Shown here one piece after another: positions 1-64,000 of a DNA stretch of 64,000 bases (position 1 is the stretch's first letter; the number at the start of each line of letters is the position of its first letter). Source of the stretch: Leptasterias polaris (Eukaryota; Echinodermata; Asteroidea; Forcipulatida; Asteriidae). The notes under the pieces are model-generated. The model saw only the letters and a program-made list of their open reading frames with translations. It made no database searches and was not told where the DNA came from. The stretch is taken from NCBI GenBank assembly GCA_037783415.1, contig JAZGTN010000026.1, forward strand, positions 3,679,001 to 3,743,000, written 5' to 3'. The translations under genes and the position numbers were made by a program.

Positions 1-156
1 CATTGCACTATTGAAGTAGGGCCTACCAGTTTGTACTCCATTTGATTTTCTCTTGTCCGCTTTTTTAACAAACTATCACGTGACTCTCTAGTGCCTACCG
101 TAGCTCCGTAATTGCTTGGGACCTGTAAAGTCCATGTTGTAACTGATCATTAAAGG

Positions 157-333
157 AATAGACCTTATGCATATGACGTCATTTGAGTAGGGCGCCCTCA
201 CCTAGAGGTCAAAAGGAAGATGTTCATTGGCCAGTCCTGTGCGCCGCGCGTACAAATCAGCGCGTTTCCATTGTTTCATCATCAGTTTACCTCTAAGATG
301 GCGGCTTGGTGACGTCAATGCATAAGGTCTATT
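157..333. mobile_element. Short inverted-repeat element (MITE family A, copy 1)
   Basis: A 177-bp element whose ends are inverted copies of each other: AATAGACCTTATGCAT at the left, and the same sequence in reverse complement at the right. Each arm contains TGACGTCA, the palindromic CRE/ATF consensus. A near-identical copy lies at 44433-44607, differing by a small deletion and a few substitutions, and a diverged inverted copy lies at 30131-30304. No coding capacity is visible, so it would be a non-autonomous DNA transposon. I could not fix the target-site duplication. Confidence 0.8.
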
Positions 334-3300
334 GAAGATCCTCCAAAATCGTTGAAATGTCAAAAAGCTAGTCTAACCCCGAACGATTTGGCTTACACAA
401 AATAGGACTGTTAAACCTTGCTTAAACCTTGCCACTGTAAACTGAAAAAAATGCATAAAGTCTCTCTGTGCCCGGAACGTTCCTTCTTTTTTGAAGAACT
501 ACAGTTAAATTTAATTATACAAATATGTTGGTGTTTTTAACGAATGTAAAGTAATGAGTTCCACTATCCAATTGGGGCTGTCATTTTTATGTCATTAATA
601 ATATCATTACACTCAAAAATTCAAAGACTAAGTTATTCTTGATCAATGTATTTTGCGTGTATCTCCTTAATGGGTTGTAGTACTGGAGGATTCTTGCACA
701 TTGTCCGTTATGAAACTACTCTCTGGTAACAATCGTAAGTTAATTGAGGTTTATAGAAAAGTTTAGAATGTTCTTAATGATTAATAGTTTCTCTGAAGCA
801 CATCAACATATTTGTATGTTAGCTTATTATATGCTAAACTACAGGGCAGATAACGAGGCTATATTACATGGACATAAATGACTGTTCAGATAAGTCTTTT
901 TCTTAACAAATTAATAACAAGAACCTCGTGAAGTGTCTCCATTTGTAGCATTTAAATCGTCTGTATCTTTATTTTGTATTCTTATTTATTTTATTGTTTA
1001 TCCCTTGGCCCGACGCGTCGGTTGGTAGAAACCCAGCTTTGCAAACAAAAATGCCCATTGATGGAGTCTACATCATATAATTAATAGAAAATACAACAGT
1101 AAGAACTGGCACAAGTTTACTTAATGTTATGTATTTATTGAAGTTGAATTGATAAGGGGATTTGGGAAATAAAACTTATGACTTCATTTTAAATTTCGTC
1201 ATTGAATGTTCGAACCCTGTTCATAGAGCTATAGCTCTATGACCCTGTTGAATCTTTAGGTAGGTGCGGATCGGGTGACATTCTGACTACAACGCGTCGA
1301 TGTGACGTACCCGGTAGGCTTTAGTCAAGGCGCTCGAAAACAGACTAGCTCAAACGGCGAAACTTGTGACATTACCGCTCGCGCTGGTCGTTTTTCGTGC
1401 GTGATGTATACCATCCGGGTTTGCCGCGAGCGCCTTGACTATAGGCTACGTACCCGGTCGATTGCATTGTATAGTCTGGTTCCATGACCAAAGATTCCCG
1501 GACGACAGGTGCCAGTCGGAGATTTTGGGGTCTGGGAACCAGACTAATCATTGTACATGGTGCTTTTATGGTGCTTTACAATCGTTCGCGTTTGTCGGTC
1601 GTTGACGTTGGGTTTACCAGTTTACGACGCGACGTCCGTGGATCACAAAACTATGAGACCCAAATCACGCAGATATCAGTAAACTTGTCTGGATGTGTTC
1701 TGGTTTTCTAGTTCAATTTTGTTACAAAACATGATAGTTTGGTCAAAGTCTGACATTTGGTCCATAATACCTTAATTTAGAAAAAAAAAAAATATTTTAG
1801 CCGAATAAAAAGTTTAGGGTCAAGGATTTTTTTTGCAGTTTGTGAACTTTCCATCGTCATAATGATTTTATTGGGGGAAATTAACTGTTTTACTTTGGAA
1901 CAAAAAAGTGCATTTACTGCTTAAATTTACTGCTTAAAAATGTTTTATTTTTTTTTTTTTTTTTGGAGCACATTACACGGAATTACAAGGTAAGAAAAAG
2001 AAATGCGGTCGGGCTACCGGACACATTGAAGAATGAATATCTATTATTCATTGGTTTTTATTTCAAGTAAGTGTTTAGAAAACCAGGATTGTACTTTGTG
2101 TTCTTAAAAACTTAAAAAATATTTCCTCAAAAAAGTCTGAGGAAAGTGGCCAGGATTCTCCTTAGAATGCACCACAGAGCATCTAGGATCTAAAATTTTC
2201 CCGGGGCCCTTGAGCGGGCCCCGGACCCCACGCCGTAGGGGCTTCGCGCTCGCATTGACGTACCCCCTCACACTTTTCACCACACCCAGCACCAACCTTT
2301 ATTTTTCACAGTTGGAGAACACTTACATTAATTAATTGATCACATAAAAATACCCACATTTACAAAACTTTTTGGGGTCTCCACATTCATATACCTCCCA
2401 CAGATCTGCCTGGCGGGCCTGGGCATAGCTATAGGCCTTTGAATAGGTCCATTGCTAAAATGGTTCCGACCCCTTTTCTAATATTATGCATGATCCTCCC
2501 CGTAACTGAGTCCCCGTGTTTACAAATGCATGTATCTACTATTAGTATTTCCAAATATTTTCAATAAGGGGAATTTTTATAAGGGATTATTTTTTTCATC
2601 AGACACTTTCACCCCCTCCAACAAGAAAAATCTTAGAATTGCCTTTTAAGTCAGTATCAAATGCGTCTTGAAAGCAGCTTTTCTCACGTTTTCACACAAA
2701 AAACAAAGGGATTTGGACTCTCCCTCCCCGGATCTGCTGATCCAAACAACCCAATGTTGGAAATTGTTGGTGCCCCCCCACTTTTAAATACCTTCCGGCG
2801 GGCCTGGTTAATGAAAGTGTAGATACTTGTTATGGGTCTCCATGGTGTCGACCCAGTAGGCCTACTACAAAAATAGTAAGACTATATATAAATTAATATA
2901 GTAACTCTTAAGAGAGATAACTTGCTGCCCCGTATCGTTGTGTGGCATGACGTCAGGGCTGTATACACCATTCATTCTCATCATGGGACCATGGAGGTAG
3001 AATGATGGGACGCCATCTTTATTCTGGAATCTATAATTTCACCTCTGATCTCGTAGCGTGATCCATCAGTGTACCCCCTCCCAGCCTTGATCCCACCCTC
3101 TCATTTTCACTCTTAATTAATAGCCACAAGTTTTATAGGAAACTACTTTTGGTCATGAAAAGAGTGTGGCTGGGTTTTTCTCCACTGTCCCCGCAAAATC
3201 TCCTGTTCTGTAACATCATGGTAACACGTTCGTGGACGCTCTTGATGAGTCTTTGATTATGAGCTCCGTTTTACCATGACTATGGATCCAGTGTACTGTC

Positions 3301-3900
3301 TGTTTTTCCTAAACGAAATACAATACTTGGCAGCTTATTAATAGTTGAATGTAAATAACAGTCCACATCCAGCTCATTTCGAATTCAACTCATTAAAGGG
3401 AAATGCTGAGCATCATTAATATCAATTATGCTCCATAAAGCCTAAATTCATACCCGCGGCCAAGTCTCAGGAATGCTGGCATGGCGCACTTGACCTAATT
3501 GTCGAATTCCCTGTTTATTGTGAATAGTTATGTTTTTTTAATAACATTTACAAAAGATTAAACCCCCCCCCCCCCCCCCACCCGTTTTATATCAAGTTGA
3601 ACCTCTTAACAAACTCATCATTTCAGCCTAAAGTCTATTTGAAGTCGAGTCAACTTTTTTAGAGCGACCTAAATATTTGTTGGATGGTGACGCTAACATA
3701 ATGTGCAGAAAATAGTTATGTACGGAGAAGGCAAGTTTTTCTTAGTGGGCAGATGGGTGACATTTTTGGGATTGTGAATTGTGCCTTCAATGATGCAAGC
3801 ATGGAGTTTGGCACACCGTCAGAGTATGACATGAAACAGATATTTTTTTGGCCAAAGGGCCATCGCAGATTTGGCTTTTTAAAAATTATATGGTGGGTAG
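334..3900. other. Repeat-rich spacer, no gene recognised
   Basis: AT-rich spacer with short pieces of repeats. A perfect 22-bp palindrome built on TCATAGAGCTA lies near 1222-1243. An imperfect fold-back lies at about 1307-1464, with arms containing AGTCAAGGCGCTCG. A GC-rich patch at about 2195-2270 resembles the guanine-rich ends of the hAT-like elements at 12.3 and 55 kb. A poly-C run lies at 3564-3580. The open frames here have no recognisable domains. The 5' exon(s) of the LITAF gene could lie here, but I could not pick one out. Confidence 0.5.
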
Positions 3901-4046
3901 AATAATAAGCAACTTTCAATATTTTCAAATTGGCTTTCATTACTTGTTTTTATGCGTGTGTCTTAGAGCCACAACTACTTGCTGTAGGCCAACTACTTTG
4001 ACATTTGGACAAAGGGTTTTATTTTCTCGTTCTATCTATTGTTCAG

Positions 4047-6734
<2,688 letters not shown>

Positions 6735-8756
6735 GGGAAGCTAAGGTGGATTCTCTTTAAAAGTTTGTACTAACTTAACTTAATGTATTGCTGGATGTAG
6801 ATACTTTGAGGGAAAATATGTAACTGTACAAGCACAACTTTATAGTGGTCAAACTATTTTCTATTTCCAACACCTATTCCTATGCACTGTTCTGCCAGCA
6901 AGAGCGATGCTGATATGGAAGCTACCGAACAAACTGGCATACATGTGGATTGCAATAACCAAGTCCAAGTATGCTTGTTTTACATTAATTTCAAGTCATT
7001 AAAAAGAAATATATATATGCATCAGAATTCTTCAGTTGGAATTATTTCAAACTATAAAACAATGACACATCGTATGAAGGATGTAGTTTTGGCCTAATTG
7101 TATCAAAAGCCCAATATGTTGTATTTTGCCCAGTGCGGCGTCTCATATCTACAAGGAATATCGCCCAGCTTGTTTGGAAATGTACACTGCTTTGACTTTT
7201 TATATTTAAACCAACGAATCTAATTTCTTAACATCAAAGTGCTTTATATTTTAATCATTATTGTACTGACGGAACCTGTGATGATATTGTGAAGTTATAC
7301 TATTTTATTATTCAGATGTCCATTTTATGTGTGTTTTAAATTTGATGGGGGAAACCCCACTTAGTGAAAGTTCACGTGATCCGGCGTGGGTTGCAAACTA
7401 ATCTTCATTTGACCAAGGAAAGGACTCAAACCGCAAGGCCCACATAAGTGAAAGGAAATGAAAAAATAGTACTAATGTTTTTCGTTGTAGTCGTTTCATA
7501 TTGCAATAGCTGTCTCAGTTCTTTTTAACATTATGATTTATATCCATTCTGTACAAACTTATTTTGATTGTTTGAAACAGGTTTTAAAAATGAAGTAGGC
7601 ACAAAGTTATCTTTAAATATTTTGTAAGGTGTATTTTTTTATTACCATATTTTTCAGACACTGTTTTACCGAGGTTCATTGTAGATCAATAGAAGTGTTA
7701 CTATAAAGAGAGATGTTGTGGGAGTTCCGTGTTGTGGTTATACTCGGCCTTATATCAAAATTCATCTTTAAGCAAACTTTAATCCACAATTCTGATTGGT
7801 CTATCCATAGCAACAAGAGTGTGATATAAACCAATATTTTAACATAATACGTTAACATGTAGCGTGTTTGAAGTGCTATATTTTTCAATATTCCACTCAC
7901 ACTTGTATGATAACTAATGATAATGTATAGAAATTATTACATTGGTTTTATTTAAAGGAACTGTGAAACCATGCGTTATTCAATGGACATAAAGAAATAG
8001 GCAAACCTGGTTCAGCACACAATGCTGTTTGCAATACTTACACATTAGTGTATAATCAGGCATGATACTTTAATCTTGTGTTAAGAGCATGGTTTTCCCT
8101 TCACACTTTTTATTACTATGGGTGCACTTTCCTGCAGGAGACTGTGGAGACTAAATCCACATTGCACAAGCTACGGGGTTACCTGATAATACCAACTGTA
8201 CAAACAGAAGAAACCCCTGCACCCGATGCTAGCCTGGAAGGTTTGATACTTTGTGGCAGTCTGTGGTACCAGTCCCAGCTGTAAAAACAGAAGAAATCCA
8301 TGCACCCAATGCTAGCCTAGAAGGTACTTTGTGGCAGTCTGTAGTAAGGACAGCTCTATGAAGGAAATTTAAGTGGACCATTTCAAAGTGCACAAAGGCA
8401 ATGACCATGGGTATGGAGGCATTTGCCTCTGTTGCATTGATAAAGGCCTGCATAATATTTCCAAAATGACTCAAATCACTGGTTGTGAAAATAAATAATT
8501 CATTAAGCTTGTTTTCTTTGTCAGCACAGAATAAAACATGCACAAGCACTTTTATGTTGTTAATTACAAATATCTTTGTAACAAAATATTGAATACATGA
8601 TTGGACCCAAACATTAAAATAAAGTGTCCACTACATGTGTATCACCATAAAGTCTACACTACTCTTGCAAAATGACAAATATCAGAATATTTGTAAACTG
8701 TGAAGTAACTAATTGTTGGTCTTGTTGCATAGGGGTAGATAGATCTAGTTCCAGGG
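6735..8756 (+). other. Spacer between LITAF gene and TMEM101, with two weak exon-like segments
   Basis: This includes the expected LITAF 3' UTR. Two open plus-strand segments look exon-like. One is 6889-6970, after an acceptor-like TTCTGCCAG and before CCAA|GTATGC. The other is 8139-8283, after TTCCTGCAG and ending in a stop at 8281-8283. Joined, they would stay in frame and encode an acidic, low-complexity peptide ending in WYQSQL. Part of the second segment is tandemly duplicated with changes at about 8285-8350. I recognise no domain, and both may be chance. Confidence 0.25.
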
Positions 8757-11369
8757 TCATACTGCTAGCATAAACAACATTGCCAGCATACAAACGTCAT
8801 TGCCAACAATTGTCATTTGATTCCAATATTCCACTTTTTTCTTCTGCCAATATTTAAAATCCAAATCCACCAAAACGATGATAATTAAAAGCAACACGAG
8901 AAGAATCCTTACACATGTTTTAACTTTCATCTCTGACATTAACATGAAACTGGATATCAAACAGACAATGCAGAATAATGAGACTACAGCAAGACCACCA
9001 GGTACTCGATGCATGAAGGCCTTTTGTTCTACCACTTCCTGATTTAACTGGAAAGCCAAGACGATGAAATAAGATGCCAGGAGGCTTCGCCCTAATGGGT
9101 ACAACTTTGCCAGACGATATCGCCTGCTTAGTTCCTCATATGAACGGCTTGCCACTATAAGGTATGTACCAATGACACCAAGATCTCTTGACAACATTCT
9201 GATCTGAAATAAAAACAAAATATAAGTTATTCAGGACTTGAGTAATATTTTAAATAAAAGTTAAATTATAATCTAGCTGCAAAAGCTACAGAGGAAACGT
9301 TATCATCGAGGTTGTTACAAATTCATCATGCTCATTGCGACAATGTGTTTTTGTGAGGGGGGGGGGGTGTAAATGCTTAACAGAGTGTGAAATCTATCCA
9401 TTGAAAGCTTTGAATAATGAACTGATCAAGGCTGGGTAGTGGGGGAAATGATCTGTTAAAGCGATTCAGTGCTGTTGTGCTGAACATACAACAAGTCACT
9501 GACCTTAACCACCTTGCCATCTAACTGAACAACTTCTTGATTTCCAAAGTATGTACTATGATGAGATTGTCATGCCTTGCTAAAATAGTAAGGAAAAACT
9601 AAGTGGGATTTAGGATTTTGTTAATCAAATTTACCATGAGCCAGGGTTTGAAGCGCAAGCTGGGGCTAGTGTGAGTAACTAACATCATAATGGCTGCTTG
9701 AATGGCACACATCAAGGCAAATAAGGACCTCTGAGTTGCAAATGACATCATACTTCCCTCTAGAATCAGTAATGCTAAGTGAACGTAGATAACAATATGA
9801 GGGTACCCCTCCGGTCTGAAACAAGAAAAAACAAGGATATTAGCAGTCAAGATAAATACTTTTAATTTGAGCGTCAATGGTGGTGGTCAAAGAGCTTTAC
9901 GGTTTTAAACAACTCTTCCATTCATCATACCCCAAAGTTTTGATCAATGAGGGTTATGTGAAAAAGAGTGGAATTATGGAGGAAGATTGATGCGACTGAC
10001 ATGGAAAGACCCTTTCAAAAAAGGCAGTGTTTATAGTGCTAGCACTGAACATGCCGGAGACTTGGACCATGAATTTTAGATTGTGTTTCCCTGAAGAAAA
10101 AACCCCAATACAACTCAGAAAAACAAAAGGTATTTCAATCCATTTAAATGTAAAAGAATAATTTTACCATTTTGGGGATGGAAACAAAAAACAAATATTT
10201 TTTGGTTTATTAAAGGAAGTTTACCCACACTGTAACTGTTGTTGTACTGTGTGTGAGTGTGAAAAATTAAAGAGTGCCAACGGAACACACAATCACACCT
10301 CCAAAATTTCAGGGCTTAGCCCAAGTGCTAGTATTATTAGTAATTTGTAGTACGTTCATACCAGGTTATGGATTATGGCATTAAACTAGCAGGTGCAGAC
10401 AAAACTCAAGGCATAAAAAGATACGCATACTGTGCAAGTAAAAGCAGTTATTTAATTTAAGCATTTTGTGTGGGGGATGAGTAATTAGCTGAAAGTGAAG
10501 GTGACACAAGCTACTGCAGGGGTTTTCCAACGAACAGCATGATTGCAAATACCACAACACAAGGGTAATTGGGCTTGTAAGGCATTTACAGTTTAGGTAT
10601 GGGTTTCACCTGACAATCCCATTGACATTCAAGATGGCCACCGCGTGAGGTGAGGGTTTCAATATGATTTGGGAGAAGTGTGATTAATTGGCGATGAACC
10701 ATACAGAAATTGATGACAGGAGGAGTCCACGCAAGACGATTGACAGGAGATTGGGGGTGGATGGTCGAGTTAATGTTGTTTTAACCTTGCGTGTTTGTCT
10801 ACCAGTTAGTGTACTGCATTCGGGGCGATGATACATGCAGTATGGGGTCCATGATCAGTGGTAAAACTGATCACTCTCTCCCAAAATTCAGCAAGGGTTC
10901 TTCAGCAAAAAGAAATTATCCAAGTGATGAAAGGATATTGTAAATTAATAATATGTTGGTAAAATAAAGTTCTTCCAAAACCGTAAGAGCAGGGACATTA
11001 CAACAAAAATAAGAGGAAAATAAATCGGAAAAGCCAGAGAGAATAGAGAGCATGTCTGCACTGCATGTCTGCACGTCGTCTGCACAACCCAATTGATTGA
11101 AAATCATGGTAGGCCTAGTCGTTACTCGTTATGCATGGTCCGGAAACTGGGCACATACAAATCTTGAAAAACCTACCGTGTAGTGTACGGTGTTGTTGAC
11201 AGAATTAAGAGCTTGGGTAATTATTTAGGTAAAAAAAATACCTTCTACCAGCCTCTCTTTCACTGCACAGCATTGTAAATGCGAGGGCACAAAAAAATGG
11301 AAATCTTGTGAGAACAAATTCTCCGCTTTTCCTCAGAAAGTGAGAAAGTCCTGACCTCTGCGGTGCCAT
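8757..11369 (-). CDS. TMEM101: Transmembrane protein 101 homologue, complete, three exons
   Basis: Minus-strand exons are 11369-11242, 9815-9635 and 9203-8757. Introns are GT..AG, phases are compatible, and together they give 251 residues; vertebrate TMEM101 is about 257. The start codon has an AAAATGGC context. Family landmarks are seen in order: the N-terminal LTRFPFF segment, the EREAGRRPE stretch across the first splice, PWLM followed by IRMLSR at the second splice, SYEELSRRYR, VPGG, and a C-terminal VEYWNQM close to the VEFWNQM of the human protein. Several hydrophobic segments predict a multi-pass membrane protein. TMEM101 has been picked up in screens as an NF-kB/MAPK pathway activator, but its molecular function is not established. 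Nothing in the reading frame is broken. Confidence 0.93.
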
Positions 11370-12341
11370 TTTGAAGATAGTAGTATGGTGCACTTTCAAG
11401 AAGTCGTTGTTACAACTGGCAATAAGTTTGGTTTTCAAACTCCATGCAATTTTTTGTTTTATTACGGTGCACCAGAAATACCATCGACTTTGGTAAATCA
11501 TAAAACAAATTAAAATGCTTTTTGTGCTTGGTTGATATCCGGAGGAGAAAGATATTTGAGCGGTATCTTTTACGAGAGAATTACTTTCGTTTTGATCAGG
11601 TCATGCATTAGGCCTACAGGAAAAAAATAAAAACACGACTCATCAGCTAATTGGCCCTATCCGCATTTCTTTCTTGTTGGTCTCAGCTAGGCCTAGACTA
11701 GCCCTGGTGGCCTTTCACTTTCGTATTGTACAGCACAGAGGAAGAGTCCTATAAGGCTAGGCCTAGACCTACTTTTAGCTTACTGTTGTGCTCCACCAAC
11801 CAACACCGAGATGGGGAATTACCCCTGCCTGTTTCTATGATAACAACAACTAATTTATAAAAGTTCATAATTCTTCAAAAATACCGACAGGATTGGAACT
11901 GGCTAATTTTCGTGTGTAGTGGCTGGCATACAACCCTCTGGCAGAATGCAGGCTGCGGCGCCATTACCGTGTGCTTGGAGCAGCGAGAGCAGACCCACCA
12001 CTAGCTTTTTCGGTAAGTTGCGTGGTAGTTGTATATATTTTGCAGTTAAATTATTAGAGAATCTTGACAAGAATGCAATTAATTTGAGTTTCTTATGTAC
12101 AAGCTGGAGATGGAACAGGTTTGTGAGACACTGCAGCATAATCTCCACCCCCCCCCCCCCCCCCCGTTTGCCGAATGGATAGACAATATTCATGTATGTT
12201 AACATGGCTCCCTGTAAATTTTTGAATTCTTCAACGTCTCTTCTTTGTTACTGATGAATCTTAAAACAGTGTTTTTATTTGTATTACTATTATACATTGG
12301 AAAAATTCCCAGTATACTTGTTAGATTTACATCGTCGCCAG
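11370..12341. promoter_or_regulatory. TMEM101 upstream region, possible divergent promoter
   Basis: Upstream of the TMEM101 start codon (minus strand), so it must contain its promoter and 5' UTR. On the plus strand at 11946-12012 there is an ATG followed by a short open stretch (MQAAAPLPCAW) ending at a good donor, TTTTTCG|GTAAGT. It could be the first exon of a divergent transcript, but no partner exon was found. A poly-C run lies at 12149-12165. Confidence 0.3.
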
Positions 12342-13690
12342 CAACTGCGCGCCCAGGATCATGTCTTAGGGGGGCAGAAAAACAATTGGTAGGGTCCGGG
12401 CGGCAGTACGTCCCTTGGTGGGGTCCAGGGGGCGAAGCCCCGGAAACTTTGACCTTTGGCGTTTTGGGGGTGGAAAATCAAACCTCCATACGCCTAAAAC
12501 ACAGAGAAATAGTCACACTTTTTAAAGCACTTTTGATCTATACCGATCTTTTAACATTACTGGAAAAAACTCTGTAACACCAACGGGCTCAAATACAAAT
12601 TTACTCCCACATATCAACTAGACCGAGTATGCATACTAATGGAGGTACATGTAACCTTTAATAAGTGGACGACAAACACAGATCCTACCGATAATCATTT
12701 ATTTTGCGAAGTGAGTGGCGTCACATAATAATCATCTTTATCAAAATACTGTAACCAAATTAATGGAAAGTTTAACCTGAGCATGAATTTGATGCGTAGT
12801 TTGGAAAGTGTACAGGACTTAAAAACTAAAAGAAATGTGGAAAGGAAGCACGTGATTATAGCGTTTGGATCTGGTGGGTGCGCATTAGGTTTCATGCATA
12901 TTCATTAAAAACATCGTGGGTAAAAAAGTACTTTCAGGCGTTTTTCAAAATCAGGTGCAGTATTATCTTTACACTTGTCCGGCAATCCCTTGAAAAAGGG
13001 AAACAATAATCGAAGTCTTATATAGCGCCGGTATCCGCCAATGCAGGCGCTCATGGCGCTTGCTCAAAAAATCTGCACTCTAGTCAGTTGAGCTCCAAGT
13101 GCACTGCTCGTGATATCTAATAAAATAGTTAGTTATTATGCTCTGTGGTCACATGTCCATATCAAAATAATGTCAAAGGCAATGATTAGTTGTGCATGTT
13201 GAACAGATGTGTTTTGAGTGCTGATTTGAATGTATCAGTTGTGACAACTGCCCGGACGTTATGTGGAAGACCATTCCATATCTTTGCTGCTGCGACTTGA
13301 AATGAACGCTCTCCCCAAGAGTTGCGTGCCCTGTGTTCTTCAAGCAGAAATTTGTCTGCAGAGCGTAGGTTTTCTCGTGTTGGAACATATGGCTGCACAA
13401 GATCACATATATAACAACACTTGAATGCCGGAACGGCGGACAAATTGGCACGTTGGTTTCAAATGCTTATAATGTATAATTGTTGAAAATAAAATGTTAA
13501 ACAATTACAATTGAGTTATTAATAAAAGAGTAATTTTGGGGGAAAGAAAAACTAAATTGCGAATGGGAATACCGCCGGGGAAAAAACTATATATACACAT
13601 AGCGACTTTTCTCCTTCCTCTGTCTCTTTCCTTCCCCTTCTTAATGTTCATTTTTTCGGGGATTTTCTTGGGGGAGTCTACACCCCCTCG
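12342..13690. mobile_element. Old hAT-like non-autonomous element, interrupted by a LINE fragment
   Basis: Homologous over most of its length to the better preserved element at 54985-55968. Shared blocks include GGGTCCAGGGG-CGAAGCCCCGG, a TTTGGCGTTTT block, ACATCGTGGGTAAAAAA and GAATGCCGGAACG. The left end (CAACTGCGCGCCCAGG) matches the intact terminus CAACGGCGCACCCAGG with changes. The right end has decayed and the limit of 13690 is approximate. It is split at about 13010-13420 by a LINE fragment absent from the other copy, and it has about 75 additional bases near 12830-12895. Confidence 0.7.
13010..13451 (-). mobile_element. 5'-truncated non-LTR retrotransposon (CR1/L2-like), C-terminal end of ORF2
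   Basis: The minus-strand reading (about 13443-13186) ends with the hallmark tail of CR1/L2/Rex-type LINE reverse transcriptases: GERSFQVAAAKIWNGLPHNV, then FKSALKTHLFN near the stop. A short 3' UTR follows, ending in a GGCGCTATATAAG block and an ATT-rich tail toward 13010. Only the last 90 or so residues remain, as expected for 5' truncation during target-primed insertion. Comparison with the uninterrupted hAT-like copy at 55.5 kb shows it jumped into that element. Confidence 0.75.
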
Positions 13691-14568
13691 CTTGTAACTT
13701 GAAAAGCTGTAATACTAGTTTAGAACTATTAGTCTGGAGATGACACATCATAAAGTGCCCTATGAGATACACGGAAAAAATACCTGGGGGAGTGGTTTGA
13801 TGTGCCCCCATCACCCTTCAAAAAGTGGGGGGACGTGTCCCCCCGTCCGTCCACCCCTCCCCCCAGGATTGACGCCCATGGATAGCGATTATAGACGAAG
13901 CCATTACAGTCAAACAGTGGACTTCATTTGAAGCAGCCAACTCCATGGTGACTGGTGAGACACAAACAATTCTAATTGTTTACTTTAAAATAATTGTTTT
14001 TTGGTTACAGAAACCACTTTACAGAGTATCGTGAGAGCCATACCATGCATCCAAGTTACAACAATTATCTCGCAAGACAACTTATTAGAAATTAAGATGT
14101 TGACGCACCGTAATATCTCACAAAGACAACTTACTCAAACCATGAGAAAGGATGATAAGTCGACTTCTTGGATTTAGTAATCGACTTGGCGAGATAGTGA
14201 TCTTGTTATTTGGATAAGTGGTATGGCGCTTGAGGAGCCTTGATGCCGAATAGGGCCCACAAAGAATAACTTCCTGTAGAACACTTCAGGTAAATGTTGT
14301 TGGTTAGTGCATCAATTTTGTGTAATTAAATAAGTGTAAATATTTCCCTTTAATACACCATGCTCAAAAAGCCGTCAATACTGACTTCGAAATGTGTATC
14401 TACCTAATACTTCTGATACCGTAACACCAAGTTCTTATCGTGATGTTCAATCCATCAGAGGGAATCTGTGGATTTTACCTTAAAAAGCACACGATAAGCT
14501 GTTTAGGCTAAGTGTATTATATTTGAAAAAGGTCTGCATCGATTTACTGAGCAAAAGGCAACATGTTC
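13691..14568. other. Spacer downstream of the desaturase gene
   Basis: It holds a further G/C-run element end at about 13790-13882 (runs of G and C, ending CCAGGATTGACGCCCATGG) that resembles termini of the hAT-like family. The rest is AT-rich sequence that includes the desaturase 3' UTR on the minus strand. No gene is seen. Confidence 0.5.
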
Positions 14569-16384
14569 TTATCCTGTTCTCAACTTCCTGGCCTGTACGG
14601 ATTCTCTTGAAACGGTTTTTCTATCAGTTACTTGGCCAAGAGCCGCCATCAAGTCAATGAACATAGCAGTAGGGTTGATCTTCCAGCCGAACTCTCCAGC
14701 CTTGTAGTCCCACGGGAAGGTGTGGTGGTAGTTATGCCAACCTTCTCCTCCTGTGAGGGTAGAAACGAGGGCATTTTCGACGGGGTTGATGGAGTGATCG
14801 TACGGCTTATTACCCCAGAGGTGAGCTGCACTGTTCACCAACCATGTGCTGTTCATTAGGAGGCAGTAGCGGAGTATTGCGGCGACGAAGTAGGCATTCC
14901 AGAGTGATTCTCCCCACAGGGTGGGGACGGTAGTCGGCATAATGAAGCAGAAGAACAGCATCAAGGGAAGAAAATACCTGGAAATTATAAACAAAATGAT
15001 TTTCTGAGATTAAAATCTGAATAGACAAATTACTAATTAAACCATGGTAATTTATAACTCTGTGTAAATAAAGTAACACTATTAAATGTAGAGTGAATCT
15101 CCTGTAGGCCTAGGGGGAAATGGCAAAATAAAGTAGTAACAAATATTGTATCGCCGTCAAAATCGACATTTCGCAACATTTCGCAACATTTAGACGTGCA
15201 GAATAAAAACATATGAAAACTAAATGTTTACAACTATACATTACATATCTTTTTGTATTCTGTCCGCATTCTTTTGGTACGTTTACATTTAATGGTGTTC
15301 TTTTGAATATCTGTACTCACTTTCTCTGATACCGGATGACAGGGTCAGCCATGAGGTCACTCAGATCAACTTTTGACCCCTTCTCGATAACATCAGGATG
15401 TTTACGGCACAGAAGCCAACCCACGTGGGCAAAGAAGAACCCCCTCTTAGCATTGTGGGGGTCAGCATTGGTCTCCGTGTATTTGTGATGTACACGATGT
15501 TCACGCACCCAGAAATAAATGTCCATCTACACAAAAGTTAACGAAAATTAAAACTTTAGTATTTTAAACGATGGTTAGGCCTATACTATGGCGCAGTAGT
15601 TTCTGTAATGTCATTTGCATTGGTATAGACAACTCAATCTGCTGTTACTAGATTGAAAAATGTATGACATTAAAGGGACACGTTAGTTGAATACAATTTT
15701 GAATGCACTTATCTTTGTTTCATTCCTTTTTTCAATAGAATATTCGATCTTTATAAAGTGTTTGTTTAATCACGTCTGCGCACTGGGGTGTTTGTTTGTT
15801 TGTTTGTTTGTTAGGGTTGTTTGTTTGTTTGTTTGTTTGTTTTCATAATGGAAATTGTATGTAAAACTTAAATGTACTTCTTCAAACTCCTCAGTCAAGA
15901 ATCGAAAGGGGCTTACTTGAAACGCTATGCAGTCAAACATGGCCAGTAACAATCGTAGAGGGAGCTTTGCTTTGTAAGATCGGTGTGCCCATAAGCGATG
16001 TGCTCCGGCTGTTATCCCGAGGGCGGAAACCCAGTAGAGGAGACTTGCTGTAACAGTGACGAAAGGTTTATTATTAGGCCTATTGAATAAATCATGCATA
16101 GAAATATTTTATGAATATCCATGGATTTATCATTTATATCAACTTAACAACAAAGCCTCGCCATTTTACTGCAAAACACAACGAGAAAACTTACCCCAAA
16201 GCAAAGTATATAAGCAGCATTTCCATGTGATACAAAGTAAGGCATATATTGCTGCCCCGTGTAGAGATGCCATAAGAACCACATTACGCCACACAATTAT
16301 AGGTTGCGGCCTGACGTCAGTCTCAAGAGAAGATCCTTCACCTATGAATTTGGCGTCTTCATTTTGGTCAATACAGGACACCAT
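14569..16384 (-). CDS. SCD: Stearoyl-CoA (acyl-CoA delta-9) desaturase, complete, four coding exons
   Basis: Coding exons on the minus strand are 16384-16195, 16047-15917, 15526-15321 and 14977-14569 (190, 131, 206 and 409 nt). Joined, they give 311 residues with every intron GT..AG and in frame. The enzyme introduces a cis double bond at C9 of acyl-CoAs, with cytochrome b5 and O2, in the ER membrane. All diiron ligands are visible: HRLWAH (about 80-85), HRVHH (117-121), NSAAH (224-228) and HNYHH (257-261). The [26 protein letters not shown] and [11 protein letters not shown] signatures and the hydrophobic hairpins are intact. The N-terminus is short compared with mammalian SCD (about 355 residues). 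The chosen ATG lies just inside an exon that begins after an acceptor (ACCGCAG), so a 5' UTR exon lies further upstream. The intron between exons 2 and 3 carries a TGTT microsatellite. Confidence 0.95.
15786..15842. repeat. (TGTT)n microsatellite
   Basis: A run of TGTT/GTTT tetranucleotides with one interruption (GTTAGGGTTG), within the desaturase intron between coding exons 2 and 3. Confidence 0.9.
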
Positions 16385-16620
16385 AGCTCGATTTGTTTCT
16401 CTGTGCCTGCGGTGATAACAAAAGTGGTTTTGTTAGAGTAAGTGTTCCACACACACAAATAAAAATCAGAACAGTAGCTTAGTTCTTTGAATAACATTTT
16501 GGTCTCGATTGGACTCGAACTTATAACCCCGCCATTTGTGTTGTTCACAAGTTTCAGGCCGGCTTAGCGCAGTAGGGAGAGAACGACTCGCAGTCGCTCA
16601 ATCTCCGTGGTCCTTTCTCT
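16385..16620. other. Desaturase 5' flank with tRNA-like sequence
   Basis: Upstream of the desaturase start on the minus strand, an open stretch continues through 16409, but a splice acceptor at about 16407 implies that a 5' UTR exon lies further away. Two tRNA-promoter-like pieces are present. GGACTCGAACTTATAACCC at about 16510-16531 reads like a reverse B box. GGCTTAGCGCAGTAGGGAGAG at about 16561-16581 reads like an A-box region. These suggest tRNA-derived SINE debris rather than a functional tRNA; no cloverleaf could be drawn. Confidence 0.4.
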
Positions 16621-18300
16621 ATGTTTTTGCCAAACACAATCACATCATCAAGGTATAATCAGCAGGATGTCCCACTGAAGTCCGCCCATCACTCTTCCAT
16701 CAACCTCTCGAACGTAGCTGGTGCGTTACAGAGGGGTCAAAGGGCATGCACTTCCACCAGTATAAACCGTTACGCACAACAAAGGTTGATTTCAAGGCTA
16801 CCTGCCAGTATCCGGACGCAAAATCACGCGTTGAAAACCATTCTACACCTGACAATGCATCAAGTGTTTCATCGATTAATTGAGGGACGGGATACACATC
16901 CTTGTTGGTAACTAACTGCATTCAAACCTCGATCGACGCGGAATCGCCGTGTTCCATCCTTCTTTTTGACCAGAACTACATTAGCAGCCCAGGGGCTATC
17001 TGAAGGCTCTATAATCCCTCGCTGCTTAAGTTCTTAGACTTGTCTCATTATTTAATCCTGGTTGTACAACAAAGGGTGGCATCACCGGTCTTGTGCTTAA
17101 CCGTGGTTTTCATATCGTGCTCACCAGCGGAAAATACATCCTGGTAGTCTGTCAAACAAGACTTCACCTTAGCATGGTACTCCTCACTGAGGATTACCCT
17201 GCTCCGTTCATATAAATCATGTTAAAGTGCTATGACAGGTTCGCGTCAACCTCACCAGCACCTCCTGTGACTCAACTGAACCACCGAATCAACCTCAATG
17301 GTTTCCACGGTCCCGACCGTGGTACCCTTCCGCACCACCCGTGCCTCGTCACTGGGGTTAAGGATTCGAAGCGGTAATACCTCACACCGAGGTTTAACCA
17401 ATGACCTGGCTAAGAGTAAACCTCGTTGGGCCAATTCGCCACCACCCTCAACAGGCTCAATGATGGCAGACAGGGGTGGTACCTCGCAGGTATGAACAAC
17501 CGACCCAGGTACCATGGCCTCGTGTCCAACAGTTGTTTCGGCAACAAATACTCTGCCAACAAAATGACTTAATACTTGTGCACTTCACTCGTTCTTCATT
17601 CAACCTCAATGCTAGGCTCTGCTGGGAATCTAACTTCCAACGGGTTTGCAACAAGTACACTTGATATCAGCAAAAATTGTCTTGACCTCGTGGACAGTTT
17701 TCCCCGCGCGCCTGTACTTCCACACAGGCAACACCCATTACAGCAAGTGGACTGCCATCCACCTGCCGAATGTTTGTCCCCTCTTTGGTTAGCACCGGCC
17801 TCTGTTCTCTGGAAATGTCATGGTACACCAAACAACTAATATGATTGTGTCGGTCGAACCCGAATCGACCAAAAACGGCACTTAGTGCCTCTCACCACTC
17901 CATGTACAAATTTGACAACCCAAGTCTAGGCCGAAGGACAGAAAGGGATTGAGTAACCACTGGCTCTCCTTCCTCTGCCCCTCACCTCTTCTTGACTGTA
18001 TCTAGTTCTTCTTCTCTTCCTCTCTTGGACCCTTGGGTACATTCAGCCTTTCGTAATCATTCAACAACACCTTACCACTGTACCTGTCGGGGGCGATCGT
18101 AGGGCGGCACGCCTTTTGATCCTGAGGTTCGTCTTGAGGTTTATCCAACACCTCATCACCCACCAACCCTCTCTCTCTCTTAAGCGGCCATGGACCCATG
18201 AGGTTTGCACCTACCTCACTACTCAAGTGGCTACTTCTCTCCAAAGTAGGACGAGTCAAAAAGCTAAATACCTCATTGTGTAAACCTCCTTGCCTGGCAT
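16621..18300 (-). pseudogene. Decayed Ty3/gypsy retrotransposon: gag/protease/RT fragment
   Basis: Read on the minus strand, pieces of a gypsy-type polyprotein appear in the right order but in different frames. An APDRYSGKVLLNDYE segment (about 18110-18040) is typical upstream of the protease. A pre-RT linker follows (PLRILNPSDEARVVRKGTTV, about 17370-17310), then ERSRVILSEEYHAKVKS (about 17220-17160). The RT start has IIEPSDSPWAANVVLVKKKD (about 17015-16955). Next come YPVPQLIDETLDALSG and FASGYWQ (about 16890-16800), and finally YLDDVIVFGKN (about 16655-16622), the catalytic YxDD block. Frameshifts and stops break it, and it ends abruptly after YLDD. No RNase H, integrase or LTRs were found. 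It is not functional. Confidence 0.8.
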
Positions 18301-18848
18301 CATCAAGCTTAGTGCTAACAAATTGGTTCGTTCTCAGATAATCGAGTAGACCTATACTGAGGTGTTCTCCAAACCTGCCTACCTTGTCCCCCTTTCAAGC
18401 AACTCAGGTGACGTGCCAACACCGGCAACTTGCCTTGCCTTTAATGAAAAAATACCCAGAGGTATCCTTAGGGTAACTTGAAAAATAAATTAGGCTCAAC
18501 CTCACACTGAGATACGTCCCCTCTCTGAGTGAGTAAACCTCATCAGCGCAACTTTACTAAACCTCCGGGCGGCACGCACAACGTTCGCAACTATGTGTTA
18601 TACCTCAGCCGTAGTACTAGTCTTGATTGGCGACGCTGTTTTTTGTTTTAGCCACCGGTAGAGGGCGCTACATTGACTGTTTGGTCGGGCTGACTCAGAA
18701 GGACTGGGCAAGTCTATAAATCTGGATCAAAACAGCGTCTTGACGATTTTGGATTTGCTGCCCGGAAAAAACCAGGCAGATCAAAACGAGGCTAATTTGC
18801 ATTATGCGTTCAGCGACAGATATTGTGTATGGTACCTAGACGTAGGTA
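18301..18848. other. Retroelement flank and leader of a helicase-like fragment
   Basis: No gene is recognised up to about 18600. From 18611 to 18790 the sequence has an inverted homologue at 20935-21120: shared blocks are TCTTGATTGGCGACG and CTGGATCAAAAC followed by GTCTTGACG. It also carries the GTAGAGGGCGCTA motif that recurs in other repeats of this window. Confidence 0.5.
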
Positions 18849-19097
18849 ATGTTAGTACGCCTCGAGGCAATGGCTTTGAGAAATACTGCTGTGAATGTTG
18901 AACCAGCGTTAGAATTTGCGAGAATTAAATTGAGCCTTGAAGAGTTTAAAAGTCATCAAACCACCGCAGTTCGTAATTTTGTGGAAGGTCACGATTTAGT
19001 TGTAAATTTACCGACTGGATTTGGGAGAAGTGTTATTTTTTCAAGCAGCTACGTACTAAATAATATATCGGGAAAGTACCGGGTATACAGTGCTTAA
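18849..19097 (+). pseudogene. RecQ-like helicase N-terminal fragment
   Basis: The 82-residue plus-strand reading contains FKSHQTTAVRNFVEGHDLVV followed by NLPTGFGRSVIF. This matches the Q-motif and Walker A region of RecQ-type DEAD/H helicases, whose usual P-loop is LPTGFGKS. Here the catalytic Lys is replaced by Arg. The frame stops soon after, with no good donor, and no other helicase motifs are found downstream. It is most likely a captured or relic copy of one of the RecQ-like genes that are abundant in marine invertebrates. A first exon of a split gene cannot be excluded. Confidence 0.55.
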
Positions 19098-19759
19098 TAA
19101 AACTGCCCCGAATTCAACTCTGCATGTTTTTTAACAAGAATTCATGAGTATTTGACACACAAAAAAACGTATTCAAATTATGGATACAAGTTGTGAATAG
19201 TACAAAAAAGTCGAACGTAAGATTTTATTTCAGAGAGTCCGAGCAACGGAAGCGTGTCTTACAGTGCACAGCGTGGGGACTATGTACACGTAACACAGGG
19301 GCAGTCGTGTCGCTTGCGAGCAGAGTATCTCAGCAGTGCTAGCACGACGGAAACCCACTATAGCCAAGAGATAGCTGTACCTGGAAGCTCATGAACATGT
19401 GGGAGGGGTAGGGAGTCAGACCACCAACTACGTTGTTGTTATTGCGGGTTTGCTAGTTGGTACACCTCGCTGATCGAATCCGTTGTTTCAAAATCGCAAC
19501 TTTTCAATGCTCTGTATACGTTCCTTGACCCGATTTGTACATAATTTCTTGGTAATTAAATAAGATTTATGTCAATACATAGGAATACCACTTTTATATT
19601 GACGGTACAATTAGTTTAAACAAAATTTGTGACAAACAATTCCCCAAAAACAAGCCTCCCCCCAAAAAAAAAAACAAAAAACGGAGCCCCTGAAGGGACA
19701 AGTGAAAAAGAAATTAAAAATTAAAAGGTGGAAAAAAAAAACTCACTCGAAATTTCTAT
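19098..19759. other. Spacer, no gene seen
   Basis: AT-rich sequence with A-runs near 19665-19680 and 19730-19740. No coding or repeat structure was recognised apart from the start of the degenerate satellite at its right edge. Confidence 0.5.
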
Positions 19760-20300
19760 TGCATCCCTCGACACACAAAATTCCAACAAAATCATTTCGT
19801 TTCCTCAAAATATTATTAAATTCGATGAAAATATAATTTTGTTTCACAAAAAATTATTTTTCATTTTGAGAACGCAGTGTGTTTTTCTAGGTAACGAAAT
19901 GAGATTATTTCTAGAAAATAGGTTCTCGTTCCCTTGAACACGCTTTCTTTCCCCCGAACTACAATTAAGTTCCCAGAAATACGCTTTCGTTCCCTGAAGA
20001 CACGCATTCTTTTCTTCGAAATATTATTTTGTTCGCAAGAAATATACTTTCGTTCGCTCGAAATATGCTTTCCTTCCCCAAAATATGCTTTCTTTCCCTC
20101 GAAAGGAGATTTCGTTCCCTAAAAAAAAGCTTTTGATTCCTCGAAATACTACTTTGAATTTTTTGCCCGAAATATACTTTCATTCACCCGAAATATGCTA
20201 TCGCTCTCTCGCAATGATATTTTGTTCCCCAGAATTCCTCTTTCATTCCCTCAAGATAGCTTTTGTTCCCATAAGATAGCTTTCGTTCCCCTGAAGTCCA
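19760..20300. repeat. Degenerate satellite, period about 21 bp
   Basis: A long run of imperfect copies of a motif like CGAAATATGCTTTCGTTCCC, recurring every 20-22 bases and best seen at 19960-20290. Copies differ strongly from each other, so the array is old or was assembled from variants. The open frames it creates on both strands are by-products of the repeat and have no domains. Confidence 0.8.
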
Positions 20301-20321
20301 ATCACACCAATTTGTTACATT

Positions 20322-20425
20322 CCTTTGTGAGGGGCGACTTTGAGAGGGGACGAGTTTGTATGTGAGGGGGCGACTTTGTAGTTGGGCGACTTTGTGATTG
20401 GCGAGTTTGCTGGGGGCGAGTTGAC
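20322..20425. repeat. Short G-rich degenerate tandem repeat
   Basis: Five or six imperfect copies of a GGGCGACTTTGT-like motif spaced 15-25 bases apart, directly following the degenerate satellite. Confidence 0.65.
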
Positions 20426-20934
20426 TGGTTACCGTGTCCGTTGTTTATACACACTTTCAGATGGATAACGTGGACTGGATCCTCATGCCTTGTCGTAGTA
20501 AAACACTTAGGCCTACATGTTTTTTCGGTCATTTTTCGTTAAATTACGTGATATTTTGGTATAAAAAAAATATTAAAACCATCTAGAAATAATTGTCTTT
20601 GATTCTACATCACATGACTAAATTACATAAACAGGTAACCGGTGTGTCCCTTTCACACATCGTGTAGGGAACAAAAATTATATAGTTTATAAATAATAAG
20701 CCTCTTGGGATTGTACATAAAGTATCCATACAGCAAAAAAGGACAGCCTTGCTATATAACTTAACTATCATTTATCAAGCACCCACACATTCGCCTTTTG
20801 TTAATGGCCAGCGATTATCGTTAGAAACTCTCCACCATTCCTCACGTGGTACATAGTACGGAAGACAGGGGAACAGTGATCACAGCCTGCTCACCGTTGT
20901 TGTGCGCGTGCGTTTCATTTTGTGAATATTCAAA
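20426..20934. other. Spacer, no gene seen
   Basis: AT-rich sequence with no recognisable coding or repeat structure. Confidence 0.5.
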
Positions 20935-21120
20935 TTGCTGCCCGAAAAACAAATGTGGGCGGGGTCTCGGTCCAAAAGCGTCAAGACGTTCGTTTTGATC
21001 CAGATGTTCGTGTGATACAGATATCTCTTCTCCAGTAATTCGTGTTGCGGACAGTATTTCGTGTTGCGATATCGCACCACGTTAAAAATGAACGTCGCCA
21101 ATCAAGACTACCGTAGTACA
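20935..21120 (-). repeat. Inverted homologue of the 18611-18790 leader
   Basis: On the minus strand this segment repeats the blocks seen at 18611-18790: GTCTTGATTGGCGACG, then CTGGATCAAAACG..GTCTTGACGCTTTTGG, then a GGGCAGCAATTTG-like end. Spacing between blocks differs. The two copies face each other around the satellite, as two insertions of one family or the ends of a composite structure would. Confidence 0.6.
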
Positions 21121-23467
21121 TGTACATGTACGTACATGTACGTACATGTACACTACGTGTACTCACAGAGAACCGGCATACAACTCACATGACCTTCTAA
21201 TGCCCCAGCCTTCCCGATAAAGGTTGAACTCGCTCCCCGCTGAAAGTAGACAAAACAGTCTCGCCACCAAGCTTAATTTCACACCCAGCAAGATTACACA
21301 AGGTTTCCCACGCTAGCACATGTGCCAACAGTCAGCGCATCCCAGTCAGCCCATGGTCAGCCTCACCCAGAAGCAGTGCAAACACGCAATTCAGTCACAA
21401 TCTAACAATGCCAGCGACAACATAACTCGCAGTCGCAGAACAGTAAAAAGGTGCGGGAAAAGCCAGCGCTGTTCAACCAACCCCCGCGACGCACACTGCG
21501 CACTACGAAGCTGCTGGTGCATGAAACTTAACCCAGTCTACTGTTCCCTTAGTCGCAGTATCTGGGATCGGGAAGAGGAAGGAAAACTAGTGTTATAATT
21601 AGCCTATAGTTCCTTCTATTGCAACGTCACAGCCCGAGTATTTGCCAACCGAGGTTGGAAAACTATGGAAAGCCATATCTGCAAATCAAAAACAGATAGC
21701 CATTATAGTTCGTATAATGTTACACAATTCAAAAATAGTGATGAAATTGTTGGAAACAAAATATCAACCAATCATTGATGGTATTTCAGTTCATGAATCT
21801 TTACAGAAAATGTTGAATTTGGTCACAACATTTTTTAACACGATTGAATGTTGCTAAAATTCGGCCGTCCATGCCTACCGGCGCACTTTCTTGTTTATCA
21901 ACAATAGAAAGGTCTATTATTGTAAAAGTATGATTGATAATACGGTCTCTCTTGACAATGCAACTTTGGATGTTCGTTCATCGATGAAAAACATACACCT
22001 AAATCTTTCGTCAATGGAGTATAAATATATCCGACTGACGGTAGCTGATCCTATTTGACCCTAGTAGGAATTAAGGCCATATAATTATGAACCTTACACT
22101 GACAGTTGGGTTTATTAATATTATGCACAACGCTTGTAGTCTATTTGTAGCTATGCTTGTAGCCTAAATGTGTGAGTGTGGAAGTTTAGTCCATGTTTAT
22201 GTGAATTTTCTCACGAACACGGAGGACGTGTGCAGTGTGTCGAACTACCTGCCCTTATGCATGAAAATAAATCAATCAAGCATATATACACTTATAATTA
22301 TTTGAGATTACTCACTTAGCATCCATGTCTTGTCGAAGATTAAAAGTATTCCCGATTCTCAAACTTGTTTGTGCCGTGTAGTCACCCATGAATTACTGGT
22401 TTCAGAGTAACTATAATGAAAGGCGTCACGCAACAATATGCCTATATATCAACTCTGGACTATACTTCACAAATACATTTTTAGCCGTAAATTTGGGACG
22501 CTCGCTCCAACCATGCCTTGCCCACCGCGGAATTCTACCACTTACTGGCACATAGAACCAGTATATGCGTTAAAGGGAAGGGAAACGTATAAGCGCAGTA
22601 TTCCACATGCATCATGTGAGTGGGCCCTTTTGTCCTTCTGCTTTACTACTACATGGGCACTCAACAATTGAAACCAGTAGCTGCACAACGATTGCCTCAA
22701 GTGAACTGGTACGAAACAAGGAAATACACATGTAGAGTTCCCTAAGTCATCTCAGAAAATCACAATTGTTACTGTTGTAGCTGTTCCGACATGGCGGTCG
22801 GAACAGCTATTGTTTTCGTTTCTTTCCTTCCTCCGCCAAAAAAAAACCCCAATAGGATTTGTACACGCATTTTGTGACCTCAAAGTCACACTTTGCTTGA
22901 TACGATAGATCCAATATCATACCAAAGCTTATAGGTCATGAAGTTGTCGTTAAGTGTAATTAGCTTAACTTAGTTAAAGACATGAATATTTAATTAGCCC
23001 AACCCATATTGGCGATATGCAAATAATGTGGGACAGGCATTGAAGTATTCATTGACAATTATTATAACAATTTAGTTAAATTTTGTTCGGTAAAGTTGTT
23101 TTTTAACTTGTTTTGTAAGATATTCGTCTTTAAGAAAAAGACATAGTACATAAACTTTACAAAAAGACACTTTCATTTAAAACATGCTAATTAAAAAAAT
23201 AAACATGTTTACTAAATTAGTTGACTTTATAAAGTCGGCGGTTCCTGTACTGTATACATAATACAAGCCATTTATTATAAGGTATACACGTTCTATTATA
23301 AAGTAGTTTAGATTTAGGCAATGTGGTATTATGTAGTTTTTCATGTAATTAGACTACTCATTAATAATAAATAATTAATAAAGTTATCTGGGCAGGCCCA
23401 TATGGGCGCAGTATGGCCCCATGTGCCACCCCACGATAAAACCCTCATTTTGGCCCACATACCCATA
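21121..23467. other. Spacer, no gene seen; small palindromes
   Basis: A TACATGTACG-type alternating palindromic run lies at 21118-21151. A perfect hairpin with a 13-bp stem (TAGCTGTTCCGAC) and a 6-base loop lies at 22779-22810. The open frames near 21320 and 22438 show no domain, and I do not consider them genes. Confidence 0.5.
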
Positions 23468-23612
23468 TCCATTAAGCCACGCCCATTTCTCATTGACCAA
23501 TCACAACCGCGAAATCTGATCACCATTTGAGCCGTTTGGTGATCTTTGCACTAATGGTGATCGGTTTCGTGGCTGTGATTGGTCAACTCGTAAGGAGGCG
23601 GGGCTTAATGGA
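23468..23612. promoter_or_regulatory. Fold-back with paired CCAAT boxes just upstream of the RING-galectin gene
   Basis: Two 60-base arms (23468-23527 and 23553-23612) are imperfect inverted copies separated by about 25 bases. Each arm contains a CCAAT box (GACCAATCACA on one strand and TGTGATTGGTC on the other) and a GC-rich block (AAGCCACGCCC / AGGCGGGGCTT). The right arm ends 120 bases before the ATG at 23732. I infer that a small fold-back element supplies, or became, promoter sequence. Binding is not shown by sequence alone. Confidence 0.6.
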
Positions 23613-23731
23613 TCGGTGTATTGTCCTTGTACGGTGTACACTAAAAAATATTATGCGCAATCTACCGATTGTGCAAATCCGTAGAGGGCGCTCAACACGC
23701 AGTTGGTTTTTGGTCTTGGAAGGAAAACAAA

Positions 23732-26700
23732 ATGTCTGCTAGTGCACCACCGGCGAGTGGTTTCACCACAGGCCTTGAAAAAGTGGCAGAAACACTACAT
23801 TGTCCATTGTGCTTGGACTTCTACAAAGATCCCGTGGCTTTAGCATGTCAGCATAACTTCTGTCGTGGTTGCATCAAAAATGTTGTACCCAGGCGGGTCG
23901 GTGCCTACCATGCCCTCGAATGCCCGTTATGCAGGAAAATAATGCAGCTGAGTCGTCGAGACGGGGTAGACCTTATTCCCAAGAACTTCGAACGCGAGTC
24001 GATCGTTGAAACGTTCCAAGCAGCGGAAAGAGAGCATGCACTGTCTGTAAGATCATTGAGGGAATCAGTAGAAGAATCGGTCACTCAAAACTTGGTGAAA
24101 CAAATTGATAAAATACATATGTACAGCCAAGAACAGCCCCTGTCAGACGAAGTTTTCTTGTCTCAAACGCACTCGGGAGTCGACACAGGGATACAGGAAG
24201 AGGAAACAGCTTCTTGTGTACATGTACCCTTTCAGTTTCAGCAAGAGGATTGTTCTTTAACACCGCAGCAACAGCAACAGCAACATCTCCATCAGCTGAA
24301 GCAAGAACAGAACAAACTGCAGCTCAAACTCGAGCAAGAGGATGCACTTGAGTCAAGGAGGAACCGACTTCAGCAACCGCAGGAACCAGATTGGCTACAA
24401 CAGCAAACTGACAGATGGAATGAACTGCAGCCACCAGCAGAGGTAGAGCACGACAGTGTCAAGCAAAGTACTGCCACCAGTGGTAGTACTACTAGCTTGC
24501 CCTGGAATGTTCAACCACCTTACCAATATCCACCAAGTCTTAAACATTCTCAAAGTCTTCCTTATCCATTGATGCCTGCAAATGAAAGTTACCCATACCC
24601 TAGCTGCGATAACCAGAGCTTCGGTTATCCCAGCTACCCGTACCCTCCTGAAGAAACAGCCACAATCAGACAACCATCTTTAACACTTACTATTAAAGAA
24701 TCAAGCTGCAGCGAATGCTACTTTCCTGCCTCAGCACATTGTGAGGATTGTCTTCGCTTCTTCTGCTGGCAGTGTTTGCAAGACCTCCATAATACAACCA
24801 GGGGTCTCTATGCGGGCCACAGGGTGACTGAGCTCACAGCTAGTATTTTGAAATCAGAAAGTGCAGATTCTTGTTCACCATTGTCAACCCATGGATCTTC
24901 TGTCTTGACTCCAAAGCAAGATTCTACTTTCACTCTAAACACTGCCATGGTAAGTGTTTCTACGTACCATGTATGTAGGTAGACCATGCATACACTAAAA
25001 CTTTCACAAGGACACTAACTCACAATTATTTTTAAATGCATGAATTGAATTTTATTATTTATTTGTTTTACCCCTTACCTTACACTAATGTGCAATTAGT
25101 TCGGTATGAAGTAGTTGTGATTTGTCGTGTAAACAATTAAACAATTTAAACACTTTAAACACATACCATGGAGAAAGGACAGCCTCCTTTCTCTATGCAC
25201 CATATACAAACGCAAATGTCGCATGGAAAAATTGAGTCAGTGGTATGAATGCTTTTAATATTAATGTCACGCAATGTCCCAACTCCACCATAAATATTCA
25301 ATTATACTAATGAGATTCTGTCATCTGAATTAATGTTTGAATAAATAAATGGCTGCTTTTGATCCCTTTACAGGCATCACTGAATGTTGCTGGTGAATTG
25401 GCTTCAATGGGGGTCAGTAAACAGACTTATGTAAGTATTTATTTTAAGCATGGACTGGCTGGTAAACTTCACTGAGGTCACTAGTGCCTGTCTTTGTGTC
25501 CGGATGGACTGTGAGTGACCAGCAGATCTTAGGCGGATGGAAATACATAGATCTAGGACCCTCTTCTGGTCACTCACAGCTCGATTGGGGGGGGGGGCAT
25601 TAATGTGACCAGATTATGCTAGTCCATTTGTATTTTATACGACCTCTGCTCAGTCTACAATATGAATTAAGAAAATGAACTTTTCAGGCTTTTATAATTG
25701 AATTGTTTTAATTCAACAATTAACTCCTACAGGCTACAGCAGTTAAACACTTCCAGGAATGCTTTTAGGCCTTAGATTCAGTTTTGAGTTTCTGTTCATT
25801 GTACATGGAGGAGATGAGCCATTTTTAATATGATATGCCTTGGTAACCTCCAGGGGGCGCTATAATTTGTAAGCAGTAAAAATTTTGAGTGCAGTACCTA
25901 GAAAGAATGAAAGATTATTTCCTCGGATCAATTCCATGCAAAGAAGCTTTTAGATTACTATTCCTGCAAATGTTCATTAATAACCAACTAATTTGGTATA
26001 ATTTGAAAGAATACAAAAAAGTGTTACATGCTTTTGCTAGAAAAATTTCAATGAAGTTAAGGCCAAGTAAAATAAATAACATGTTGCTCGTCCAGACTTT
26101 TTAAAAAATTGGTGAGGGAGGTCCTTGTTATTTGTTATTTTCAAATTTGTTGTTATTTTTTTCAAGATGGCCACCATGTCTAAGATTGCCGCCAAAATGT
26201 ATTTGAAGATGGTTTTATGGTTTTATGAGCATGTTCTACACATGTATATGTCCCCAAATTCTGTTTAAGGTTGCCATGTGTGTTTCTGTGTCCATTTCGA
26301 TACATATTCTTTCCAAGAGTTCTTCTTGCTTTTGCTCCAAAATTATTCTTTATTGCTCAATAAAAATATGTAAATTGATTTCAAATTTATTTATTTTTAT
26401 TTTTTTGGAAATAACAAATAACAAAAAATTAGGTGCGGCGTCCAAAAACGGAGCGGGCGGGGACGAGCAACATGTTATTTATTTTACTTGGCCTAATGGG
26501 TTTTAAAAAAATGATGTTTCCTTCATAAATTAGGCTTATTGATATATTTTTTTCTTTCCTGATTCTACCATACTTTTCTTGTTCTTTAGAAAATACCATA
26601 CAACTGTGAAATCACTGCCATGGGTCCTGGGAAGCACATCACTGTTGTTGGACAACCAGCCAAGAATTGTAAACGGTATGAAAGTTACACAGTGTTTCAA

Positions 26701-28731
26701 ATCCTGTGACAGAATCTTAAAAACTAACATTTTGTGCTTTTGAACTTCATGGCTCTGCTTGCTGCCAATTTGGCTTTTCTTGTCACCATTCCCTGCTTAC
26801 AGGGTAGGCGCCAAATTTCTGTACTTCAGTGAAGAAATAGATTATCATTATTTTAGGTGTCTCTCCGGTGATGAAACCAAGGAATTCCATGCTTACGTCA
26901 AGCGTATTTCACGAGTAAGCAGGGAATTTTTGCTTGTGCGCTTGCGTAGTCCATGTTACTAGGCATTCTACGCCTTCACAGCTACCGCAGAAATTCGGCG
27001 CTTGCTCGGTAAGTGGAGAATGGTGATTGCAAGTGCAGAATTCGGCGGTAAGCAGAGCCATGAAGTTGTGCCCAGGTGAGCTGAGTCATGTCTGTTATTA
27101 CCCTGGATTTACTTCTGATTTACACCCAAGGTTCCACATCAACTTCCAGCTGGATAAGAATAGTAAAACAGGAGACCTTGCTCTGCATTTCAACCCTCGA
27201 TTTAGTAAGCCCCTTATGGTGGTTCGTAACTCCAGAATGAAGGGGCAGTATGGTTCAGAAGAGAAAGGGGGACAACCATTTCCATTCATGGCTGGACGCC
27301 CATTCAAGGTGGAGTTTATTTGCCTGCTTGACAAGTTTGAGGTAAAGTTTACAGTTGCTTTTCACTCTTGTTAAAATGTGATGTATTCATGGCTATGAAA
27401 ACGTTTTGCTCAAGAAAACATTTTGCAACATGACTGTATTATGTTTCAAGAAAAGATTTTAATAGTGTTGTAGTCAGGTACTTTTTTAGTGGAGTATCGA
27501 GTACTGCCGAGTTCTAGTGTGGCCGAGTGGTACTTGGAGACGAGTACAGAGTGTTCTGATATCTGAGTATCAATGCTCAATTACTGGACTCTTGCATTTT
27601 GAGTTATGAAAACCGTTTATGTTGGGGCTTATGTATGGAATAGCTTACCAAAACAATAACCATGCCACAAACACTTGGGCAAACCCTTTCTTACCAATAT
27701 AAATGCACTGGGTTCTTTTACGTATGTGCATTACACAAGACACTAAGACAAATGGCTTTTAGTCCCATTCGAAGGATGAAGCAACCATGATGGTTTCCAA
27801 GACCCCTCGGCCAAGGAACTCCTCATCATGACATCTTGATACAGTCTTTGTTTTTTCCTAGTTTAATTAAGATATGTGCACTTGAAATCGTCCAGTGTGC
27901 TGCACAACCTAATGATTATTCCTGAAAGTTGGGCAGCCAAATCCATTACCTGAACTGTTTCTAATGTTCAGGCATGCAACTCTTCCGCGGATCGGCGGAT
28001 TTCCGCTTTTTATAAAATAGAATACCGCCGTTACAAAAAAAATCCGCTTAAAAAAATCACGCTGCATGAAAAAAAAAAAAATCCCGCTGAAGGAAACATT
28101 GCTTATTGAAAAGAAATAAAGGTTCAGGATTCTTAAAGTCTGGCTCCGCGGAAGTTTACACATACAAAAGCATTACACAGTCCAGACACAGACACAAGTT
28201 CTCCTCGTACAGCATACCTTCTACACTATTTTTTGCACAGTCTGGCTCTGTAGTATTTTTTATTGCTATTTGTGTAAGGGGATGCGGCGGAAACCAGACG
28301 CTGTAAGAGTGCAAGTGAACCACGTGATCGATAGGTGTTTGCTCGAAAAATAACGATGGCGTCCACCAGGAAAGTCATCGTTGATCGGTAATTTTCCGCT
28401 TTTTTTTCAGCTGAAGAGTTGCATGCCTGTAATGTTAGGCCATATCCAAATTAATGGCTCCAAAACTACAGTGGTTATTGCTGAAATGCCAAAAAGTCCT
28501 ATTCTTTATGTTGTCCTTGCAGTCATTGGCCATAGCCACTGCCGAAGTGGCTTGATTCAGAGAAAGACTTAGTGTCAGCCATTAATATTGAACTATAATC
28601 CCATTCTACAGGTTCGTGTGGATAATCAGTACTTCATTTTCTATAAACATCGAATCCATGATCTGGCTTCCATCAAGGTCTTCGTCATTGCTGGTGATGT
28701 GGAAATCTCATCTGTTCTTGGCTGTTCTTAA
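23732..28731 (+). CDS. RING / B-box / C-terminal galectin fusion protein (TRIM-like), five exons
   Basis: Exons are 23732-24949, 25374-25430, 26590-26675, 27131-27341 and 28612-28731. All introns are GT..AG and in frame, giving 563 residues. The start has context ACAAAATGTC. Residues 24-67 are a complete C3HC4 RING (C24, C27, C39, H41, C44, C47, C64, C67), implying E2 binding and ubiquitin transfer. Residues about 185-255 are Gln-rich coil, followed by a Pro/Tyr-rich linker. Residues 326-363 are a B-box (C326, C329, C337, C340, C345, C348, H353, H363). Residues 426-562 are a whole galectin domain: IPYNCEI, PGKHITVVG, FHINFQ, LHFNPRF, VVRNS, YGSEEK, PFKVEF, VRVDNQYFIFYKHRI and IAGDVEI. Typical galectins have Trp where Tyr494 stands. 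The galectin splice at R|F is the usual place in that family. The order differs from classic TRIMs because the B-box follows the Gln-rich part. Likely a cytosolic glycan-directed E3 ligase (inference). Paralogue at 31930. Confidence 0.88.
25508..25579. repeat. Small hairpin in intron 2 of the RING-galectin gene
   Basis: Perfect 14-bp inverted repeat (CTGTGAGTGACCAG and its reverse complement) separated by about 44 bases. It lies in the intron between exons 2 and 3. Confidence 0.7.
26743..27067. mobile_element. Inverted-repeat element (MITE family B) in a galectin intron
   Basis: A 325-bp element with terminal inverted repeats AACTTCATGGCTCTGCTT at the left and its reverse complement at the right, extended by diverged CGCCAAATT-like blocks. 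Internal shorter inverted blocks (CCCTGCTTAC / GTAAGCAGGG) are also present. A short relative lies at 51134-51235. The element occupies most of the 455-bp intron between galectin exons 3 and 4 without touching the splice sites. Confidence 0.75.
27749..27792. repeat. Dispersed repeat fragment
   Basis: The block around GGCTTTTAGTCCCATTCGAAG resembles the block at about 57625-57665 (GGCTTAATGTCCCATCGGAAG). The shared wording identifies a dispersed repeat, but its class was not determined. Confidence 0.55.
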
Positions 28732-31700
28732 GACAAGGTTGGTTTTAAAGAAGACAAAATCAAACTTACTATCAAACTCACTCATTGTGGTGCTTCAAAA
28801 GAATTTGTTGCTGTTTACATGCATCAGAGATGTCAACCATTGGGAAATACAAACTTAAATTATGTATAGTAATAATCAATAAGGAATTGATCAGACAAAA
28901 CACTATCGAATCAAAAAGTCAAATTATAGTAAGCCGTTATAATTATTTTCCACCAGAACAAATTTGGACACAGAAGGTTCATCATAATTATAATAATTAT
29001 GTCACCTGAGGCAGGAAACTGACTGAAATATCTCCCAAACTAAATACTTAATAGTAGTGGTATTTCATTTTTGTTCTTACTTTTGTCTTCTTTTCTGTAA
29101 CTAAGAAGGCAATAATGAAAGCATTATATTCAATTCAAAGAATAGTAAACACTCTTAATATTTTAAAAGCCACACTCAGTGGTCGATTTTGATAATAATT
29201 TACTGTTCATAATCAGACTGGCTACACAAATAATAAGAAGAATAACTTCTGGGTGTTTTAGTCTAATAAAATGTATATGTGTGTCATCTCATTGACATAT
29301 TAATGCAGGTTGATGTAAGATGACCTTATGGGAACAGTGTAAATCCTGTGAAATACCACCCCCCCCCCCAAAAAAAAAATCTAAAAAAAATCGAAGGCAT
29401 ATGGGAAGTCATATGGGAAGTCATAGCAGACTCAAACAACAAACCATGCTAAATTGAAAAATAAACTAAAACAGCAGAGCAAAACAGTGAGTCATGGTTA
29501 AAATTGGTAGGGTTTCAAGCAAAAACTTGAATTGGTTAAAGCAATACAGCAGGTCTATAGCAGTTGCCTATAGATCCCATACATTGCTTAATATATAGTT
29601 TACTTATTTAGCTATAGTGAACTGATAGATCCCCACCTCATAAAATCATATGAACATGTATATAATTTATTACCTTTTCCACACATGTTTTTCAAACATG
29701 TTTTCATATTTTGTACTGGTACTTGTGGAAACTCTACTCTTCATTAAGAAATGGACTTCAAAGTATGTTATCCTATGTAGATTGGTTATTAACTGAAATC
29801 GTGTTTTATATCAATTGTTTTATATTAATTTCTTAATTTGTATAGGCCACTGTTTGATTTGAAATGAAGTAATGCAATTGCTGTTTTTTTTTATCTGTCT
29901 GCAAAAATAATGCTGTAATGCTGCAATGCTGCAATTGGGCTTTATAATAATTATTATTTAAAAGTTGTACTACTATACCTAGCTAAAGCTTAAAGCACTT
30001 TATATTTATGTTATTTACCTTGTAAAGGTTCTCCAATAACTTCGCCAAAGCACCTTATATTCTTTTTAACAAAATGCACTGAAACCAACTCTTAACAGCA
30101 ATAAAATCAAAGTTTGTGTAGTTTTGTTAGAATGGACCTTATGCATCGACATCATGATGTTGTCATATTAAAGATAAAATGGTGTTGAAACAATGGAAAT
30201 GACACATCTTCGCGCAGCACACAGAATGGGCCAATGAGCAACTGTCTTTTGAACTCTAGCCAAGTGCTCCCTAGTTAAATGACGCCATATGCATAATTTA
30301 TATTAGGTTCCTTTAGCCCATTCAATAACTGGACAACTTTTGTGTTCAGAAACTGCCAAACGTCAACAATTTATAGAAAAGTGATCATACTTCTATTTTG
30401 TAAACACAATCGATCGTCTTCATTAGATAAAGAATAGAATGATAATGGTTAATCGAATTAAATGCTTTATGAACTATATATCAATATATTGTATCATTTA
30501 TGAAATAAACAAAATACCAATAAAAGCAAGCAATGCTTTGTCGTCTCCATGTCACAAAGTTTTCAAAAGTACTCATTGAAAATACTCGATGACAAATTAA
30601 CATGAACTGAGCTCGATATCTAACTTAAAAATAAGGAAAGGCTTTACATTTAATTATCACAAAATATACATAATAATAGAACACTGATATTTATAAACAA
30701 AGGCGTTTTACGAGAACATATCCTCAATTCCGTTTCCTTGCATATAATGACCTCGTTTCCAAATTTAATATAATAACTTTTCCCGGGAGTAAAAGCTTCA
30801 AATACAAGTGAAACTATCGTGAATCTTAAATAAGATTTATCACTTTGTTGTCCATCTACTGGGTTTAACAAACTCGTGTGAGTACAAAAATAGGCACGAT
30901 TAGTACCTCCAGCTTTCGAAATCTTCTTGATACAATTTATTTATACAACCGGAATTAAGTTGATTTCAGGGATGTTGGACTTACGGATAATTTCAGCCGC
31001 TGTGAGACTTCGTTGCTAGTCTACCATCAAGCCCTGCCTTCATTATTTGTGATGCTGCACACAATCACGAATATTTTTTATCGCATGTTTGTTTGATGTT
31101 GCAAAAGTTATCAAATAGACCTACTAACTCCAATCCCTTGTTTTTGTTCAGTTTTCCTCAAACGTGTATTATCTGGGTTCCCATGCGTGTTCATGAAATT
31201 CAATTGTGCTCACAACATATTTCATCGGGCCGTAAGCATTGCCGTAAGCATTTCATTACAGAAATAAAAAAATCATTGTTATTTATTTCGATTGCGGCCA
31301 TTTAAATAAGCCCGATGTAAAAGAGCATAACCCGTTTTTGTTTGAACTAAAACGTGATCATCGACAAAACTAAGTTAGACAGTTTGGTCGTGTGTTTTTT
31401 AAATGATGATTTGAATTAATAGAATTTAATCTTTGCAAAACCAGTAGTTGAGACACAATATAAATTACTTTACACTTTTTAATAACACTCTTTTCTGCCG
31501 AATTGAATGTGAACCAATTATCATAATGATAAATTGTGAACTGTCTGCTATGACATCTCCAGAGACCGATGAGCAAGGACCTTGCTATATTAACATAATT
31601 GAAAGTATTGTGCAATCCACAGGTTACAACTTCCTGTACAGTTCGAATCTAAAATTATTTCCAACTGATGGGATTCCCCTTTTATGGAAACCTTGGAAGT

Positions 31701-31929
31701 AAAGGAAGTTGAGTTAACTCGATACAACCGGACTGCCTGTGTCACACTGTAGGAACATACATTTGGGTTTGTTGATGACGTCACTAGTTGTGCCGTGCCC
31801 ATCCCCGCTGTATCCTGTGCTCTGAAACCAGGATATATCACATCTGTGTTTGCATGACCTATAACAAGTTCTTAGCGTCGATGATGGAAAAATAACATGA
31901 ACTCATTTTGTATCTTTGAAACGAGTGAA
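28732..31929. other. Intergenic region between the two RING genes
   Basis: It contains the 3' UTR of the RING-galectin gene, with AATAAA candidates near 29267 and 29456. A diverged copy of MITE family A lies at 30131-30304. The last few hundred bases should hold the promoter of the second RING gene. No further galectin or B-box exon was found in any frame. Confidence 0.55.
30131..30304. mobile_element. MITE family A, diverged inverted copy 3
   Basis: Matches the reverse complement of the elements at 157-333 and 44433-44607 through blocks AATGGACCTTATGCAT, GAAACAATGGAAA, GGGCCAATGA and CATATGCATAA. Many substitutions indicate it is older than the other two copies. Confidence 0.7.
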
Positions 31930-33138
31930 ATGTCTGTAGAAAAACCACTACCTCAACCATATTCACCAATCGAGGGACTTGATGAACCACTTAAGGAGTT
32001 AAAAGATGAGCTACAGTGTCCTTTGTGTTTAGACTTCTACAGAGACCCCGTGGCTCTTCCATGTCAGCATAGCTTCTGTCGGGAATGTGTTACAGGGTTG
32101 GTTAAGCCACAGGGTCAGGATGGTAGCCATGGAGAGCTGGAGTGCCCTCTATGCCGGAAAAGGGTACACCTGGACGGTACCGGGGTTGTCGAGTGCCTAC
32201 CGCGGAATTTCCATCTGGGAGAAATCGTCGGAAAGTTCCATGCGGTGGAGACGCGTTTGGACGTGATAAGGACTGAACAGCTTGCGAAACAGCTGTTAAA
32301 AGATACATCTGAACCAGAACAGCATCAACCTCCCGCCCTGCAAGACCATAAACAACCAGAGGTACCAACGCAGAAGAATGGACAAACGCAGAATCAGCGT
32401 GAAGGGGAACTAGCAATGGAACAGTTAGAGCAACTGGAGCTGCGTCAGCAACGTTTTAACCAGGTTGGTGGGTTACACTCTAGTATTAGTAATGACAATA
32501 AACCGATGAGGGCTAACTGTGCACAGCCAACAAACATACGTGAAAACCAAGGACAGCAGCATCGTCGGCAAGCAGGACTTGAGCAGCGGCAGTTAATACC
32601 ATCGGAAGTGAGTCAGCATGGTGGCTTCGTCCCAACACTGCAAGAACACCCCCACGACAGTTTCCGTCAAATGCGTGAAGAGCGGCACAACCAGCAACGA
32701 GTGCTGCACCAACAGTTAGGACAACAACGTGGGGAACAGCAAGCTAACCTTAAAAAGCTACGTGAGCAGCTGCATCAGCAACGTCAACAGCAACAGAATC
32801 GTCAGCAAATGCTACATCAACAATTAGGACAACAACGCGAAGGGCAGAAGCGTAACATGCAACAACTACAACAGCAGCTACATCAGCAACAGCAAAAGCT
32901 GCATCAACAATTAGGACAACAACGCGAAGGGCAGAAGCGTAACATGCAACAACTACAACAACAGCTACGTCAGGAACGTCAGGAACGTCAACAGCAAAAG
33001 AATGAACAGCAAATGCTTCAGAAGGAAATGCAACATCAACAACATCAAATGCAAATGCAGCAGCAACAACAAATGCAGCAGCAACAAGGTCAGCGTCGAG
33101 CACAGCAGCAACAACAACAACGTGAACATTACCATTAA
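31930..33138 (+). CDS. RING-finger protein with long Gln-rich coiled-coil tail; paralogue of the RING-galectin gene
   Basis: Single open exon, 402 residues from the ATG at 31930; an in-frame ATG at 31897 would add 11. The MS start aligns with the paralogue. Complete C3HC4 RING: C30, C33, C45, H47, C50, C53, C72, C75. The blocks CPLCLDFYRDPVAL, CQHSFCREC, LECPLCRKR and PRNFHLGEIVGKFHAVE match the RING-galectin protein closely, so the two arose by duplication. From about residue 125 the chain is polar. From about residue 240 it is a Gln/Arg/His-rich coil that includes a near-exact tandem repeat of LHQQLGQQREGQKRNMQQLQ, and it ends in poly-Gln. No B-box or galectin domain follows. A donor-like CGTGTCT|GTAAGTG at about 33233 lies past the stop, so a spliced, longer form is conceivable but unsupported. 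Likely a ubiquitin-ligase-type protein. Confidence 0.82.
   Translation: MSVEKPLPQPYSPIEGLDEPLKELKDELQCPLCLDFYRDPVALPCQHSFCRECVTGLVKPQGQDGSHGELECPLCRKRVHLDGTGVVECLPRNFHLGEIVGKFHAVETRLDVIRTEQLAKQLLKDTSEPEQHQPPALQDHKQPEVPTQKNGQTQNQREGELAMEQLEQLELRQQRFNQVGGLHSSISNDNKPMRANCAQPTNIRENQGQQHRRQAGLEQRQLIPSEVSQHGGFVPTLQEHPHDSFRQMREERHNQQRVLHQQLGQQRGEQQANLKKLREQLHQQRQQQQNRQQMLHQQLGQQREGQKRNMQQLQQQLHQQQQKLHQQLGQQREGQKRNMQQLQQQLRQERQERQQQKNEQQMLQKEMQHQQHQMQMQQQQQMQQQQGQRRAQQQQQQREHYH
32707..32995 (+). repeat. Coding tandem repeat in the RING paralogue
   Basis: Three successive copies of a block encoding a Gln/Arg-rich coil. The second and third share an almost identical stretch of more than 60 bases (containing TTAGGACAACAACGCGAAGG). 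The first copy is diverged. Expansion keeps the frame and lengthens the coiled coil. Confidence 0.8.
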
Positions 33139-34057
33139 CAAAGCCAACAGACATTGTGCAACTGCAGCAACTTTAACAAATTCAATGGATTTCCGGCACC
33201 TTTTGCCTGTTTACGATACACCCCGTGTCTGTAAGTGAAAAGGACATAACATTGATGTGAAACCTCTATAATGAAACTTTCTCGCAGTAGTGGGCAGACT
33301 ATAGTTTAACTAACTTTATGACTCATGTTTCTCTCTTCGGTTAAGTAGGTTGCGGTTGTGACTTGTTATTTCGGGTTTCTCACTTTATTAAAACGAGAAA
33401 ATAGAATTAGCTGTTGCAAACTGCTTACCAACCAAAAGGACCTGTGGTATAAATGCAAAAAATAAGTTGGTGGCCTGACGTTTCGACCCTAGCAGAGTCT
33501 TTCTCGAAGGCTAAATGACAACACAACACACATACAAGCAGACAAGAGTTGCAAGAGTAGTCAAGTGGAAATACAAGAACATACACTTTATTAAAACATA
33601 AATCATTGGCAATAAAGATGGAAAGTGGCCATGTAGTCGTATTTTAAAGGGACACGTTACCTTTGTGTTGTTCGCTTTGATGGGCTGCAGCCATGTCAGA
33701 AGGTATTTGTTATGAAATGAATATGGTTGGAAATTAGAATATAATGTTCTTAAAGACACAACTGCTTGTTATTAACAACATTGGGAGGGTCTACCGACAG
33801 ACGTGACCCGTGTTTATTAACGTTTTTCTTCAGAATAACAATTACACTTTTACGGTATATTATTGTATAGTTTATACAATTATACATCATAATTACATCG
33901 TTAACCTATGGTGCAGCCCCTACTTGTTGCTGCGGGATGAAAAACCAGAGGTCAAAACTCTGTATGGAGAAATTGCTCTGGAAAACCCTGCAGTGATGTG
34001 CATAACTGAGTTTAGTATAATTTCGTAAAAAGAACAAAATATAAGAGTGTTGCTGTC
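33139..34057. other. 3' flank of the RING paralogue
   Basis: It contains the likely 3' UTR and the hammerhead-like repeat segment annotated separately. No further gene is seen. Confidence 0.5.
33465..33520 (-). ncRNA. Second hammerhead-like repeat segment, deviant core
   Basis: On the minus strand: a possible stem I (GCCT with AGGC), a GAGAAAGA stretch where CUGANGA would be expected, a stem II (GACTC-loop-GGGTC), then GAAACGTC. The GAAACGTC end and the stems fit the Penelope/retrozyme-type architecture, but the 5' half of the catalytic core does not. It is more likely a repeat relic than an active ribozyme. Confidence 0.25.
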
Positions 34058-34186
34058 TGTCTGTTAGTCTTGGTGCAAGACGTCCCTGTTCTGTATTTCC
34101 ACGATCCGCCCCATTACAAATTGCCGCCAATAGAGGGCGCTATCATTCCACGAACCGCTATCACAGGAACGTCTTGGGAATCTCGT
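34058..34186 (+). repeat. Left arm of a 2.1-kb inverted repeat
   Basis: This arm pairs with 36029-36180 in reverse complement. Shared blocks are CTTGGTGCAAGACGTCCCTG, ATTTCCACGATCCGCCCCAT, AATAGAGGGCGCTATCATTC and GGAACGTCTTGGGAATCTCG. It encloses the palindromic minisatellite element at 34724-35479. Confidence 0.85.
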
Positions 34187-34723
34187 CAAACTGCCTGGAA
34201 AATTCCAGGGACATTCCGCTGTGACGTAGAAATTTGCATAATTCTTTGCAAGAAAGAAATCACGTGATCAGTCTAGTACCTGCCGCGTTTGTGAACCACT
34301 GATCTCTATTATTGTACTGTGGCTGCACATGGAATCGTGTGTGGGGAATGAATGGAACTTGTCACCGTCAATCGACACCCGCGTGTGTACGTAGTATTAC
34401 CATAGAGCTATTATTTTATGGTAGTAACTAGTATTTTGCTGTCGTTTGCGTAATGGCGGAGCGTGCCGTAAAAGTTGACAGTTAAAGTAATAGAAAGTTG
34501 TAGTATAGTAATATTCTTGATAGTATAAACCTTACATGAAATATCGTTCTTATTTTTAACTGTATTTGTGTATACTTGGGTGGTGATGATTTTAAAACTA
34601 CAAAATGACCAAGTGTGAACAGGTTTTTTGTGTTTGGATCTGTATTAATAAAATAAATAAATAAAAACAACTGTGCATTTCATTCATTGAGTAGTTACCT
34701 GTCATTGCAAAATTGTAAACATT

Positions 34724-35479
34724 AACCCGAACCTATGGTGTTCCATATGTGCCACTCCTTTCTGTCGCCTTTTCCATTTTGTCCGTCGCCTTTTCAATTT
34801 TGTCTGTCGCCTTTTGACTTTTCAATTTTTTCTGTCGCCTTTTCAATTTTTTCTGTCGCCTTTTCAATTTTGTCCGTCGCCTTTTCAATTTTTTCCCTCG
34901 CCTTTTAAATTTTTCCGTCGCCTTTTCAATTTCAGAATCATGTGATAGTCACCTGGTAGTCACGTGGAAAAACCCACGGAAAAAATTGAAAAGGCGACGG
35001 AAAAAATTGAAAAGGCGACGGAAAAAATTGAAAAGGCGAGGGACAAAATTGAAAAGGCGACAGACCAAATTGAAAAGGCGACGGACCAAATTGAAAAGGC
35101 GACAGACAAAATTGAAAAGGCGAAGGAAAAAATTGAAAAGGCGACGGACAAAATTGAAAAGGCGAAGGAAAAAATTGAAAAGGCAACGGACAAAATTGAA
35201 AAGGCGACAGAAAAAATTGAAAAGGCGACAGACAAAATTGAAAAGGCGACGGACAAAATTGAAAAGGCGACAGAAAAAATTGAAAAGGCGACAGACAAAA
35301 TTGAAAAGGCGACGGACAAAATTGAAAAGGCGACGGACAAAATTGAAAAGGCGAAGGAAAAAATTGAAAAGGCGACGGACAAAATTGAAAAGGCGACGGA
35401 CAAAATTGGAAAGGCGACGGACAAAATTGAAAAGGCGACGGAAAGGAGTGGCACATATGGAACACCATACGAACCCCTA
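34724..35479. mobile_element. Palindromic element with inverted 21-bp minisatellite arrays
   Basis: The ends are inverted copies: left GAACCTATGGTGTTCCATAT, right the reverse complement with one change, and both run on into GTGCCACTCCTTT. Inside are two arrays of one 21-bp unit (AAAATTGAAAAGGCGACGGAC) in opposite orientation: about 8 reverse copies at 34761-34933 and about 22 forward copies at 34978-35452, separated by about 45 unique bases. The whole can fold into a giant hairpin. Because 21 is a multiple of three, all frames without a stop stay open through the array and give long artificial ORFs, including a KIEKATD heptad. I consider these repeat by-products. Confidence 0.88.
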
Positions 35480-36028
35480 AGCATTTCTACTTGACAGCTT
35501 CCTCAACCCATCATACTCCAACATTGAGTGTGTACTTAAGGGAAATGTGAATTTTGATTATTTGAGGCAGACAGTACCAATATTGTGAAACAGATGGTTC
35601 GATCACCTCGCCGACAATCTAACTTAAATCTTTGATGAAGCCCTTTTCTTGGCTTTCGTTAGTAAGGTGGCGTAACTCTTACAGGTTACTAGCTGCCGGT
35701 TACAAACTATACACCATCCGCCCTTTTTCGTACGGTGTGATGAGTATCACGAGGCCATTATTCGCCAGCAAAGTTAGCCGTCATAATTGCAAAAAATCAC
35801 GAAAGAGGCCGACCGTCCTAGCTACACAGAACAGCACACAGTGTGTCAGTCAGTATAGTAGACCATACAATTTCGTCTGCTACATTTTACAGCAGCTGAC
35901 ATGACGTGACCAGTCTGTTGTGGTCGTTATGCGGCTTAAAATTTGTGTTCGTACGCTTGCGTATTGCCGTTGTGACCTCAATGTGAATATGCAGATATAG
36001 GTCACAGCGATTGTATCACGTGATACTC

Positions 36029-36180
36029 GACGAGATTCCCAAGACGTTCCTGTGATAGCGGTTCGTGGGGGTGATAGCGGTTCGTGGAATGATAGCGCCC
36101 TCTATTGGCGGCAATTTGTAATGGGGCGGATCGTGGAAATACAGAACAGGGACGTCTTGCACCAAGACTATCTGTCTGTA
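36029..36180 (-). repeat. Right arm of the 2.1-kb inverted repeat
   Basis: Reverse complement of 34058-34186. This copy carries an extra tandem duplication of about 18-19 bases (GTGATAGCGGTTCGTGG twice) that the left arm lacks, so it is the derived arm at that site. Confidence 0.85.
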
Positions 36181-38026
36181 CGCACATGGCACATTATATG
36201 CTGCGCCTTGCCTTTATAATTATATACCGATGTATATATTCCGCCAGATCCTTCCGCGCAGCGGAGGTATTCTAAGAACTAATTTTCGTACTAATTCACT
36301 GCCCCGTTCAACCGTACGAAAATAAATATCCACACAGTATACCTCAAAATCGTTTGGTTTTCCTTTTACTTCGTGGAATATTAACACAGTCCGCCATTTT
36401 TGGGGAACAAAATTGTTTACTTCACAAAAATGGCGGATCGTGTTGGTTCACGAAGTAAAAGGGAAATCATACAATTTCGAGGGATATTTTGTGTGATTCA
36501 TTATTTGCTACTTTTAAAACACCTTTTCCAACCATGTTATTTTTATAACAAACGCTTTTGTAGCTCAAATTGCCCAATCCGAAGGCAACGTGTCCTTTTA
36601 AGCCTTACCTTTTTCCCCTCGTCAAATCAAACGGCAAAACTGTAGCAGGGTTCCATTGTGGCCTGGTTCCATTCTGGTATTGCCAGAGCGGGTTCTTTGT
36701 GGTCTGTCAAAAACCGTGAAAATCCTTACGACTATGGGCAACTGCCACCCCTCCCGACTTAAAGTAATTTTTTCTGAAGATGACAATCAAGTTGGGTTGA
36801 ATCCCTGAAGTCCTTTATTATCTTCTGTAAAACAAACTTTTTATAACATACAGCACCCTCTGTCATCCAGTTCAAAGGTTAAATTCCTCGTCATTTGTGG
36901 TTTTGGCTTGGCCCCACCGGTCTCGCTTACTGCTGGGAATTGGGATGGGTTGATGAGCTCATCATATAAGTTCTTGTTCCGGATGTTGTGATGCATGATG
37001 GGACTGATTGTACTGCTGATCAGCGCAATACGCACAATCACAACGCGTACAGGCATAGTATGAAAACGATTTATAACTAGCCCTCTTTAAGACAAGTTAA
37101 AAAAAAAAAAAACTTGCTGAGTAAATTATTAATGTTGCGATCGAGTCCTGTATTTAGTACGAGGCAAAGAATAACAACATTTAATTTCCAATGTATTTAC
37201 ACCAAAGCTATTATTGATAGAAGTCGAATCTTTCATAAACAGGGTGAGAGGTGACCGCGACCGGGGGTTGTTATAGGTCAGTACAGAGACAATGGTCCAA
37301 TGAGCATGCGTACACGTCTCCCACTCAATCTGGAAGAGACTAGATGTTCGGGCTACCACTATTGCCGTGAACGGATTTATTTTTGCCAAACTGAAGTCTG
37401 AGTCTATATTGTATTGTTTCGCTTGTGAGCAAAACACGCCCCATGCTGACACTGACTGGAGAAGATACGGTGGGCCGGGACCGGGTGAAGGGGATGTTGA
37501 GTCTAACGCGAATAAGACTGACGCGACGCGACGTACGGACGGAAAGTGCAACGATTATACCCACTGCTTGTTTAGTTTGCTTAGTTCCTTTTTACAGCCC
37601 TGTCTAGTGTCTCATCCTTTCATAGGCTTTGAAAATATTCTCCCCAACTATTATAGGGGCCTAGTACATACAAATAAGTGCGCTGATTGAATACACCAAC
37701 ATTTGGATTATATTGTTAGTAGTCTTTGAGATGCTAGTTGGGATTAGAGTATAGCTTTTGAGATGCTTGATGGGATTAGATTATTAGTCTTTGGGATGCC
37801 CGATGGGATTAGATAGTTTTTGAGATGCTGTCGATCTAAATGCAGTACTCATTTGCCTCATACTTTTCATTGCATTAATACTCGGGGTGTCCTTAATACT
37901 TGATCATCATCGGTCCAAAAAGTATGTTGGGCGGGCCTTAGTATGTTGGGGTTTACTTGTACAGCATTACGAAGTGGGTATCCCTTGCCATAGGGGCTTT
38001 TGTCCCACGGTGTACGTTTGTGGGCC
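36181..38026. other. Spacer with fold-back at 36356-36467 and small tandem repeat at 37720-37830
   Basis: At 36356-36467 two arms of about 44 bases (sharing CTTTTACTTCGTG and CCGCCATTTTT) face each other. At 37720-37830 about three loose copies of a GAGATGCT..TGGGATTAGA motif occur at roughly 40-base intervals. A 71-residue minus-strand open frame (37056-36841) ends in CCML, a CaaX-like tail; it resembles no family I know. No gene is supported. Confidence 0.4.
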
Positions 38027-38170
38027 CCGTCCCGTACGCAATTTTTTGTCTGCAGCACATGCCGGCTATGGAGTCAACAGTTAAGGGATAGCAATAACAG
38101 CCTATCCCTTAACTGTTGACTGTATTGACCAAGTATGCTGCAGAAAAAATAATCGCCGGACGGGACGGAC
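38027..38170. repeat. Long near-perfect hairpin
   Basis: Two arms of about 65 bases fold back around a 10-base loop. The inner 20 bases (AGTCAACAGTTAAGGGATAG) pair perfectly. The outer parts share CTGCAGCA, ATTTTTT and CGTCCCGT with mismatches. It could be a head-to-head pair of element ends or a transcribed hairpin. No coding sequence. Confidence 0.8.
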
Positions 38171-41100
38171 TGAAGGAAGTTGTTTCAAAAGAGGGCGCTA
38201 TCAGACACAATTTCTGCACAATTCGCCAAATTATTGTAACCCAAGGTGGCGCGCTTCATCATTAACGCTGCGATTTTGATAAGAATCTACCATTTTACTT
38301 AGTGGGTGTTTTAGCCGTGCAAGACGCATCTTTTTCACATTTGTATCTATTTATCAAATATGATATTTAAATATTTAAAAGGTTTTGCTCAGGGCAAACG
38401 TTATTATTGTGTAGTAGCTGAATAATTGATTTTTCTCCCCGAAGTCTTTAGCTGTTATCGTTTTATCCCTAGTTCTTCACCTTTGCTGTGGTTTGCTCTT
38501 TTAAACGCAAAAAACATGCACGTCGTCTGCTGCTACTTTATACACATTTGACTTTTGAGTCGAGAAGCACGACATGGGCGGTTGTCCAAAAAAGTAAGTA
38601 AAAATCACTTAAATTTCGTGTTATATTCTAAAATGTTTTTTTCTTAAAGACCCCATTGTGAGAAGGGCATTCATTGATTCTTATGTCATGGACTGATGGT
38701 CGATTGGTCTTAAAATGAAATGTTACGATCTATTCCTTCCTTTTAGATTAGGCCACATAAAAAAAAACAATTGTTGATCGTCCTCACCCGACCGTTCAAA
38801 ACCCCCCGACCCCATTTTTTTTTTTTTTTTTTTTTTTAATCATAAAAACGGCATTTTCAATGATATTTTCAGTCAAATTTGGCTCTGACATTGTGTTGAT
38901 CTATTTTTCCCATGTCTGGATATCTCTTTATACTTTTACTGCCCAGATTTTTCAGCTGATATTTTTTCAAAATCTATAGGTTTGAAAAGATGTTTGAAGA
39001 AGGTTTTTATGTTGGCAAAGCAAGAACAATTCTTCAAATATTTACTGCGTTTTAGTTTTTTGAAATTTTTTATAGAAAATGTCATCTAGGAGTTAAATGG
39101 GTTTAACAAAACAATCAAAAACACACAAACCCTCTGTTTTATAGTGATTGTGATGATTTCTTTATTCTTTATTTCATATTTGGCCATGTCAAAAAAAAAA
39201 TAATAATAAAAAAAAAATGGTTGTATGGTTGGTTGTACGCATTGTTTACTGAAAACTAGGATGGGAATAAGCTTAAACCATGATGGGTACTATAGTTTCC
39301 CAGTAACTAGTAGGATGCAAAGCTGCTTTTTCATAATGTGAGAGAATGATTAAATGTGCGGCCTATATAGTGAAAAAAGTAAAGGAAAAAAATCTGCATT
39401 TTATCGGCAAAGTTTACTGCTGATGGAGTGTACATGCACCATACTTTTAATAAGATCCCCTTTGTGGAAGAGAATTATAGAAGGTACAATACACCATTGG
39501 GTTTGGAATGAGTACATCATTCTCAACCTGTAATTGTTCAATAAGCTCAGTCAAATACAGCCAATGTGAAATTAGGCAATAATGGTTTGTTTACTGTTTC
39601 AGCTAGTGATTCTTAGTCCAAATAATTTCAATTCAACTAAATAAAAATAAGAAAAACCCAGCTTTGGTTAATGTTAATCTGTCAAATATATGACAGTAAG
39701 GCTAAGAGGGAATATTTTATCAATAGAATTGGCAAAGGAATCAAGTTTATTTAAAGGGAAGGTATATATACATTTGGTAATCACTCTTAAAATTAATGGT
39801 AATAAAAACTCATTGGTTAGAAGCATATAGCAGCTTTCGATAGTTAAAAGCCTTTTGAGAAACATTTCACTTTGAAGTATTGTGGTTTTGCAAAAAGATA
39901 TCAGTTTTTATGCCCCAAAATTTGAATCTGAAGCGTTTCTGTCAGAAATGATTCTCAGATTGTGTATTCCTTAGGGATTATTCTTCCGGCGGCGTGGACA
40001 TATTTGCTCTGGATTTTGTGCGATATCTCAATAAAACGACCACCTTTCGAAGTGCAAATTTGACAGTATAGGATTAAAACAATCGAACGGTTCCAAAAAC
40101 CAAAGGTATATTTTAATAAAGTTAATTTGATTCTTCAATTGTGGTAAAAGTTCTAGACTTTTATTTAGCATGTTTTGGTATGGAATAGAATGAATTTTGG
40201 ATGAAACCAGACTCGGAACAAATGTTTGTCAGTACTTATGTTTGCAGAAAATGTACAACACGTAAACTTTCTGTACAATGTCCTATGTGGTTAGAGGCTG
40301 GAGGAATGAATTTATCCCAAGGGACTTGGATAAAGATGCAGTCAGTTTAATCAAACAGTTCAAAATTCCATGGTCAGCTAAACTACAACAATATTTGACT
40401 TTTCAAGACACATTAAAAAAAGCGCAAATCTTATATATTTTTTTAGAATACACGCATGCTGACAGTATCTGAACTGAACTGATCAGAAGAGGAATTACGG
40501 GTGTTGTCAGACCTCAGAAAATATTATTCGCGGGGATTGATGCTTTCTATCAGGGTAAAACCAGATTGAAAATCAAAACGTGTAAACTGTTTGTTTTTTT
40601 CCAATTTTGTATTCAAGTGCTAACAGTGAGTGCCATCATTGAAAGGTTTGATTTTATCTGGATTAATTCCACACAGAATCCTCCAATAATAACCAGGATG
40701 TGAATTCCTGTACTAAAACTAACTACGTCACAGACATCCACTTTGCCCAGATATTCATCAACCATAAAGACCATGATATTTGCACAATGTTTGTAGTGCC
40801 CGATTCTGATTGCTTTTGCCGTTGCCTGGATTTATATATTTGGCAAGAGTTACACGTCCACAGAGCAGTGATTTTGACAAAAGCTTTATGTACTGAAGAG
40901 TTGATGATAGTGGATTTGTATGTGAGATAGAATGGTGTTCAGCTTATCTGGATCAAATATCTATTTGCGAGAACTTTGTACACTGATGAGGTATGCATAA
41001 TGGGCCTCCGGGTTTTCACCCAAATAGTCCAAGCCAGGATTGCATTAGTCTGATAAGCTAAATAGTAGAATTCAGGACATGTAGCTGACACAAGATACTG

Positions 41101-41561
41101 TCACATCCTAGTGTTAACAGATAAATTATACAAACCATGGATGTGTAAGCTTATGTACTTAGCGACTGTCTGCGGAGTAAATTATCTTAAAACTATTAAT
41201 ACAAGAATTGAGCAACTGGTAAATTAAAAATTTAGGTGAACTCTGCCACAATCCTAGAAAGCCTTTTTTTTTTATTACAAGAATTGATTGCAACATTGCG
41301 AAAGACTCGATGCTACCTAAAATGTGTACATTATGACGCTTAATGTTGATTCATACTTTGTTTTCTTTGCAGAAAGCTTAGCGGGCTTGACAACTGTTTT
41401 CTGAGTTAACTCGTGGAACACATTAAACAATTGTGAGTTCATCACAACACATTGTACATCACTGCACCTTAATGAGTATCAGCTGAAAGTGTCGTAATCC
41501 AACAATGTTTCATTCATTATTCAATCATTAGTTTGGATAAGTAAGTTGGCAAGACGTCATC
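38171..41561 (+). other. Upstream region and probable 5' leader of the myosin gene
   Basis: Mostly AT-rich with poly-T (about 38814-38837) and A-rich runs (about 39191-39218). Two segments look like leader exons. One ends at about 38594 (ATGGGCGGTTGTCCAAAAAA followed by GTAAGT). The other starts at about 41375 after TTTTCTTTGCAG and runs into the myosin ATG. If they are joined, the ATG in the first makes a short upstream ORF that stops in the second. An open frame at 40278-40472 is unrecognised. Confidence 0.35.
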
Positions 41562-44500
41562 ATGGAACTGGTAAGTGTCATTTTATCCCTTTTTATTAAT
41601 TTAACCTGCCTGATTTAAGTGTCTGGCTAGGATAGGAACTGTTCTCTTCTTATAAAAGATGTACAATGTACAATAAAACATACCCTAGCAGCTCTATGAA
41701 TTTTGACAGGTCTATTTCTGTATTTGTAACCCTAAGTGTATAAAATCCATCATACGCAAATCAAGGACCTCCTACCTACTAAATGATGACATTATTCACT
41801 CATGAAATTGCAATCAACTAAGAAATTACTGCATAATGACAAGTGATTAGTGTATGTCAGTTAGTCTAATGATAAAGTTGGATACCCTCATCAGGACAAC
41901 TGAACATTGTGGTCAACTGCATACTAATAATGATAGCTTCTTGTTAGAAAACTTGTTCAACTGTCAATTAGGTCTATATCCTAATTATTTCAAAATCTTG
42001 CGAGAGGTTCTTGCTCGCCCTCTCTCATAAAACAGGATTAAAACAAGTAGGCCTAAAAGTTATCATCTAATCCTTCAATTTTGATCCACAAGTTTTCACA
42101 TATCAAAACAATAAATGATATTAAATAGCTACAAAAAACACGGGAATTCAGATGCAAAACTTCATTTTTTTAAATTTGGAGTTTAACATATTATGACTGC
42201 TACTGGTTTCCAGTTTATTAATATTTTTATTCTTAAAAAATGATCATTTTGTCTGTCAAACATGAGATATTGCTTATCAGATTTCCGCTATGAAAATAAG
42301 CAGGTAATCTGTCTGTACACCATGAGCCGGATAAGCCTACTTTATGGGTATGATTGCCTCTTTTCCCTCTGTGAAGAATAAGACCTGTATATACAGTTCC
42401 ATTACACACAGTATTTTGTGGTACTAGTGAGAGTTTTCTAAATGATTAGCAATTTTGTTTATGTTCTAGTAGGTGATTTAATTTTTGGGGGGCAGTGCTA
42501 TTCGACCCTAAAACCCTGTCTGAAATTAACTAAAGTACTTGGGAATAATCTCACAAATATTTGATTGTGGATTTTTTGTTTCTCTTTATAATCAAAACCC
42601 AACCCATTTCATAGATTTCTAGTTATGCTTCATTATAAATTAATGATGCTGATGTAGGTTACATGTTTTACCTCCAATGGGGTCACTTCTTGTGCAATAT
42701 ATTATAGGCCTACATGTACAATGTCATACAGAGCTGGAACCACACCTACAAACAGAGTCCAAAGTTCAACAATTAGTTTGTATACAGTTCTACACCCTCT
42801 TTTATGGTTTGTCAGTTCAGACATGTTGTTTAGTGTGCATTATTATCATTCATCTCATCATGCGTAGTGTTTGTATTTTTTCAAATGAATCAAGAAAAAC
42901 CTTGAACATTAAATTAATGAGATTCTGTATGGTCACACTAACAGATAACAAAGAATTTGAGAATTTCACAGGAAGTAGGGCCTATATTTAAGAAAAACTA
43001 CCTGAATAACTTTTATAATTGAATGCAAAATAGAAAGAAAAAAGGCAACACATGAACAATGTACCTTTTCCCTGTGACTTTTATTTTAACTACAACATAA
43101 TTGGGTAAGAACCCCTCAAAATACCAGATCTACAAATGATGTAAAAAAAGACTTAGTTTTAAAAGGGCCTCTAGATACATGTAGACATCATGTAACCATC
43201 ATGTAACTATTCTTGAAGGTGGTCGTTGACTCAACTAGCAAAATGGTTCTGTACTAAGGTTACTGCAGATTCAAATGTAGATCAACAAACTGCTTAGCTT
43301 TTTTAGACAGGTAGGCCTAACCTTTAAAAAATAGTTCACTGTACTTGAAATGCGATCCAAATTTAAATCAACAATGTCCCCGGTAGATTTGACTCATTTT
43401 CCAAAAGCACAAAGTCATTACCACATGCAAGGCTTGCTTTCTCTGACTCCCTTTATTAAGTTAAGAATCAGGCGTCTCAAATTACACCAAGCTGGGAAAG
43501 ATTTATCCTCAATTTCACACCAGTCAGCGATTCACATTTCAACCTTCTCTTATTTTGTGCCAACAAATTCTGTAAGTAATAAAACTCAGTCTGTAATTGA
43601 TTGTGAACATGCATGTACATGGATCCAGGATCTCACTAATTATTATAAACTCAATCATTTTCCAACTAGACATGTGAATGCCATCAATGTAGGATTAAGG
43701 TGTCTGTGTTTTTCATTAGCAACAAGATGCTTCGAGTGAACATTTAGTAATTTTTTTTGTTAATGCATGGCTTGAAACACCCAGGTAATTTTTACAATTG
43801 TCCAGCAACCACTCAGCAGAAATTATTAAATGTTTTTCCAGATGCATGCACTTTTAAGTAATTTTTTTTTATCAATTTGGGTTGAAAACAAGAAAATTGG
43901 GTAGAGCAGGACTTGATCCAGGGATCACCGGATTCACGTGCCTGCGCTCTACCACCTGAGCTATCTAGCCCTAATGTTGGCAGTCTCGTTATTTTGTCAA
44001 TATCTTTGTTCGTGGGTGCCATGTAGCCAGGGATCACACCAAAGTTAATGATACAACCTAGAAAGTGGCAGCAGAGGGATCACCTTATTAAGTGGATGCA
44101 CTTTTCAAGACTTACAATTTCCAGTTTCAGACCTACTCAAAAAACTTGATGATGTCTAACGTTCTACAAAATTTAAGCCCATCAATATATTTTCTATCAC
44201 ATGCATAAAAGATGCAGTATTTTTATTTGTTGATTTGTATTAAGTATCCTAGGTTGAAGGTTTTTGTCTCTTCTTTGTGCAAGCTGTTAACAATTTGTTC
44301 TGTTAAGCTGTGGTTATTGTTTTATTTTGTGACTATTGCAAAGCTTTTTCTTTGAATGGGATTAAACTTTTGATGAATATTTGAATGGGGCAAGTCAAGA
44401 GTATGTACTATGTACCTAGGCCTATAATAAACAATAGACCTTGCATATGACGTCATTTGAGTAGGGCGCCCTCGCCTAGAGGTCAAAAGGAAGATGTTCA

Positions 44501-47500
44501 TTGGCCAGTCCTGTGCGCCGCGCGTACAAATCAGCGCGTTTCCATTGTTTCATCATCAGTTTACCTCTAAGATGGCGGCTTGGTGACGTCAATGCATAAG
44601 GCCCATTGAACAGTAATTTCAACTTTTATTTCATGTACACAGTAAGCATGTAAATCTTTATACACTACCTCTAAAATCCTCATAAAGAGAAGTCAAATAT
44701 TACACATACACAACAGGTTAGTAAGATCATAGAGGTAAGTACTTGTTTAACTTAAAGGTGCACACACCATAAAATGTAGAATACAGCTATTAAGTGTAGA
44801 ACTTCAAAATCCAGACTTCATGGCTTTATGATGTCTTTAGAAGTCTATAGCATGATTGCATGACTTTGAATATTTTAATGGTCATCCACTTCCTAAAAAA
44901 TATAGGCTGTGTTTGAATTGGCTGCAAAAGCTTTGGTTGGGGTATGGAGGTAGATTTTCACGTCATGTGTTGAAGTATAGTATGTCATTAGCAAGACCCA
45001 TAGCAACAGTCAAAGCCGTAGCTGTAGCTGCCAATTTGGATAAAGCCATAGCCTCTCCTGGGCAAGCCATTTGCAAGTAATGATCAACATTTTCATAAAA
45101 CTGAAACCAAAATTGATATTAACCCTCTCCTCCTAGCAAATGGTGTTTACACTTTGTGACAATATTTAATAGGATTGTACAGGTGTTTTTCTCATACCTG
45201 GGCTGGATAAATAATACAATCAGATTCAATTTCAATGCCACATGTAATATATGCTAACTTTCCCAGCATAACTGGTTTTAAACATAGTTTTTGTACCAAG
45301 CAATTGGCTATTAATTCCTTGTGAAAATCACCATTCTACTGTTTTGGTTACAATATTGCCATTTTAACGATTGATACATTAAAAAAAAAATATTCCTGTA
45401 AAAAGTGATTGCTTCACTGCCTTTACAACCTGTAATAATATTCTGTCAATAATTTATGAGGCTAAAGAAGTGTAAAGGTGTTGTTTTTCAAAGGGCAGTT
45501 TATTGCTTTTGTCAATAACAAGTGTTTTTAAAGGAATGGTAAGTCATGCAAGTTTAATTGTTTATTGAAGCCCATTTATTGTGTAAAGGCATTTTTTTGA
45601 TAAAAGATAAATAGTCTTAAATATTCTTTTAAATGTTTTTTTATTGAGGTTGAGGACAGGGTGATGCACATGATCTGGATTATGAAACAAATCTTGGGTT
45701 ATTTAAGATGCCAATAAAATAAGAACAGATTTAATAATTTAATTATTGTTATTTTTATTTTTTTTGCTATATTTTTTATCCCTCCGCGGGATAATATAAA
45801 ATATATGCAGGCTGCCCTTTTTGGTTTCTTTAATCTTAATTAATTTGAAATTGTAAATTAAAAACTAACCCTGATATGTTGTACATCTCCTTTAAGTGGC
45901 AAACTGGATCGTGTTTAGCATGAGGGACTTGCTTGCAAGCCTGGTATCTCTACATCAAACTTAATGACCTGTTGTCATATCCCATAAAGGTGTAATGGTT
46001 GGTTGAACTACTCATTGAGAGCTGAATCAGCTGTAGTGTTCAAATAATATCACTTCATGTACGGGAAATCTGTGCTGTGCTCTGTCAATTTGTTCTGTAA
46101 TATTGTGTTAAATATGATTGTACAAAAAATAACCAGGGTGGGGTGAGGGAATCCCCCAGCTCAGAACCCTTGCCCCCTTCTTAAACCCCAAATGAGATTA
46201 GAAAAAATGCACAAATGATTTGTTGGATAGCCCCCCCCCCCCCCCCCCGAATCATGTTTTTGTCCCCAGCTTGCACCCCTCCTCCCAAATGAAACTGTCT
46301 GTTACACCACTGCTTTTTGGAGACCTCCATCTACACCCTTTCTACATGTATGTGCTAAGAATTAAAAAAAAGATAACTAATTGCTTTTTAAAAACAAACC
46401 TTCTATTTGATAAAGCAAACCTCTTTAAAGTGGATGAGTTTAATATTTTTTTATGATTGTCCTCGGTAAAGTACTGCAGATGTCTGATGCTGCAAGCCCA
46501 TGAAAGTACTCTGCATTTGGCAACTGATTCTAGAATTTAAGTAGTCAAGTTATTCACACACATAAAGATCTTCTGCTTCATTGATAAATTATGCAACCCT
46601 GAAACACCCACAAGGTTGTATCTAATACACAATAATGTATAATTTGACATTTTGTGTCCAAACTGATGTTTTGTATAGCTGATTGTTTATACCTTGGAGA
46701 CGATGTGTCAAAAATTGAATTGCTTATATTTTGACAGGGTACTCCAATATGGTTCGACTCTGGTGCAGAGTATCCTCTACCAGGACGAGTCACAGAGACC
46801 TATGGAGGGGAGGCCAGTGGTGTCCAAGTACAATGTGTCATGGATGGAAAGGTATGATACTGTTGCCTACAAACAACTTATCACCATAGTGAGGCTTGTA
46901 GGAAAATAGTGTGGCACCTCTATGCATATTGTATGGTGTTGAATAAATAATGGCAGTGTTAAATATATACAGAAACAGTGTTTACTCATATAAAAAAACC
47001 TTGTACAAATGTTTAATATTGCATAACAATCAACAACATGAATATTTACTCCAAAAATGTATGACCTTATAATCTTACTTGGTAAGAGCTTTTGAGAGCT
47101 GCTGATATTATAAAACATTGTCAGAAACGACACCCTTTGAAGTAATGTAGTTTTCGAGAAGGAGGTAATTTTCACCAAATATTTTGAATCTGAGAATGGC
47201 TCTAGGCATGAAGCCTTTCTCTGGTGTTTTGTTATATTATATTATTTTCTTGCAACTTCGATGACCCATTGAGCCCAACTTTTCACAGGTTTGTTATTTG
47301 TAAGCGTATGTTGGGATACACCAAGTGAGGATACTGGTCTTTGACAATTAATAAAAGTATACCCTGCCTGTAACTTTGCGCAACAACAACAAAGTATTGA
47401 TATTAACAAATCTTGTTCAAATGTTTAATAGTGCATAACAATAACAATTTGAAAATTCATACGAGCAAAAAGATTTGAGTCATTTCCATTATTCAATTAC

Positions 47501-50500
47501 TATGGGCAATTTACATGCACACTAGGCCTATACACTATTTTCCAGATTTGTATAATGATATGTATCTGCAGTCTGTTATTACATTTGTTGTTGATTGAAA
47601 ACAAGATATGATGAAAACAAAAAACATGGTCGATGGCCATTTCAGATATCATTATTTTGCTTAAGTGGGGGCACTGTGTTCAATAACTGTACATTGGAAT
47701 TGTTATTGAAAATTAAATTAGAAGAATGGAAATATTAAATGGATGAATGAAGAATCTAAATAGGATTATGTTAAAGATAATAGTAAATCTACCATGAATT
47801 TACAAAACATTTGTTCTAAAGTACTGAATAAAATACAAAAGCAAGTTTGTGTTACTAGTTGTCAGATATTTTCAAATACTGATTGCAAATGTTATTATTC
47901 TGTAACATTTCCCCCCAGATGTACACAGTACGTAATCCAGCTGAGAATATAAGGATGCGTCATGATGCATTAGAGATTCAGCACTTTGAAGACATGATTC
48001 AGCTGAGGTAACGAAGCTAAATCTATTCTGTAATTTGTAATAATCCCTGTCATTGATAATAATCGTTACAAGTTTTACATTTTTAAGTATCCCCTTTTCC
48101 ATTATTTATTTATAATATATTCTTGAATTAATTTTGGTTTTACTTTGTCACCAATGTGTGATAAGCAATAGTTCTGTTATAGTCCTGCAGAATAATCAAT
48201 CAATAGGCCACTGCTTCTTGAGTGGGATTTGAACCCAAGACCCACTTATTCTAGAGCAGATGTCTGAGACGTTGAGAGCGTTGTTGATGAGAGACCAGCT
48301 CCAATTCTGTGTTATCGGCAGCAGCAAGAACAAAACGATTTTCTGCAGGATTCAGAAAGCATTTTGTAAACAGAAAACATTCTTTGTTCCAAAAATACAC
48401 CTGTTATCAATTGTTTTACCAATTGATTGTACCCAATGAGCTGAAGCGTATGTAGGGAGGCTTTTCAACTGCATTTGGGAACTAAAGCCAAACTAGACAG
48501 ACCATTATAGAATATTAATTTTAATAATTACACACATTGGCATTTAGCCTTTAGCCACGACCCTGCTGGTTTTAAATGGCTCTTTAAGACCTCACCGCTA
48601 CTCTTTTATTCCCTCATTAAAGTCACAAAATTTAACGGAAGTCAATATTTTTAAAGGGCTAAAATTCCCTCTAAAATAGACCTAAAGACAACAATCAAAA
48701 TAACTGCAATACAAGTAAAAGCTAATGTTGTTCAATCCCCTTAAAACACATTGAAGGGACTTTAAACCTACAGACTGCCAACGCCTATACTGTAAATCAT
48801 GTCGGGTAATTTGTTCTTTAAAATGTCAAATTTAAGTCTGACAAAACTGTTTTTGATTAGAAAGCATGAATTACTTAACCTGGTTTTGGTTGTTAATACA
48901 CCTATCAATTGTATGACGCACTATGAGACCCCCGGGGATGGTGCGTCAAGTTTGCGTCTTTACTCTCGGAAAAAGTGACTGTGGGTACGTCAAGTCCAAT
49001 AGTGGTCAGTCAAAAAATCTTCGAGCGGTGCGTCGAGGTACGTCATGGTCCGTCGATGTCCATTTCAACATTTATTATTTGTCCGTCGGTGGTGCGTTGC
49101 TATCCGCGAAAGGTGAGTCAAAAAAACGTTCGGAAGACCGTCCAAATCTGCAACAAGTGTGTCAATTTTTTGACTCGGGATGGGTCTTTGGACACGCAAA
49201 TCCGTCCCCACATATGGACAGTGACGCACCATCCCCGGGGGTCTCATAGTGCGTCATACAATTGATAGGTGTATAATAAAATGAGTTGTTATCATGTTCA
49301 CTTAGCTTGGTGCACTTTTTAGTTATCTCCACAGCAAGGTTTTCAAATTCCTGGATACAAACCATGCCAACCTTTTAAAAAGTCATGAACGTCTTTCAGT
49401 TAAATCTAGAATTTTGACCCATTCAGCCCCTCATTAATCAAATGCCTTTTGTGACTGTCAAGTGTTATATGATTTAGATTGAAGAATATTGTAGGTCAAT
49501 ATTTATGAAGTATTCGTTTTAATCATTAACAGCCAATTACAGATTTTATCAAATCACTCGTTGGGTATCTGTGCAACCATTTATTAATTGGAACATTTAC
49601 AAGTTTTGTTTAAAAGCATAGACAAATGGATCAATGCAGACATTCTGATCCTTGACAAGTCATTGTACTTCCCCCCTCCCAACCCCATTCCCAAACACCC
49701 CCTCCCTCCCCCATTAATAAAGCTATCAGGGAAACAATCACAGCCAATGCACTTTACATTGTAATTTGATTGATAACCTGTTGATGCTAAGCATTTTTGT
49801 CAGTGATAAGCAGATTTGTGAGTGTTATTCCGTTAAATGAAACCAGACCTTTGCTGAAATTTGACTGGGCTTCAAATTAAAACAATTTGCAAGACCACAG
49901 TGAATAAGACATGTGTATCTGCATTCTGAAACAGAACTCAGATTGTAATAACCAAAACTATTTGTATCATTAATCACTTTAAAGTGAGGGGTCTTTATTA
50001 GATTGATTCTGAAGAGGGGGAAAAACTTATCTATGATTCTTCTGAATCAGGAAGACAAGACATAGGACACCTTTGAATTACGGTTTATATGAAACTTTAG
50101 AAACTGCTGAATGGCTTGTGTTCAGATCTAATCTTTATTACTTGACTGTCGGTCAAGAAAATTAAGCTCCAATATTTGAGAACAATTTTGGAAGGTTATT
50201 TTCAAATTTTCTTTCTTTTAATTAAAGTTAATGCACCTGTGAAAATCAGTTAAGTATCGTCCCTTTAAATCACACACACTTGAAACCTTATACTGCTTGA
50301 CAGGTGTTTGTGGGAAAATAACACACTTGAAAGAGATGTTAGGAAAAAGGAGTTCTTTACATTCTGAAAAGGGATGGTACAGGTTAGACTGTAATGATTG
50401 TGTTGCTAGACAACAGCATCGGAAGTATAAGGGAAATTATGGCAGTGAAGCTTTCATGCATGAAGTGCCCCATGGCTACCTTATGCTGAGGAGCTGTAAT

Positions 50501-53500
50501 TTATCACTGTATCTCTTGCCCTTGTCCTCATATGTCAGGAATAATATATTCAACTAAAATCTCTGTACACATACACCTGGTCTGTATTTTATAATTGGTT
50601 TGTTGGCTATTGTGGCGTGCCATCACTGTATCAAAGGTTGGGCTGATTTGTTTACTCATTCACCCCACTCCCAATCTTCCATACTGTGCAAAAAGGAAAT
50701 TGGATTTTCTGGAATTAAACAAGACAACATATGCATCTGAAATAATTTGAGCATAGCTTTATAGAAATAAGACAGTGATTTAATAGTAAAGTGTATTTGA
50801 TACTGACATTGATTACATAATTAAAACTATCTTAGTGTTGATAAACAGAACTGGCTGTCTAGATTTGGCACTAAATCCCTAAGTAAATATTGGCTAGCCC
50901 CACTGTGGTCACTTCCCACAGGACCATATCTGGCTTGTCTGAGCTTACCTACATGTTAACTAAGATGAGGTTTTGATGTATTATGTCCATGGTACATTTT
51001 GCAGTTGTTTGGTTATTGACAGGATTCCCATAACCTGATTCACATAACCTGTATATTAATCAAGTATTAAGTTGTAACATAAACATTTGTATGGGAATAG
51101 GTGATGAGGGATAAAAAGATTCAATCTGGACCAAATTTCATTGCTCTTTGCTTACCGTAGTATTCTGGGCTTACGGGCCATAGAATTACATGCATCGTAA
51201 ATGCAGAATTTGGCGGTAAGCAGAGCCATGAAATTGGACCCCATTCATAGAGGTGGTCTGATGAAAAATATCTGTAGTCTTCCTTGGATATGTTGACTTG
51301 ATATCATGAAAATTCTAGGCTCCCCGGCAAAAATGTATGTTAAATTTGTTGAAATACACTGCAACATGTTTCTCCTTTTTTTTATTATAAGAAACCCATC
51401 CTCCCTCGATCTCCCCTTAGAAAAGTGGGGACAGTTTGAATCCGGTAATTAGCAGCTGGTACTGCAACAATTGTATTATTGAATTAGGGACAAAGAATAT
51501 GGGTTTAGTTTTGACCCAACACTTGCTCTGTATACTTAGATATCTGCTTTAGAATGACAGACTTGTTGGTTCAAATTCCATCCAAGTTCTATGCCTGTGG
51601 TTTGTCCCTGTATGACTATGGAAATTACTATGTATACAATGCTTATCAACAAGCGACCGTGTAGTGTATGATACAACTTAATGCTATTTTATGAAAAGTA
51701 ATTTTCTTTGTTTATTCTGGTCTTTTACAGAGATCTTCATGAAGGATCTATACTCTTCAATCTGAAGACACGATTTGACAAGGGACTTATTTATGTGAGT
51801 GTAATGCCTCTAAGGGCCATGACACAGGGGACAATTTACAAGCAACTACTTCCAGGCAATCTCCAAGAAGACAAAATATCCACATGTAAATTTCCACATA
51901 AAATTGTCTTGGAGACAGTAAGATACTAATGGACCCCTTGTATTGGCCGCCATCACTGAGGAGCCAAACAATGGAAATGAGCATGCGTGTATGCGCCATG
52001 CACAACTCTTAGCTAATGATAGGTCTTCACTGATAACGGTGAGGGTGCTGTTTGGGCTTGTGATGTCATCTATGCATGGAGTCTATAGAAATACATGTAT
52101 GTCTCTTGTGCAACCAAAGTGTTTCTTTTGCATGCAGTTCAGTTGGTTACCCCCAAGTTGCCTGTCAAAATTGCCATATATGGCCTTAAGGTTGTTTGTT
52201 TGGGGAGAAAATGTTTCACATGCTTTTTAACTTTAATTTACTTATAATCAAGTATTGTTGTTTGTTGATTGTTTTCAGACGTACACAGGAAGCATTTTGG
52301 TGGCTGTTAACCCATACAAACTCTTTGACATCTATGGTATTGATACAGTCAAGAAGTACCAGGGGAAACCTTTGGGAAGCCTACCTCCGTATGTATATAA
52401 ACAGTTTTGATGATTGTTATTGGCTGTAAAATATTTAGTGCTAATTTTTTTCTCCCTAAATTGTTGCCAAAAAATCCATAGATTTTGTTTTTCTCAAAAT
52501 ATTGTTAACTCTGAAAACAAATGGAACTTTTATTGTTACTGTTATTTCTGGTAATGAAACCAAGGATGCCTCATAATTGAACTTAATCACTGTAGCTTGC
52601 AAGCCTGAGGAAACCTGTAAACAAGGGTGCTTGAATGTTCCTGTCAAATATTCTTTAAAAAATACATTAAGCACAGATTACTTTTGAGAAAAAAAAATAT
52701 AAAAAAATTTGATAGATCAACAGTCTTCTAATGTAAATTTTTCTACAACCCATCTAGAATCAACCACAAGTACTGATACATGTTTGTGTTTAAGTTTTCT
52801 GCTCAGCCTGATCAGTTTAACTCTATTAAATATTGTCATCAGGTAGCGAAAAATTTGCTTAAACCAAGCTCAGCTAACTTTAGCTAACCAGCCTTTATGT
52901 TGGTTGGTGATGCACTTATGCCAGTCATTATTTGCTCTTTGGGGCTAGGTCAGAACCCTATAAACCTTATCTGCTGCTTGGCCATGGATCATAGCTTGGC
53001 CATGGATCATAGCTTGGCCATGGATCATAGCTTGGCCATGGATCATAGCTTGGCCATGGATCATAGCTTGGCCATGGATCATAGCTTGGCCATGGATCAT
53101 AGCTTGGCCATGGATCATAGCTTGGCCATGGATCATAGCTTGGCCATGGATCATAGCTTGGCCATGGATCATAGCTTGGCCATGGATCATAGCTTGGCCA
53201 TGGATCATAGCTTGGCCATGGATCATAGCTTGGCCATGGATCATAGCTTGGCCATGGATCATAGCTTGGCCATGGATCATAGCTTGGCCATGGATCATAG
53301 CTTGGCCATGGATCATAGCTTGGCCATGGATCATAGCTTGGCCATGGATCATAGCTTGGCCATGGATCATAGCTTGGCCATGGATCATAGCTTGGCCATG
53401 GATCATAGCTTGGCCATGGATCATAGCTTGGCCATGGATCATAGCTTGGCCATGGATCATAGCTTGGCCAGGTATGATCAATCTTAGGTAAACAGTAGCA

Positions 53501-56500
53501 GGGATCTCACACAACAGGACCCTAGTTGTACACAGAATAAGAAGGCTAGAAACTGACCCGACTCTATTCAATAATTTGATACAAACATAGGCACCCTAAA
53601 ATTTGTTTCCATCATTGAAGAAAATGTTAATTTCCCTTGAAGTTTTGTCTGTAACATGCATGTAGGTTATGAATTACAGCTCAATACTCCTCAAAATGTA
53701 CAAACAAGGCTTCAGAAATGAAATGTTAATTGTTATTTTATCATTTACTCTGTCTGCAGCCACCTGTTTGCCATTGCGAATGGTGCCTATGCCCGTATGC
53801 AACAAACCGACAAGAACCAATGTGTTATCATTAGTGGAGAGAGCGGTGCCGGGAAAACAGAGAGTACTAAACTCATTATGCAGTATTTGGCCGCTGTCAA
53901 TAAATCCCCATCAAACCTCACAACGGAGCGGGTGAGTGGTAGGACAGAGTGCTATGGGAAGATAGGCACTTTGATGGGCAACCCCCTTTCTACATGCTTA
54001 AGTCCTAGTAAAATGAAAAAACAAGCCAACTGTTTGGTTGACTTTTATGTAAATCCTGTTCTTAAACTTAATTAGCTGGATTGCAATTTTTGTTTTCACT
54101 AATAACTTCCAAAAAGACAGATTCATTATTAGCTTTACCCATTAATTCATTAACTAATCACAACTGCGACTGCATTTCCAAAAGCATGACAATAATTTGA
54201 CGTGTTAAAACCCCATTACAAATGAAAGCAAGCTACTGCCGTTTGGATAGCTGCCATGTGTGATTATGTGTGGCTCAGTGTGCTAGCTTAAATGTTTGAA
54301 GGATAGAGATGCCCAGCATCCATCCCACATGAATGCTGTTGCCAGGTAGTTGCTATGGTGAACAGGGCCCCAATTTCATAGAGCTGCAAAAAGTATTGCT
54401 TAACAAAAATGAGCAGGATGCAAGGCACAGATAGATAGATGTGACATGATATTTTGACTGGTAATTATAATCTGGTAAGTATAATTTTGTTGTGCTTAGC
54501 AACATTTTGTGCTTATAAGCAGCTCTATGAAATTTGTCATGGTTAAATTTTACACCTGGATAAAATGCTGCCCAATAATGATATTGAAGATTGTTTTAAA
54601 TCATTTTGTTTGTCCAGTTCACTCTCATTTTGTTCCTTAATAAATAAACCCATAAAAAACACTTTGCGTTTATTGCCAGATACTTGAGGCAAATCCTTTA
54701 TTGGAATCCTTTGGTAATGCCAAGACAGTTAGAAATGACAACTCAAGTCGCTTCGGGAAATACACAGAAGTCTTCTTCAGAAAGTAAGCGTTTTCTTTGT
54801 AAGACATTCCTGAAAAAAAACCTGTCTTGTTTTATATCAATACAATATTGTTTACTGCAGAATATTAAAATATAGCAATTTTACAATAATGTGAAGAAAA
54901 TGTGCATTCCTGTTAAAGTCACTTATTGTAAATTATTAAGGGCAAGACAATAATTCAAATGTGTCAACAGATTTGGGAATCAGTCAACGGCGCACCCAGG
55001 ATTAAGTTTTGGGGGGGGCTCAAACCAATGTATTGGGTGGGGTCCAGGGGTCGGCCTTACGGCCCCTGGTGGGGTCCAGGGGCGAAGCCCCGGTGGGGGT
55101 CCAGGGGGAAAAGCCCCCTGGAGCTCTGAGCTTTTGGCGTTTTAGGGGTGTAAAATCAAGCCTCTTTATGCATAAAACTAGAAAGAAAAAAACTTTTTAA
55201 GCACTTCTGATCCATATAAATCTTTTAAAGTTTATTTTAAAAATTTCCTACCAACTTTTCATCACTGGGTGGCAAATTCCATGAATAAGTGGGCGGCAAA
55301 CCCAGATCCTACAGATAAACATTTGTTTTGCGAAGGTGGTGTCACATAATAATAATTTATATCAGATTACTGTTAAAAAATGAATTTATAAGTTTAACCA
55401 GAGCATAAATGTGATGTGTAATTTGGAAAGGGTAGGATTGCAGACCTTTTTAAAACATCGTGGGTAAAAAAACATTACTATCCGGCGTTTCTCAAATTCA
55501 AGTGTAGTACTATACAGGCAATCCATAAGGGGGAAAAACCATTGAATGCCGGAACGACGTGACATATATTTTATCCTGGACAAATTAGCCCGTTGGTTTC
55601 AAATGGTTAAATATGTTATTGTTGCAAGTTTAGGCAATTTACAAGGGAGTTGTCATAAAATGGTGTTCAAAATCTTTCATCTCGCACCTCGCGTTATCGA
55701 ATCTCCAGTATAAAAGAGTAATTTGGCAGGAAAAAAAATGCGAATGGCAAAGGAAGAAAAGAAAATACTGCCACCGGAAATAAAAACCAAAAGCTACACA
55801 CACATTTGCAACTTTTCTCCCTAGGCTCTTTTTTCCTTCTCCCTTCCTCCCCTCCCCCATTTTTTCTTTTTCTTTCTTTTCTTCCCCTTCCTCCCCCGTT
55901 TTTTTCTTTTTTTTTACCATCTTGGGGGGGGGCTCAAGCCCCCGAGCCCCCCCTTGGGTGCGCCGTTGGAATCAGTAGTACAAACTTTTGCATAATTGAT
56001 GTTCTATACTATTAAGGAATCCATGGAATACATGAATAACATGATATGTGTTTGTAGGGGTGTCATCACTGGTGCTAAGACAACAGATTATCTTCTTGAG
56101 AAGTCTCGGATAGTACATCAGGTAAACAATCTTTGGATTAAACCCTTTACAGACCAAAGGGGCCAACGCATCCTGTGCAAGTTATGGCCACAAGTGGTTT
56201 GTACCAAAATGCCCACGACCTTAAACAGCCGCAACTTTTGACACACTTGCACTCAACCAAAAAGATCAAAGTCAAAGTCATCCTAAGTTTAACTTTTTCC
56301 AATATTTCCTACATTAACACAGTATCCCCTTATCACAAACAAAACAAAATTTTGGTTTCATGTAGTTTTTCCAGACATTTTTACTGAACAATTTTAATTT
56401 TAAAAAACCCACAATAGCCTTCTAGCCGTGTCTGGGCATAGTAGTATTGCAATAAATTGTCAATAAATTTTCTCTAAAAGGTTAAAGTATGTTAATTTAT

Positions 56501-59500
56501 TTGTCTGTTAGTTTGATATATTGTTAACTTAAGTGGTACAAATTCAGACCTCAATCTTAATATCTTTTAGTATTATGACATTGTACAATTTTAAGAAAGT
56601 AACTGTGTTCAAATATGTGTGTTGAAGAATGTAAGGACATTAATTGAACTTTATTTTAGGTAAACATTGCTTGGATGTGACAGCTTTTCAGAAACAATCA
56701 AAGAAATACTACACTTGACAAGATGTATGCACAATTTGTTTAAAGAAGTTCAAGCACTTGACACATTTAAAATCACAAAACTAGGCATGTAAACCTTCAA
56801 AGCTTTGGTAAATAAAACTACAGTCATTAAAACTATACGCCCCATGAATTAAAATGTCCAAGAAGTGAAAAGCCCAAGAATCACTTGTTCAAACTTAAAA
56901 TGTCGATTAAAATTAGTTTTATCTGAAATGCTTAGCCTATCCTCCCAAATTAAAACTGTGATACTCTGTTTTCCCGAAAAATTGAATTGATCTGCTATTT
57001 GAATGAGTTTGTGACTGTTTAGTTTTCTACAACAATTATTGAAACTGTTTTACTTTTCCTAAATTTCTGCACCATTTATTTCAGGGACCCAATGAGAGGA
57101 ACTACCACATCTTCTATGAGCTCTTAGCAGGACTTTCTTCCCCCGAGGCAGCCAAGTATGGCCTGCACACAGCAGAGAGGTATCACTTCCTGAACAAAGG
57201 GGGCAGCTGCAAGATTGAAGGGAAAGACGATGGGGAGGACTTCTACCGTCTTGTCTCTGCCATGGAGGTCTTGAGCTTCAGTCCTTCAGAGCAGGATGTC
57301 ATCTTTGGAATACTGGCTTCTATACTGCATCTTGGAAACCTCAACATGCGCACTGACCAGGTGGGAGGGATCTTACTATCATTTTAATTCTATTATTTTA
57401 CAATGTTTTCTGACTGTGACTAAAGAAAATGTCATTATTATTATGTTCATATTGTTCTGGTAATGAAACCAAGGATGCATCATAAGTGAACTTAATCATT
57501 GTAGTTTGCAAGCCTGAGGAAACCTGTCAACAAGGGTGCTTGTTGTGTGAACCAGAAACACCAGGGTTAACCACTACTCTTCCAAGTGTTTCTGTTTTTT
57601 TACGTACACAACCAACCCTAGTACGCCGGACCAATGGCTTAATGTCCCATCGGAAGGACAAAGCAAATATGGTAAAGTATCTAAGGACACATCTTCATAA
57701 AGATCATCTCTCTTGATGTACCATGCATTCTTATTAACTATTGTTTTGTAAAAATGTTTTGACTGTTGTAAAATTCTGTTTGTCTTCTTGCAACGGCCTG
57801 ATCGAGATATAATTTGGTATTACATTATATCTTTTTTTAATTATTATTAGTATTATAAATAAATGCCCAGTTTTCTATGTTTCATTTTTGGTATTTTTTC
57901 AGATGGAGAGCCTAGTTATTCAGAATAAGACTGAACTGAGTCTAGCTGCAAAGTTTCTTCATCTTCGCATTGAGGAGCTAGAAAGGGCCATCATGTTCAG
58001 ACTCACTGTAAGTTAATTGTTCAATCTCTTCAATGGATGATTCAATACTACCTACAAAATAAGTTGTGCTTACTTTTTGGTTTTCTACCCATATTAAGTT
58101 ACCTATTAAGCTGTGCTGAGTTATACCCTGCGTTTATTTCAACAGTCCCTTTCAGCTTTCTATGCTTTTGTTCTTGTCTATCAATTAATGTAATGGAATA
58201 GAATGCGTCACCAACTCGCCCAATTATTGTTGCTGTATCAAGCTTGGATAATAAAATTAAAAAATCAAATCAGGGTCTTGGAGGTTTGTTTTCAAGTATC
58301 TTCACTACAACTTAAAAACAACTGAAAGTGACGTATGAAGTTTTTATATACATGTAGGTAAACAGACTTTGGTTGTTTAGTGATTGAACTTCTGATAAAA
58401 TGGAAGTCAGAAAAGTAATGTCTTCTGATATGAATGATAACAAGTTAGTGATATTCTAAACTGAACTGAAGCTGAACTTTGTTATATTTTCATCTCCAGG
58501 AAACAAGAGGTGACAGAATCCTAACTCCCCGTACCTTACAACAGGCTATTGAAGCAAGGTAAATGCAGTGCCATTATTATTTTAATCTCAAAAATATAAA
58601 TTTCATTTTTAAAGTCAATGGGAAACTTTTGAATGGGCCTCTGTGGCCTCTGTGTACTAGTCCTGCTTCTAACTCGAGAACAGAGTACCTGAACATTGTT
58701 GTCACTAGTTATTCCTACTTACTTTGTCCACCATGCAAAGCTTCAAACCAAAGCTTCCAATCCCTTCTCCACACAAAATATTAACTTATATGCCCAAATC
58801 ATGTTTAAGTCTTTGGTTGTTGTGAACTTAATTTGTAAATACTTAACTTTTAATGAAAACACATTTTATTTGCAACCAGGGATGGGATTGCCAAATCTCT
58901 GTACTCATCACTGTTTTCATGGCTTGTGAGAAGCATTAACACTATTGTGGGAAACGCTGGCACAATGACATCCATTGCCATCTTGGACATTTTTGGATTT
59001 GAGGTAATGTTTTTGAACTTTCAAACTTGTTTGTTTGTATTTTCATAGGATTAGCCTTGATAAACTTGACTAAAATCCCACAGAAAGATAACATTATTTG
59101 GACTCCATTCAACCTTTCTAGGTGTACCACTTTTCAATGTGTTTTGAATTTTAAAATAGCGAAAAATTGTTCTTTCCTTCAGGTCTTCCAGAGAAACAGC
59201 TTTGAACAGATGTGCATAAATTATGCAAATGAGCACCTTCAGCACTTCTTCAACAAGCACATTTTTATGCTAGAGCAGGTACCAAATGCATCATTTATTC
59301 AAAATTCTTATAAATTTATTTGTAACTAACCATTGTGTTATTTATATTCTGAAATTTGTGTGTTGAATAAGAATAATTAACCAATGACTGATGTAAAAAG
59401 GGCAATATACTTAACAGTGCTCTCTGTTAAGACCTAAAAAGCCCACAATCTGATACCCCAAACTCAAATTCTGATAACTTAACACACAAAAGAACTTACC

Positions 59501-62500
59501 ACATTGATCATTAAAAGAAGGGGTTTGCCCTGGTGTTTCTGTAGACACTTACAAGGTGCTACATAAATTTGTCTTATAATTTAAGCGTATCTCTACATAC
59601 CTGTTGATTTTCTTTTTGTGCTTTGCGAAGTCCGCTGTCAGGTGTGATAAAGTGAAAGATCTGCATGGTATTATTATTACATGTATTAGAAATAAATGTT
59701 ATTCAATACTTCCAGATGCAAGTTTTTAAGAAGAAAAGTATCAAAATTAAAGAGTTTATTTCTCTTTCAATTAAAAAAATAGCCAAGAACGGATATTAAA
59801 TAATTCTCCTTGTTTTTGATTCAACAGCAAGAATATGTGAAGGAGAAGATTCCGTGGACCCTTATTGGTTACAATGATAACCAGCAGTGCCTTGATCTCA
59901 TTGGCAAGAGACCTTTTGGTATTTTTCACATCTTGGATGATGAATGCAGCTTCCCAAATGTAAGACAAAATATTTAATCCCGTCTTTCAAAACAGATACT
60001 TTTATATATATATTGTACACATGCTACTTGATTGTTTGGTGTTTTATTAATAATAATGAATTTTAATCTACTCCTGTGAAAAGATGTATCTACCTCTCGG
60101 TTTCATTTACTTTTGCTGCAGGAGGTCTTTGTGTTTTTTACTATAGCCTTTTAGTGTCTCTGTTTTACTCTCACATGGTCTATCTACTTGTCTTCACATC
60201 TCTTTAATATTATATACATTGTATAATCTCTTGAGTTTGTAAAGTTTTTAAACAATGTATATTATACACCCCTTACAAAGATTCTGCCATCTGATTGGTT
60301 TAGAGCACGGTCACATTATATGTCTAATTATTTTTATTAGGAAGCCACGTGAGCTTGACTATACACGCAGCAAACAATTAGATTATGAATTACCAAATCA
60401 TCAGTGAAGGAAGTTCCCCTCAAAAAATATAAATAATAAAAAGGGAAAAAAGTTTCAAAGTGAAAAGAAAAATTAAACAAACTTTAAACCAAATTTAAAT
60501 TTAAAAATAACTGAAACTCAATTTCCTTTTATCCTCTTGATTGTGCAGAGCTCTGACAAATCCTTTATGGATAAGTGTCACTACCAGCACATGGCTAATG
60601 CTCACTACAGCCGTGCCAAGGTAACAACCATGGAATACAACATCAAACATTTTGCTGGCAAGGTTTCATACGACATGACAGGTTTCTTGGAAAAGAACCG
60701 AGATGTATTGAAACCTGACGTTGTCCATATGTTCATCAGTAGCCAATCACAGGTGAGGCTTTGAGATTGTTTGAAAACAAATTGAAATGTATTCTTTTGG
60801 TCTTTTCTATTTTAAGTCTCATTTTAAGTTTAGCAAAACTTTGATCCAGTTCTTTGGTGAATTAACAGAACTAGGGAGTTTAGACCTGGGCCCCATTTCA
60901 TAGAGCTGCACACATTTTTTAAGCATAACAAAATCATTCTTACCAGAATAAGGTTACCAGCCAAAATACTATGTCTGTGAGTGATATCATGCTCATTTTT
61001 GCTAAGCAGAAATTTGTTAAGCAATATTTGATGCAGCTCTATGAAATTGAACCAAGGGAGTAAGGGGTGTGACACTGCATCCAATAGTTTTTTCTCAGTC
61101 ACATGTTGAGCTTCTGTTGGCAATTGAAACACTTGCAATCCATTTCTAACCCTAGTTGCCTTCTCAATTATTTATTCAATGTTTCCATTATGTATTTATT
61201 TATCTACTAATTTAAATGTTCTTATGACATTATTGTTCTTGTACTTGTTTTGTTGTAATGTTTTTATGATTTGTCTTGGTTCAATGAATAATGATAATGA
61301 TAATAACATTGTAAGTTAAATAGAACAAGGACATCCAGACCTAAATTTAGTCACTCTGCCAAATAAGAATTCATTGCTTTGACATTAGTGATTACAGTAA
61401 GGTTTCATGCTAAGTGTGCTGTTTTTTTTATTTATTTGATATACAACACATGGGACCTTCAGCCACTCAACTTACAAGACCCATTGTTTCCTTGTTATTT
61501 ACTTTTAAGTCTGCTCAAAAATTTCTCTTCATTACTTACTTTTTTGTGTTCATTGTGAAAGTTATGGAAAAAATGATTTTACCTGAATTGAACCCTGACA
61601 CGGAATAATAACAATAATAATAATAATAATAAAATATTTATATAGCGCTTTATACGAGGGCCTCAAAGCGCTTCACAGATACAGAAAGAAGCAAAAAAGT
61701 AAGTAAACAGTAAAAAGTTAGAGCTTGAGTTTAGTGCACTAGACTGCTCGTTGACATTAATGCAAAATGAAAATATAAAATTTAAACATAAGGTGTGTTT
61801 TTATTCAAGATGATATCTGAAATGTTTGTGTCTCTGAGACGACAAGAGGAGCAGAAGACAGTGAAGATGAGTGGTGTAAGGGGAGATAACAGCATGAGAA
61901 AGATGAGACCATCCACCGTAGCAACACGCTTCAATGAGTCTCTGCTCGATCTCATCACAACAATGACAAAGTGAGTGTCACTTTAGTCAACTCAAAAAGC
62001 TTGGAGGGTTAATGACAATGCAAGGGGCATTGGACTATTTGGGAGACATTTTAAAGTTTTATGTTAGGGAAGTTTTTTTAACAAGTTAAGGTTTACTACT
62101 TTTGTTTAAATGTATTGACAATTACTCCCTGATGAGTCCAGTTTGCATCCTGTACTACCCTGTCCATATACCTGGTAAAAGTTTGTACTTAATAATATAT
62201 TAACTGAAAATGTTGTTTTCTTAATTAATTATTATTTTTTCTTTCTGGGAATACCCACAAAAACAAGCCTTGCTCATGTTGTGACATCACTGATGAAACA
62301 AGGAAATAACCAGGTCTGAATTTCGTTGCTACCATATATGCTTGTTCTGTTGTGGTAGCAGGAGCATTTCTTAACCATTTCTTAACATACCTCATTCCAC
62401 CAGTGACATCATAAGCCAGGGTTGGGTTTGCAGGTGTTCCCGGAGAACAATATTTGAAATGAAATAAATTGAGCGAAATATACAAAGGGGGTCGCAACAG

Positions 62501-62902
62501 GTATAGTTTCAGCTAGATTGATTATTCATTCGTCACAAACTTTTCCATTGCTTGAAGAGAGTAGATTGTGCTCAAGTTTAGTTGACAGTATTTCAAGTAG
62601 AGATATTCTGCATCATCCTGGATTCTGGATTCACCTTGGTGTAGCTGACATCAATCGCATTGGAACCAATTACCCTTATCGTACTCTTTGTACAATCCTA
62701 TCAAACTGACTGTCTACCCCTTGTTTTGCAGGTGTAACCCATTCTTTGTGCGCTGCATCAAACCTAACAGTGAAAAGGCAGCAATGCAGTTTGACACTGA
62801 TCTGGTATTGGAGCAGCTTCGCTACTCTGGCATGTTGGAGACCATTCACATTAGGAAGATGGGATTTCCTATACGGATGAGCTTCTCACAGTTTGCAAAT
62901 AG
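41562..62902 (+). CDS. Unconventional myosin, class XV-like (MyTH4-FERM clade), motor domain; 3' end beyond the window
   Basis: Seventeen coding exons: 41562-41570, 46738-46851, 47919-48007, 51731-51794, 52279-52388, 53760-53931, 54680-54783, 56058-56121, 57085-57360, 57903-58007, 58500-58558, 58880-59003, 59183-59278, 59828-59959, 60549-60752, 61810-61970, 62732-62902. All introns are GT..AG and phases agree, giving 684 residues, still open. It is an actin-based ATPase motor. P-loop [10 protein letters not shown] (about 155-164), switch [11 protein letters not shown] (about 205-214), switch II DIFGFE (425-430) and the converter-side VRCIKPN and [19 protein letters not shown] are all intact. 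The SH3-like N-terminus is short, starting [12 protein letters not shown]. Class XV resemblance rests on [40 protein letters not shown] and a KCNPFFVRC join. Class VII and X motors fit less well in these blocks. IQ motifs, MyTH4 and FERM domains would lie past the right edge. Exon 1 contributes only Met-Glu-Leu. Confidence 0.92.
43905..43975 (-). repeat. tRNA-derived SINE fragment in myosin intron 1
   Basis: The minus strand reads GGGCTAGATAGCTCAGGTGG, then TAGAGCGC, and about 40 bases later GGATCAAGTCC, i.e. A-box and B-box-like sequences at tRNA spacing. The anticodon stem does not pair and the base before the anticodon is wrong, so it is a tRNA-derived SINE or tRNA relic, not a working tRNA. 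Confidence 0.6.
44433..44607. mobile_element. MITE family A, copy 2 (intron 1 of the myosin gene)
   Basis: Almost identical to 157-333 over its whole length, with a short deletion in the left end and a few base changes. It carries the same pair of TGACGTCA motifs. Similarity this high over 44 kb distance indicates recent transposition of the family. Confidence 0.85.
48215..48265 (-). repeat. tRNA-like B-box fragment in myosin intron 3
   Basis: The minus strand contains TGGGTCTTGGGTTCAAATCC followed by CACTC, a good match to a tRNA T-arm/B box. No full tRNA can be folded around it, so a SINE remnant is the simplest reading. Confidence 0.45.
48899..49271. mobile_element. Tc1/mariner-type MITE with perfect 50-bp terminal inverted repeats
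   Basis: A 373-bp element in myosin intron 3. The left end begins CACCTATCAATTGTATGACG and the first 50 bases are repeated without mismatch, inverted, at the right end. Both ends are flanked by TA (48897-48898 and 49272-49273), the target duplication used by Tc1/mariner elements. The interior has several scattered copies of GCGTC/ACGTCA-like words but no transposase. The perfect arms suggest recent insertion. Confidence 0.88.
51134..51235. mobile_element. Short MITE family B relative (myosin intron 3)
   Basis: Inverted ends AATTTCATTGCTCTTTGCTT and the reverse complement of AATTTCATGGCTCTGCTTAC. It is related to the element at 26743-27067. GGACC occurs directly outside both ends (51128-51132 and 51236-51240), a possible 5-bp target duplication. 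Confidence 0.65.
52545..52635 (+). repeat. Dispersed repeat, copy 1 (myosin intron 5)
   Basis: About 90 bases (with GGTAATGAAACCAAGGATGC and GCAAGCCTGAGGAAACCTGT) recur in the same orientation at 57460-57545 in intron 9 with few changes. Confidence 0.8.
52978..53470. repeat. 18-bp satellite, about 27 near-perfect copies, in myosin intron 5
   Basis: The unit CTTGGCCATGGATCATAG is repeated about 27 times with essentially no variation. As 18 is divisible by three and two frames lack stops, the array makes long artificial ORFs on both strands (SLAMDH repeats on the plus strand). These run into unrelated intron sequence and lack any domain, so they are not genes. Confidence 0.95.
54373..54533. 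mobile_element. MITE family C, copy 1 (myosin intron 6)
   Basis: Inverted ends ATTTCATAGAGCTGC and GCAGCTCTATGAAAT with TTAAC / TTATAAGC-type subterminal blocks. A second copy lies at 60895-61047, and a lone end (AGCAGCTCTATGAATTT) near 41688. Both full copies are preceded by GGGCCCC. Confidence 0.8.
54985..55968. mobile_element. hAT-like non-autonomous DNA transposon with 8-bp target duplication (myosin intron 7)
   Basis: The element is 984 bp. The termini are 14-bp perfect inverted repeats, CAACGGCGCACCCA, at 54985 and 55968. GAATCAGT directly flanks both ends (54977-54984 and 55969-55976); an 8-bp duplication is the mark of the hAT superfamily. Near the ends are G- and C-rich blocks with repeated GGGGTCCAGGGG and CGAAGCCCC words. 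No transposase frame is present. A relative lies at 12342-13690. Confidence 0.87.
57460..57665 (+). repeat. Dispersed repeat, copy 2, with adjoining second repeat (myosin intron 9)
   Basis: 57460-57545 matches 52545-52635. It is followed by a block around GGCTTAATGTCCCATCGGAAG that resembles 27749-27792. The two modules may belong to one larger dispersed element. Confidence 0.65.
60895..61047. mobile_element. MITE family C, copy 2 (myosin intron 15)
   Basis: Ends ATTTCATAGAGCTGC and its inverse GCAGCTCTATGAAAT, as at 54373-54533. The interior is AT-rich and diverged from the other copy. Confidence 0.8.
61604..61690 (-). repeat. LINE/SINE 3' tail with (ATT)n microsatellite (myosin intron 15)
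   Basis: The minus strand reads AAGCGCTTTGAGG, then TATAAAGCGCTATATAAATA, ending in (ATT)n. The same arrangement (a GCGC hairpin, TATATA, ATT-rich end) terminates the LINE fragment at 13010-13451, so both are 3' tails of related retroposons. Confidence 0.6.
62240..62460. repeat. Imperfect inverted-repeat segment (myosin intron 16)
   Basis: The left end TGGGAATACCCACAAA and the right end's reverse complement CCGGGAACACCTGCAAAC are similar, and inner GTGACATCA blocks are also mirrored. Probably an old MITE. The minus-strand open frame across it has no domain. Confidence 0.45.
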
Positions 62903-64000
62903 GTGATAATAGATCTCCATTTTTGGTCCTTATGGGATATGTGAGAGCTGAGGTTCCAATGACTAGGCTACTATGACCAAAAGCTTATGGGCCTTCATGA
63001 CTATGATTATGCTGCTATGATTTAATTGTTCCAATCAAACTAACTGAATATTTGGCTTGGTTTGGCCTGGTTTCAAGATAGCAGATCTTTTAGAGTAAAA
63101 TAAATTTTATTCATAAATGAAGAAATTTTTGAGAGTAAGTTCATATTCATCATTGAAAATACAATGAAATGTATTTTTAGAACATTAATTTTCAAAAGAA
63201 GGGCATCGTCACACTTTGTGAATTTTACATCATCAGAAACTTGTTTCTAGTCATCAGGGTCGCCAAAACGAGCTCCAGAATACAGAAGTTTTAGCTTGAT
63301 GTTATTTTGAGATTAATCAATGTTGACTAATGTACAGCCTTAGGACTGCAAGGAATAAACCCTTACAGAATGCTGGAGGGAAACATCCCTAGAATGTGAA
63401 ATGCTTTTTCATTTGCTTTATGAGGGCATAAAACATTTTCACAGCTCACAATTATACTGTAGGTTTTGTTGTAAACTTTGTTTCCCTCGGAGTAGTGTAG
63501 CATATAATGATGCCTGTTTGTAAAGTTTATCACCATAGGCAACCTACCACAGACCAGAGCTGTGTATAAGGAGAGTTAAATGAGTGAGACTCTAATGTTG
63601 TACTTCCCATGGCACTGGACCATGAGGAGATCAGTTTCCCTTGTCACCACTCTCTTCTTCATGACTCTGGTGTTAACATGCTTAAGCCCCTCTCACACTA
63701 GACAAATTTCCCAGACAATTTTGATTGACCTTTTTATTGCTAACCCTGGCAAACTCCTGAGAAAAGCCATTTTAAAGGAAATGACTACCCTGACTTGGGA
63801 GAAGGGTTTAGCCAGATAATCCCAGAGTTAGCATACTGAGTGTTCATTCTTTCTAGGAAAAAAGCATCAAGTTTAAAATGAACATGAGTTGGCGGGGGGG
63901 GGGGGGGGGGGGGGTTTAAAACTCCAGAGGAATTTCTTAGAGTTATATTTCCTTGGAATTTTGTCTAATGTGAACAGGGTTTTAGTGTTGTGTAGGGAGG
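62903..64000 (+). other. Myosin intron continuing to the window edge, with a MITE-like end pair
   Basis: No further myosin exon was found. At about 63690-63980 the ends CCTCTCACACTAGACAAATT and the reverse complement of AATTTTGTCTAATGTGAACA face each other, suggesting another inverted-repeat element of about 290 bp. It contains a poly-G tract (63894-63914). The open frame at 63580-63819 overlaps this repeat and is not supported as a gene. Confidence 0.5.

Follow-up and report, generated by a model that had tools for sequence, protein, structure and literature searches.

The window analysed here, a stretch of 64,000 nucleotides of the Leptasterias polaris genome, carries on its forward strand, at positions 23732 to 28731, a gene of five exons with a predicted protein of 563 aa, in which a RING, a Gln-rich linker, a single B-box and a galectin domain follow one another in that order. 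The features are given below with their window positions and the evidence for each; P0001 is the corresponding protein of Asterias amurensis and P0006 that of Patiria miniata.

23732 to 24949, + strand: exon 1, with the start codon, RING, Gln-rich linker and B-box (aa 1-406); splice model, Pfam, and matches to P0001 and P0006
23801 to 23932, + strand: C3HC4 RING (aa 24-67), with Arg68, directly after it, in the linchpin position; Pfam PF00097/PF15227 over cut-off, zinc ligands and R68 by residue check
24401 to 24427, + strand: QQxDRW(N/E)EL motif (aa 224-232); 7/9 residues identical to Patiria
24695 to 24832, + strand: B-box zinc finger (aa 322-367) whose ligands follow the C6H2 pattern (326-363); Pfam and ligand check
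25374 to 25430, + strand: exon 2, a 19-aa linker joining the B-box part to the galectin; splice model, identity to P0001 in 17/19 residues at the matching place
26060 to 26494, + strand: inverted-repeat element with 34-nt perfect arms, in intron 2; repeat search
26590 to 26675, + strand: exon 3, first galectin exon; splice model and P0001 match
26743 to 27067, + strand: inverted-repeat element, arms 86% complementary, in intron 3; repeat search
27131 to 27341, + strand: exon 4, galectin sugar-site exon of 211 nt with HFNPR, VRN and YGSEEK, ending within KFE/VRVD; splice model and residue check
27969 to 28429, + strand: inverted-repeat element, arms 91% complementary, in intron 4; repeat search
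28612 to 28731, + strand: exon 5, the last of the galectin exons, with the stop codon; splice model and P0001 match
29265 to 29270, + strand: AATAAA 534 nt past the stop, which may serve as polyadenylation signal; consensus match only, the stretch having several AATAAA
31930 to 33138, + strand: neighbouring relative, a single open frame with a RING and a long Gln-rich tail; translated search and Pfam

In the splice model the joined exons form a single open frame of 563 codons followed by TAA, and the junctions given in a preliminary description of this DNA, whose numbers are the last and first bases of exons, proved exact. All introns run GT..AG with the frame-keeping phases 0, 0, 2, 0 reported there, the donors being GTAAGT, GTAAGT, GTATGA and GTAAAG and the acceptors TACAG, TTTAG, CCAAG and TACAG. 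When the window was searched in translation, P0001 matched all five exons, in order. Exon 1 terminates in an in-frame ATG.

The one-chain RING/B-box/galectin gene inferred in the preliminary description is also present in related genomes. P0001 has the same RING-to-galectin layout and is 77% identical to the window protein, and P0006 shares this layout at 43% identity (63% in the galectin part), the two species belonging to different superorders, Forcipulatacea and Valvatacea. Relative to Patiria, the RING (46/86 residues identical) and galectin (88/139) are best conserved, followed by the B-box (20/45); the linker is not (63/195 overall). The RING/B-box-galectin fusion is real and no local artefact: the E-values speak against chance, and chance joining and a prediction artefact are both ruled out by the two other sea stars that have this layout. 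It is very improbable that the locus gives two overlapping products, a RING/B-box protein that stops within intron 1 and a galectin transcribed separately, with the joined model being mostly prediction. P0002, a closely related protein taken from ENA, ends shortly past the exon-1 boundary, its last five residues matching the start of intron 1, and so would allow a galectin-less form; the ATG closing exon 1 makes a galectin-only product possible, and a further AATAAA lies within intron 1, at 25340. However, the joined protein is annotated in both other genomes, the P0001 linker residues match across the junctions, the galectin exons are in frame with exon 1, and P0002 may be no more than a reading frame predicted from unspliced DNA. 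In three protein searches the fusion was found in sea stars only, but the third, made with a profile of three proteins, missed P0006 despite its being in the profile, so that the absence of other echinoderms is weak evidence. Among the papers listed by the literature searches, none described a RING/B-box and galectin fusion.

The full C3HC4 RING noticed from the DNA alone was borne out: PF00097 scores 36.9 bits in the whole protein, and all eight zinc ligands are present (C24, C27, C39, H41, C44, C47, C64 and C67). Its closest solved relatives are TRIM3 and TRIM2 chains, and in the protein search the next matches after P0001 and P0002 were frog TRIM25-like proteins. In solved TRIM-E2~Ub structures the Arg linchpin touches both E2 and ubiquitin (PMC11992055). 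Several TRIM RINGs are, however, inactive, and TRIM3, the closest solved relative, is named among those that are without the dimerisation helices and show no catalysis of ubiquitination (PMC11992055), a precedent for regarding the RING as a pseudoligase, and the protein as a scaffold or decoy that binds glycans but transfers no ubiquitin itself. We consider this improbable, given that neither the linchpin Arg nor any of the eight zinc ligands is missing and that residues 88-129 after the RING, a stretch free of Pro and Gly, could make the long helix required for dimerisation.

The B-box was described beforehand as having all eight Cys/His positions, and the C6H2 pattern at 326-363 agrees; all eight ligands also occur in P0001, P0002 and P0006. 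Its whole-protein Pfam score nevertheless falls below the cut-off of 24.1 bits in all four proteins (window 22.1, P0001 20.5, P0002 20.7 and Patiria 17.4 bits). Scanned alone as a 66-aa stretch, the window finger reaches 28.0 bits and passes, whereas the two fingers of Patiria, the others among the three stretches tried, give 19.1 and 23.3 bits. A search for solved structures of the B-box gave one match of no use, a scorpion toxin chain at E 0.22. TRIM proteins are defined by a RING, a B-box and then a long coiled coil (PMC7752041), and like members such as TRIM25 and TRIM2/3 the window protein has an N-terminal C3HC4 RING, a B-box and a C-terminal recognition domain. It differs in that RING and B-box are separated by the Gln-rich segment, so that the B-box does not follow straight after the RING, and in that PF25600 (TRIM_CC) gave no match to it at E values up to 1, whereas the frog TRIM25-like P0003 does match. 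The likeness to TRIM proteins thus lies in the type of RING and in the B-box and does not extend to domain order or to a coiled-coil match, and the protein is best described, from its predicted domains and in keeping with the earlier label, as TRIM-like but no standard TRIM. NCBIfam gave only sub-cut-off matches to P0001 and P0006 (best rad18, 34.5 bits against 175), and PHROGs gave none to P0001. The C-terminal module is a further difference: galectin had been placed outside the classic TRIM C-terminal modules, in line with which the word galectin is absent from the portion drawn on here of the TRIM classification of Marin 2012 (PMC3503706). With the fusion, galectin would join the modules that RING/B-box ligases carry at their C-terminal end.

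That a complete galectin is spread across the three 3' exons was upheld by Pfam (PF00337, aa 434-559, 111.2 bits against a cut-off of 22.1, E 3.1e-32), and the best solved match of the domain is galectin-8. The galectin-1 contact list holds ten residues (PMC11934519), of which His52 and Asp54 sit in a loop whose length differs; over the eight compared, six are kept (H473, N475, R477, V485, N487 and E497) and two are changed, Trp68 to Y494 and Arg73 to K499. Tyr replaces the canonical sugar-stacking Trp in all three fusion galectins (window, P0001 and P0006), and a literature search for a W68Y galectin substitution found none. A genome search with PF00337, which scored the best candidates so that its counts are a lower bound, gave at least 12 exon-level matches, one in the fusion gene and 11 in a conventional galectin cluster at C92:3457010-3499790, where Trp is kept in each of the six sugar-site exons found. 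In a tree of 11 CRDs those of the three fusion proteins make up a single clade (98/94), carried by a branch of 0.72 and separate from this cluster. Because of the changes to Trp68 and Arg73, set against the Trp of the conventional cluster, ordinary lactose-type binding is perhaps weakened or changed, and the Trp-to-Tyr change may leave several sugar specificities possible for the predicted galectin. By eye, exon 4 ends at the later position, like the leading exon of every pair in the cluster; the F3 and F4 galectin exon types are defined in PMC5751359. Tandem-repeat galectins, among which we count galectin-8 and this cluster, thus share with the fusion the CRD family, by profile, and, for the cluster, the exon end, but the fusion has a single CRD, set on a RING/B-box protein, with Tyr for Trp and in its own clade.

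The main rival to a glycan-sensing ligase, a tentative one that we hold to be rather unlikely, is that the fusion is real and its RING ligates ubiquitin, but that the galectin is a protein-binding or changed-ligand module which would recognize a partner protein or a non-galactoside sugar. It draws on the Tyr found in 3/3 fusion CRDs across superorders against Trp in 6/6 exons of the cluster, on the separate clade with its branch of 0.72, and on precedent, since the galectin-3 CRD binds TRIM16 and the galectin-8 C-terminal CRD binds NDP52 (PMC11239732). However, the H, N, R, V, N and E contacts are kept in all three fusion galectins, which would be unexpected had sugar binding been abandoned long ago. 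Tyr, moreover, is likewise able to stack on a sugar ring, which also counts against this rival.

We see even chances that the gene encodes a one-chain cytosolic E3 ligase aimed by its galectin at galactosides on broken vesicles or microbes. The galectin tail would find beta-galactoside-type glycans on a microbe, or exposed to the cytosol on a broken endosome, lysosome or phagosome; many copies gathering there would bring the N-terminal RINGs together as dimers, and these would transfer ubiquitin onto nearby proteins, so that the tagged membrane could be removed via autophagy or the proteasome. Cytosolic location, sugar binding, E3 activity and a role in clearance are what we infer from the predicted protein. 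The reading is supported by the intact five-exon frame with RING and galectin over Pfam cut-offs, and by a fusion kept across superorders in which these two domains are best conserved; in the window protein six of eight sugar contacts, the RING ligands and R68 are retained. It may also draw some support, as regards the cytosol, from an N-terminus in which no hydrophobic stretch is seen by eye and from a hydropathy peak that, though at the usual threshold of about 1.6 (strongest 19-residue window 1.61, at 542-560), lies inside the galectin domain. Against it count Tyr for Trp68, Lys for Arg73, the lack of a match to the TRIM coiled coil, the sub-cut-off B-boxes, P0002 and the finding of the fusion in sea stars only.

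Vertebrate precedent also speaks for this reading: TRIM16 is bound by galectin-3 on lysosomes that are damaged, and NDP52 by galectin-8 (PMC11239732, PMC6389600, PMC12913158), and the fusion therefore unites families already known to cooperate. The pair of TRIM16 and galectin-3 belongs to the same two families and has the same proposed use at damaged endomembranes, but there the partners are two proteins, whereas sea stars have the two families joined in one predicted protein, covalently linked; TRIM16, furthermore, lacks a canonical RING and carries SPRY at its end (PMC12913158), whereas the sea-star RING is complete. A covalent fusion kept across sea-star superorders would be independent evolutionary evidence that such a partnership is useful. 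It would also offer a single-gene system in which to ask whether glycan exposure alone suffices to trigger ubiquitin tagging, and a natural template for glycan-directed ubiquitination. SCF-FBXO2, FBXO6 and FBXO27 share with the proposed role that they are cytosolic ubiquitin ligases reading N-glycans, FBXO27 doing so on damaged lysosomes (PMC6389600), but they are multi-subunit cullin ligases directed at high-mannose N-glycan cores and built of unrelated domains.

A bolder version of the sensor-ligase reading, which we think unlikely, concerns the QQxDRW(N/E)EL motif of the linker, which we take to resemble an LC3-interacting motif (WxxL). The protein would then be an all-in-one damage responder, its galectin acting as sensor, its RING/B-box part assembling and ubiquitinating on site, DRW(N/E)EL directly recruiting LC3-family proteins, and Tyr in place of Trp adapting it to sugars other than the standard ones, perhaps to microbial ones; were this true, sea stars would have fused sensor, ligase and autophagy receptor. 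As proof of autophagy the motif was rejected, since 849 of 2000 linker shuffles contain some W..[LIV], so that support comes only from its conservation, 7/9 in Patiria against 63/195 over the linker, and its repetition (one copy in the window protein, one in P0006, three in P0001 and two in P0002).

Two candidates for a second fusion in the same genome were rejected. The 50-kb stretch at C92 has no RING/B-box relative at E values up to 1, its one 25-residue match to the window protein (E 0.59) containing no finger. The neighbour at 31930-33138 is followed in the window by no convincing B-box or galectin at E values up to 10, a stray match after it (E 0.44) lacking the zinc ligands, and within its own frame Pfam finds neither domain.

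Galectin-3, the chimera type, likewise has a single CRD preceded by a long N-terminal region that is not lectin, but is without RING or B-box. Upstream of its B-box the window protein has a Pro/Tyr-rich stretch (aa 262-306), which presumably resembles the galectin-3 tail.

The preliminary description of this DNA had claimed a single gene (window 23732-28731, + strand) in which RING, B-box and galectin domains are joined in one chain, and this was borne out: its five exons, when spliced, translate as one frame of 563 codons, and Pfam finds all three domains in the product. The domains, and the elements with inverted-repeat ends that lie in its introns, are as follows.

Fusion protein aa 24-67: RING (Pfam)
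Fusion protein aa 322-367: B-box (Pfam)
Fusion protein aa 434-559: galectin domain (Pfam, E 3.1e-32)
Window 26060-26494: inverted-repeat-ended element, intron 2
Window 26743-27067: inverted-repeat-ended element, intron 3
Window 27969-28429: inverted-repeat-ended element, intron 4

An in-frame stop lies 30 codons upstream of the start ATG, with no in-frame ATG in between. The G+C content of the exons is 40-47%; introns 1 and 2 fall below this (33% and 35%) and introns 3 and 4 do not (44% and 40%). The presence of one inverted-repeat element in each of introns 2-4 is consistent with later transposon insertion into the introns of an older gene.

Both the RING and the B-box have complete sets of zinc ligands, and the linchpin position of the RING is Arg68. 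Within the Gln-rich whole protein the B-box scored 22.1 bits, under the Pfam cut-off of 24.1, whereas the same stretch scanned alone scored 28.0 bits, above it. The solved chains nearest to the RING are those of TRIM3 and TRIM2, and in the protein search that gave P0001 the nearest matches, after the two relatives P0001 and P0002 described below, were frog TRIM25-like proteins. The Pfam profile for the TRIM coiled coil found no match in the fusion protein, although it did match the frog TRIM25-like positive control (P0003), and the order of domains differs from that of TRIMs. The earlier designation ‘TRIM-like’ is therefore retained: the RING and B-box of TRIMs are present but the TRIM domain order and coiled-coil profile are absent.

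When related genomes were checked for the fusion, a matching layout was found in Asterias amurensis and Patiria miniata, which belong to separate superorders. A search of 5.8 billion proteins identified an unnamed A. amurensis protein of 734 aa (P0001; 77% identity to the window protein), and a search limited to the galectin part identified the partial, 619 aa P. miniata protein LOC119735086 (P0006; 43% identity). Between the window and Patiria proteins the RING (46/86 identities), galectin domain (88/139) and B-box (20/45) are best kept, and the linker (63/195) and pre-galectin spacer (8/51) poorly so. The short exon 2 of the window gene has 17 of its 19 residues identical in P0001, with matching flanking letters on either side. 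The Patiria protein has an extra B-box-like finger (aa 197-235) ahead of its Gln-rich part; scanned alone, its two fingers scored 19.1 and 23.3 bits, each below the 24.1 cut-off, with eight ligands in each, and such a finger was probably gained or lost in one of the two lineages. Copies of a linker unit containing DRWNEL number one in the window protein, one in Patiria (as DRWEEL), two in P0002 and three in P0001. P0002, a third relative from ENA whose RING is identical to that of P0001 at 89 of 91 positions, stops five residues beyond the exon-1 boundary, and these last residues agree with the beginning of intron 1; P0002 thus represents either a reading frame predicted from unspliced DNA or a transcript with intron 1 retained. 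Because the protein profile search missed a known fusion member, its result says little about distribution outside sea stars.

The fusion protein has a full galectin domain, closest among solved structures to galectin-8 chains, with an altered sugar site. Six of the eight canonical contact residues are unchanged; Trp68 is replaced by Tyr494, as Tyr replaces it in all three fusion proteins, and Arg73 by Lys499, a change limited to the window gene among the three. According to PMC11239732, PMC6389600 and PMC12913158, galectin-3 with TRIM16 and galectin-8 with NDP52 act at damaged vesicles, and F-box ligases that read sugars act at damaged lysosomes; PMC11992055 and PMC7752041 state that many TRIM RINGs need dimerisation. 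A galectin joined to a RING would give a sensor carrying its own ligase, and clustering on glycans would also supply RING dimerisation. We infer this sensor-plus-ligase working from the parts of the protein, and the Tyr substitution at Trp68 is the main doubt about the glycan-sensor reading, as the galectin may instead have another sugar or a protein as its ligand.

A Pfam galectin search of the L. polaris genome gave at least 12 exon-level matches, of which one lies in the fusion gene and the other 11 are clustered within 43 kb of contig C92. Six sugar-site exons were found in this cluster (within C92:3455001-3505000), all six with Trp, and their ends, read by eye on genomic DNA, alternate between the later and then the earlier position. 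The sugar-site exon of the fusion gene terminates at the later position. With the F3 and F4 exon types as defined in PMC5751359, the alternation in the C92 cluster fits three two-CRD galectins, each pairing an F4 with an F3 CRD. A tree built from 11 sugar-site exons places the CRDs of the three fusion proteins in one group (support 98/94), and the deep forks that position this group, and hence the galectin donor, have weak support (36/72).

Among the literature matches listed (for example 20 of 122, 25 of 6,846 or 10 of 148), most of them judged by title and the start of the abstract, none described a galectin domain in a TRIM or RING protein. The papers drawn on are PMC9334734, PMC3188802, PMC3503706, PMC5751359, PMC11934519, PMC11992055, PMC11239732, PMC6389600, PMC12913158 and PMC7752041. 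The fusion orthologues sit in public databases as uncharacterized proteins; the sequences are thus already known, but their architecture, judging by these searches, is undescribed.

Other genes and gene pieces noted in the window are listed here.

3830-4372, +: gene piece, LITAF-like zinc ribbon
8760-9230, -: gene piece, TMEM101
14572-15009, -: gene piece, fatty-acid desaturase, 0.1 bit below its cut-off
31930-33138, +: single open frame for a RING and a tail very rich in Gln, containing an 87-bp tandem repeat
53722-59326, +: myosin motor exons

The RING of the 31930-33138 gene is 55% identical (49/89) to that of the Patiria fusion and 47% identical (43/91) to that of the window fusion. Neither B-box nor galectin was found after it in the translated window or in a Pfam search of the frame, and the gene appears to be an old tandem relative of the fusion gene, one that lacks the sensor end.

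A borderline tRNA match at 43898-43970 (- strand; 29.2 bits against 29.0), where ARAGORN reported nothing, is possibly a tRNA-derived repeat. Tandem arrays comprise a 37-bp array at 5081-6416 with a higher-order unit of 111 bp (about 36 copies); two 21-bp arrays, at 34764-34932 and 34976-35442, whose reverse-complementary units face each other and give rise to long open Lys/Arg- or Phe-rich repeat frames in several frames; and a perfect 18-bp array at 52976-53470 (27.5 copies, 100% match), directly ahead of the myosin gene exons.
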